Below, in pieces: positions 1-42,447 of a DNA stretch of 42,447 bases. Position 1 is the first letter of the stretch. Each line of letters begins with the position of its first letter. The notes under the pieces are model-generated. The model saw only the letters and a list, made by a program, of their open reading frames with translations. It had not been told where the DNA came from and did no database searches. The stretch comes from Planctomycetaceae bacterium (lineage in GTDB: Bacteria; Planctomycetota; Planctomycetia; Planctomycetales; Planctomycetaceae): the NCBI GenBank assembly GCA_002726205.1, contig PBSL01000017.1, forward strand, positions 1 to 42,447, in the 5' to 3' direction. A program made the translations under genes and the position numbers.

Positions 1-65
1 CCAGGAAGCGGGACTCGAACGGGTATTCCTCCTCGAAACCAATTCGTCGCCTGCAGTCGAGAGGA

Positions 66-1226
66 TCAGTCACGCTTTTGGGCCTCCGTGCCGACAACGA
101 AGTCGAGGGCATCGGCCAGCTGGTCGATGTCGTCGGTCGAATGCGCTGCCGACAGGCTGATCCTGAGGCGTGCCGTTCCTTCTCGGACCGTTGGGGGGCG
201 GATCGCCGGCACGAAGAAGCCGCGGTCCCGAAGTCCGTTTGCCGCGGCGATTGCCTGGCGGGAGTCGCCGAGGATCACGGGGAGAATGGCTCCCGTCGTC
301 GAGGGCGTCGGCAGGTTGATCCGACGCAGGTGATCGCGAAGCCGACCGGCAAGACGCTCGAGATGTTCACGGCGTTGGGGTTCATTGGCGATCACCTCCA
401 GACCGTCCAGTGCGGCGGCACAACTGGCCGGTGAAAGCGCGGTCGAAAAGACCTGCGTCCGCGCCTTGTGCCAGAGGTACTCGATGAAGCGGCTGTCGCC
501 GACCACGAAACCGCCGGTGGAACCCACCGCCTTGCTCAGTGTGCCGACTCGTAAAGTGACACGGTCCTCGACACCCGCCAGCTCACAGCTGCCGCGGCCA
601 TTCGCACCATGAACTCCTGTGCCGTGCGCCTCGTCAACCAGGATCATCGAGTTGAACTTCTCGGCCAGGTCGCAGAGGGACTCCAGCGGAGCCAGGACAC
701 CGTCCATGCTGAATACACCATCAGTCACGATTAGCCGTCGTGGCGCCCCGGACGCCTCTCCGAGTTTCGATGCCAGTTGGTCAAGCCGGTGGCTAGTAAA
801 GACGTGTATCCGGGCTCCGCTCAGGCGGCAACCGTCGATCAGGCTGGCATGGTTGTCGGCATGGCTGAAGATGGCGTCGCCGGGGCCCACCAGCGCTGCC
901 ACGGTGCCGGTGTTGGCCGCAAATCCCGTGGGGAACAGCAACGCGGCGTCGGTATTCTCGAAAGCTGCCAACCGCTTCTCGAGTCGGCAGTAATCTGGAG
1001 ATCTGCCCGAAACCAGTGGGCTGGCGCCGGCACCGGCGGCTATCCCTTCCTGGCGTAGGTCACGTGCCAGGCCGAGGTAGTCGTTGGAGGAAAAATCCAA
1101 GAGGACTTCGCCGTCGGCACGACATCGCCCCGAGGGGAGGAGTTCGACTTCGCGGTGCGGTCGCACCAGGTCGTCAGTTTCCAGTGATCGCAGGGCGTCG
1201 GTCAGCCAGTCGGGCTCGGGCGTCAT
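66..1226 (-). CDS. bioF: 8-amino-7-oxononanoate synthase (biotin biosynthesis)
   Basis: PLP enzyme of the alpha-oxoamine synthase family, 386 aa. BioF joins pimeloyl-thioester and L-alanine with loss of CO2 and CoA/ACP, the first step of biotin ring assembly in the cytosol. Seen: the substrate-site start FSSNDYLGLA; NHASLIDGC; DGVFSMDG; DEAHGTG with Asp198 and His201 (PLP contacts); and GTLSKAVG with Lys232, the expected Schiff-base lysine. Length and spacing fit BioF. The ATG at 1226 is chosen because it lies 14 nt after the trxB stop; a longer frame to 1295 would run into trxB. It is probably transcribed with trxB. Related 2-amino-3-ketobutyrate CoA ligase or another alpha-oxoamine synthase cannot be fully excluded, as no other bio gene is in the window. 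Confidence 0.9.
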   Translation of the reverse strand: MTPEPDWLTDALRSLETDDLVRPHREVELLPSGRCRADGEVLLDFSSNDYLGLARDLRQEGIAAGAGASPLVSGRSPDYCRLEKRLAAFENTDAALLFPTGFAANTGTVAALVGPGDAIFSHADNHASLIDGCRLSGARIHVFTSHRLDQLASKLGEASGAPRRLIVTDGVFSMDGVLAPLESLCDLAEKFNSMILVDEAHGTGVHGANGRGSCELAGVEDRVTLRVGTLSKAVGSTGGFVVGDSRFIEYLWHKARTQVFSTALSPASCAAALDGLEVIANEPQRREHLERLAGRLRDHLRRINLPTPSTTGAILPVILGDSRQAIAAANGLRDRGFFVPAIRPPTVREGTARLRISLSAAHSTDDIDQLADALDFVVGTEAQKRD

Positions 1227-1240
1227 GGTTTCGGCCCTGT

Positions 1241-2293
1241 CTACTCGAGGCCTTTCGCGGCGAGCCATCGTTCGGCATCCAGTGCAGCCATGCAACCGCT
1301 GCCGGCGGCGGTGATCGCTTGCCGGTAATAATTGTCGGCGACGTCGCCGGCGGCAAATACGCCCTCGACACTGGTCATGGTGCGACCGGGCTCAGTCCAG
1401 GTCAGGTACCCGTCGGATCCGGTCTGTAGCTGCCCGTCGAGAAAGTCAGTATTCGGTGTGTGGCCGATCGCCGCGAAATATCCCGAGGCTTCGAGTTCCT
1501 CGGTCTGCGTGTCGTCGACCGTGCTGCGGATCCTCACGCTGGTGACACCGTCTGCATCGGTGCCGAGGATCTCGTCGATGGTCGAGTTCCACTTGACCTG
1601 GATCTTCTCGTTTTCCAGCACCCGCTCGGCCATGATCTTGCTGGCCCGCAGAGCGTCTCGTCGATGGACGACATAAACCAGCGAGGCAAACTTGGCGAGG
1701 TAGGTGCTCTCTTCCATGGCACTGTCACCGCCACCGACAACCACAAGCGGGCGATCACGAAAACGGGGTAGTGCTCCATCGCAGACGGCGCAGGCCGAGA
1801 CACCGGCGTTCTTGAAACGGTCTTCGCTGGGCAGGCCGAGGTAGTTGGCGCGGGCGCCGGTTGCGACAATCACTGACAAGGCTTCGAGCGTGCTGCCGTC
1901 GAGGGTTGTGAGTTTGAAGGGATGCGAGGAAATGTCTACCGAAACGACGTCGTCGGTTTTGATCCGTGTGCCGAAGTTGGTGGCCTGTTGTCGCAACAGT
2001 TCCATCAACTCCGGGCCACTGATCCCCTCCCCGGCATGGGGGGGCATGTAGCGACGGCGAGTCTCGTCGATTGAATCATCAAGAAAACTGACCAGGTTTC
2101 CTGCAGGGAAGCCGGGATAGTTCTCGACCTCGGTCGTCTGTGTCAGTTGGCCCAGCGGCAGCGTTCCCCGTTGACGGTTCTCCTCGGTGATTGCTCCCTC
2201 GATGACGAGGGGTTCGAGGCTGGCCCGGGCGGTGTATATGGCCGACGTCCAACCGGCGGGGCCGGAACCGATGATCACGACTCGCTCTGTCAC
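1241..2293 (-). CDS. trxB: Thioredoxin-disulfide reductase
   Basis: Low-molecular-weight flavoprotein, 350 aa, that passes electrons from NADPH through FAD and a redox disulfide to thioredoxin. Seen: FAD dinucleotide fold GSGPAG at residues 9-14; the catalytic CAVC at Cys168-Cys171 followed by DGA; the NADPH-binding GGGDSAMEE at about 187-195; and the C-terminal FAD motif [18 protein letters not shown] from about 318. All are in canonical order and spacing. The ATG at 2293 directly precedes the first beta strand of the FAD fold. bioF follows after 14 nt, and the MFS gene stops 68 bp upstream on the same strand. Confidence 0.96.
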
Positions 2294-2361
2294 GCGACCT
2301 CCTCCGATCAGATCCTTGATCTCGAAGAGGAACGATACTCAAGCGACGGGAGCGGCACAAC

Positions 2362-4302
2362 TCAGTCACTCGGATGGTCGTTGTTGCTCTCCGTATCGAC
2401 GGGGTCGAACGAAAGCCCACCCGGAGTGTCTTGCGGTTTGCTGGACTCGTGTTCTTCATCTGGAGGGGCAATCGGCTGAGTGGCATCGATGCCCAAGGCC
2501 ATTGTCCCGGAGAAAACGAAGGCGAACATGCAGATGATGAACAGGGTGTTCCAGTCGGATATTCCGGGAGAGTCCCCCAGGACGGCTGCGTAGATCAGTG
2601 GACTGATCGTGGCACCCAGATTTCCCCACATGTTGCCCCAGCCCAGTACCGAGCCGACATAGCGACCGCCGACGTCTTGTTTGAACGCCCAGCCGGCGGG
2701 ATTGCCGAAATCGGTCGAAAAGGCGACGACACAGAACAGGACAGTGAATGCCACGGGAGAATTCAGCGGCGAATCCGTCGGAAGCGAACTGAACCACAGG
2801 CAACAGCCATAGGCGGCGGCGCCAGAGAGTTTGGTGGCCACCAGCGGCAGGCGACGGCCCCACTTCAGTCCGATCCGCGGCACGAGAGCATCGGTGAATC
2901 GTCCACCGAGCAGCATGCCGATCATGCCCACGAACATCGGCGCCGCGACCAGCAGTCCCCGCTGCAGGATCGGGACCTCGTGGACCTCCATCAGGTAGAT
3001 TGCCAGGAAGGAGACAAGGAACAGCCAGCCAATATTGCCGCCAGTCTGCATCAGGCAGTCGCACCACATGCTCCTGCTTCGGATCAAAGAGGCGACGATC
3101 GTGTGCATCTCACCCGGTTTGCCATGAGGGCTGGGCGCGTCGGCGGGTCGACCAGCGGCGATTCGGGCATGCTCGGCGGGATTTGCCTTGGGATGTTCCT
3201 CGGGGCGATTGCGGACGATCACCCAGTAGAGCAGGGCGACCAGCAGGCCGGCCGCACCGTAGATGTACATCACCGGTCGCCAGCCGCGGACATAAAGTCC
3301 CTTGAGATCACCGGAGAAGGTGGATTCGAGCAACAGGCGGTGGAAGCGTCGTCGCTGTGGTTCGGGTAAACCGTCGTCACGCTGATGTTGCGTCAGGAGT
3401 GTGATCGCCTCGCGAGGCAATTTCTTCAGCCGGCTGAAGGACTCCGCCTCAAAGAGATCATCACCGTCGATAAGCTGATTCAATGCACTGGCGAGGGCCT
3501 GGCGATGTTCCTCCGTCAGGACAGTGCTGGTTTTTATGGCCGGGGAACGAGTGGCCTGTTTCGGCCGTTGCTGGTATTCACGGGCGATTGCAATGACGCG
3601 GTCGGTGAGTGGAGCGGAGAGGCCGGGCCGGATCAATTGCCAGACACGACCGGTGGCCGGGTTGGGGGCGGCTGATGTGTCGACCCCCGTTGTTTCGGCG
3701 GGTACCAGATGGCCGCACAACGACTCACCCTCTCGCAGAATGTCGTCGCTGCGGAATCGCTCACCGGTTCCACCAGGATCGATGGGTACCAGCAGTACGA
3801 TCAAGTACGCTGTCAGCAGTGGGGCGATCGCACCTCCGAATCGGCCACCTAGCGCAACAATCGAGCTGGCCGCACCACGACCTGAGAACGGAACCCATTT
3901 ACTGATCACGCTGGCACTGGTCGGATAGGCTCCGGCTTGGCCCAGGCCACAAGCGACTCGCATCACCAACAACATGGCGAGCCCGAAAACAGCCCCGGTC
4001 AGGAAAGTGAAGAGTGACCAGGTGAGGATGTAGATCGTCAACATGATCCGGGCACCGTAGCGGTCACTCAGCCAGCCGGAAGGTACCTGGGCCAACGCGT
4101 AGGAAAGGAAGAACGCGCTCATCATCAAGCCCAGTTCGGTCTGCGTCAGACGCAGGTCGTCGCGGATGTAGTTGGCCGCAAACGAAATGCAGAAACGGTC
4201 CAGGTAAAGCAGGACCGCCATCAACATCGAGACGAACACGACCCAATGTCGGACGCGGGTCGCAATCGTGGTTGGGGCGTTGTCGGGTGGTTGAAAGGCC
4301 AT
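2362..4302 (-). CDS. MFS transporter with large periplasmic-loop insertion
   Basis: Major facilitator superfamily permease, 646 aa against the usual 400-450. The N-terminus (YLDRFCISFA, LGLMMSAFFLSYALAQVPSGWLSDRYGAR, RVACGLGQAGAYP) resembles the anion:cation symporter / hexuronate-type MFS subfamily, so an organic-anion substrate is plausible but not shown. Helices 1-5 occupy about residues 20-172. A hydrophilic stretch of about 165 residues (about 173-340) separates helix 5 from the conserved GWRPVMYIYG that opens helix 6, which places it in the periplasmic 5-6 loop. The second half has normal helices 7-12. ATG at 4302. The first gene leftward of a divergent gap; trxB and bioF lie downstream on the same strand. 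Confidence 0.85.
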   Translation of the reverse strand: MAFQPPDNAPTTIATRVRHWVVFVSMLMAVLLYLDRFCISFAANYIRDDLRLTQTELGLMMSAFFLSYALAQVPSGWLSDRYGARIMLTIYILTWSLFTFLTGAVFGLAMLLVMRVACGLGQAGAYPTSASVISKWVPFSGRGAASSIVALGGRFGGAIAPLLTAYLIVLLVPIDPGGTGERFRSDDILREGESLCGHLVPAETTGVDTSAAPNPATGRVWQLIRPGLSAPLTDRVIAIAREYQQRPKQATRSPAIKTSTVLTEEHRQALASALNQLIDGDDLFEAESFSRLKKLPREAITLLTQHQRDDGLPEPQRRRFHRLLLESTFSGDLKGLYVRGWRPVMYIYGAAGLLVALLYWVIVRNRPEEHPKANPAEHARIAAGRPADAPSPHGKPGEMHTIVASLIRSRSMWCDCLMQTGGNIGWLFLVSFLAIYLMEVHEVPILQRGLLVAAPMFVGMIGMLLGGRFTDALVPRIGLKWGRRLPLVATKLSGAAAYGCCLWFSSLPTDSPLNSPVAFTVLFCVVAFSTDFGNPAGWAFKQDVGGRYVGSVLGWGNMWGNLGATISPLIYAAVLGDSPGISDWNTLFIICMFAFVFSGTMALGIDATQPIAPPDEEHESSKPQDTPGGLSFDPVDTESNNDHPSD

Positions 4303-4410
4303 TGCCGGCTGCTGGAAGAGAGGAGAGATCGTGATCCCGGGCGGCGGGTAGGCTGCACCCTAGGAAGGCGATTGTCGCCGCGTCAAGGAGTCGGTCCATC
4401 AAAGCCGCGC

Positions 4411-4461
4411 GCAAAGAAAGCGTCCCGGGTCACTCCAAGTCACCCGGGACGCTTCGTTTGC
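4411..4461. terminator. Strong bidirectional terminator-like hairpin
   Basis: Two 20-base arms, 4411-4430 and 4442-4461, are inverted repeats with only two mismatches; the inner 13 bp (AAGCGTCCCGGGT with its complement) are perfect. The 11-base spacer can add a further ACT/AGT pairing. Arms start with an A-rich stretch and end with a T-rich one (CTTCGTTTG on plus, CTTTCTTTG on minus), as in bidirectional intrinsic terminators. Neither flanking gene is transcribed towards it, so what it would terminate is unexplained. Confidence 0.65.
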
Positions 4462-4730
4462 GGGGTGGAGAAGTGCGGGCCAACGCTTTCCCACCTCGAC
4501 GGGTTTTACGGTTGCACTGAACGTGCCAATCAGGGGCCATATTTTCTCCCCAGGGTGTAACGCCCATTCATGACAGAAGTTAGGGGATTTCGTCTGAGCG
4601 TCAGCCAACCAAAGGGCAGGATGAATGTGACGCAAAACAATACATGTGTAGCGAAGCGGTACGGTTGATCTTGCCGCACTTGATAACTGACGGGCGTACG
4701 GGATACTCGTAGGGGCGTGGCAAGACAATC

Positions 4731-4737
4731 GAGAGGA
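4731..4737 (+). promoter_or_regulatory. Ribosome binding site of panB
   Basis: GAGAGGA lies 9 nt before the ATG at 4747. It supports that start over an upstream in-frame GTG at 4717, which would add ten residues that do not look like PanB. Confidence 0.6.
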
Positions 4738-4746
4738 ACCGACGAG

Positions 4747-5559
4747 ATGGCCGCATCGCCGACAGAGCGTACCTCGATGACGGTACCTCGATTTCTGGCT
4801 GCCAAGCAGGACGGGCGGCGGTTGGTGGTCTTGACTGCCTACGATGCTTTGTGGGCAAGCTTGTTCGACGAAGCAGGGGTCGATGCTTTGCTTGTGGGGG
4901 ACACGGTGAGCATGGTCGTTCAAGGGAACGAGACCACGTTGCCGGTGACTCTTGATGAGATGATCTACCACGCGAAGATGGTCGTTCGTGGCACTCGCCA
5001 CGCGTTGGTGATCGTCGACATGCCTTTCATGTCGTTTCAGGTTGGGCCCGAACAGGCGATTGCCAATGCCGGTCGAATTCTCAAGGAGAGTGGTGCCTCA
5101 GCGGTCAAGCTGGAAGGTGGAGAACACCAGGCCGAGACAATTCGGGCTTTGAGTCGGGCTGACATACCGGTGATGGCTCATGTCGGCATGAAACCGCAAT
5201 CGATCCGGATGCTGGGAGGAATGTCGCGAATCCAGCGTGACGAGGATCAGCTTCTAACTGACGCACTGGCAGCCCAACAGGCCGGCGCTTTTGCAGTCGT
5301 CCTGGAGCTGATCCCACAGACAATCGCCACCGCGATCACCGCGGAACTGGAGATTCCAACGATAGGAATAGGAGCCGGAGTCGGTTGCGACGGCCAGGTA
5401 CTGGTCAACCAGGACATGCTGGGGCTAGGCAACGGGTTCAACCCGAAGTTCCTGAAGCGGTTCGCGAACCTGCGTCCCCTGGTACTGGAGGCCGTCGCGC
5501 AATATGCCGACGAGGTCCGGGCGGGCAGCTTTCCGGATGACGAACATAGTCACGACTAG
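4747..5559 (+). CDS. panB: 3-methyl-2-oxobutanoate hydroxymethyltransferase
   Basis: Ketopantoate hydroxymethyltransferase, 270 aa. It transfers the one-carbon unit of methylenetetrahydrofolate to alpha-ketoisovalerate, the first committed step of pantothenate/CoA synthesis, in the cytosol with Mg2+. Seen: LTAYDALWASLFDEAG near the start; GDTVSM with the metal-binding Asp; DMPFMSF; ASAVKLEGG; HVGMKPQS; and IGIGAGVGCDGQVLV near the C-terminus. These are all PanB hallmarks in order, and the length is typical. Monocistronic on plus: the MFS gene upstream is divergent and the desaturase downstream is convergent, 26 bp after the stop. No other pan gene is near. Confidence 0.95.
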   Translation: MAASPTERTSMTVPRFLAAKQDGRRLVVLTAYDALWASLFDEAGVDALLVGDTVSMVVQGNETTLPVTLDEMIYHAKMVVRGTRHALVIVDMPFMSFQVGPEQAIANAGRILKESGASAVKLEGGEHQAETIRALSRADIPVMAHVGMKPQSIRMLGGMSRIQRDEDQLLTDALAAQQAGAFAVVLELIPQTIATAITAELEIPTIGIGAGVGCDGQVLVNQDMLGLGNGFNPKFLKRFANLRPLVLEAVAQYADEVRAGSFPDDEHSHD

Positions 5560-5585
5560 TTGCTGACAGGCAACCAGGCGCGTGG

Positions 5586-6575
5586 CTAGGCCACATCCGA
5601 TACTTGCTGTTGGTCAGCCTGTTCTTCGATCCTGGGGCCGGCGTCGGGCAGTGTGTCCACGACGTTGCGGGCCAGTCCCAGCACCTTCATCACCCGAATG
5701 ATGTTGTAGGTCAGGTCAAACTCCCAGAAGCGGTGGCCGTGACGGGCCATTCTCTGGTAGGCGTGGTGGTTGTTGTGCCAGCCTTCCCCAAACGCGAGCA
5801 GGCCGACCCACCAGAGATTGGTCGAGTGATCGTTGGTCGGGTAGTTCTGGTACCCCCAGGTGTGGCTGGCCGAGTTGACAAACCAGGTCACGTGGTAAAC
5901 CAGGACAATTCTCAGGCAAAGGGCCCAGAGTACCAGTGCCAGGCCCCCTCCCTTTGCGGGCAACCAGGCTTCTCCGATGAAGTAGAGGGCGACACCGGTC
6001 AGTACCAGAAAAGCCGGAAACACGCGGTCGAAGAAGCGTTGGACGGGCTCACGATAAAGGTCTGGAGCCCATCGCTGGTAGTGGTCCTTGAGTTCCTGGG
6101 AGTCCCAGTTCGGTTGCAGCCAGAGAAAATGCGACCACCAGAATCCGTCATCCGGACTGTGAGGGTCTCCGGGTTGATCAGAGTACACATGGTGCTTGCG
6201 GTGAGTTGAAACCCAGAACAACGGGCTGCCCTGGCCGGAGGCCATCGCGCAGAGCGTCAACAGGTAGCGGATCGGCGCGGGGGTTATGAAGCCGGTGTGG
6301 GTGATCAGGCGATGGTATCCCAGTGTGACACCAAAACACCCGGTGGCGTAGTACAAAGCCACGGTGACCCAGAAGACCTCCCAGGAAAAATACCAGAATG
6401 CGGCGATGGCACCGGCGTGCATGGCGGCCAGCCAGACGGTGTTGGCCCAGTTGACCCCGTGCGGAAAACGCTCGGAGAGTTTGGCGGAGAGGCGGGAGTC
6501 GTCGGTCGGATCTGGATCAGTCGACGCCGCAGTGGGAACCGGCGGTTGTGCGATGGTCGCTTCGGGTGTCGCCAT
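5586..6575 (-). CDS. Delta-9-type fatty acid desaturase
   Basis: Integral-membrane di-iron desaturase, 329 aa, of the acyl-CoA desaturase (stearoyl-CoA/DesC-like) family; it would introduce a cis double bond in acyl chains using O2 and an electron donor. Seen: the three histidine boxes HRLITH (88-93), HRKHH (125-129) and HNNHH (267-271), with hydrophobic pairs at about 48-80, 183-205 and 210-235 in the usual topology, plus GEGWHNNHHAYQ typical of the delta-9 type. The N-terminal 30 residues are Pro/Thr-rich and variable. The ATG at 6575 has an AGGAA about 10 nt upstream; an extension to 6632 lacks support. Convergent with panB. The exact position and substrate class are inferred. Confidence 0.9.
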   Translation of the reverse strand: MATPEATIAQPPVPTAASTDPDPTDDSRLSAKLSERFPHGVNWANTVWLAAMHAGAIAAFWYFSWEVFWVTVALYYATGCFGVTLGYHRLITHTGFITPAPIRYLLTLCAMASGQGSPLFWVSTHRKHHVYSDQPGDPHSPDDGFWWSHFLWLQPNWDSQELKDHYQRWAPDLYREPVQRFFDRVFPAFLVLTGVALYFIGEAWLPAKGGGLALVLWALCLRIVLVYHVTWFVNSASHTWGYQNYPTNDHSTNLWWVGLLAFGEGWHNNHHAYQRMARHGHRFWEFDLTYNIIRVMKVLGLARNVVDTLPDAGPRIEEQADQQQVSDVA

Positions 6576-6807
6576 GATGATTCTGTTCCTGGACCAGGTC
6601 ACGAGCAGGGCACAAAACGCGGCATGCCCCACGGGATGCCGTCGGCGCGGAGTATAGTGGAAAACACGAAATGGTGTGTCTCAAGTTGGTCAATTCCATG
6701 TCACAGTTGTGTCATCAACGCTGAGCATGTCGGAAGCGTCACCTGAGCGATATTGCGGCTGATCCAACGGCCGAACTAAACTCGAGGTGACCCCGGGGGT
6801 TGAGGCG

Positions 6808-8952
6808 ATGAGGGCGTCCATGGCGGGTGAGATGAGTGCACCGCAGTCAAGCGGCAATGAGCAACGGGCGGGGTCGCGTTGGATCCTGGGGCCTTGGCAG
6901 GACATGCTGCTGTTTGTCGCCACGCCGTTGCTGGTATTGCCTTTGACGCTGGGGGCGGCGCGCTTCGTCAGTGGAGAGCAGATCTTGATGCTGGTCGTGG
7001 CATTCGGTGCCCTCGGCCACCATCTGCCGGGTTTGATGCGTTCTTACGGAGATCGCGAACTGTTCCGGCGATTCCGCGTTCGCTTCGTGCTGATCCCGCT
7101 CGTGCTGTTGCCGACGTGTGGTTTCTTCTTTGTCGACGAATTGGTGGGCATGAAGTTGGTCGTGTTGACCTGGGGGGTGTGGCACTTCCTGATGCAGACC
7201 TACGGTTTCGCCCGGATCTACGATGCCAAGATCGGCAGCACCGACCGCTGGTCGCGCTGGCTAGATTGGTGTCTGTGTGTCGGCTGGTTTGGTACTGCGG
7301 TTCTGTATTCTCCGCGACGAGTTGGCGAGTTCCTGGGCATGGCCTACCAGGCAGGGCTGCCGACGACCTGGGAATTGCCCCTGGAGGGAGTGCGCTCGAT
7401 CTGGTTCGGTGCGACGCTGGGGGTGACCGCGTGGTGGATGGGTCGGCTGGCCTGGCGAGGCCTGCAGGGACTTCCCGTCAGTGGTGGCAAGGTGCTGTTG
7501 TTGCTGTTGTCGTTTGCGTTCTACTGGTACTGCCTGGTCAGCTTGACCAACCTGGTCGTTGGCGTGGCAATGTTTGAAATCTTTCACGATGTCCAGTACC
7601 TGGCGATCGTCTGGACGTTCAATCGACGCCGGGTGTCCTCGGGAGCGGGTGTCGGGTCACTGACTCGCTTCCTGTTCCGAAACAGCGGGGCCCTCGTCGG
7701 CCTCTACCTGGGGCTGGTGTTTGCCTACGGCAGCTTGAGCCTGGTTGCCGACTGGGTGTCAACGGAGGGATTGAGGAACCTGCTGTTTGGGGTTATCGCT
7801 ACCTCGAGTCTGCTGCACTTCTACTATGACGGGTTCATCTGGAAGGTCCGCGAGCCGGGCACTCGGCGTTCGCTCGGCGTTTCCGATTCGACCACAACGG
7901 CCCAGGGGCCAGTCGAGCGTCCGTCGTGGGTGCAGTGGAGACACTGGCTTTCCTGGGTGGGACTGGCTGCCCTGGTGGCAGGCCTGGCAGTCAGTGAAAA
8001 CAGGCGGGCTGCCGATGATCTCCAGAGGGCCCGCGCGGTTGTTGCCAACGTCCCGGGTTCGGTTTCAGCCCGGAACGAGCTGGCGCGGACCCTGATCGGA
8101 TCGAACCGTTTTGACGAGGCGATTGCACACGCCGACGTGGCGATTCGCCTGGAACCAGACGTGTCGAAGTCGTACACCTATCGTGGTGTGGCCCTGGTCC
8201 AACTGGGCCGACTTGCAGAGGGGCTTGATGCCCTGGTTGCCGCCGAGCGGAGGCACGCACGGGACGCCTACCTCCAGTACCATCTGGCGATGGTCAAGCG
8301 GAGACTGGGGCGGCCCGTCGAGGCGATCCGGCATCTGGAATTGTCTCGAGACATCCGACCGGGCAATGCCGATGTTCATTTCAACCTTGGAGTGGTTCGC
8401 TTTCACGAGGCCATGCGGTTGGGCGATCGACAGGGGTTTTCGCGGTCGGGGGCGCACTTTCGCGATGCCGTGGATCGTGATCCCGGACACGCTTTCGCCG
8501 TGTGCATGTTGGGTGAAGTGGCACGGCAAATGGGTGATGCGCGTGAGGCACTGGTTCATTTCCGCCGTAGCCTGGCGATTGATCCGGCGCTTCCAGACGC
8601 CCGGCACGGTTTGTATCTGGCGCTTCGTGACCAGAACCAGTTCGACGAGGCCAACCAGGCGTTGGCCGGCGCGATCCGGCAGGCGGTACTGCAGTCATCG
8701 CAGGACCCGAGACTTGTCGAGCGAGCGCTGGAATGGGCCGAGGAACTGAGGGAACGCTCGCGACGTGACGACATCGACAGTTGGGAGATCTTGGGCCTGG
8801 CGCAGGCGGTGGGCGGCCGATGGGATGAGGCGATCGAGGCCGTTGACACCGCGTTGCTGCTACCGACGGCCACCGGCAGTCGGCGGCGACGGTTGCAAGA
8901 GCAACGAACCGGCTACACGAAAAGAACGGTGCCGGAAATTTCGGACGATTAA
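6808..8952 (+). CDS. Polytopic membrane protein with conserved-looking His sites fused to TPR domain
   Basis: About 714 aa. The N-terminal half (about 30-395) has around ten hydrophobic segments; the C-terminal half (about 403-690) is a TPR array (for example NRFDEAIAHADVAIRLEP and GDAREALVHFRRSLAIDP). Histidines sit at or in membrane segments: GHHLPGLM (His71/72), WHFLMQTYGF (His126), EIFHDVQYL (His260) and LHFYYDGFIWK (His337 with Asp341), reminiscent of a metal-binding membrane enzyme. I do not recognise the family and assign no reaction. Start uncertain: ATG 6808 follows GGGGG by 8 nt; GTG 6787 and ATG 6820/6832 are in frame. Its TAA overlaps the stop of the response-regulator gene on the other strand (shared TTAA, 8949-8952). 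Divergent from the desaturase gene. Confidence 0.75.
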   Translation: MRASMAGEMSAPQSSGNEQRAGSRWILGPWQDMLLFVATPLLVLPLTLGAARFVSGEQILMLVVAFGALGHHLPGLMRSYGDRELFRRFRVRFVLIPLVLLPTCGFFFVDELVGMKLVVLTWGVWHFLMQTYGFARIYDAKIGSTDRWSRWLDWCLCVGWFGTAVLYSPRRVGEFLGMAYQAGLPTTWELPLEGVRSIWFGATLGVTAWWMGRLAWRGLQGLPVSGGKVLLLLLSFAFYWYCLVSLTNLVVGVAMFEIFHDVQYLAIVWTFNRRRVSSGAGVGSLTRFLFRNSGALVGLYLGLVFAYGSLSLVADWVSTEGLRNLLFGVIATSSLLHFYYDGFIWKVREPGTRRSLGVSDSTTTAQGPVERPSWVQWRHWLSWVGLAALVAGLAVSENRRAADDLQRARAVVANVPGSVSARNELARTLIGSNRFDEAIAHADVAIRLEPDVSKSYTYRGVALVQLGRLAEGLDALVAAERRHARDAYLQYHLAMVKRRLGRPVEAIRHLELSRDIRPGNADVHFNLGVVRFHEAMRLGDRQGFSRSGAHFRDAVDRDPGHAFAVCMLGEVARQMGDAREALVHFRRSLAIDPALPDARHGLYLALRDQNQFDEANQALAGAIRQAVLQSSQDPRLVERALEWAEELRERSRRDDIDSWEILGLAQAVGGRWDEAIEAVDTALLLPTATGSRRRRLQEQRTGYTKRTVPEISDD

Positions 8953-9671
8953 ACGGTCGATTCCACAGGCGGTGAGTCGGGAGCGGCGACGAACCTGTAA
9001 CCGGAACCGCGAACCGACAGAAGGTGACGGGGTGTCGAGGGGTCGGGCTCAATGATCCTGCGGAGTCGCATGACGAAGTTGTCGATCGACCGCGTCGTGA
9101 TCTCGTCGGGATCATCCCAGACATCACGGAGAATCTCCGCCCGCGTCAGAACAGTTCCCTCGTGTTCGACGAAGTACCGCAGCAGTTCGATCTCGGTTTT
9201 CGTCAGGTCGTGTTTCTGATCGCCGATGGAGACCTGGAAACTGCTGAAATCTACCTCCACGCGTCCGAAGCGGAACAAGGACTCCTGCGGCGTACTGGTT
9301 TTGTGGCCGTGACGTTCCAGGAGGTTGCGGACCCGGCTCAGCAATTCGGGTAGAGCGAAGGGCTTGGTCATGTACTGATCGGCACCGGCGTCGAATGCCT
9401 GGGCCTTGTCCTCGCTGAGCGTTCGGGCGCTGAGCACCAGGATCGGCAGTTCGTTGCTGGTACTCCGGATGGCACGACAGGTGTCATAGCCGCTGAGACC
9501 GGGAAGCATCAGGTCGAGGATGACCAGGTCGATCGCGGGGCTGGCCTCCGGCAGCAGAGCAAGTGCGGTCTGGCCGTCTCCGGCGAGATCGACCTGGTAA
9601 CCTTCCTGCTGGAAGTTGAACTCCAGTCCTTCGGCCAGTGCGATCTCGTCCTCGACAATCAGGATTCTCAT
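8949..9671 (-). CDS. OmpR/PhoB-family response regulator
   Basis: 240 aa. Receiver domain at residues 1-115: acidic pair in VEDE (7-9), phospho-acceptor Asp53 in ILDLMLPG, Ser81, and Lys103 in MTKPF. Then a winged-helix DNA-binding domain at about 130-230 with LTKTEIELLRYF, RAEILRDVWDD, RSIDNFVMRLRRII and RGSGYRF, typical of the OmpR class. It is the output partner of the kinase gene just upstream: the ATG (9671) overlaps the kinase TGA as ATGA, suggesting translational coupling. Target promoters are unknown; the sequence does not show whether it regulates the operon it ends. Confidence 0.95.
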   Translation of the reverse strand: MRILIVEDEIALAEGLEFNFQQEGYQVDLAGDGQTALALLPEASPAIDLVILDLMLPGLSGYDTCRAIRSTSNELPILVLSARTLSEDKAQAFDAGADQYMTKPFALPELLSRVRNLLERHGHKTSTPQESLFRFGRVEVDFSSFQVSIGDQKHDLTKTEIELLRYFVEHEGTVLTRAEILRDVWDDPDEITTRSIDNFVMRLRRIIEPDPSTPRHLLSVRGSGYRFVAAPDSPPVESTV

Positions 9672-10576
9672 TCGACGATCTGCCCCGGCAATTCGACCTC
9701 GAAGACACTTCCCGGATGATCGTTGCGCGGCTGAACACGAATCCGTCCCTTGAGGGAATCGACGAGAGTGCGGGCGATGTAGAGGCCAAGGCCGGTGCCC
9801 TTCTGTCGCCGCTGCAGTTCGTCTCCTGCCCGAAAAAAGACGCGGAAGATCTTCTTTCGTAATTCGGGAGCGATTCCCTCGCCGTTGTCGATGATCCGGA
9901 CAAGGATCTGGCCACGGGGCAGTGTGGCCACCTCGACAACAACCTGCGGGTCTTGTCCCCCGTACTTGATGGCATTGTCGATCAAGTTGCCAAAGATCAT
10001 CTCCAGGACAATCGGGCGGGCGTTGACGACAACCGGGCGCCCCTCGAAGCGAAACACGTTCTCCAGGGAACACTGGTGTCGCGTGCAGGCGGATCGGGCG
10101 CATTGTTGTAACAGAGGGAGTAACGGGAGTTCTTCGGGCTCTTCATCATGGCCCACCGCGTCCAGGCGGCCCACTTCAAGCAGTTGGTTGATCAGCGTGT
10201 CGAGTCGATGGAGTTGCTGTTCCATCACCGTGTAGAACTCGTCGCGCCGATCGGTCTCGAGTTGTCGCAGTTGCAGTGTTTCCAGGTAGAGCCGCAGGGA
10301 AGCGATCGGAGTTTTCAGTTCATGCGTGACGCTGTCGACAAAATTGGCCTGCCTGCGGTTGAGCTGGATCTCCTTGATCGTCAGGAAAAGGTAAAACGAC
10401 AGGCCCACAAGGATCACGGCAAATGCCACGGTCCCGATGGCGAGGGCGCCGAAAGAGTTCAATTGCGCAAACAGGACGATCCAGCAGATCATCAACGTGA
10501 CGTTGAGACCCATCAACGCCGCGGAAAGCGTGATCGGCCAATGCAGCGTTCGGCGCTTGCGGATGTAGTGGGCCAC
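9668..10576 (-). CDS. Sensor histidine kinase, no large sensor domain
   Basis: 302 aa. Two N-terminal membrane segments (about 14-37 and 42-66) with a very short periplasmic loop, then HisKA with the phospho-acceptor His85 in the H-box VTHELKTPIASL, and a HATPase domain with N-box NLIDNAIKYGG, G1 DNGEGIAP, F-box FFRAG and G2 GTGLGLYIA. No PAS, HAMP or periplasmic sensor domain is visible, so it probably senses within the membrane or through a partner. Start is GTG at 10576. Overlaps the regulator gene by the ATGA arrangement and follows the glycosyltransferase gene after 81 bp. Confidence 0.94.
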   Translation of the reverse strand: MAHYIRKRRTLHWPITLSAALMGLNVTLMICWIVLFAQLNSFGALAIGTVAFAVILVGLSFYLFLTIKEIQLNRRQANFVDSVTHELKTPIASLRLYLETLQLRQLETDRRDEFYTVMEQQLHRLDTLINQLLEVGRLDAVGHDEEPEELPLLPLLQQCARSACTRHQCSLENVFRFEGRPVVVNARPIVLEMIFGNLIDNAIKYGGQDPQVVVEVATLPRGQILVRIIDNGEGIAPELRKKIFRVFFRAGDELQRRQKGTGLGLYIARTLVDSLKGRIRVQPRNDHPGSVFEVELPGQIVE

Positions 10577-10657
10577 CTGTGGACTCCCAACCGGTGGCGT
10601 GCCTGGAGAACGGCGTCGCCGCGATTTAGCCTACCATGCCGATCTGGTGTCAGCGAG

Positions 10658-11395
10658 TCAGTCGCGACGGCGGACCCGGACGCGGAACAGGCGATCGATG
10701 GCCAGTCGGAACAGGACCCAGATCGCAGCGGCGGATTCCTTCCAGCTGATTTTTGATTCGCCGAACCGTCGATCCTCGAAAATGATCGGGGTTTCAGCAA
10801 ACTGGCAACCGATCCGCCGACAGCGATAGAGGATCTCTTCCTGGAAGGCATAGCCGCGGGCACGAAAACGATCGAGGTCCAGTTCGGCCAGTCGTGCCAC
10901 GCGGTAGCAGCGGAAGCTGCCGCTGTTGTCTCGCGATGGAAGACCGAGCAGCAGTCGGGCGTAGAAGTTGATGCCCCGGCTCATCAGGTGACGCCGCCAG
11001 TTCCAGCCCACCACGCCACCCCCCTGGACATAACGGGATCCGATTCCGACGTCGACCGAATCCATCAACTCACGAAGCGCGGGCAGGTAGCGAGGATGAT
11101 GGCTGAAATCGGCGTCAAGATTGATCAGATGATCATAGCCAAGCAGAATGGCCTCGCGAAAACCGGCGAGAATTGCGGTGCCCAGTCCCTGCTTGCTGGC
11201 ACGGTGCAGGACCCGCACCCGCGGGTCGGCTGCGGCCATCGTGTCGGCGAGGTCTCCGGTGCCGTCGGGGGAGTTGTCATCGATGACCAGGATGTCCGCA
11301 TCCGCAGCCACCTCGTGCAGGGCGGGAATCAGCCGCTCGAGGTTCTCGAGTTCGTTGTAGGTGCACAGCGTGATCAGTAGTCGCGTTTCGCTCAT
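10658..11395 (-). CDS. GT2 glycosyltransferase, polyprenyl-phosphate mannosyltransferase-like
   Basis: 245 aa GT-A fold enzyme resembling the soluble dolichol/polyprenyl-phosphate mannose synthases. Seen: the N-terminal TLCTYNELENLERL; DDNSPDGTGD for the nucleotide; the metal-binding DADFSHHP; GSRYVQGGGV; and the C-terminal PIIFEDRRFGESKIS characteristic of this subfamily. There are no C-terminal membrane helices, so it would act peripherally and load a sugar (probably mannose or glucose) from a GDP/UDP donor onto a lipid phosphate for transfer across the membrane. The sugar is inferred, not shown. ATG 11395 is 9 nt after the stop of the small upstream gene, so probably in the same operon. 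Confidence 0.9.
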   Translation of the reverse strand: MSETRLLITLCTYNELENLERLIPALHEVAADADILVIDDNSPDGTGDLADTMAAADPRVRVLHRASKQGLGTAILAGFREAILLGYDHLINLDADFSHHPRYLPALRELMDSVDVGIGSRYVQGGGVVGWNWRRHLMSRGINFYARLLLGLPSRDNSGSFRCYRVARLAELDLDRFRARGYAFQEEILYRCRRIGCQFAETPIIFEDRRFGESKISWKESAAAIWVLFRLAIDRLFRVRVRRRD

Positions 11396-11404
11396 GTCGA
11401 GGAA

Positions 11405-11695
11405 TCACTCCGCGAGTAGCGCCGTGGCGATTTCGTTCCATTCCTGTGTCAAGGGAACCTGCGAGACCGGTCGCTGCGCCCGACGGTACCAGTAGGCCGC
11501 ATTTTCGAGGTCACCTTCCTCGCGATGTAGGTGGGCGTGGACCCACTCGGCCTCAGTGCTGGAAAGCCCCTGGACGATCACGTGGGCAGCATCCCAGTCC
11601 CCATGGGCCTGTGTCCACAGTGCCCGGACTTCGTCGGAGAGACCCGCGGGAGGAGTGTCGTCGGCCAGGGAAGCTTTCAGGTCATCAAGAGTCAT
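11405..11695 (-). CDS. Small conserved-looking helical protein, function unknown
   Basis: 96 aa, no signal peptide or membrane segment. Sequence is acidic and helical with one TPR-like hairpin near residues 51-72 (EWVHAHLHREEGDLENAAYW). I have an impression that proteins with this LHREEGD..NAAYWYRRA segment recur as uncharacterised proteins in bacteria, but cannot name a family. It sits tightly between glyQS (27 bp gap) and the glycosyltransferase gene (9 bp gap), which supports a real gene translated with them. ATG start at 11695. Confidence 0.75.
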   Translation of the reverse strand: MTLDDLKASLADDTPPAGLSDEVRALWTQAHGDWDAAHVIVQGLSSTEAEWVHAHLHREEGDLENAAYWYRRAQRPVSQVPLTQEWNEIATALLAE

Positions 11696-11721
11696 GGGAG
11701 AATCCTGCCATGATGAGTCGT

Positions 11722-13182
11722 CTAGCCGCGAAGACGCCGGGCGATTTCGGTGACTGTCTCTGACAAGGGGATGCGATCCTGCTGCAGTGAATCGCGGTCT
11801 CTGATCGTCACGGTGCCATCGCTGGTTGTCTCGCCGTCGATCGTGATGCAGAAGGGGGTTCCGATTTCGTCCTGCCGCCGGTAGCGACGGCCGATCGCTC
11901 CCTGCTGATCGTAGACCGAGGTGATGCCGGCGGCCTTCAGTTCGCCGTAGAGGTCGGCGGCAAGCTCCGGCATTCCCTCCTTCTTGATCAACGGGAAGAC
12001 GGCAGCCTTGACCGGAGCCAGCTGGGGATGCAACCGCATCAGGACACGCGTTTGCGGTTTGCCCTTGTCATCGGGCTGTTCGTCCTCGCAATACGCTTCG
12101 CAGAGGAATGCCAGTGTCGCTCGATCGGCTCCGGCCGCGGGTTCGATGACGTGGGGTACGAATCGCTCGCGTGTCTGGTCGTTGAAATAACTGAGATCCT
12201 TGCCGCTGCCACGGTGGGTCGGTTGTCCGTGCTCGTCCTGTTCGACGACCAGGTCATCGCCGTCGCGAACGAGTTTTCCTTCCATGTGGCTGCGGAGGTC
12301 GAAGTCGCCTCGATGAGCGATGCCTTCCAGTTCTCCATATTCCCCCTCGGGGAGAAATGGGAAGGCGTATTCGACGTCGGCCGTCCCCACCGAGTAGTGC
12401 GACAATTCGTTGGGGTCATGGTCACGCAGGATCAGGTTGTCGCTGGTGATTCCCAGGTTGATGTACCACTGGAACCGGCGGTTTCGCCAGTATTCGTACC
12501 ACTGCCGGGACTGGTCGGGATGACAGAAGAACTCCATTTCCATCTGTTCGAATTCACGCGAGCGAAAGGTGAAATTCCTCGGAGTGATCTCGTTACGGAA
12601 GCTCTTGCCGATCTGGGCAATCCCGAAGGGGATCTTGACGCGGGAACTGTCGACGACGTTCTTGAAGTTCACGAACATTCCCTGGGCGGTTTCGGGACGC
12701 AGAAACGCGGTCCCCTCTTCGCCGGACAACGCGCCGATGATCGTCTTGAACATCAGGTTGAATTCGCGTGGTTCGGTCAGTTGGCATTCCTTGTGCTCGC
12801 CGGGAGGCTTGCTGGGTTTGCGCGGGCACTGGCTGGTGGGAACGTGGTCGGCCCGGAAGCGGGCCTTACATTCGCGGCAGTCGATCATCAGGTCGTGGAA
12901 CAGGTCGTAATGGCCGACGGCCTTCCAGACCTGGGGATGCATGACGATCGATGTCTCAAGGCCAACCATCGAAAACGCGTCGGCGGCACCCTCGAGCACT
13001 TTCCGCTCGTTGTGGTTGGTGATCATGTCCTGCCACCAGGCCTCACGCACGTTGCGTTTCAGTTCAACTCCCAGCGGGCCATAGTCCCAGAAACCCTTGA
13101 GGCCGCCGTAAATCTCCGACGACGGAAAAATGAAGCCCCGGCGTTTACACAACGAGACGATCGTGTCCATGCTCTTGGTCAT
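11722..13182 (-). CDS. glyQS: Glycine--tRNA ligase (single-chain, class II)
   Basis: 486 aa dimeric (alpha2) glycyl-tRNA synthetase, the type with catalytic and anticodon-binding domains in one chain, which charges tRNA-Gly in the cytosol. Seen: the N-terminal KRRGFIFPSSEIYGG and WDYGPLGVELK; a Cys-containing insertion around residues 79-110; RPETAQGMFVNFKNV; motif 2 around GKSFRNEITPRNFTFRSREF; EMEFF; and the C-terminal anticodon-binding domain with YDQQGAIGRRYRRQDEIGTP and TVTIRDRDS. ATG at 13182 overlaps the comB stop as ATGA. It is the only glycyl synthetase visible in this window. Confidence 0.96.
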   Translation of the reverse strand: MTKSMDTIVSLCKRRGFIFPSSEIYGGLKGFWDYGPLGVELKRNVREAWWQDMITNHNERKVLEGAADAFSMVGLETSIVMHPQVWKAVGHYDLFHDLMIDCRECKARFRADHVPTSQCPRKPSKPPGEHKECQLTEPREFNLMFKTIIGALSGEEGTAFLRPETAQGMFVNFKNVVDSSRVKIPFGIAQIGKSFRNEITPRNFTFRSREFEQMEMEFFCHPDQSRQWYEYWRNRRFQWYINLGITSDNLILRDHDPNELSHYSVGTADVEYAFPFLPEGEYGELEGIAHRGDFDLRSHMEGKLVRDGDDLVVEQDEHGQPTHRGSGKDLSYFNDQTRERFVPHVIEPAAGADRATLAFLCEAYCEDEQPDDKGKPQTRVLMRLHPQLAPVKAAVFPLIKKEGMPELAADLYGELKAAGITSVYDQQGAIGRRYRRQDEIGTPFCITIDGETTSDGTVTIRDRDSLQQDRIPLSETVTEIARRLRG

Positions 13183-13946
13183 TGCATCCTCGTCGCCTGG
13201 GGTTGCATCGCGCGGATGGTGCCATCCGTGGAGTCGAATACAGGAACCACCGTCAACTGGTCCTGTTGGGCAGCGGACTCGATGTCAGAGTCGAAGCCGA
13301 GTTGCTCGAGATTTCGGCCACCGTGGCTGTTGCGAAGTTCCTCGAGCAACGTGGCCGGGTCGGTCCCGTGCCGCTGGTACATCTCGATCGTCATCCGGGC
13401 CGCGTCGTCGGCATGAGTGTCAAACTGGTCGCGGTTGCGAAGAGCCAGACCGATCCCGCCAGCACACAGGCAGTCCTCGGCCGTGACGGTTCCGTTCGTG
13501 CCGGCACAGACAAGATGAATCGGTTTGTGCAGTTCTGACAACGTGTCGACGATTGCCGAGAGATTGGAGAAGGCGCCGATCAGGACGAGATCGGCCGCCG
13601 CGCAGGCAACCAGTGCAGCGGTTCCATTGGTGGTCGTGAAGACAATCTCGCGGTTCTTGACGGCTGTTGGGGTGAAACTGACAGGCGAGTTGCCGAGGTC
13701 GAATCCGGGGATGCGGGTACCGCCCCGCTCCCCGGCCAGCAGCGGAGAGGTTGGGCTGACGCGGGCCGCCAGATCGCGGGCTTCCTGGATCTCGCGGCAA
13801 GGAACCACGTGATCGCAACCAGCCGCCAACGCGTGGGTGATTGTCGTCGACGCGCGGAGGACATCGATCATCACGGCCACGCAACCGGGAAGCCGTTCCG
13901 GATCGAGAGTCGCGGGAAGAAGGTGGACCGACAACAGGCAGGGCAT
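13179..13946 (-). CDS. comB: 2-phosphosulfolactate phosphatase family protein
   Basis: 255 aa, ComB family, which dephosphorylates (2R)-phospho-3-sulfolactate to sulfolactate with Mg2+. Seen: the signature VMIDVLRASTTITHAL, the GGTRIPGFDLGNSP loop, TTTNGTAAL, VCAGTNGTVTAEDCLCAGG and the C-terminal GRNLEQLGFDSDIE. In methanogens this is a coenzyme M step; many bacteria have comB without the other com genes, and its role there is not settled. ATG 13946 (MPCLLSVHLLP) is preferred; ATG 13958 adds four residues. Its TGA overlaps the glyQS ATG, so the two are likely coupled. No comA or comC is in the window. Confidence 0.9.
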   Translation of the reverse strand: MPCLLSVHLLPATLDPERLPGCVAVMIDVLRASTTITHALAAGCDHVVPCREIQEARDLAARVSPTSPLLAGERGGTRIPGFDLGNSPVSFTPTAVKNREIVFTTTNGTAALVACAAADLVLIGAFSNLSAIVDTLSELHKPIHLVCAGTNGTVTAEDCLCAGGIGLALRNRDQFDTHADDAARMTIEMYQRHGTDPATLLEELRNSHGGRNLEQLGFDSDIESAAQQDQLTVVPVFDSTDGTIRAMQPQATRMQ

Positions 13947-14078
13947 GTGTCGGATCATAGGATCGGTCGGAAACGTGGGCAAGTGCAGCAATCGGCTGGG
14001 CGAACCACAGGCGGTGTCCTACACTGCAGGCTGACGAGGCGTTGCGCCTCGCGTTCAGTGTTGCCGGAGCGACAACCG

Positions 14079-14882
14079 ATGGGCGATTGCCTCGGAGAGC
14101 GTGTGCCGTGGTTGACACGTCGGCAGGCGCTGCTGGGTATGGCCGGAGTGCTGGTCGGCTGCAACCAATCCTCGCGACCGAGTGGCCGGTCGGCGAACCC
14201 ACGGGGGGTGCGGCCTCCCGAACGCAGGATCGGTCCGGCGACCCACCCGTGGTACGGCATCGAGGTCCCTCGCACGGTGCTGTCCTGCCCTGCCGGTGAT
14301 TGCATCCTGTTGCATGTCCCGGTCCGAAAGGAATACCAGCCCGATGCCATGATCGATTTGTTGGCCGGAAACCCGGAGACCGCTGAAGACGACGGCGAGA
14401 TCGTTGGCGACGCGGGCCAGGGTTGGGCAATCACGTCTCCGTCGCAATTGTGCCAGTTCAATTGTTGTGCGTACGCGGTGGGAGACGTGATCGGGTTGGG
14501 GCCGACAGACTGGCTGTGCGGAGACGTGAACCCGACGACCGACGCGACAAATCCCATGCAGGTCGTGCTCGACAGCTACTACGAACGCGTGGCGGAATTC
14601 GATCCGCCGTTTGCGTCGTCTGCAATTTCCGCATTCGCAGCATCGCCCCTGCTGCGGGATGACGACGTGGTCTGCCTGGCCGGCAGTCGAGGCCCCGAGT
14701 ACCCGCACGCGGCGCGAGTTCGCCGCCGGCAGGATCGCAACTGGGTCGTCGGTAAGTTCGGCGAAGACCCAATTCTCTGGACCCCGCTGGAAACGGTTGG
14801 GAGAGAATTCGAGAGCCAGTTTGACCGTGTCTGGGTGTTTCGGGTACGAAGTGGCCGTCGCTCCGCGGCGGCGACCCCCTGA
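14079..14882 (+). CDS. Putative Tat-exported lipoprotein, function unknown
   Basis: 267 aa. The N-terminus reads LTRRQALLGMAGVLVGC: a twin-arginine motif, a short hydrophobic core and a lipobox ending in Cys at about residue 27, so export by Tat and lipid anchoring are likely. The mature part is rich in Pro, Asp and Trp and has several Cys (SCPAGDC, CQFNCC, WLCGD), with no recognised domain. Start at ATG 14079, with GGAG 9 nt upstream. A perfect 7-bp hairpin (14035-14051, CGAGGCG-TTG-CGCCTCG) lies in the leader. Divergent from comB, convergent with the SNF2 gene 7 bp away. Confidence 0.7.
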   Translation: MGDCLGERVPWLTRRQALLGMAGVLVGCNQSSRPSGRSANPRGVRPPERRIGPATHPWYGIEVPRTVLSCPAGDCILLHVPVRKEYQPDAMIDLLAGNPETAEDDGEIVGDAGQGWAITSPSQLCQFNCCAYAVGDVIGLGPTDWLCGDVNPTTDATNPMQVVLDSYYERVAEFDPPFASSAISAFAASPLLRDDDVVCLAGSRGPEYPHAARVRRRQDRNWVVGKFGEDPILWTPLETVGREFESQFDRVWVFRVRSGRRSAAATP

Positions 14883-14889
14883 GACGACC

Positions 14890-17800
14890 TCAAGAGAGCA
14901 GGAGCTCGAGGTCGTCGCGGGTCAGGTTTTTCAGCACGCTACGATTCTCCAGGAGAATCGCGTCGGCGAGTTCTCGCTTCTGCTGCTGCAGGTCAGTAAT
15001 CTTCTCTTCGACAGTTCCCTCGCAGATCAGACGGTAGGCGAAGACCGGGCGCGTCTGGCCGATGCGGTGGGCCCGGTCGATGGCCTGCATCTCCACGGCA
15101 GGATTCCACCAGGGGTCGAGCAGAAAGACGTAGTCTGCCGCATTGAGGTTCAGTCCCAAACCGCCGGCCTTGAGGCTGATCAGAAACACCCCGCAGTCCG
15201 GGTCCGACTGGAAGTGTTCGATGCGTGCCCTGCGGTCCCGGGTCTGTCCGTCCAGGTACTCGTAACGGATGCCCTTCTGGTCGAGTGTCTGGCGAACGAT
15301 AGCCAGCATGCTCGTGAACTGGGAAAACACGAGGGCCTTGTGCCCTTCATCGATCAATTCTTCGAGCAGGGGGCAGAGTGTGTCGAGTTTCGCGGAATCA
15401 GCACCGCGTTGCTCGGCGTCAAGCAGTCCGGGGTGGCAGGCGGCCTGCCGAAGTCTCAGCAGGGCCTCGAGGACGTGCATGCGAGTGCGGGACAATCCCT
15501 GCTCCTGCACCATTCCCAGCAGGCTCTGGCGGTAGTGGTCGCGCATCTCGTCGTAAAGGCGTTGTTGCTCGGGGCCCATCCGGCATTGAATCGTCTGCTC
15601 GAAACGTTCAGGCAGTTCCGTCGCCACCTGCTTCTTGGTGCGTCTCAGGATGAACGGGGCCAGGCCCCGGGTCAGCAATTCCCGTCCGGCGGTTCCGTTG
15701 TTGGTGAAGTTGCGGAACAGCGAACTGCGGCCCAGCATGCCCGGATTGAGGAATTCGAAGATCGACCAGAGGTCGCCGAGGTGGTTCTCGATCGGTGTCC
15801 CGGACAACGCCAGTCGATGTTCTGCCTGCAGCAGCCGTGCCGCCTTGGCGACCTGGGAACCTGCGTTCTTGATCGTCTGGGCTTCGTCGAGTACGACGTA
15901 ATTGAAGCGGATGTCCTTGAGTTCGAGGATGTCGCGTCGCAGCATGCCGTAGGTCGTCAGGATCAGGTCGTGTTCGCCGAATGACCCCCGCAACTCGGCC
16001 CGATCGATGCCGGCATATTCCAGGATGGAAAGAGCCGGGCAGAACCGCTGGCACTCGTCGCGCCAGTTGAACATCAAGGAACGCGGGACGACCACCAGCG
16101 AGGGACGCGGTGATGGGTCGTCGGGTTCCCGGTCAGTCAGCATTGCCAGCACCTGGACAGTTTTGCCCAGCCCCATGTCGTCGGCCAGGCAGCCGCCGAA
16201 ACGGAATTCTTCAAGGAACTTCAACCAGCCTAGCCCCTCTTTCTGGTAGTTCCTCAACGAACCGACGAATGACTCGGGTTCTTCGTGAGCCTCGATGCCA
16301 CTGAACGTCTCGAGCCGGCGCCGTAGCTCGGCAAAGGTTTCATCGATGTCGACTGCCGGTCGTGAAGCCAGCAACGCATCCAGCAGGATGACCTGGCTGG
16401 CGGCAAATCGGACATGTTCATCCTGGATGACGCCCAGCTGCGTGATCATGTTGTACTGTTCGGACCACTCCTCGGGAAGAAGTCCCAGCGAACCGTCCTC
16501 CAGGCGGATGGCACCCTCGCCACGCGAGAGCGCCGCGAGCAGTTCGGGGAAACGCACCCGCTGGCCGGAAAACTCGACCTCGCCATGCAGTTCGAACCAG
16601 TCGATATTCGACCGGACACTCATCTGGAGTTCACCGGGTTGTCGAACCGGCATGTCATCGGCGTGGACCTGCCAGCCGGATTCTATCAATGAACGGATCG
16701 CAGTCGGCAACTCCGAGAGCGTGATCTCGACCTGCCGAAGTCCCTTTTGGTGTTCCTCAATCCGTTGGAAACCGGCAGATTCGAGTTCGGTCCAGGCCGC
16801 GGCTTCTCGTGTCGGGTTTCGGCGTGTGCAGCAGCGTTGCTGTTTCAGGATCAGTGCGGACTTGCTGCTGTGAGCGGGGACCGGGTTGCCGGCGTAGTCA
16901 AACTGCACACTCGCCGAGAGCCGTTCTCGATGCCAACGACGCGCGCGTGGCACCGTCAGCAGCAGTTCGGGAATGGGCGTGACCTCGATTTCCTTGAGTT
17001 GCAGTGGCTCGGGCAGTTCAAGATCGGGCAGATCTGGCAAGTCGAGCAGGCGGGCGACGAGCTCGTTTTCGTCGCCGACGGGAACGGCAAACGGCAGATC
17101 CGCCTCGAGCAGGCCGGCCCAGGTCGTGGCCGTTGCCTCCTGGTGGCAATGAATTGAGGACTCGGACAGGAAGATCCCCGGCAGAACCAGTCGCACGGCA
17201 TCCAGACCAAGCTCTTCTTCGGCGCGATGGAAACGTCCGAGCAATCGCCAGACCGAAGCCTCAGTATCCTGCTCAACAGCGAGCCGAAAATTCCAGGCGG
17301 GGCCGTCGTCCCAGGTGAGCGGGACTCCGCCGGCCTCGTTTTCGTCCATGAGCACCAGTCGCTGGCGGTCACACAATTGGGGCAGGATCAGTGAGACAAG
17401 GGCTGTGGGTACACGGTAGCGAAACGTCGAAGGGCCTCCGGCGTTGGCGCGGCCCGCGGACGGGGGCTCGCTGGCTATTCCACCAATCAGCAGTGTCAGC
17501 AAGTGGCGGTCATCCGGGTCCTCGATGGCGGCCACGTTGCCTCCGCGAATGCGCAGAGGTTTCCACTTGCCCCATTGCCCGTTGGCCCGCCGCTGGCGTT
17601 GAGAGGTCTGCACGACCAGTTGGCCCTGGCTGCGGCTGTGGGCCAGGTCGATCTGGTAGGAAATCTCACGCTGGCCTCCCTCGGCGGGAGCTTGCCGGGA
17701 CAACCGGTCACTGAGTTCGGTAAGACGAACCTCCCAGGAACGTCGGCCGCCACCTCGCGAGAGGAAGTCGGCAAAGTCCACGTCATCGTCGGCCATGTCG

Positions 17801-18252
17801 GCCAACAGGGGGTCGCCCCAATCGCCACGGCCGCCCGAGGAGTCTCCAGCGAAGGGAGGGACGTAATCGGCAGCCGGAGTGCCGGCAAGGAACCCGTCTC
17901 GATCAACAACCAGGATCGCGGCCCACAAGTGCCGGCAGGTGGCCGAACCATCGGGCTTTCGGGAACAGGAGCACCGCAATTGCAGACCGTCGTCGTTGTG
18001 CAACAATTCGGCCTGGAACTCGCCGTCGTCAGCGATGACCGCCGTGAGTTCCATCGGGTTGACGGCGGTGACGACGATCTGTTCCTGCTTGAGATATTTC
18101 GCCCCCCGGAAACGAGTGTCCCCGCGAAATCGGCTCTTCAGGTGATCGGCCAGGCTCACCGACAACTCCCGTTCGGTCGCAATCCGTCGCTCGCCGCAGA
18201 CGGGCGAAACTCCTGTTTTATGGCACGTGGCGGGGAAGTTCAAGCGGCCCAT
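14890..18252 (-). CDS. SWIM zinc-finger SNF2-family helicase/ATPase
   Basis: About 1120 aa bacterial Swi2/Snf2 protein. A SWIM zinc finger (CSCSRKPDGSATCRH, about residues 87-103) is followed by a long middle region, then the SNF2 ATPase with Walker A DDMGLGKT (about 688-695), the DEAQ box in VLDEAQTIKN (about 786-795), SGTPIENHLGDLWS, and the helicase C domain with FSQFTSML, LDGQTRDRRARIEHF, LKAGGLGLNL and RAHRIGQTRPV. Expected to translocate on DNA or remodel protein-DNA complexes; the biological role of the bacterial SWIM-SNF2 type is largely unknown. The start is uncertain: ATG 18252 is used; the frame stays open to 18492 but would overlap the divergent neighbour. Confidence 0.9.
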   Translation of the reverse strand: MGRLNFPATCHKTGVSPVCGERRIATERELSVSLADHLKSRFRGDTRFRGAKYLKQEQIVVTAVNPMELTAVIADDGEFQAELLHNDDGLQLRCSCSRKPDGSATCRHLWAAILVVDRDGFLAGTPAADYVPPFAGDSSGGRGDWGDPLLADMADDDVDFADFLSRGGGRRSWEVRLTELSDRLSRQAPAEGGQREISYQIDLAHSRSQGQLVVQTSQRQRRANGQWGKWKPLRIRGGNVAAIEDPDDRHLLTLLIGGIASEPPSAGRANAGGPSTFRYRVPTALVSLILPQLCDRQRLVLMDENEAGGVPLTWDDGPAWNFRLAVEQDTEASVWRLLGRFHRAEEELGLDAVRLVLPGIFLSESSIHCHQEATATTWAGLLEADLPFAVPVGDENELVARLLDLPDLPDLELPEPLQLKEIEVTPIPELLLTVPRARRWHRERLSASVQFDYAGNPVPAHSSKSALILKQQRCCTRRNPTREAAAWTELESAGFQRIEEHQKGLRQVEITLSELPTAIRSLIESGWQVHADDMPVRQPGELQMSVRSNIDWFELHGEVEFSGQRVRFPELLAALSRGEGAIRLEDGSLGLLPEEWSEQYNMITQLGVIQDEHVRFAASQVILLDALLASRPAVDIDETFAELRRRLETFSGIEAHEEPESFVGSLRNYQKEGLGWLKFLEEFRFGGCLADDMGLGKTVQVLAMLTDREPDDPSPRPSLVVVPRSLMFNWRDECQRFCPALSILEYAGIDRAELRGSFGEHDLILTTYGMLRRDILELKDIRFNYVVLDEAQTIKNAGSQVAKAARLLQAEHRLALSGTPIENHLGDLWSIFEFLNPGMLGRSSLFRNFTNNGTAGRELLTRGLAPFILRRTKKQVATELPERFEQTIQCRMGPEQQRLYDEMRDHYRQSLLGMVQEQGLSRTRMHVLEALLRLRQAACHPGLLDAEQRGADSAKLDTLCPLLEELIDEGHKALVFSQFTSMLAIVRQTLDQKGIRYEYLDGQTRDRRARIEHFQSDPDCGVFLISLKAGGLGLNLNAADYVFLLDPWWNPAVEMQAIDRAHRIGQTRPVFAYRLICEGTVEEKITDLQQQKRELADAILLENRSVLKNLTRDDLELLLS

Positions 18253-18398
18253 TTGACGAGAGCGATTCCCCTTGGTCGCAGGATAGGCGGCGGAGTATGA
18301 TGAGAGCGCGGTTTGGTGGATCAATCGGGTGTGGTCGGGATTTCCGGCAGTGATCGTCGGCATCCGTTTGCGTGGTGTGTGGAGCAGTGAGACAAATC

Positions 18399-20858
18399 GT
18401 GAGTGAGAGCACTCGGAGTGGACGAACGAGAGTCTCTCTTCCGGTTGTTGGTGTCGTGATCCTGCTGGGTATCGCCACGGTGGTGGCGGCACTGACCGGG
18501 CTGGGACGCCGCGATGCCGGGCCGGGCCGGGTCAATTCGGTGACCATTGACGAATCGGCCGAGGTTGTTGACGACCAGGCGCTGGCGCTTCCCGAGGCAC
18601 AGGCGAAATACCTCCAGGACGCCGAACACCTCGGGGGCTTTGTCTTCGGCGACCTGACTCTGCCGTTGGTCAGTGATGCGATCAGGCAATCGGACCCGGA
18701 GGCACTGCAGTCATTCCTCTCGAGCGAATTTCGGGGTGAAGTGTTCAGCGACAACGGTGGCCGAGGTGCTGCGTTGGGCGTTGCCGATGTCCACACCTGG
18801 AAGACGCCACGTGACATGGTGATGCCGGTCGATCGAGAATCCTTCACCCGGAGTCTGCTGGCGTGGCGAGCGGAATTCTCGAAACTGGAGACAGCATCAC
18901 TGAAAGTCATGCTGATGCGACCCGAGACGCGGGGCAGTTTTGACGGGCCGTGGGTCGGTTCGCTGAAACTGCGACTGGCCGGGACTCGCGACGATGGCCG
19001 AATCGGTGAACGGGTTGTGCGATTCCGCTGCCGATTGACTTCCCTGACCGAGGACCAACCGCAACGTAAGGGGTGGTTGAGTGAGTGCCTGGCCTACGAG
19101 GCGCGATCGAGTCACTCGCAGCAGCGGTTGCTTGAACCGATGCAAGAGAGCACCGGAATCGACGTGGCGCGACTGCACGACAACTGGAAACGAAAGGACA
19201 AGAAGAACCTGCCGTTCTTGACAGGGGGGACCTATCTGGTCGATTACGACCGCGATGGGGTCCTGGATGTCATGGTCACCGACCTGACCGGTGTTTCGTT
19301 GTACCACGGGGAGGGAGCGGGGCGCTTCTCCAACGTGACGCTCGCTGCCGGGTTGCCGCCGCTCTCGGCACCAAACGAGCCGCCCGCGATCGGTGCCGTG
19401 TTTGCCGACTTCGACAACGACGGGTTTCCCGACCTGTTGCTGGGGCCTCGGTTGTACCGCAATGTCGAGGGGGTTCGCTTTGAGCCGTTGATCGTTGCTC
19501 GAGACACGTCGCTGGAACTGGCGAAGGATGCCTCACAATATGCCGTGGCGGATTTCGATCGCGATGGCCTGCTCGATCTGTTCGTCGTCGGCCTGGCCTC
19601 GGGATCTCCTCGGGGACAACCGTGGATCGGCAAGGCCGAGGGTATCAAGAGCCAGTTGTGGAGGAACAAGGGCGGGTGGCAGTTTGAGGACGTGACCGAA
19701 CGCAGCGGAACTGTCGGCCAGGGGGGGCCGACGTTTGCCGCCGTCTGGTTCGATGCCAACCAGGATGGCTGGCCCGACCTGATGACGTCATGCGAGACCG
19801 GCAAGAACGACTACCTGATCAATCAGCAGGACGGGACCTTCCGGCAGGCGAAATTGCCCGACATCTATGGCGGGTTTTCCATGGGGATCACCGCCGGCGA
19901 TATCGACAACGACGGACGTCCCGACATCTATGTCGCCAACATGTACTCCAAGGCCGGCGAACGGATTGTCGACAACCTGCAACGCGGTGCGTATCCGGAT
20001 GACATCGATGCCCAGATGCGGGATTTTGTCTCGGGCAACGAACTTTATCACAACCTCGGGGAAGGGCGTTTTGAACGGGTCGGGCAAGCCACCGGCGTGG
20101 CCGATGTCGGCTGGGCCTATGGGCCGGGTTTTGTCGATCTCGACAACGACGGCTGGCTCGACCTTTACGCTCCGGTGGGATTTCAGAGTGTGACACCCGA
20201 ACGACCCGACGGTTGACGGTGCGTCTGGCTGGCTGTCGTGTCACAGCCGTTCAACAGCAGTGCCCAGGTGCCCTGCCTGCGTGATCTGGATACCGAGAAC
20301 GGGGAATTCTGGGTTTCCAGCCCCTGGAATTTTCCCGCCAGCGGTGAAAATCTCAGTGCCTACGAACGCAACGGAGTCTTTCTCAACGATCGCAAGGGTG
20401 GTTTTCACGACGTCTCGTTTGCCAGTGGTGCCGACAGCCCCGGCGACGGTCGCAGCGCCGTTTCGGGAGACATTACCGGGGACGGAATGCCCGAGCTGTT
20501 CGTGCGGCAGGCCGGAGGCGGTGCCCTGCTCGTCTACCGCAACCGGTTTCCCCGCGTGCACTCGCTGCAATTGAGCCTGCGGGGCACGCGCAGCAACAGC
20601 CTGGGTGTTGGAGCCAGGATCGAGTGCAGGATGGGAAAACGAGTCATCCGCCGCTCGCTGTATCCGGTGGTCAACTTCCTTTCCCAATTGCCGGCGATGG
20701 TGCACCTGGGACTTGGCGATGCGACGCGAATCGACCACTTGACGATTCGGTGGCCGTCCGGAGAGGTCCAGGAGTTTCGGGACGTCCCTGTCGACCGCCA
20801 CATCCGGGTACGCGAAGGAGAGGCCGATTACCGGACTCTCAGGAAGCACCGACACTAG
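18399..20858 (+). CDS. CRTAC1-type FG-GAP/ASPIC-UnbV protein with in-frame TGA (putative selenoprotein)
   Basis: One continuous 819-codon frame broken only by TGA at 20214-20216 (codon 606). N-terminal membrane anchor or signal (about 10-33), a region of about 220 residues possibly NTF2-like, then DxDxDG calcium-type FG-GAP repeats (DYDRDGVLDV, DFDNDGFPDL, DFDRDGLLDL, DANQDGWPDL, DIDNDGRPDI, DLDNDGWLDL). Beyond the TGA are one more repeat and a normal ASPIC/UnbV domain (TRSNSLGVGARI to IRWPSGEVQ), so the downstream part is not decayed. Codon 606 lies 16 residues after a DLY strand; in the paralogues at 29528, 32133 and 36586 a Cys lies 14-15 residues after the equivalent DLY/DLF. Cys608 and Cys626 follow. 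Sec insertion, or a Cys codon changed by one base, both fit. Unaware annotation would give two pieces, to 20216 and from 20238. Start uncertain: GTG 18399 or 18372. Confidence 0.7.
20214..20248 (+). promoter_or_regulatory. In-frame TGA followed by bacterial SECIS-like hairpin
   Basis: After the TGA, GGCTGT (20231-20236) pairs perfectly with ACAGCC (20243-20248) around a six-base loop CGTGTC. A lower part can extend it (a U-G pair, one mismatch, then G-U, G-C and U-A). The loop starts 20 nt after the TGA and has G as its second base. The published bacterial SECIS model asks for a short apical stem-loop within roughly 16-37 nt of the UGA and a G among the first two loop bases, so the geometry fits. 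A 6-bp stem can arise by chance in GC-rich DNA, so this is supportive, not decisive. Confidence 0.5.
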
Positions 20859-20912
20859 GCGGCCCGGGCAGGCAACCGCTGGCGCGAAGAAGAGATAGGG
20901 CCGGCGGCCTAG
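20855..20912. terminator. Possible bidirectional terminator spanning two convergent stop codons
   Basis: CTAGGC-G-GCC (20855-20864) and GGC-G-GCCTAG (20903-20912) form a nine-pair stem with one mismatch; each arm carries the stop codon of one of the two convergent genes. The 38-base loop is long and no T-run follows, so termination activity is doubtful. Confidence 0.25.
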
Positions 20913-21862
20913 GAGCCGGTGTCGGGGACGGGTTCGTTGGCGGAGCCGGTTGTTGTCGCCGAACTGTGGCCGATCAGCAGGCTGATCATGGCGCCGCCGA
21001 ACAAAAACCAGTAAAGCGAGCCATTCTTGTCCCTGGGTAAGGCGTCTTCCAGGATGTCGTAGGGGAAGATCAACAGGGCCGAGGGCACATAGATCAGTGC
21101 GACCAACAGCCCGGCAGCCAGGCCGCCGGTAATGTAGTTCGCGAAAGCCTTGGCCTTGGTCGAGGCGACTGCCGTTGCTACACCGATTCCAATGGCCAGT
21201 GCTGACCAGCCGACAAGCTGAACAATCATCAGTTTGTAGTTGTTGTCGAAGGTGAAAGACGCCAGGGCGACGTGGGCCCGGGACTGCAGCCCGCCGGCGA
21301 GAAAACCCGCCGCGCCGCCGACCACGGTTCCGACAAGCAGGCCGGTGACAATCGATATCAGGGAAAGCCGTCGCAGGCCTTCGGCCAGGCCGATGCAGGC
21401 ACCTAATGGCAGTCCCAGCAGCAGGAAATACACCGCGACCCTGTTGCGACGCGGCGCCCTCTCGGCTTTCTTCCTCTCGGCAGCCCGCTTGATGTCAGCC
21501 ATGACCTGGGCAGGGTCGGGGCTTGTCGCGACCTGTGATCCGCCCTCGCCGGAGCTGAGCAGGTGAAACGACGATGGCTTGGGCTCGATTCCCAACGCGT
21601 TGATCAGCTGTTCCAGACCAAACAGGGTGAACGGTTCGTTGGGCGGGCCGTCAGAGGTTCCGGCGGAGGAAGCTCGCGGGGACGAACGGAAATCAAACTC
21701 GCACTTCAACTTCCATCCGGCGGCCGCGCCCCCCAGTCCCAGGCTCAGGAACAGAAGCGAAACCAGGAGCCGGCGTCCGAAAGAGAGGCCGGGTGACGCG
21801 GTGGTCACTGGTGAGGGAGTTTCGTTGGGTGGTTCAGTTGAATCCGCTGGGGAAATACTCAT
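20909..21862 (-). CDS. Multi-pass membrane protein, function unknown
   Basis: 317 aa. Short Pro/Thr-rich N-terminus, one membrane segment at about 32-50, an extracytoplasmic or cytoplasmic linker of about 100 residues ending in a charged helix (KRAAERKKAERAPRRNR), then about five hydrophobic segments with many Gly/Ala (LPLGACIGLAEGL, GLLVGTVVGGAAGFLAGGL, GLAAGLLVALIYVPSALLIFPYDILEDALP). No family recognised. Third of a probable minus-strand operon after the FG-GAP/heme protein and the TPR protein (81 bp gap). ATG 21862 is chosen because the upstream extension is not hydrophobic and lacks similarity to anything known to me. Confidence 0.7.
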   Translation of the reverse strand: MSISPADSTEPPNETPSPVTTASPGLSFGRRLLVSLLFLSLGLGGAAAGWKLKCEFDFRSSPRASSAGTSDGPPNEPFTLFGLEQLINALGIEPKPSSFHLLSSGEGGSQVATSPDPAQVMADIKRAAERKKAERAPRRNRVAVYFLLLGLPLGACIGLAEGLRRLSLISIVTGLLVGTVVGGAAGFLAGGLQSRAHVALASFTFDNNYKLMIVQLVGWSALAIGIGVATAVASTKAKAFANYITGGLAAGLLVALIYVPSALLIFPYDILEDALPRDKNGSLYWFLFGGAMISLLIGHSSATTTGSANEPVPDTGS

Positions 21863-21943
21863 TCGTAGCCCCGGAGTGTTTGGCCCCTTTGGGGCGATCG
21901 CAGCTGGAGTGAAACGAGCCAGCAATATACCAGATCGAGTCGG

Positions 21944-23140
21944 TCAACGGGCAGGCGTTATTTGTTGACCGGAAGGTTGTGGGACCTGACGGCAGGCGGC
22001 GGCAGCCTGGCGCCACATGACGGCGAGATCGTGTTTTCCGAGTTTTTCGCAGACGGTGGCCAGGCGATCACGGACCTCGGCGTTTTGCGGGTCGCGATTG
22101 GCTTCGAGGTTGAGTTGGGTGAGTTGGGTCTTGAGTTGCCGGGATTCTTCATGGCGGGCGATCTCTCGCTTGTAGTTTTCCGGCTTGCCGATCCGCTGCC
22201 ACGCCTGGGCCAGTTGATATCGGCAGGCCGTGTCGTGAGGGTCGCGAGCCAGCAACTGCTGCAGGGGGGCGATGGTGGACTCGGTGTCATTGCGATCGTT
22301 GGCCAAGGCAACCTGGAGCAAAACGGCCTTCCTTGCATGCGAGTCAATCGCCAGGGAGCGGTCGAGAAATTCTCGTGCCGTGTCGTGCTGGCCGAGTCCA
22401 CGATGGCAGTCTGCCCTCAGCGCGAGGACGAGAGCGTTCTCCTGATCGGCCACGTCCAGGATTTTCAGGGCGGCCGGATAATTGTTCTGCCCGATCAGGG
22501 ATTGAGCGAGATTTCTGAGGACTTCCTGATGGATGCTTGCAGGAATCGTTTCAGGGCGTTTCCGGGCGAGTGCCTTGCGGTAATGGTCGACCGAGACCTT
22601 GAAATCCTCGAAATCAAAGGCCATGTGACCGATCAGTGCGTGGGCGAGATAATTGTCGGGTTCGTATTCGAGCAGTTTCTCGAGATGTGTCACCGCGCCG
22701 TCGAATGCGCCGAGATTGTAGAAGATCTGCCCGAGCCATCGATGCGATTCGGCGGAGGCAGGGTCATCTTTGAGCAATTCCTGAAATTGTGCTGCCGCGA
22801 GTGGAAGTTGGTGCAGCAGGAAAAGGCATTCCCCGGTCAAGCGAAGAGCCGGTTGCCGCAGTTGGCCTTGGGGAACCACGCTCTTGAAGGACGGCAGAGC
22901 CGCCGCAGGGTCACCGCGACGCAGCAGGTAGCCACCTCGCAACAGGTGCACGTGTGAGTCGTAGCCGGGTTGATCCTGCAGGGATTCGATCCCCTGCAAC
23001 ACGGTTTCCAGGTCGCCGTCGTCGAGAGCTTTCAGGCTGTTGCTGAAGACGGCGCCAGGACGCGGTTGTAGGAAACTCCAGGTGATCACCACCAGGGCAG
23101 CCGAGACCAGCACGGGCAGAATCAGACGGTTCCGGGTCAT
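21944..23140 (-). CDS. Membrane-anchored TPR protein
   Basis: 398 aa. One N-terminal membrane segment (about 6-22, LILPVLVSAALVVITW), then TPR repeats over nearly the whole length (for example DPASAESHRWLGQIFYNLGA, FDGAVTHLEKLLEYEPDN, GQHDTAREFLDRSLAID, GKHDLAVMWRQAA). It probably sits in the periplasm or intracytoplasmic space as a protein-interaction scaffold. It starts 10 bp after the stop of the FG-GAP/heme gene at 23151-24782, so the two are very likely co-translated and may bind each other. Start ATG 23140 places the membrane segment at the N-terminus. Confidence 0.82.
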   Translation of the reverse strand: MTRNRLILPVLVSAALVVITWSFLQPRPGAVFSNSLKALDDGDLETVLQGIESLQDQPGYDSHVHLLRGGYLLRRGDPAAALPSFKSVVPQGQLRQPALRLTGECLFLLHQLPLAAAQFQELLKDDPASAESHRWLGQIFYNLGAFDGAVTHLEKLLEYEPDNYLAHALIGHMAFDFEDFKVSVDHYRKALARKRPETIPASIHQEVLRNLAQSLIGQNNYPAALKILDVADQENALVLALRADCHRGLGQHDTAREFLDRSLAIDSHARKAVLLQVALANDRNDTESTIAPLQQLLARDPHDTACRYQLAQAWQRIGKPENYKREIARHEESRQLKTQLTQLNLEANRDPQNAEVRDRLATVCEKLGKHDLAVMWRQAAAACRQVPQPSGQQITPAR

Positions 23141-23150
23141 GAGCCACAGT

Positions 23151-24782
23151 CTAGCGACGGGTGTTTTGCCAGAATTCCACCGGACTGGACGAACGCGACT
23201 TGGTGTTGTTGCCGACGAAGATGTCAATATCTCCGTCACTGTCGGCGTCACCAACGGTCAATGTGGGATGATTGCACAGGTGGGATTCAAGGGCCCGTGG
23301 GCGAAACTTGCCGGGATGAACCTGCTCGATCCAGAGGATCGAGGGGACCTTCAATGTCTGAAGCAGAGTGTCGCGGTTGCCGTCTTTTTGTTCAGCGACG
23401 AAGCCGGCGGCAATCACATCGAGGTCGCCGTCGTCGTCGATGTCACAGGCTTCGGCCCGGTGAACACCGTAAAGTCGGGCAAGAGTGTGCTCCCGAAAGT
23501 TCAGTCCCCCGGTATTCTCGAGCCACCGCACGCCGTGACCGGGTTTCAACTGGGCATCATCCATCGTGTCACCGTTGGTGACCAACGCATCGACATCACC
23601 GTCCTGGTCGAGATCGACCAGTTGCAGGCCTGAGGAACCCCAGCTGGGATGCGGTGCCTGGTAGAGCGTGTGCGCCTCGAACGTGAGTGAACCCTTGTTC
23701 ATGAACGCGACGACCGCTTCGTGCTCCTGTGCAATCAGGGCCAGGAAATCGAGCCTGCCGTCGCCGTCGAGATCAATGGGAGGAGTGTGAATCGTTCCGT
23801 GGCGTTGGTCGAGGACCTTCAGCCGATAGCTGGATCGGACCGGAGGGCCGGCTTGCCCGGTGTGTTCCAGCAACAGGACGCGACCGGTGCGTCTCCAGCC
23901 GAACTCGGCAACAACCAGATCCAGGTCACCGTCGCCATCAAAATCAGCTGCCCTGGCGTCGGCCACACGACTCAGGGAATCGGCGAGGACAACCGGGCGA
24001 AACGTCCTGTCGGACTGCTGTTGCAGCCAGGTGACGGTCCCCAGGTTGTGGTCGATCGCAGTGAAAGAGCCGAGATCGGCAACGAGCAGGTCGCGCAGTC
24101 CGTCCTGGTCGAGATCGACAACCTGGATTCGTGCCGGGTGTCCCACGCGGGCAACTCGAGTCAGCGGGACGTCGGATTTGTCCGGATGGCCAACGAATAT
24201 CAGGCCGTTTCTCATGTCGCAGGCGATCAACTCGAGTCGACCGTCACGCTCCTCGGCCACCAGGTCGGCCAGTTGGACATTCGATATCACGATGTCACGG
24301 TCAGTCCGGGTGGGGAAACTCCACTTGCTGACACGAAACTCCAGCGAACCACGGTCAATCGTGTCATCGAGAACGGGCAAGGTCAGCGATTTCGGGGCGC
24401 GGGCGATGAACCAGTTGACGACGGCCTCGGGGTTGACGTATTGGCGAACCTTGTTGCCGTAACCAGGCATTGTGACCATCTTGCTGACCCGATCACGCCA
24501 TTCGGATTGCGGAAGGATGTCGGGCTCGGTGAACTTGTGGCACTGGCTGCACAGCTTGCGGACGGTCTCCTCGTCAACCGAATTTTGTGCCGCGGCACGG
24601 GGCCGGCCGCTACTGGTGTCGCTGGAATTCCCGCCACAACCGACAGCGATCGAAATGATCAGGCTGGCAGAAAGCACCAGCAATGCCGGACACAACGCAT
24701 CGTCGGCCACCGGGGGTGTTGGCCGCAAAGGGCCTGCTGAGGAGGCATCGTTGGCGGTCAAGGCAAACCCCGGAATTGACAT
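23151..24782 (-). CDS. FG-GAP (VCBS) repeat lipoprotein with N-terminal c-type heme site
   Basis: 543 aa. Signal with lipobox-like SIAVGC (Cys49), a linker, then a heme c attachment site CSQCH (Cys78, Cys81, His82) in a short cytochrome-like segment of about 100 residues (LCSQCHKFTEPDILPQSEW resembles planctomycete mono-heme cytochrome c domains), then at least six FG-GAP repeats with calcium-type loops (DLDQDGLRDL, DFDGDGDLDL, DLDGDGRLDF, DLDQDGDVDA, DIDDDGDLDV, DADSDGDIDI), predicted to form a beta-propeller. No ASPIC/UnbV domain. It would be exported and could transfer electrons. First gene of a probable operon with the TPR and membrane proteins downstream. The hairpin at 24828-24852 lies in its leader. 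ATG 24782; the N-terminus before the signal is long, so a later start is possible. Confidence 0.85.
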   Translation of the reverse strand: MSIPGFALTANDASSAGPLRPTPPVADDALCPALLVLSASLIISIAVGCGGNSSDTSSGRPRAAAQNSVDEETVRKLCSQCHKFTEPDILPQSEWRDRVSKMVTMPGYGNKVRQYVNPEAVVNWFIARAPKSLTLPVLDDTIDRGSLEFRVSKWSFPTRTDRDIVISNVQLADLVAEERDGRLELIACDMRNGLIFVGHPDKSDVPLTRVARVGHPARIQVVDLDQDGLRDLLVADLGSFTAIDHNLGTVTWLQQQSDRTFRPVVLADSLSRVADARAADFDGDGDLDLVVAEFGWRRTGRVLLLEHTGQAGPPVRSSYRLKVLDQRHGTIHTPPIDLDGDGRLDFLALIAQEHEAVVAFMNKGSLTFEAHTLYQAPHPSWGSSGLQLVDLDQDGDVDALVTNGDTMDDAQLKPGHGVRWLENTGGLNFREHTLARLYGVHRAEACDIDDDGDLDVIAAGFVAEQKDGNRDTLLQTLKVPSILWIEQVHPGKFRPRALESHLCNHPTLTVGDADSDGDIDIFVGNNTKSRSSSPVEFWQNTRR

Positions 24783-24827
24783 GGTGACGCCACGGGCATC
24801 AGCGGTGACTGGCCGTCAGGAACGTGG

Positions 24828-24852
24828 TCGGTTGCCAGCGACTGGCAACCGA
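24828..24852. repeat. Perfect 11-bp inverted repeat in leader of FG-GAP/heme gene
   Basis: TCGGTTGCCAG, a 3-base loop CGA, and its exact complement. It is 45 bp upstream of the ATG at 24782 and just after the terminator of the lipoprotein gene. No T-run follows on either strand, so it may be a leader structure or protein site and not a terminator. Confidence 0.6.
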
Positions 24853-24858
24853 TTCTAG

Positions 24859-24898
24859 AAAAAAACTCCGCCCGGACGCGAGAGTGGTCCGGGCGGAG
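24859..24898 (-). terminator. Intrinsic terminator of the lipoprotein gene
   Basis: Perfect 11-bp stem CTCCGCCCGGA / TCCGGGCGGAG (24866-24876 with 24888-24898), loop of 11, followed on the minus strand by seven T (24865-24859). It lies 45 bp after the stop of the gene at 24943-25461. Confidence 0.88.
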
Positions 24899-24942
24899 GA
24901 CGTGTTGTTCGACTCGAAAGTACCTGCTGCTCCGGCGAGTGA

Positions 24943-25461
24943 CTAGTCGTCTTTCAGCTCGACTGTGAAATCGTTGGGCGGGGCGCCAACGGTGAATTCC
25001 AGCGTCGATGTCTGCGTGGTGGCGTACTTCTTCGGCAAGGATGTTTCGGCCTCTTTGACCGAACCGTCAGTCTTGACTTGTGAGCTGTAGGCCTTGGTCA
25101 TATCGCCGGAACCGCCGGTAGCGGCCAATGCTCCGGTGACCAGGCTGGGGTCCGATGTCCCATCGCCACCGTCGCCGGCCTTGGAGACGGTGACCTTGTA
25201 CTTGCCGGGCATGGCACCGTCATCGGTCGAGAAGGTGCCAAGCACAGCCTTTCCGGCGGCGTCGGTCGTGCCCTGGGCGGGGCGGCCTCCATTGGCGGTC
25301 GAGTTGAAGGCGACCTGAGCTCCCTCGACGGGCTTGCCCTTGTAGGTGACCGTCAGCGAGACCGCGTTGCACTCAGCACTCGGATCCGGACCGCCACATC
25401 CGGCCAACATCACTGCGACGAGCAGGCCGGCGCACAAGCCGGGCAGGGAGAAGCTACGCAT
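24943..25461 (-). CDS. Small secreted lipoprotein with Ig-like/carboxypeptidase-regulatory-like fold
   Basis: 172 aa. Clear lipoprotein signal ending in VMLAGC (Cys21). The mature part has SLTVTYKGKPVEGAQVAFNS, TTDAAGKAVLGTF and PGKYKVTVSK, the pattern of carboxypeptidase-regulatory-like beta-sandwich domains that are abundant as short lipoproteins next to DUF1559 genes in planctomycetes. A Gly/Asp/Ser-rich insertion (about 105-130) precedes the C-terminal strand. Likely outer surface or periplasmic; function unknown. It follows the DUF1559 gene (156 bp, with a terminator and a 12-bp palindrome between) and has its own terminator, so it is probably a separate transcription unit. Confidence 0.82.
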   Translation of the reverse strand: MRSFSLPGLCAGLLVAVMLAGCGGPDPSAECNAVSLTVTYKGKPVEGAQVAFNSTANGGRPAQGTTDAAGKAVLGTFSTDDGAMPGKYKVTVSKAGDGGDGTSDPSLVTGALAATGGSGDMTKAYSSQVKTDGSVKEAETSLPKKYATTQTSTLEFTVGAPPNDFTVELKDD

Positions 25462-25528
25462 GATCGTGTGTGTCCTGGTTTCCTTGGTCGGGGAGACAAA
25501 AGCCCGTTGGGGCCACGGTTGCACGCCG

Positions 25529-25540
25529 TTGTGTACACAA
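25529..25540. promoter_or_regulatory. 12-bp perfect palindrome, candidate operator
   Basis: TTGTGTACACAA, a perfect palindrome 67 bp upstream of the lipoprotein ATG at 25461 and directly next to the T-rich tail of the preceding terminator. Such symmetry suits a dimeric regulator, but no second copy was noticed in the window. Confidence 0.35.
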
Positions 25541-25568
25541 AAGACAACCCCGCCGCAATGGACGGGGT
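25539..25568 (-). terminator. Intrinsic terminator of the DUF1559 gene
   Basis: On the minus strand ACCCCG (25568-25563) pairs with CGGGGT (25552-25547) around a 10-base loop and is followed by TGTCTTTTG. It lies 50 bp beyond the DUF1559 stop at 25618. Confidence 0.6.
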
Positions 25569-25617
25569 CGCCGTTCGAATTCATACGTCTGGTGTACCCC
25601 GGAGGGTAGTCGTCGGC

Positions 25618-26685
25618 CTAGAAGTCACCAACGATACCGGGCTTGATCTTCTCGAGCGGATCAGGCTGCCCGCCATGCCAGAATTGATCGTACCAGGGAA
25701 TCCCCTTGTCGGCACGATCACCGAGCCGCTGGTAGGTGCGGTAGTTGATCGAATCATTGAGCATTTTCACGCGACCGTCGACGAACAGGAAGTGCGCCCC
25801 GTTCTCGTGCTTGCTCTTGAAGCCCTGGCTCGTCTGCCAGTTCTGCCAGTGATTGCAGCTGGCCGGAACCGTTTCCCAGCCTGGCTCGTAGACGCACGCG
25901 ATCGGAAAGTTGATCGGAGCGGTCGTGGCCATCCAGGGAGCGTTCCAGTGGTACCAGCCGTTACGGGCGTGGTCACCACATTGTGGCAGCGCCTCACCCA
26001 TCAAGATGGTCTGGGATGCTCCATCGTGGGAGTTGATCATGCTCAAGCGAGCACCGAAGTTCACCCGGGAAAAGATGCCCGAGACGTAGTTCGGATCAGC
26101 AGAGTTCCCGTGACCGGCTCGGCCGGTGTGGAAGTTGTTACCCGGGTAGCTGTTGCACCAACCATTGCGCGAGTTCATTCGCTGGTTGCCCATGCTGCCC
26201 ATGTAGTTGGTCCGTGCCCGGTCACCACTGTTACTCATCAACGGCGAGCCGTCACTGGGACACATGTAGGCGGGAACCAGGTAGGAGCGGAACTTCTTAC
26301 CCCAGCGAGGCTGGTTGTCGATTCTGGGCAACCACTCGACCTCGGCACGACGGTTCTTGAAGTCAATCCGGCTGAACATCGGAGCCTGGTCGACGAACGG
26401 AAGCAGGTGCACCAGGTGCGTTCCTTTTTCCTGGGCCCACCACGTATGACCCTGTGCCCAGTGGATCGCGAAAATGCTCGGCGGGAATTGACCGTACGTG
26501 TCATGGTAGTTGTGCATCGCAACACCCAACTGCTTGAGGTTGCTCTTGCACTGAGCACGTCGAGCCGCCTCACGTGCCTGCTGGACAGCAGGCAGAAGCA
26601 GCGCGATCAAGATGGCGATGATCGCGATCACCACCAACAGTTCGATCAACGTGAAGGCTCTCTTTCGTCTGCGAAGATTAGCCAT
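25618..26685 (-). CDS. DUF1559 protein with prepilin-type N-terminus
   Basis: 355 aa. A prepilin-like cleavage and helix, [35 protein letters not shown] at residues 9-43, with cleavage expected before Phe11 and Glu15 in the conserved position. Then the DUF1559 (SBP_bac_10) core: [25 protein letters not shown], a central variable part with a Gly/Asn-rich loop, and the C-terminal signature [14 protein letters not shown]. This family is hugely expanded in planctomycetes; it is probably exported by a type II/IV pilus-like machinery and displayed as a pseudopilin, but its role is not known. It has the best Shine-Dalgarno sequence I noticed in the window and its own terminator, suggesting strong single-gene expression. 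Confidence 0.95.
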
Positions 26686-26977
26686 TCTTCCCCTCCTTAC
26701 GGGTAACCATTACGTATGAATTCGAGATGACCTGTTTTGGGATGGCAAAAGAATCGACGACGAAACCTCGACCCCACGAACCATCCGATTGAAACATTTA
26801 GAGATAAACAGTAGCACCCTTTTGGCCGGGAATCCAACCACGGTGCCAGATCTGTTTGGATCAGTGGACACAAATCTAACGGATAAGTCAACGGGAAATG
26901 CAATTTTTCGAGAAAATCCGTGTTTGCAGCCCGACCGCGCTGTTCGCATTTCCAAACGGATGGTTCAATTGTAGACA
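26686..26977. other. AT-rich divergent leader region
   Basis: Upstream of both the DUF1559 gene (minus) and the TPR gene (plus). It is visibly richer in A+T than the flanking genes. It holds an 8-bp inverted repeat, GGAAATGC (26894-26901) with GCATTTCC (26946-26953), and T/A runs. It must carry the promoter of the DUF1559 gene and probably that of the TPR gene; I could not choose -35/-10 boxes reliably. No gene is seen in it. Confidence 0.5.
26692..26698 (-). promoter_or_regulatory. Perfect Shine-Dalgarno of the DUF1559 gene
   Basis: AAGGAGG on the minus strand, 6 nt from the ATG at 26685. Most other starts in the window have weak sites, so this one stands out and fixes the start. Confidence 0.85.
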
Positions 26978-27067
26978 TTGCCGACACTGATCGGCGAACC
27001 TGACCGATTGCGGCGCCGCCTGCGTTTGTTCTGCAGGTCAATTTTGGAGTCAGGCGACTCGAGATTC

Positions 27068-28552
27068 GTGGCATACCAGCAGCAGTGGGGCTTCACGACC
27101 GTGTGGCAACGAAACTTGCGAACGGCCCTGATCGTCGGCGTGGTGCTTGCGCTGCTGGCGGGCGCCTTCTGGAAGCCGATTTCGGTTTCCTGGCGTCTTC
27201 GCCAGGCCCGTTCACGCCTGAATGATCGCGACAGCGAGGACGCCGTCGAGATCCTGCAGTCGGCACTGCAACTGGCGCCGGAAAACCCGGAAGTGCACTT
27301 CCTGCTGGCCCGCAGTTACCGTCGACTGGGTCAATTCAGCAAGGTCATCGAACATCTCGATGAAGCCGAAGGCTGGGGTTGGCCCTCGGAATTGATCCGG
27401 CTCGAGCAGTTGATGGGGGCTGCCCAGGCCGGCCAACTCCAGGCCAGCGCGCCGGCGTTGTACAGGTTCCTGGGCAAGGGCGGGGATTACGGGGACGAAG
27501 GTCCCGAGGTCTGCGAGGCGCTGGTCAACGGTTACTTCCTGAGTTACCAGTTTGGCCTGGCCCAACCGTTACTCGACGAGTGGCAGGAAGCCTATCCTGG
27601 GGACGCTCAGTGTTACCTGTTTCGCGGCCTGTATTTCGAGAATCGATCCAACCCCACCAAGGCGGTTGCCGAATACCGCAAGGCGGTGCAATTGGCCGGG
27701 GGCAGGACGGACGTCCGGCTGCGACTGGCCGAGGTGTTGAAGAAGTCAAACCAGTTCGACGAAGCGATCGAGCAGTTCGAGATCTGTCGTTCCGAGGATT
27801 CCGACCACCCCGAGGTCCTGACCGGCCTGGGACAGTGTTTTCGGGGCCAGGGTCGCATTGACGACGCCCGTCGGATGTTCGAGACGGTTCTCGAAGAAAC
27901 TCCGGATTTCTTCGATGCACAACTGGCCCTGGGACAATTGGAAGAGACAGCCGGTAAAGCCGATCGGGCCCTGCGTTGGCTGCGTCCGGCCTGCCGTCGC
28001 AATCCCAGCGACACCGAAGTGCGGTACAGCCTGGCGAGATCATTACAGGTCGTCGGCAGAGAGTATCGTGAGGCTGTGCGGCAACCGGCCAAAGGCAAAG
28101 CGGGCCTGTCGCTTGTCGAGGCGGCGCGTTGGGCTGCTGCCTGGGCCCGGGCAGAGCTGACGCTTTCAGAAGCATCGACGCATTTCCGTTTTGTCGCCGA
28201 TGCTCAGCAGGCGATGGGGCGTGTCCAGGTCTGGACTGATCTGGTCCGCTCCGAACCACGCAATGTCGAACTGCGATTCAAGATTGGTGATCACCTGATG
28301 ACCTACGACAACCCGGAACACGGCCTGGGCTGGATGCTGAGTGCACTGGACATCGACCCCGCTTATGCGCCCGCGCATCGGGCCCTGGCGACGTATTACG
28401 ATAAGCGTGGAAAACCCGAACGTGCCGCACTGCACCGGCAGCAGGCCGGTGAGAGTGGCGGATCGTCCGGGAGCGATCCGGACGATTCCGGAAACGTGAC
28501 AGAACCTCCCCAGACCCAGGCAACGGATAAGACAGATGATGGAAGATCATGA
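27068..28552 (+). CDS. Membrane-anchored TPR protein
   Basis: About 494 aa. An N-terminal membrane segment (ALIVGVVLALLAGAFW) is followed by TPR repeats for most of its length (SEDAVEILQSALQLAPENPEVH, LGQFSKVIEHLDEAEG, FDEAIEQFEICRSEDSDHPEV, GRIDDARRMFETVLEETPDF, and a last unit around DPAYAPAHRALATYYDKRGK). The tail is Ser/Asp/Thr-rich. The chain is predicted outside the cytoplasm. Start uncertain: no ATG precedes the membrane segment; GTG 27068 is used, and TTG 26978 is in frame and would add 30 residues. Its stop overlaps the next gene by 17 bases, so the two are an operon, followed 17 bp later by an ASPIC/UnbV gene. Confidence 0.8.
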   Translation: MAYQQQWGFTTVWQRNLRTALIVGVVLALLAGAFWKPISVSWRLRQARSRLNDRDSEDAVEILQSALQLAPENPEVHFLLARSYRRLGQFSKVIEHLDEAEGWGWPSELIRLEQLMGAAQAGQLQASAPALYRFLGKGGDYGDEGPEVCEALVNGYFLSYQFGLAQPLLDEWQEAYPGDAQCYLFRGLYFENRSNPTKAVAEYRKAVQLAGGRTDVRLRLAEVLKKSNQFDEAIEQFEICRSEDSDHPEVLTGLGQCFRGQGRIDDARRMFETVLEETPDFFDAQLALGQLEETAGKADRALRWLRPACRRNPSDTEVRYSLARSLQVVGREYREAVRQPAKGKAGLSLVEAARWAAAWARAELTLSEASTHFRFVADAQQAMGRVQVWTDLVRSEPRNVELRFKIGDHLMTYDNPEHGLGWMLSALDIDPAYAPAHRALATYYDKRGKPERAALHRQQAGESGGSSGSDPDDSGNVTEPPQTQATDKTDDGRS

Positions 28553-29510
28553 CCAGCGGCCACCGGAGTCGCCGTCGGACCCGCCGCAGACTGCAGGAGA
28601 GGCCGAGCGGGTGGCCAGCAGTTTTACGCCAGGGCAGAAGGCGAGCACGATGAGCAAGGTGCTGGTGATTCTCTTCACCAGCCTGCTGGTCATCGGCGGC
28701 ATGTACGTCGCCAGTCCCGACAGCGCCTCGGATCTGTTGGTCAATACTCGCGTGGGGTTTGACCAGGAGGTCAACCGCAACCTGGTTCTTGGTTACATGA
28801 CCCCGTTCCTGGCGCCGGGCGTGACCCGACCGACACTCAAAGCCGCGGAAGAGACCCGGTTCGCCGAGGCAACCCCGATCGTTGGTGTTGCTGTCGGGAA
28901 AATTCATCGGGCCTATCCGACGCTGGTGATGCAGGGGTTTCGGCCCGACGGGATCTACGGTGGGATTGTCAACGACACGCTGGACGGAGTCCTGGTCACG
29001 GTGACCCATGACATTGACGCCAAGTTGGTCCGCGTGTTCACCCCGGCCGAGAAGATTGAAGGGAAAGTGGGCCGTCTTCGTCTGGCCGGCATGGCCGATG
29101 GGGGCGCCCTGATGTTGACCTTCAACGACAAGGACTACTACAGGCAGGATGCTCGGTCGGTTCCATCGCTGAAGGACTATCTGTTCAAGGAAGTGACCTG
29201 GGGCGAATGGAAGTCAGCTCATCCCGACACGGACGTGTACGTGGGGACGTTTCGGACGCCGGATCTGCAGATGGAAGTTTCGCTGGCCTTCATGACGCCC
29301 AGGGAACGGGCCGTCGCCGAAAAGGTGATCGCCAAACGCAACCGCGATGCCAAGATTCTCTCGCCCAACCGCAAGAAACGCCGAACTCCGATGGTTTCGG
29401 CCGCCGCCGCTTCTTCAACACCGGGTGCGACGGACAAGAAGTCGAGTGGTCAGAAACAGGGTTCCGAGAGTGGGTCGGCCGCAAAGTCGGCGACACCAGC
29501 GACCGAGTAA
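28536..29510 (+). CDS. DUF3179-like membrane-anchored protein lacking the usual Cys motif
   Basis: 324 aa. One membrane segment (about 41-60, VLVILFTSLLVIGGMYVA), then a domain resembling DUF3179: TPIVGVAVGKIHRAYPTLVM, GGIVNDTLDGVLVTVTHD, a middle beta-rich part, and WGEWKSAHPDTDVY, which matches the W.xW....P.t.V end of that family. In typical DUF3179 proteins the VNDT strand is followed by a Cys-containing TYCPLCGS-like motif; here that place reads VTVTHDIDAKLV, with no Cys. The tail is Lys/Ser/Ala-rich. Two adjacent ATGs (28536, 28539). It sits between a TPR gene and an ASPIC/UnbV gene with overlaps or short gaps, suggesting a three-gene unit. The family call is from pattern memory. Confidence 0.65.
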   Translation: MMEDHDQRPPESPSDPPQTAGEAERVASSFTPGQKASTMSKVLVILFTSLLVIGGMYVASPDSASDLLVNTRVGFDQEVNRNLVLGYMTPFLAPGVTRPTLKAAEETRFAEATPIVGVAVGKIHRAYPTLVMQGFRPDGIYGGIVNDTLDGVLVTVTHDIDAKLVRVFTPAEKIEGKVGRLRLAGMADGGALMLTFNDKDYYRQDARSVPSLKDYLFKEVTWGEWKSAHPDTDVYVGTFRTPDLQMEVSLAFMTPRERAVAEKVIAKRNRDAKILSPNRKKRRTPMVSAAAASSTPGATDKKSSGQKQGSESGSAAKSATPATE

Positions 29511-29516
29511 TCGGGG

Positions 29517-29524
29517 AAGGGGAG
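29517..29524 (+). promoter_or_regulatory. Ribosome binding site for a TTG start
   Basis: AAGGGGAG ends 3 nt before TTG 29528, between the stop of the previous gene (29510) and the start of the signal peptide. It supports the TTG over upstream in-frame ATGs, which would lie inside the previous gene. Confidence 0.55.
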
Positions 29525-29527
29525 AAG

Positions 29528-31315
29528 TTGCTCCGGCTCCGAAACATCCATGCGGCACGAGCGGTTTCTGCCCTGGTGTTGCTGCTGGTTGCCGTGGTGG
29601 GTTGCCCATCGGACGATCCGGTTCCCGGTGGGTCGGCCGGGAGTGGGGCGCCATCGAAACGTCCCCCGGTCACTTTCCCGCCGGCGAACGAGGATGTGCG
29701 ATCGGCGACGGGAGTTGAGTTTTACGATCGTGCCGCCACCGCCGGCGTGGCCTTCAGTTATCGTAACGGCCAGGAGGCCGGGTATTTTTCGATCGTCGAG
29801 TCACTGGGTGGGGGCGTCGGCCTGCTCGATTGGGATCGCGACGGCGACCTCGACCTGCTGATTCCCGGTGGAGGCCGGTTCGGCAAGGACGACACGATCG
29901 CCGGTCGTCCCTGCGGATTGTTCCTCAACCAGGGGGAGTGGGACTTTCTGTCGGTGGCCGAGCAGGCCGGGGCGTCGACAATTTCCAAGAGGTATTCGCA
30001 CGGAGCTGCCGTTGGCGACTTCGATGCCGATGGTTTCCCGGACGTGTTGGTGACCGGCTACGGGGGCGTGGTTCTGTGGCACAATCTTGGAGACGGGACC
30101 TTCGAGGACACAACGGTTGCCGCCGGGTTGAATGACCGGCTTTGGAGCTCCTCGTCGGCCTGGGGTGATCTCAACGGCGACGGACACCTCGATCTCTACA
30201 TCGCCCACTATGTCGACTGGAGTTTCAAGAACAATCCCATCTGCCCGTCCAAGAAGACCGGTGAGCAGGACATCTGTCCGCCTCGCCAGTTTGATCCCCT
30301 TCCCGACACGTTGTACCTCAGTCGCGGGGACGGCTCGTTTGAAGACGCATCGGTCGTGGCGGGCCTGGTCCAGCAGGGAGCCTGCGGCAAGGGGCTGGGC
30401 GTGATGATCTGCGACATCGACCTGGACGGTGCCCTGGACATTTATGTCTGCAACGACACCGTGCCGAATTTTCTGTACCGCAATGACGGTCGTGGGCGAC
30501 TCGAGGAAGTGGCGATGCAGAGCGGGGCGGCGGTCAGCGAAACCGGTGTGCCGGAAGGAAGCATGGGCGTTGATCTTGGCGACTACAACCTCGACGGCCG
30601 CCTGGACCTGTGGGTGACGAATTACGAACGAGAGAGCATTGCCCTGTACCGCAACGACGGTCGCGGGATGTTTCGGCATGTCAGCCACCTGGCCGGGCTG
30701 ACGACAGTGGGTGGGTTGTTCGTCGGCTGGGGCACGGCGTTCCTGGACTTTGACCTGGATGGTGACGAGGACGTGTTCGTCAGCAACGGTCATGTGATCA
30801 GGCACCCCAGCGAGGCGCCGTTGCGCCAGTTGCCGCTGTTGTTCGAGAACATGAAGGGTCGCCGATTCTTGAATGTGGCACCGGCGGGGGGGGACTACCT
30901 GTCGAGTCCGCACATGGGCCGCGGCGTGGCCAAGGGCGATCTCGATAACGACGGGGATATCGACCTGGTCGTGTGTCACACCAACGAGCCGGTGGCGTTG
31001 CTTGAAAATCGATCGCCCCGTGGGAACCGTCACTGGTTGGGCGTGCGGTTGGTGGGCACGCAGCCGCAAACCGCCCGTGACCCGGCAGGTGCCATCGTGA
31101 CGGTCAGCGTCGAAGGGCTCCCCAAACAAACCCGGCAACTCAAGAGTGGAAGCAGTTACGCGTCCAGCAGCGAACCGCGGCTTTGTTTCGGTCTGGGAAC
31201 GGCCGGGTCAGTTGCCGAGGTCGAGATTCGCTGGCCGGGCGGGACGATTCAGCGAACCGGGCCGGTGAAGGCCGACCAGTTGCTGGTCGTTCGCCAGGAA
31301 CATCGGCGGCGGTGA
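29528..31315 (+). CDS. CRTAC1-type FG-GAP/ASPIC-UnbV lipoprotein
   Basis: 595 aa. Signal with lipobox-like VAVVGC (Cys26). Then the CRTAC1 family core from GVEFYDRAATAGVAFSY onward: FG-GAP repeats with calcium-type loops (DWDRDGDLDL, DFDADGFPDV, DLNGDGHLDL, DIDLDGALDI, DYNLDGRLDL, DFDLDGDEDV, DLDNDGDIDL) and a C-terminal ASPIC/UnbV domain (HWLGVRLVG to IRWPGGTIQ). A Cys pair, Cys239 and Cys250, lies in a loop between two blades and is shared with the paralogues at 32133 and 36586; it is probably a disulfide. Exported and lipid-anchored, calcium-binding; partner unknown. Starts 17 bp after the DUF3179-like gene. Confidence 0.88.
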   Translation: MLRLRNIHAARAVSALVLLLVAVVGCPSDDPVPGGSAGSGAPSKRPPVTFPPANEDVRSATGVEFYDRAATAGVAFSYRNGQEAGYFSIVESLGGGVGLLDWDRDGDLDLLIPGGGRFGKDDTIAGRPCGLFLNQGEWDFLSVAEQAGASTISKRYSHGAAVGDFDADGFPDVLVTGYGGVVLWHNLGDGTFEDTTVAAGLNDRLWSSSSAWGDLNGDGHLDLYIAHYVDWSFKNNPICPSKKTGEQDICPPRQFDPLPDTLYLSRGDGSFEDASVVAGLVQQGACGKGLGVMICDIDLDGALDIYVCNDTVPNFLYRNDGRGRLEEVAMQSGAAVSETGVPEGSMGVDLGDYNLDGRLDLWVTNYERESIALYRNDGRGMFRHVSHLAGLTTVGGLFVGWGTAFLDFDLDGDEDVFVSNGHVIRHPSEAPLRQLPLLFENMKGRRFLNVAPAGGDYLSSPHMGRGVAKGDLDNDGDIDLVVCHTNEPVALLENRSPRGNRHWLGVRLVGTQPQTARDPAGAIVTVSVEGLPKQTRQLKSGSSYASSSEPRLCFGLGTAGSVAEVEIRWPGGTIQRTGPVKADQLLVVRQEHRRR

Positions 31316-31319
31316 AGGC

Positions 31320-31364
31320 AAAACACAAAACGACCCGGCTACTCTCCGAGAGCAACCGGGTCGT
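31320..31364 (-). terminator. Intrinsic terminator of the small lipoprotein gene (possibly bidirectional)
   Basis: ACGACCCGG (31330-31338) pairs with CCGGGTCGT (31356-31364); the loop holds a CTCT/AGAG sub-stem. On the minus strand it is followed by TTTTGTGTTTT. It lies between two convergent genes, so it may serve both, but the T-run favours minus. Confidence 0.8.
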
Positions 31365-31391
31365 TGGTGGTCAGAAATTGCCGGGTTGGTG

Positions 31392-31955
31392 TTATGGTTG
31401 CCCGGGAGGACGACCGCTGTTCGCGGCACCGGCACTGGGGGGGCCGCCGCTGGCGGCCTTTTGAGCGGCGTTGGTCGCGGGGTGCATGATTCGAGCGTTG
31501 GGAGCACCGGCCTTGATCTTGGTGACACCGGCAGCGGTGATCGCGGTCCCTTCGAGCATGACCATTTTCAGCTTCGACAACTTGGCAATCACGTCGGCGC
31601 TCTTGTCGGACACGCCCCGGCAGCCCATCAACGTCAGTCCTTCCAGGTTGGGTGTCTTGGCCAGGTTGGCCGCGACCGCGTCGTCACAGCCACCCTGGGA
31701 AAAACCGACATCGAGAACCGAGCCGTTGCCAACCATCACGTCGGCACCGGCCGCCTTGAGAGCTTCGGCCGCGGCCTTTTCGCCTGGATCGGTGATGTTG
31801 TCCAGGTTCATGCTGGCCTGGTAGGAGTCGGCGTCCTTCTTCTTCTCTTCAGCGACGTCGGTGCCCGGGTCGGCGCAACTGCACAGGGCAACTGCCAACG
31901 ACAGCCCGGCCGTGAGAAACCAGCGGCCAGCCAGCTCGGAAAAACGCGTGTCCAT
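31392..31955 (-). CDS. Small lipoprotein with leucine-rich-repeat-like segment
   Basis: 187 aa. Signal peptide with Cys residues around ALCSC (about 25-27), a charged linker, then repeats resembling the bacterial LRR type: LAKTPNLEGLTLMGCRGVSDKSADVIAKLSKL and KMVMLEGTAITAAGVTKI. The C-terminus is Gly/Pro/Ala-rich and low complexity. It probably lies in the periplasm or on the surface as a binding protein; nothing specific can be said. ATG 31955, with AAGGA 8 nt upstream. It follows the ASPIC/UnbV gene at 32133-34043 on the same strand after 177 bp and has its own terminator, so it may be the end of that operon or a separate unit. Confidence 0.75.
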   Translation of the reverse strand: MDTRFSELAGRWFLTAGLSLAVALCSCADPGTDVAEEKKKDADSYQASMNLDNITDPGEKAAAEALKAAGADVMVGNGSVLDVGFSQGGCDDAVAANLAKTPNLEGLTLMGCRGVSDKSADVIAKLSKLKMVMLEGTAITAAGVTKIKAGAPNARIMHPATNAAQKAASGGPPSAGAANSGRPPGQP

Positions 31956-32132
31956 GTTCTGTCCTTCGCAAAGTGAATGTGGAAAACGGTTGAGTTGGGG
32001 TGTGTGGCAACGCGGGAGATGCGCCACTGCGAGCCTCTCCGATTGGTCAGTATGACGCGGCCCCGGCGGGCTTGCAACGACAAGTGGATCCCGCGCGGGC
32101 CACTGTCAATCACGACGTTTGCCGGGAGTGGA

Positions 32133-34043
32133 TTATTCCCGGGATCCGGAAGTTCCCGTCCCGCGGCGGAGCGACAACTGGCGGTCGGCCGGCCCACCAG
32201 GGAACGTCTCCCAGGCAGAATCCCCGTCGGGCCAACGAACCTCGATCCTGTCGTAATGGGGCCTGTCGAGCCCGACGTGGATCCTGGGGTCATGGCTGGC
32301 GAGATAACTGCCGGCCGGGTTCAGGATCCGGTGGTGTCGGAAGTTGCCGGCAACGACAACGATCTCGGCACCGTAGGCATCGCGGCGATGAGCGGGATCG
32401 ATCGCCCGGAGTTTCAGCCAGTGCCCGCGCTTGGGCAGGTCGTTGCGATAGAGCCGGGCGCGGCCGCCGGTCGTGGTGACCAGCAGGTCGATGTCTCCGT
32501 CATTGTCGATGTCGCCACAGATCAACGCACGACCGGAATTCGGCTCGCGGCTGAAATCACCGGCGTCCATCGTGCGTTCGACGAAGATGTTCTTTCCGGT
32601 GTTGAGAAAGATCTGGTTGCGGTCGCCGTATTCCTTCCAGAAAGCGACCGGGTCGTCGACCTTGTCCTTGCCCTGCTGGAGCAGCTTGTCGACTTCGATG
32701 ATGTCGCCCTGGCGGTCCGCATCGCTGCTGCGCCAATGGCAGGGCAAGGCCAACCCATTAACGAGCGGGATGTCGAGGAAACCGTCGTGGTCGAGATCAA
32801 CGAAGCTGACCCCCCAGCCGGTGTGTCGTCGGCTGGCCAGTCCGAGTTGCCATTGCTCGGTCGCATCGCGAAACTCGCCACGGTCGTTGATGTAGAGCGT
32901 GTTGGTCTCGTCGGTGAAGTGGGTCGAGAGCAGGTCCCAGTCGCCGTCGGCATCAACATCGCCCAGGGCCAGGCCCATGCTCGCCTCACCACGTCCCAGG
33001 AAGTTGTAGGCCGATCCGCTCTGCAGGCCACGGTCGATGAAGGTGCCATCTTTCTGGTTGATCCAGAGGCGATTGGGGTACATGTCGTTGGCCACATAGA
33101 AATCCGTCCAGCCATCGCGGTCGAAGTCGGCGCAGACGACACAGAAACCGGTTCCACGGGTTTCGGCCAGTCCGGCCTCCGAGGTCACGTCACGGAACCG
33201 AACCACGCCGTCGGGTCCCGGCCCCTCGTTGTGCAACAGGACGTCGGCCGAGGCATTGAATTCCAACGGAGAACAATAGCCAACATGGTCACCACCATAG
33301 TCACAGGCCCTCATGTGGCCGTCGAAGGCCTCGGCTCCGTATTGCGTCAGGAACAAGTCCAGGTGGCCGTCGCGATCGTAGTCACAGAAAGTCGCTGATG
33401 TCGCCCAGCCGTCGGTCGCCAGCCCAGCCGCCTCGGTCACGTCGCGGAAGTGCCCCTGGCCGTCGTTGAGGTACAGCCGGTCCCGACCGTAGTTGGTGAC
33501 AAACACGTCGGCATGGCCGTCGTTGTTGGCATCGCCGATGGCACAACCGATCCCGTACCCCTTGTCGCCCAGCCCCGATTCGGCGGTCGCGTCGGTGAAG
33601 CGGCCATCCTCTTCCTGTCGAAACAGCCGGTTCTCGAGTCGTGATGGGGCCGGCAGAGGTCCGACAGCCTTGGGCGAACGGCCGCTGTTGACCAGGTAGA
33701 TGTCCAGGTCACCGTCACCGTCGTAGTCGAACATCGCGCCACCAGAGCCGTTGATCTCGGGAAGAAAATATGTCCCCAGCGGTCCAATCACGCGATGAAA
33801 ATCCAGGCCGGAGGCGTCGGTGATGTCGGTGAAGAAACCACGAGCTGTCGCAGTGGCGTCCGGACCGGTCCAGTTGCCCGGGCCACAATTTCGGGTCGCG
33901 TCGGTGGTGGCAACTCCCGGCACCACGTTGTTCCCGGGCACGTCGTTGGTGCTGTCACATCCCCCCGGAGCCAGGGCGATCACCAGCAGGGTCAGGCAGC
34001 CCAATACCCGGGGCCCGGGCTTCTGGGAGGCAAGAGGTGCCAT
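32133..34043 (-). CDS. CRTAC1-type FG-GAP/ASPIC-UnbV protein
   Basis: 636 aa. Signal region ending LAPGGC (Cys29; only a loose lipobox), an Asn/Asp-rich linker, then GLDFHRVIGPLG as in CRTAC1 proteins, FG-GAP repeats (DYDGDGDLDI, DANNDGHADV, DYDRDGHLDL, DFDRDGWTDF, DVDADGDWDL, DLDHDGFLDI, DIDNDGDIDL) and a C-terminal ASPIC/UnbV domain (HWLKLRAID to VRWPDG). Cys pair Cys247/Cys257 lies in the same inter-blade loop as in its paralogues. ATG 34043 is preferred to the upstream TTG 34091 because it puts the signal at the N-terminus. It is 74 bp after the YfhO-like gene in a probable operon with that gene and the TPR-FG-GAP fusion. Confidence 0.88.
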   Translation of the reverse strand: MAPLASQKPGPRVLGCLTLLVIALAPGGCDSTNDVPGNNVVPGVATTDATRNCGPGNWTGPDATATARGFFTDITDASGLDFHRVIGPLGTYFLPEINGSGGAMFDYDGDGDLDIYLVNSGRSPKAVGPLPAPSRLENRLFRQEEDGRFTDATAESGLGDKGYGIGCAIGDANNDGHADVFVTNYGRDRLYLNDGQGHFRDVTEAAGLATDGWATSATFCDYDRDGHLDLFLTQYGAEAFDGHMRACDYGGDHVGYCSPLEFNASADVLLHNEGPGPDGVVRFRDVTSEAGLAETRGTGFCVVCADFDRDGWTDFYVANDMYPNRLWINQKDGTFIDRGLQSGSAYNFLGRGEASMGLALGDVDADGDWDLLSTHFTDETNTLYINDRGEFRDATEQWQLGLASRRHTGWGVSFVDLDHDGFLDIPLVNGLALPCHWRSSDADRQGDIIEVDKLLQQGKDKVDDPVAFWKEYGDRNQIFLNTGKNIFVERTMDAGDFSREPNSGRALICGDIDNDGDIDLLVTTTGGRARLYRNDLPKRGHWLKLRAIDPAHRRDAYGAEIVVVAGNFRHHRILNPAGSYLASHDPRIHVGLDRPHYDRIEVRWPDGDSAWETFPGGPADRQLSLRRGTGTSGSRE

Positions 34044-34117
34044 GTCGCGTTCCGGTGGTCGTGGGACGATGAAACTCAGTCGGGCAGGCAACAGTTATTG
34101 CCAGCAGCAATTCTAGA

Positions 34118-36589
34118 TCAGGACGGTGTGGGGCGGGAAGACGCCGATGGGTCTCGAGAGGAAATCAGCAGGGCGATCCAGAGCCCGCTCCACAGCAGCA
34201 ACGCGGTAAGAGTAATCTGTCGTCCTCTGCGGTGCGCGTCGGATTCGAATCGAAAACGCACTGTCCAGTCGCCCCTGGCGGGAATGCGGACCAGTCGCCA
34301 GCGGCCCCAGGCGGTCTCGACCGGTGTCGGCTCGAACCCGCCGGCGTTCTGCCGGCGACTGGCCGTCCAGCCCGGGTAGGACTGGTCGGCCAGCATCACG
34401 ACCCCGGCGGTGTCGCAGCGGAGGGAAATCTCGACGGTCTCGCCATGGTCAACAACCTCGGTGACCGGGAAAGGCCCAGGCGCTGACGTGGACCGAATCG
34501 GCGGCGGCAGTCGCCCGAGTGCCGGGTCGTTGCCGGGTGAGGCCAGGGCGGCCAGCGGGATGAACCAGGCGCGGGCGGAGGGCATTGTCGGAGGTAGGCT
34601 CCAGAGAGTGAATCGACTGGCAACGGGGACGAGAGTGGGCCGGGGTCCGGGTTGGTAGGCGGCCAGTGAGAGGTCGCTGAAGGTGCCCTCGGACCGCAAC
34701 GGGCCGGTTCGCAGTGGCGGTGTGGACAGTGAATCGACAAGCAATCCCGACACGCCAGACCACTGCATCAGTCGCAGGTCGTCGGGCCCGGCTCGGTCCG
34801 GCATCCGGGAGAGCAGAACGCCCAGCGAGTCGTTTCGTGAGGGAGGTGGCAGGGGGGACCAGTCACTGGGCCAGGCGTGCCACGACGTGGTCCCGGGAAC
34901 CTGCTCTCGCGTCCAGTAGCGGTTGATCTCGGGCAATCCCGCCCGGGAAAAAGCCGAGAGCCCGGTTGCCATGGGCAGACGGTCGAGTTGACTGATGATC
35001 CGCCGGCCGGGGTCACGAGCCAGCCTCTGCAGCAACGGGCTGTCGACGGCGGGAGCGTAGTCCCGGCTGGTGAAATCAAGCGGCCGCAACAGCTGCGCCG
35101 AGAGTCCCAGGTCGACGGCCACCAGTACAAAGGCCACCGCGGGCAGACGTGATATGTGCCGGACCGGCCAGGAAGAGATCCCGGCCAGGCCCAGCCCCAT
35201 CAGCACAAACAACGGTCCGGCCAGCCCCGTCGTCAAGATCCGTCGCAGGTCGGTTGCGGGTGCCGGAGTTGGCGGTTGCAGTGCGGCGGAGGCGATTCCG
35301 CCTTGCAGCAACGCTGAGCGTTGTCCGGAGTCCGCAGACCGGTAATAGGCCTCGGATTCACTCATGACCGAAACCAGCATGTAGGTTGTCAGCCCGATTG
35401 TGATCATCGCGCCGAGACTGTAGCGCTGACACCAGTTGGTGACCCGGGCGCTGCTGAGACGTTCCAGTCCCAGACCGGCCAGCAATCCCCACCACAGGCC
35501 AGCCACAAGGCTCCATCGTCCGGGGGCTGGAAAACTGTCGAAACCGGGGAGCCGGGTCAGGAAAACAAACCCGGGGGCAAACCGGCCCAGGCTCAACAGG
35601 AGGGCGACCAGCAGCAGCACCGCCCACAGCCGCGACCGGCGGTCTTCGGTGACGGCGCACAGCCCGAGTATGGCCAGTCCGACAGTGATCAGCCCGACAT
35701 ACGGCAGGGTTTCTGTCGCCGATGATTGCCACGGTGCCCAGGCCGCTGCTTCCCAGAGCGGATTGGCATGAAACAGCCAGGGCATCAGGTGTCCGGCCAG
35801 CAGGTGCCAGGGCGGGGTCGAGTGAGAGGCCAGAAACGGAAAGCCCCGGCCCCGACTGTCACCGACAATCGCCAGTTCTGCGGAAGGCAGCAACTGGGCG
35901 GCTGCCAACGCTGCTCCCCCAGCCAGGGCGGCGACGAGACCGATCAACTGCCAGGACCATCCCTGTCGGGGTGTGGACGCTGCGATCCGGTGTCCGATGG
36001 TCAGCAACAACAGGGTTCCCCACGTCATCCATGCGACCTGGAAATGACCGGCGGTTGCCTGGACACCCAGGACGGCCGCCAGGGTCAGCAACCAGCGGTA
36101 CGAACGCTTTTCAAGCCACTGCCAGCAGGCATGTACCGCCAGCGGCAACCAGCAGGCGGTGACGGCGGCCCAGCCCCGATCGGCATGGGCTACGAAGAAA
36201 CCCTGGCCGGCAAAGACAATTCCGGTCAAAAGGCTGGACCACTGGTTCAATCCAAAGCCTCTGGCGCAGAGCCGGGCAAACACCGCGGCAGCCAGCGTGT
36301 GCAGCACCAGCAGAAGCGTCCAGGCTCTCGCCGGGTCAAGGAGTCGATAGAAGATCTGGTGAGGAGGGTAGTAGACACCCATCTCGGCGGAGGCGACCGT
36401 TGGTGTTCCCTCGCCGTCCAGCGGGTTCCATTCCGGAATGCGGCCCTCGCCGAGTGCCTTGGAATAGTAACTGGCCAGGGGCAGGGCGTGGATGTCGACC
36501 GAGGTACTCGCGGCACGTTGCCCGAGCAGGACCGGCCAGAACCAGGCCAGGATTACCGGGAGCAGCAGCCAGGCGGGTGAACGTTTCAC
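34118..36589 (-). CDS. YfhO-like polytopic membrane protein (GT-C-type glycosyltransferase candidate)
   Basis: 823 aa. About 11-13 membrane segments in the first 500 residues, beginning at residue 5, then a soluble, beta-rich C-terminal half and a last membrane helix near the end. Near the N-terminus the acidic loop DIHALPLASYYSKALGEGRIPEWNPLDGEG, followed by GVYYPPH, resembles the first extracytoplasmic loop of YfhO/GT-C proteins; in that family they are thought to transfer sugars from a lipid carrier outside the membrane (for example YfhO on teichoic acids). Acceptor and sugar are unknown here. GTG start at 36589 overlaps the stop of the TPR-FG-GAP gene as GTGA, so translation is coupled. 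The polyprenyl-phosphate glycosyltransferase at 10658-11395 could supply a donor, but this is speculative. Confidence 0.8.
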   Translation of the reverse strand: MKRSPAWLLLPVILAWFWPVLLGQRAASTSVDIHALPLASYYSKALGEGRIPEWNPLDGEGTPTVASAEMGVYYPPHQIFYRLLDPARAWTLLLVLHTLAAAVFARLCARGFGLNQWSSLLTGIVFAGQGFFVAHADRGWAAVTACWLPLAVHACWQWLEKRSYRWLLTLAAVLGVQATAGHFQVAWMTWGTLLLLTIGHRIAASTPRQGWSWQLIGLVAALAGGAALAAAQLLPSAELAIVGDSRGRGFPFLASHSTPPWHLLAGHLMPWLFHANPLWEAAAWAPWQSSATETLPYVGLITVGLAILGLCAVTEDRRSRLWAVLLLVALLLSLGRFAPGFVFLTRLPGFDSFPAPGRWSLVAGLWWGLLAGLGLERLSSARVTNWCQRYSLGAMITIGLTTYMLVSVMSESEAYYRSADSGQRSALLQGGIASAALQPPTPAPATDLRRILTTGLAGPLFVLMGLGLAGISSWPVRHISRLPAVAFVLVAVDLGLSAQLLRPLDFTSRDYAPAVDSPLLQRLARDPGRRIISQLDRLPMATGLSAFSRAGLPEINRYWTREQVPGTTSWHAWPSDWSPLPPPSRNDSLGVLLSRMPDRAGPDDLRLMQWSGVSGLLVDSLSTPPLRTGPLRSEGTFSDLSLAAYQPGPRPTLVPVASRFTLWSLPPTMPSARAWFIPLAALASPGNDPALGRLPPPIRSTSAPGPFPVTEVVDHGETVEISLRCDTAGVVMLADQSYPGWTASRRQNAGGFEPTPVETAWGRWRLVRIPARGDWTVRFRFESDAHRRGRQITLTALLLWSGLWIALLISSRDPSASSRPTPS

Positions 36590-39582
36590 CGTGGAACCCG
36601 AGCCGGCTGGCGGCCTTCGACGAGGATCAACTCGCAGTCGATTGGCACCGTGTCGAAACGGTCGCGACGTCCCGAGGGCCAGTGGATCTCCAGCGGCCCG
36701 ACCGTCTTCGCCGAACCTGTGCCGAAAATCAACTGCCGCTGGTTGCTGGCCATGTAGCCGTCGCCGGCGGTCTGTTGCCGGTAGAGACGTTTGTCGCCGA
36801 CATGCAGCGTGGCCCGGGTCCCGATCGCGTCGCGGGCCGATGCCGTGGCCCGCAGTCGCAGCGCCACGTAGTGGCCGTGGGTTGGAGACGTGCAGGTCAG
36901 TAATGCCAGCGGGGCGTCGATGTGAGAGATCACGACGTCGTCGAGACCGTCGCGGTTCCAGTCGAGTCGTGCCATGCCGCGTCCCAGGGCATGTTGGCTG
37001 AAGAAGGAACCCAGCCGTTTGGCGGGCAGTTCCACGAACCGTCCCTGTCCGGTGTTGTGCAGGTACTGGGTCGGCATCTGGAAGAGCGTGTCCTGTTCGG
37101 GGAACTGGCCCACGTGACCGTTGGTGACAACCAGGTCGATCTGGCCGTCGAGGTCGGCATCGACAAACTGGGTGCCCCAGCCCAGCAGCCCGACGCTGCT
37201 CTCGAACAACCCGGCTCGCTGTGTGATGTCGGCAAAGAACTCTTGTTCGGCCAACTTGCGGTACAGCGTGTTTGACTGGTTGAGAAAATTCGTCACGTAG
37301 AGATCGATGCGGCCGTCGCCGTCGGCATCACCGCTGGCCACTCCCATGCAGGCCTCGGATCGTCCGTCCTGGTTGACCGCCAGTCCCAGCGGCAACGCGC
37401 GTTCACGAAATCTGGGAATGCCGTCGGCACCCTGGCCCTGGTGGACGAAGAAGAAGTTGGGCACCGAGTCGTTGGCGAGAAAGAGATTCAGGCGGCCGTT
37501 ACCGGAAAAGTCGGCGGCGACGATTCCCAGCCCGTTGCCCCGGGGAACCTGGATGCCCGATTCGGCGGTGATCTCGCGGAAGCGACCGTCTCCCAGATTC
37601 AGGTAGAGCTGATCCTGGGCCGAGGGGAAGTCCAGCGGGCTGCAATTGCCGGAGCGCATCGCCGGGGGCGCATTGCCGGCCTCCGGCTGCAGTGGTTCGG
37701 TCGGGACAGGAGAACGGATCCGGTTGCATTCCTGGGTGAAGACGTCCTTTCCCGAGAGAAAATTCGCGGCGTAGAGGTCGGGCAGGCCGTCGTTGTTGAG
37801 ATCGGCAAGCAGGCAACTGGTCGTCCAGCGGTCACCGGAGATTCCGGCCGGCCCGGAGATGTCGGTGTAGGTGCCGTCGCCGTTATTGTGATACAGGCGA
37901 TTGCCCCCGATGTTGGCCACGAGCAGGTCGGGAAAACCATCACCGTTGATGTCGCCGACGGCCTGACCCTGGCCGAATCCGTTGCTGACGAGGCCGGCCT
38001 GGAGGGTGACATCTTCGAAGCGACCGGCTCCGGTGTTGCGAAACAGGCGATCGAGGTGTGTGGATTGGCGGTTTCTATCGGAAAACTCGCCCCCCTGGGG
38101 CAGGAACAGGTCCGGCCAGCCGTCGAGGTCGAAGTCGATCGCGGCAGCACCTCCACCGGTCATCTGGTACATGTACCTGGGACCGGACAGGTTCGGATCG
38201 CCGCCGCAGAAATATCGGAAAGCGATCCCGGCGGGCTGAGCCCGGTCTTCGAAACGAACCTGGACCCCCGGCAACTCCCGTGGCAGGCGACTGTTGTTTG
38301 CGATCCGTGCCGACCAGTCCGGGAGCGGCAGGTCGCTCAGGTCGATGGTCGCCACCGGGTTGGCCGAGGCGAGGGTTCGTGCCGGTTCGAGCGAGTCCAG
38401 TCCGGGTCCGAGTCGTCGCAGCGCCTGTTGAGCCCAGCGCTGAGTCGTGTCCTGCTGTGTGACCCACTGTGACCAACCGAAAGCTTCCCAGACGAGGCCA
38501 AGCTCCTCGGCGAGACTCACGACGAGCTTCATGTCACCGGTTCGCTGGGTGGCGTTGGCGGCGGCGATACGGGTCGTGTAACGGTTGATCTTGCGCGAAC
38601 GGTCCAGGAACGGGGTGGCTTGCGACGGGCGGCCGAGCTGGGTGAGTACCTGTCCGAGCTGGTAGTTGGCCTGGTGATGATTGGGGTCCCTGCGCACCGC
38701 CTCCCAGAAGCAGCGGGCGGCGACTTCGGGTTGGGCGTGTTCAGCGGCGAAGCGGCCCCAGTTATTCCAGATGCCCGGGTGTCGCCTTGCGGTGTCCGGG
38801 AGGTCGGCATGCCAGGCGAGAAATCCGCCGTCGTCGCCGGCCTGCAGGAGAGTCGACCCCAGGAGGACACGGGCCTCGAGCAGGTCGGGATTCGTCTTGA
38901 TCGCCGTGCGGAGGTGGGCCTCGGCCCGGGGAAGGTCCCGGTCACCCAGGGCCAGCCAGGCCATCGAGATCAGCGGTCCCGGGTCGGCGGGGTCGGCGTC
39001 GTGGAAGAGTTGAATGATCTCGGGATCGACGAGGCTGCCGTCGCCGGCGGCGAGGATCTTCAGGTGCAGCGGGTTGAAATTGTCCTGTCGGCAGATCCTG
39101 ATCCGGTAAGAAATCGATTCCCAGTTGCGAGAAGCGACCGCGAGCAGGTAGGCGAGTCGGTCGTTGGCAATGCGGTGCGCGGAGGCCTGTTGCAGGGCGC
39201 GTCGGAACTGCTCTTCGGCAGCCGACATCCGGTGCTGACGGCTCAGCAGGATGTCGCCGGCCGCACAACGGGCCGCAATGGCCGTGGCCGTACCGTCATC
39301 GGGGATCGTCGCCAGCAGTTGCAGCGCCCGTGGGTTGTCGCGGAGTCCCGACGCAGCACGGCCGGCCAGCAGGATGCCGGGATGCCAGCCGGGATCCCTG
39401 GCCAGGATCGAACGGGCCCAGGAATCGGCGTCGTGGAATTCGAGATCGTCGAGAGCCTGTTGGCCGAAACGCAGTTCCAATCGTGAACGTGCTGTCCACG
39501 CCACGGCCGCAGCGGCCACCAGCACCAGGGCCAGGGTCGTGAGCAACCATCTGTAGGACCGCGGGCGAGCGGCATCGGGCAT
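36586..39582 (-). CDS. TPR domain fused to CRTAC1-type FG-GAP/ASPIC-UnbV protein
   Basis: 998 aa. A membrane anchor or uncleaved signal at about 11-30 and TPR repeats at about 35-420 (AEEQFRRALQQA, RAEAHLRTAIKTNPDLLEARVLLG, AARCFWEAVRRDPNHHQANYQLG). After about 440 come FG-GAP blades (DFDLDGWPDL, DINGDGFPDL, DLNNDGLPDL, DADGDGRIDL, DADLDGQIDL, DWNRDGLDDV) and an ASPIC/UnbV domain (about 890-985, HGHYVALRLRATA to IHWPSGRR). Cys619 and Cys647 match the inter-blade Cys pair of the paralogues. One blade reads DFSGNGRLNL, a degenerate calcium loop. Exported with the TPR and propeller outside the cytoplasm. Couples by GTGA overlap to the YfhO-like gene. The divergent gene at 39756 encodes an SGNH hydrolase. 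Confidence 0.9.
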   Translation of the reverse strand: MPDAARPRSYRWLLTTLALVLVAAAAVAWTARSRLELRFGQQALDDLEFHDADSWARSILARDPGWHPGILLAGRAASGLRDNPRALQLLATIPDDGTATAIAARCAAGDILLSRQHRMSAAEEQFRRALQQASAHRIANDRLAYLLAVASRNWESISYRIRICRQDNFNPLHLKILAAGDGSLVDPEIIQLFHDADPADPGPLISMAWLALGDRDLPRAEAHLRTAIKTNPDLLEARVLLGSTLLQAGDDGGFLAWHADLPDTARRHPGIWNNWGRFAAEHAQPEVAARCFWEAVRRDPNHHQANYQLGQVLTQLGRPSQATPFLDRSRKINRYTTRIAAANATQRTGDMKLVVSLAEELGLVWEAFGWSQWVTQQDTTQRWAQQALRRLGPGLDSLEPARTLASANPVATIDLSDLPLPDWSARIANNSRLPRELPGVQVRFEDRAQPAGIAFRYFCGGDPNLSGPRYMYQMTGGGAAAIDFDLDGWPDLFLPQGGEFSDRNRQSTHLDRLFRNTGAGRFEDVTLQAGLVSNGFGQGQAVGDINGDGFPDLLVANIGGNRLYHNNGDGTYTDISGPAGISGDRWTTSCLLADLNNDGLPDLYAANFLSGKDVFTQECNRIRSPVPTEPLQPEAGNAPPAMRSGNCSPLDFPSAQDQLYLNLGDGRFREITAESGIQVPRGNGLGIVAADFSGNGRLNLFLANDSVPNFFFVHQGQGADGIPRFRERALPLGLAVNQDGRSEACMGVASGDADGDGRIDLYVTNFLNQSNTLYRKLAEQEFFADITQRAGLFESSVGLLGWGTQFVDADLDGQIDLVVTNGHVGQFPEQDTLFQMPTQYLHNTGQGRFVELPAKRLGSFFSQHALGRGMARLDWNRDGLDDVVISHIDAPLALLTCTSPTHGHYVALRLRATASARDAIGTRATLHVGDKRLYRQQTAGDGYMASNQRQLIFGTGSAKTVGPLEIHWPSGRRDRFDTVPIDCELILVEGRQPARVPR

Positions 39583-39755
39583 GGAGGGACTCGCGAGAGG
39601 GGTCAGGTGCGCGAGGACTCCATTTTAGTCGGCCAGTTTGAGACGTGGCAACCGGGCTTGTCAGGGGACCCTTTCCTCGGGGATAACGTAGTGTCGATCG
39701 GGTTGTGCCGGCTTCAGAGAGTCGGTGTTCTCTTCTACCCAAAAGCGGACTTCAA

Positions 39756-40838
39756 GTGACCACGGCAGCCCGTCCCGGCGTTGGCAGGTTGGTTCGCGTG
39801 TTCCAGTGGACGCTGTGGACCGGTCTGGGATTGTCGGTGGCAGTGGCGATCGTGCTGAAGGTCGGTCCGGTGCGGGAGTTGTTCTGGAAGTGGATCCCGA
39901 TTTACGTCAAGGAGGGCGGACACGAACACACCGGGCACTTCTACCTCTACGATCCGCGGCTGGGGTGGCGCAACGTGCCGAACCGGAAGTCAAGCACCTG
40001 CGGCAACCCGTTGACGATCAACAGCCAGGGACTGCGCGATCGCGAGTACTCCTACAGGAAACCCGGTGGTGTAGGGAGACTGCTTGTGCTGGGGGATTCC
40101 TTTGCCTGGGGATACGGGGTCGCCGACAGGGAAGTGTTCAGTGAAGTGCTCGAACGACGACTGCAGGCCGACAGGCGATCCTGGCAGGTCGTCAACACCG
40201 GCGTCTCCGGATGGGGCACCGACCAGCAGTATCTCTTCCTGATCGATGAGGGGTTCCGGTATCAGCCTGATGTCGTGGTGCTGGCGTTTTACCTGACCAA
40301 TGATCCCAGGGAGGTGTCGCGATCGGACGTGTACGGCCTTTCCAAACCCGTGTTCCTGAACAAGCAACTCACGCTGGGAAATCTCCCCGTTCCTCGACCA
40401 TCCCAGGCCAAGTCGGGACTCACCTCGCCGGTCGACCCTTTCGACATGGTGGTGACGCTCATCGAGGCCATCAACACGGCTTGTCGCAGCCATAATTGCC
40501 GACTGGTCGTGATGAAATTCGGCAGGTTTGCCGATCCAAAACATCAGGGCCTGCTGGAGATCGAGAGGAGATTCGAAGCGGCCTTTGCCGCTTGCCGCAA
40601 GAGGATTCCCTACCTGGATCTCGATGCGGAATTCGCCCGACGAAATATTCGTCCCAAGTTGCTGGTGGCCGGCAACGAGGACGACCACTGGAACCAGTTT
40701 GGACATGAGCAGGCCGGCATGATCCTGGGCGAATTCCTTGACGAACATGAACTGCTGGGCGTGTCCGGTCGGCGCGGTGCGGCGGAGAGTCCAGCCACGA
40801 GTCCTGCCGCCGTGTCAACCGGGGAGACTCGATCGTGA
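39756..40838 (+). CDS. Membrane-anchored SGNH/GDSL-type hydrolase
   Basis: 360 aa. One N-terminal membrane segment (about 16-35), then an SGNH domain: block I LVLGDSFAWGYGV with the catalytic Ser115; GVSGWGTDQQYLFL; block III-like YLTNDPREV; and the C-terminal DDHWNQFGHEQAG with candidate Asp309/His311. The subgroup with GDSFAWG is usually seen near exopolysaccharide or cell-surface genes and may act on acyl/acetyl groups of glycans. GTG 39756 is used; an upstream in-frame GTG at 39705 lacks support. Its stop (40836-40838) overlaps the start of the cytochrome gene as GTGA. Substrate not inferable. Confidence 0.82.
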   Translation: MTTAARPGVGRLVRVFQWTLWTGLGLSVAVAIVLKVGPVRELFWKWIPIYVKEGGHEHTGHFYLYDPRLGWRNVPNRKSSTCGNPLTINSQGLRDREYSYRKPGGVGRLLVLGDSFAWGYGVADREVFSEVLERRLQADRRSWQVVNTGVSGWGTDQQYLFLIDEGFRYQPDVVVLAFYLTNDPREVSRSDVYGLSKPVFLNKQLTLGNLPVPRPSQAKSGLTSPVDPFDMVVTLIEAINTACRSHNCRLVVMKFGRFADPKHQGLLEIERRFEAAFAACRKRIPYLDLDAEFARRNIRPKLLVAGNEDDHWNQFGHEQAGMILGEFLDEHELLGVSGRRGAAESPATSPAAVSTGETRS

Positions 40839-42447
40839 GACGGACCGCTGAATCCCTCGCTGTCATGGTCCCGGGGCCGGATCGAAATGCGCCCGGTCGC
40901 CGTTGTCGTGCCGGGCGGGTCCGCTGGGGCGTGCTGGCGGTCGTGCTGGGAATGGCGTGCCTGGCGATGGGCGTGTTGATGTTTCAGAGATACCGGGAAA
41001 CGTCGCTGCGTTTGAAGCGTGCCGGGAATCCTCGACGTGAGAAGATCGGTCGAATGACGTTGTGGTTTGACGAGATGGCCGACGACACGATCAATGAATG
41101 GCAGACGACCGGTCCGCATTCCAATCTCCGTCGCCAGGACTACTCCGATCCCAAGACATGCCAGCGATGCCACAAGAAACAATTCACGGCCTGGCAGGAA
41201 CACTCGCATCGCGGGATGAACCTGTTGGCCAGTCCGCAGACGGTCTCCGGCGATTTCTCGGAGAAAGCCTCGATCGACTACATGGGAGGCGAGGCGAGGT
41301 TCGTGCGGCGGGGTGAAGCCTTCGAAATGGTCCTGGATCGGGATGGTCAATCGCGGCGTTACCAGGTGGAGGAAACCATCGGCTCGCGGTTCTTCCAGTA
41401 CTACGTCGGCATGTTGGTCGATGGCCCGGATCCGGCCCAACACCCGATGCGGCACAAAAGGTTTGTCCTGCCGTTTGGATACTGGCTGGATCAGAAGCAG
41501 TGGGTGCCAGTCGTGCACGTCTCCGAGGAGCGTGCCGACGATGTCCGCGACGATCCGTTTTCGGTGTCGGCCAACGCCGAAGATGGCAAGGACTATTTCA
41601 GCTACACCCGTCACTGCGCCGGGTGCCACAGCACGTTTGCATTCGGTGATTTGCTACTGAAGTCCTTCCCCCGTCTGGGAGAATATTCACCACAGTCGTT
41701 GCACTTCTCTATGCCCGGATACCTGGAGGACGCCCACCCGGAACTGTGGCCACAGGGGGATCGTTCCTTTGACCTGTCGAACCGGAAAATGGAGGACATG
41801 ATGGATGCCGTCCACGCGTGGAAGGCAGCCGATCATGCCGTCACCATGGGGATCAGTTGTGGTGCCTGCCATCTGGGCGTGAAGGAACATGCCGAAGGGC
41901 GAATGAAGAATCCACCGTTCTTTCCCGCCAGCCCGCACCTGTTCGTCGAATACGAGGACAGCGAGAAGAAGGATGACGTGGACTTTGGGCGAACACCGGC
42001 CAATCTCAATGCGACCTGCGCGCGTTGCCATGCCGGGAAGCGGCCAAAGTTCGGCGGCGGCATGGCGACCTGGAATTCGACGGAATTCAGCGATGCCCTG
42101 CGGGGGGCCTGCTTCACCAAAGCCACCTGTGTCCATTGTCACGAACCCCACACGTCGATCGGCCCGGCCTGGACCAGGACGCCTGCCCAGGATGACGCCC
42201 GTTGCCTGTCGTGCCATGCTCACCTTGCCGACGACGAGTTGCTCAAGGCCCACACGCACCACCGGGTTGGTTCGTCGGGCAGTCGTTGCATGAATTGCCA
42301 CATGCCGAAGATCAACGAGGGGCTGCAGGATGTGGTGCGGACACACATGATCTACAGCCCGACCGAATCGTCGATGATCGAATCCAACGAGCCCAACGCC
42401 TGCAACCTCTGTCATACCGACAAGCCAATCGACTGGACGCTGCAGTA
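40835..42447 (+). CDS. Membrane-anchored multiheme cytochrome c (C-terminus beyond window)
   Basis: First 537 codons of a gene that runs off the window. One N-terminal membrane segment (about 33-53, GVLAVVLGMACLAMGVLMF), then eight CxxCH heme sites: CQRCH (Cys109), CAGCH (261), CGACH (342), CARCH (395), CVHCH (432), CLSCH (457), CMNCH (485), CNLCH (523). The first site with CHKKQFTAWQEHSHRGMN follows the cytochrome c554/NrfA-like multiheme pattern. It is probably an extracytoplasmic electron carrier or a redox enzyme anchored to the membrane; more heme sites or a repeat domain may follow. GTG 40835 overlaps the SGNH stop; an in-frame ATG at 40865 is an alternative. No intact nitrite reductase signature (such as CxxCK) is seen so far. 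Confidence 0.87.
   Translation, partial: MRRTAESLAVMVPGPDRNAPGRRCRAGRVRWGVLAVVLGMACLAMGVLMFQRYRETSLRLKRAGNPRREKIGRMTLWFDEMADDTINEWQTTGPHSNLRRQDYSDPKTCQRCHKKQFTAWQEHSHRGMNLLASPQTVSGDFSEKASIDYMGGEARFVRRGEAFEMVLDRDGQSRRYQVEETIGSRFFQYYVGMLVDGPDPAQHPMRHKRFVLPFGYWLDQKQWVPVVHVSEERADDVRDDPFSVSANAEDGKDYFSYTRHCAGCHSTFAFGDLLLKSFPRLGEYSPQSLHFSMPGYLEDAHPELWPQGDRSFDLSNRKMEDMMDAVHAWKAADHAVTMGISCGACHLGVKEHAEGRMKNPPFFPASPHLFVEYEDSEKKDDVDFGRTPANLNATCARCHAGKRPKFGGGMATWNSTEFSDALRGACFTKATCVHCHEPHTSIGPAWTRTPAQDDARCLSCHAHLADDELLKAHTHHRVGSSGSRCMNCHMPKINEGLQDVVRTHMIYSPTESSMIESNEPNACNLCHTDKPIDWTLQ

Follow-up and report, generated by a model that had tools for sequence, protein, structure and literature searches.

A widespread family of CRTAC1-type beta-propeller proteins predicted to carry selenocysteine in the last blade

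Here we describe a large and apparently previously undescribed family of predicted envelope selenoproteins, spread over three phyla, in which a CRTAC1-type FG-GAP beta-propeller would carry a single selenocysteine (Sec). In the window, by which we mean the whole 42,447-nucleotide stretch of planctomycete DNA analysed, the family is represented by a gene whose in-frame TGA at 20214-20216 is almost certainly a Sec codon; that it is so read and that redox chemistry is the likeliest use of the residue is, taken jointly, highly probable. The original prediction of selenocysteine at this codon is supported at the level of sequence by sel genes in the same genome, a TGA column across homologues, exchange with Cys and a conserved SECIS hairpin, alongside a shared architecture and the joint absence of Sec and CxxC from some members. 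We also lean towards a broader proposal, namely that these proteins form a new and very widespread envelope family of many Planctomycetota, Verrucomicrobiota and Acidobacteriota, often with several copies per genome, in which a propeller selenol and a thiol in cis would make up a new kind of extracytoplasmic reductase, and whose redox-dead members would have lost the selenol along with the thioredoxin thiols. The features of the window gene are as follows.

18399 to 20858, forward strand: selenoprotein gene, 819 residues if the TGA is Sec; GTG start assumed, stop TAG
18429 to 18500, forward strand: putative hydrophobic N-terminal stretch, residues 11-34, read from the translation
20085 to 20435, forward strand: last propeller blade with the Sec insertion, residues 563-679 (profile A2, 151.5 bits)
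20214 to 20216, forward strand: TGA read as Sec, codon 606, from the frame and the homologue column
20220 to 20222, forward strand: TGC, Cys608, second residue of UxC, proposed resolving thiol
20231 to 20248, forward strand: SECIS hairpin GGCTGT-CGTGTC-ACAGCC, 6-bp stem 20231-20236/20243-20248, loop CGUGUC 20237-20242
20604 to 20804, forward strand: ASPIC/UnbV domain PF07593, made only with TGA readthrough

As had been claimed, codon 606 is the one in-frame TGA in a frame that is otherwise open from 18399 to the TAG (a GTG at 18372 is a possible alternative start), the TGA is the 16th residue after a DLY, with Cys608 and Cys626 downstream, and an intact ASPIC/UnbV domain follows. In a Pfam profile search the protein passed the cut-offs for FG-GAP_3, FG-GAP and UnbV_ASPIC, the last at residues 736-802. 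Residues 11-34 are likely to be a membrane anchor or signal, and the domain that defines the family, the last blade plus the Sec insertion, spans about 117 residues. The window protein gave no thioredoxin domain match at E 0.01 and has no thioredoxin-type CxxC downstream of Sec; its one match among NCBIfam curated families was under the cut-off, and for a second-architecture homologue (L063) the 25 families shown, out of 33, all stayed below their own cut-offs. It had further been proposed that a Cys occupies the equivalent place in three ASPIC/UnbV paralogues of the window, and this held only in part: a weak local alignment (16.4 bits) brings Cys619 of the protein encoded at 36586-39582 to the Sec column, though in an earlier blade rather than the last, but no local match of the other two extends to that column, a whole-length alignment of the four proteins places a gap there in all three paralogues, and with the ORF starts used here there is no Cys at 239 or 247. 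The comparison with window paralogues is thus weak, and the true Cys homologues sit in other genomes.

The column itself was read across homologues, the sample including, from the main list of matches, all 20 listed stop-free rows, 20 of the best TGA rows and 59 further TGA rows. Among the matches listed from the same phylum, 143 rows contained 120 in-domain stops, every one TGA and every one in the same column; with 16 rows removed as repeats of the same stretch, the 127 distinct loci had TGA in 104, Cys (TGC) in 13 and E, N, R or D in 10, and neither TAA or TAG at the column nor a second TGA in the aligned domain. A second phylum, that of genome G434, had TGA in 12 of 20 further loci, again in one column, and A, G, N, S or Q in the other 8. 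Among named relatives, from Planctomycetota, Verrucomicrobiota and Acidobacteriota, TGA occurred in 78 of 79 loci and TGC in one, in the same context DLCSFFWRQVVS; this set is biased to Sec members because the search was limited to the 80 best matches to such members. The expected alternation of Cys and TGA was found, together with residues other than Cys or Sec, an outcome that had been named beforehand as refuting. Because some members have E, D, N, R, A, G, S or Q in this column, the fold does not need the residue.

These counts bear on three readings in which no Sec is made. A pseudogene or a sequencing or assembly error would take one base (TGC or TGT to TGA), for which reason mutation or error had been regarded as an equally good explanation of the alignment; the lack of significance of the hairpin when the window is taken alone also speaks for it. 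We now consider it vanishingly improbable, because the same codon recurs in one column, as a sequencing error cannot do over more than 100 loci; moreover, four genes of this genome, which has 16 ASPIC/UnbV matches, carry TGA in the Sec column (the window gene and three more family members), with conserved sequence continuing in frame past the TGA. The persistence of the open frame would equally suit a UGA reassigned to Trp, Gly or another residue, or leaky readthrough without Sec, which we regard as very improbable: TGA looks like an ordinary stop here, since it closes 70 of 103 open stretches of at least 300 codons in own-genome loci (some of these stretches not being genes), whereas the in-domain TGA is confined to one column with TAG and TAA absent among the matches listed, the largest exchanged clade has Cys, and the SECIS stem is conserved beyond codon needs. 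Finally, translation might stop at 20216 and restart at the GTG that opens the ORF 20238-20858, so that the propeller and ASPIC parts would be made as separate fragments. This, too, has a very small probability, as TAA or TAG replaces TGA in no locus read among the matches listed, in some loci a sense codon, for Cys or another residue, stands at this position and the frame runs straight through, and two proteins would need no SECIS geometry.

Sec members fall into two architectures. In class 1, to which the window gene belongs, 23 of 24 loci have UxC and none of the 24 has a thioredoxin-type CxxC (scored with a regular expression for W or F, then 1-4 residues and CxxC, lying over 180 residues past Sec). 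Class 2 is the reverse, with UxC in 0 of 80 loci and CxxC downstream in 20 of the 22 evaluable, and in 58 of 60 named loci with long frames (from 64 entered, of 79 named). The class-2 C-terminal domain passed the cut-off for AhpC-TSA (PF00578) in all three members tested and by fold resembles TlpA (4txv, E 6.2e-9).

A SECIS-like hairpin directly 3' of the TGA had been noted, with 20 nt to the loop and G at loop position 2, and it passes the published bacterial SECIS model (loop 3-9 nt, stem 4-16 bp, G in the first two loop positions, spacing 16-37 nt, MFE at or below -7.5) with a loop of 6 in which U follows the G, a stem of 6, a spacing of 20, and an energy of -7.8 when the hairpin is folded bare or -15.2 when 45 nt are folded. 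Taken alone, the window sequence shows no excess stability (z -0.72, 44 of 200 shuffles folding as well; z 0.0 against synonymous recodings), and in two own-genome paralogues (L029 and L030) the conserved hairpin is not the fold of lowest energy. By group, the TGA classes had mean z of -1.07 and -1.34 versus +0.15 for 23 non-Sec loci (p 4e-8); because four E-coded loci also gave -0.96, we preferred a pair test at fixed position over folding energy. In that test the 24 close class-1 homologues formed 142 of 144 pairs, where 2000 synonymous recodings gave 84.5 +/- 4.1 (maximum 100), and class 2 formed 432 of 468, against 261.2 +/- 8.9 (maximum 287), in 78 of 80 loci, two with unclear bases being removed. 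The 23 non-Sec homologues formed 57 of 138 pairs in the class-1 register (47.2 +/- 3.3, maximum 60) and 53 of 138 in the class-2 register (52.1 +/- 3.2), and in none of them did all six pairs occur together. Class 1 showed no excess in the class-2 register (62 of 144 versus 60.2), and class 2 showed some in the class-1 register (204 of 468 versus 144.0 +/- 6.6), as overlapping stems would yield. Covariation was mixed: cells with changes on both sides of a pair numbered 10 in class 1 and 40 in class 2 (aligned from 74 of 80 loci, leaving out 6 near copies or loci with unclear bases), counts that 0 of 500 shuffles reached in either class, but two of the five measures were weak: for pairs changed on both sides 15 and 9 of 500 shuffles did as well, and additional pair types showed no excess (455 and 183 of 500 reach them). 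The hairpin thus exceeds chance, but only by comparison of homologues, single-sequence energy being uninformative.

The genome holds the machinery that a Sec codon calls for: selA (510.4 bits), selB (353.9), selD (347) and a tRNA-Sec(UCA) (69.6) that ARAGORN types as SeC, anticodon tca. Across genomes, selB was over the cut-off in 67 of 74 with TGA members, but in 1 of 7 for which the listing shows Cys members alone (Fisher p 3.4e-5; the main test covered 80 genomes, and 24 of the 102 matching genomes, whose rows were outside the matches listed, were not among them). Six of the 74 had no selB found (G118, G329, G393, G317, G276 and G201; completeness 55 to 90%), and in a seventh, G008, selB was present only in two pieces. 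It was also under the cut-off in 5 of 16 named genomes and in three extra genomes of the test (G154, G161 and G105). Within one family, selB occurred in 4 of 5 relatives with TGA members, the fifth being G008, versus 11 of 35 without, which is not significant (p 0.056), and one locus (L271) has Cys at the column despite selB in its own genome.

What the Sec does is suggested by its partners. We propose a catalytic redox selenol on the basis of the UxC of the window gene and of the fused thioredoxin where the Cys two residues on is absent. In the phylum of G434, CxxC was present in 10 of 10 class-2 Sec members versus 0 of 8 non-Sec members, although the thioredoxin domain still aligns; among the same-phylum exceptions, the alignment of E and D members runs through the thioredoxin domain with CxxC absent, and the domain is missing from the N and R members, which are short. 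Because of these absences, and because the 10 E/N/R/D members occupy few places in the tree (N with R; E; D), we read them as having given up the site. Since members without Sec or Cys are also without CxxC, the selenol is probably a redox centre that a thiol in cis returns to the reduced state, with the odds roughly even that its chemistry is of reductase or peroxidase type.

A genuine selenoprotein whose Sec is a metal ligand or a structural selenol, with no redox catalysis, is an unlikely but serious alternative. FG-GAP propellers are calcium binders, E, D or N stands at the column in some members, as metal ligands can, and both thiol partners seen with Sec are missing from the 13 Cys members, where no CxC and no fused CxxC occurs. 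The partner rule fails for these Cys members, which do not fit neatly with a cis-thiol redox scheme and slightly temper our confidence in the redox role. Against the alternative, Sec is accompanied by UxC or a fused CxxC, and members without Sec or Cys lack CxxC even where the thioredoxin domain is kept.

Structure modelling of a sister protein places the residue in the propeller. The model of the window protein had 9etn_A as its best Foldseek match (E 2.1e-24) but was too poor around the Sec to use (pLDDT <50 at 397-455), so the sister protein was modelled in its place, with confidence (pLDDT 91.5, pTM 0.93). This model matched 9etn_A over 455 residues (Z 37.2, rmsd 2.2); its Sec, residue 431, lies at the start of a helix (430-441) in the propeller, which is followed by a TlpA/ResA-like domain.

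In the redox scheme that we favour, SelB with Sec-tRNA(UCA) would bind the hairpin 20 nt past the UGA, so that Sec is inserted and translation does not terminate. The product would be an envelope protein with an N-terminal anchor, a CRTAC1-kind FG-GAP beta-propeller bearing its one Sec in an insertion of the last blade, and an ASPIC/UnbV domain. Given this predicted Sec incorporation and putative extracytoplasmic location, the selenol may reduce an extracytoplasmic substrate and be re-reduced through a selenenyl-sulfide, with Cys608 in the window protein and, in sister proteins, with a TlpA/ResA-type thioredoxin fused behind ASPIC.

SELENBP1 (methanethiol oxidase) is likewise a beta-propeller tied to selenium; to our knowledge it has no FG-GAP or ASPIC domain and no UGA-encoded Sec. 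CRTAC1/ASPIC-UnbV proteins (PF07593 plus FG-GAP; murine CRTAC1, 9etn) share the order of FG-GAP repeats followed by ASPIC/UnbV and the same fold, whereas in the family described here the last blade carries a Sec insertion and class-2 members also have a thioredoxin fused on. That C-terminal domain is like TlpA/ResA oxidoreductases (4txv, 1st9), but the window gene has none, and class-2 proteins carry it as an addition to the Sec propeller. UxC and UxxC selenoproteins such as thioredoxin-like Sec.2 (UxC) and the UGC-containing TlpA family (PMC13188914, Table 1) have in common with ours a UGA with a bacterial SECIS and a redox motif in which Sec stands beside Cys or a thioredoxin; their Sec motif lies in the thioredoxin-like domain, whereas here it lies in a beta-propeller and the thioredoxin, if any, keeps its CxxC. 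FG-GAP, ASPIC/UnbV, CRTAC1 and VCBS are absent from the main text and Table 1 of this 2026 catalogue of 119 prokaryotic selenoprotein families (PMC13188914), and the literature searched, a scope that excludes the planctomycete candidates in S9 Table of PMC4807772, held nothing on an ASPIC/CRTAC1-type selenoprotein family. Genes of this kind will probably be annotated as disrupted or split into two ORFs, which could hide a large selenoprotein family.

If correct, this reading supplies ASPIC/UnbV propeller proteins with a first chemistry that can be tested, that of a selenol paired with a thiol, and would help to explain why Planctomycetota, Verrucomicrobiota and Acidobacteriota use Sec; many of these bacteria may use selenium mainly for this family. 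A natural experiment is also at hand within one family, which has Sec members, Cys members and redox-dead members that lack the thioredoxin thiols. In the genome of the window gene, selD has its own in-frame TGA followed by a hairpin with the loop AGGTC.

A single in-frame TGA (codon 606) interrupts the otherwise open frame of the window gene, which closes with TAG, and the comparative sequence evidence makes it nearly certain that this codon specifies selenocysteine, as the original prediction had proposed. The ASPIC/UnbV domain predicted downstream is present: UnbV_ASPIC lies 3′ of the TGA above its curated Pfam cut-off, as do matches to FG-GAP_3 and FG-GAP in the same protein, while an NCBIfam search of that protein returned no family above its cut-off. 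The relevant genes are as follows.

Genes and open frames in the window, and selD elsewhere in the same genome
18399-20858 (+), FG-GAP/ASPIC window gene, TGA at 20214-20216
21944-23254 (-), TPR protein gene, near the window gene on the opposite strand
23151-24782 (-), FG-GAP protein gene, likewise near it on the opposite strand
29207-31315 (+), 32133-34091 (-) and 36586-39582 (-), FG-GAP/ASPIC genes without a Sec insertion, one with TPR repeats
34118-36589 (-), 823-codon open frame adjoining an ASPIC gene, without a Pfam match at E 1e-5
G000:C13:116990-117913, selD (L274), in-frame TGA in the motif CAG-U-AGKLPQ

The genome holds 16 ASPIC matches, 15 of them above cut-off, among which the window gene and genes on contigs C57 and C49 carry a TGA in the same position, within PDG-U-RC-VWLAVVSQP (twice) or PDG-U-TC-LWRAVVSQP (once). 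A fourth TGA member, on contig C44, reads NDL-U-SFFWRQVVSRS. A further genome, G171, gave ten matches to the Sec-domain profile, which shows that the Sec-propeller family can be multi-copy.

The machinery that the prediction called for, selA, selB, selD and tRNA-Sec, was recovered in full from the assembly (4.86 Mb, 76 contigs, 96% complete). selB lies on contig C76 (353.9 bits) with selA adjoining it (510.4 bits), and the tRNA on contig C63 scored 69.6 bits (cut-off 47) and was called tRNA-SeC, anticodon tca, by ARAGORN. selD (347 bits) contains one in-frame TGA, by which it is itself a predicted selenoprotein gene, and the TGA with its downstream hairpin, CCGCAC-AGGTC-GTGCGG, is an internal positive control. 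TGA otherwise looks like an ordinary stop in this genome: among 103 stretches in its loci that stay open for 300 codons or more, 70 end in TGA, although not all such stretches are genes.

We then examined the Sec column across homologues. A profile of the Sec-bearing last-blade domain, built from 14 members, matched 102 of 392 genomes of the window's phylum, Planctomycetota, at E 1e-12, and every match listed was either stop-free or had exactly one TGA. In 143 loci read with all stops masked, the domain contained 120 stops, all of them TGA in one single column, with no TAG or TAA. Cys and TGA alternate at this column: the 127 distinct loci carried TGA in 104 cases and TGC in 13, and the remaining ten had other residues (GAG 4, AAT 3, CGC 2, GAC 1). 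In a domain tree built without the Sec column, which has few columns and many weak forks, the Cys members formed one group (98% SH-aLRT), joined at 96% by two Sec members, L185 and L191, that share its local motif (PDY-U-T / DYC-T); the N and R members fell together, the E and D members elsewhere, and five residue changes suffice to explain the distribution.

The column extends to other phyla. Among Acidobacteriota, 24 of 119 genomes matched at 1e-15, giving 32 rows, 24 with one TGA and 8 without a stop. Of 20 of these loci that were read, 12 had TGA in one column, and the eight stop-free ones had A, G, A, N, S, Q, S and G there, all within the context [DE][LI]xSFFWR[QK]V. A search using only sequence 3′ of the Sec codon yielded, from the best 80 of at least 556 confirmed relatives, 79 named loci with 78 TGA and one TGC. 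By the groups given with their records (three names checked), these belong to Planctomycetota, Verrucomicrobiota (for example Roseibacillus) and Acidobacteriota (for example Bryobacterales and Thermoanaerobaculia), with one labelled Proteobacteria and two without a group. The sole TGC locus, L271 (Phycisphaerales), has the motif DLCSFFWRQVVS. It carries TGC in place of TGA at 5998-6000 with a complete SECIS-like stem and selB in its genome, and looks like a recent Sec/Cys switch.

selB co-occurred with the TGA members. Genomes were classed by the matches listed, and selB was scored at its curated cut-off. By this measure it was present in 67 of the 74 genomes that hold TGA members (the window's own, G006, G018, G030, G034 and 62 of 69 further genomes), compared with one of seven Cys-only genomes (G133; not G283, G153, G303, G227, G062 or G014; Fisher p 3.4e-5). 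Within the TGA group, selB of G008 comes in two parts on different contigs, covering model positions 1-133 and 156-576, and none was found in G118, G329, G393, G317, G276 or G201. G385 and G291, the two genomes whose listed matches all have E or D, carry selB, and 11 of 16 named genomes pass its cut-off.

Taken alone, the window hairpin has no significant folding energy, and the case for a putative SECIS is a comparative one. With nucleotides numbered so that the T of TGA is 0, and 2000 synonymous recodings as the null, the class 1 stem (PDG-U-xC type, as in the window gene; 24 loci) pairs nt 17-22 with 29-34 in 142 of 144 pairs, against 84.5 ± 4.1 in recodings (maximum 100); class 2 (Sec without a near Cys, fused to a TlpA-type thioredoxin; 78 loci) pairs nt 14-19 with 25-30 in 432 of 468, against 261.2 ± 8.9 (maximum 287). 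Among 23 non-Sec homologues, the class 1 register showed a small excess (57/138 versus 47.2 ± 3.3, maximum 60), the class 2 register none (53/138 versus 52.1 ± 3.2), and no locus had all six pairs. Both-sided changes occupied 10 cells in class 1 and 40 in class 2; neither these counts nor the covariation score of either class was reached in 500 shuffles, and shifting the partner register lowered both measures. Such changes affected 3/6 and 4/6 pairs (reached by 15/500 and 9/500 shuffles), while the number of pair types did not exceed shuffles in either class. In one example, VSQP became VSRP (CAG to CGG) alongside a silent GCT to GCC, keeping the pair. Named TGA loci had 6/6 pairs in 73 of 78 and 5/6 in five. 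Loop position 2 is G, followed by U, in nearly all loci, and the TGA-to-loop spacing is 20 nt in class 1 and 17 nt in class 2, the class 2 loop presumably resembling the E. coli fdhF SECIS. Loop G and both spacings agree with the bacterial SECIS model as set out in the main text of PMC13188914.

Table 1 of that paper names 119 selenoprotein families, with no FG-GAP or ASPIC protein among them. FG-GAP, ASPIC, CRTAC1 and VCBS are absent from its main text and from those of PMC9312934 and PMC12013277, as is FG-GAP from the text of PMC5029168, and in the literature searched, work joining selenoprotein or selenocysteine with UnbV, CRTAC1 or FG-GAP held nothing on topic, while titles and abstract openings from broader searches showed no family of this kind. 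Selenoproteins have been reported in two planctomycetes (PMC4807772); reserving the candidate table of that paper, the Sec-propeller family looks undescribed and new among selenoproteins, its fold having no entry in the 119-family catalogue.

The two classes differ in their potential thiol partner. Class 1 has UxC in 23/24 loci and a thioredoxin-type CxxC in 0/24; class 2 has UxC in 0/80 and CxxC in 20 of the 22 loci whose length allows a judgement. Among 60 named loci, of which 59 have Sec and one Cys, 58 have the CxxC, lying 257-301 residues C-terminal of Sec; one of the two exceptions stops at a contig end. This class 2 C-terminal domain matched AhpC-TSA in 3/3 tested (Pfam) and TlpA/ResA by fold comparison. 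In Acidobacteriota, CxxC is present in 10/10 class 2 Sec members and 0/8 non-Sec members; the E, D, N and R members have it in 0/10, the N and R ones being short and missing the domain. Thirteen proteins with E, D or another residue in place of Sec were compared with a Sec sister, and 12 of them aligned over the thioredoxin active site, none with CxxC and some retaining one Cys there; the alignment of L283 stops short of it. Joint loss of Sec and the CxxC, two sites separated by 250 to 300 residues, is expected if the fused thioredoxin of class 2 re-reduces the selenol of the propeller, as we propose it would. The acidobacterial loci L276-L283 are redox-dead members, with A/G/N/S/Q for Sec and, in the seven reached, a thioredoxin without CxxC.

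A simple thiol-partner rule is contradicted by 13 Cys members (L115-L119, L121-L123, L126, L127, L038, L057 and L064; motif DYC[ST]x[FY]W), which lack both CxC and a fused CxxC and must therefore use another thiol or other chemistry; in five of them another Cys follows five residues downstream. A hydrophobic stretch at the N-terminus and the kinship with TlpA suggest a location outside the cytoplasm. Judged from sequence, the most likely role is that of a selenol reductase acting there with its thiol partner in cis, and the propeller may hold the substrate. In a structure model of a sister protein from Terriglobia (L231; pLDDT 91.5, pTM 0.93), the Sec residue stands at the start of an inserted helix (430-441) within the propeller part, and the modelled propeller and ASPIC part resembles murine CRTAC1 (Z 37.2, rmsd 2.2, 455 residues).
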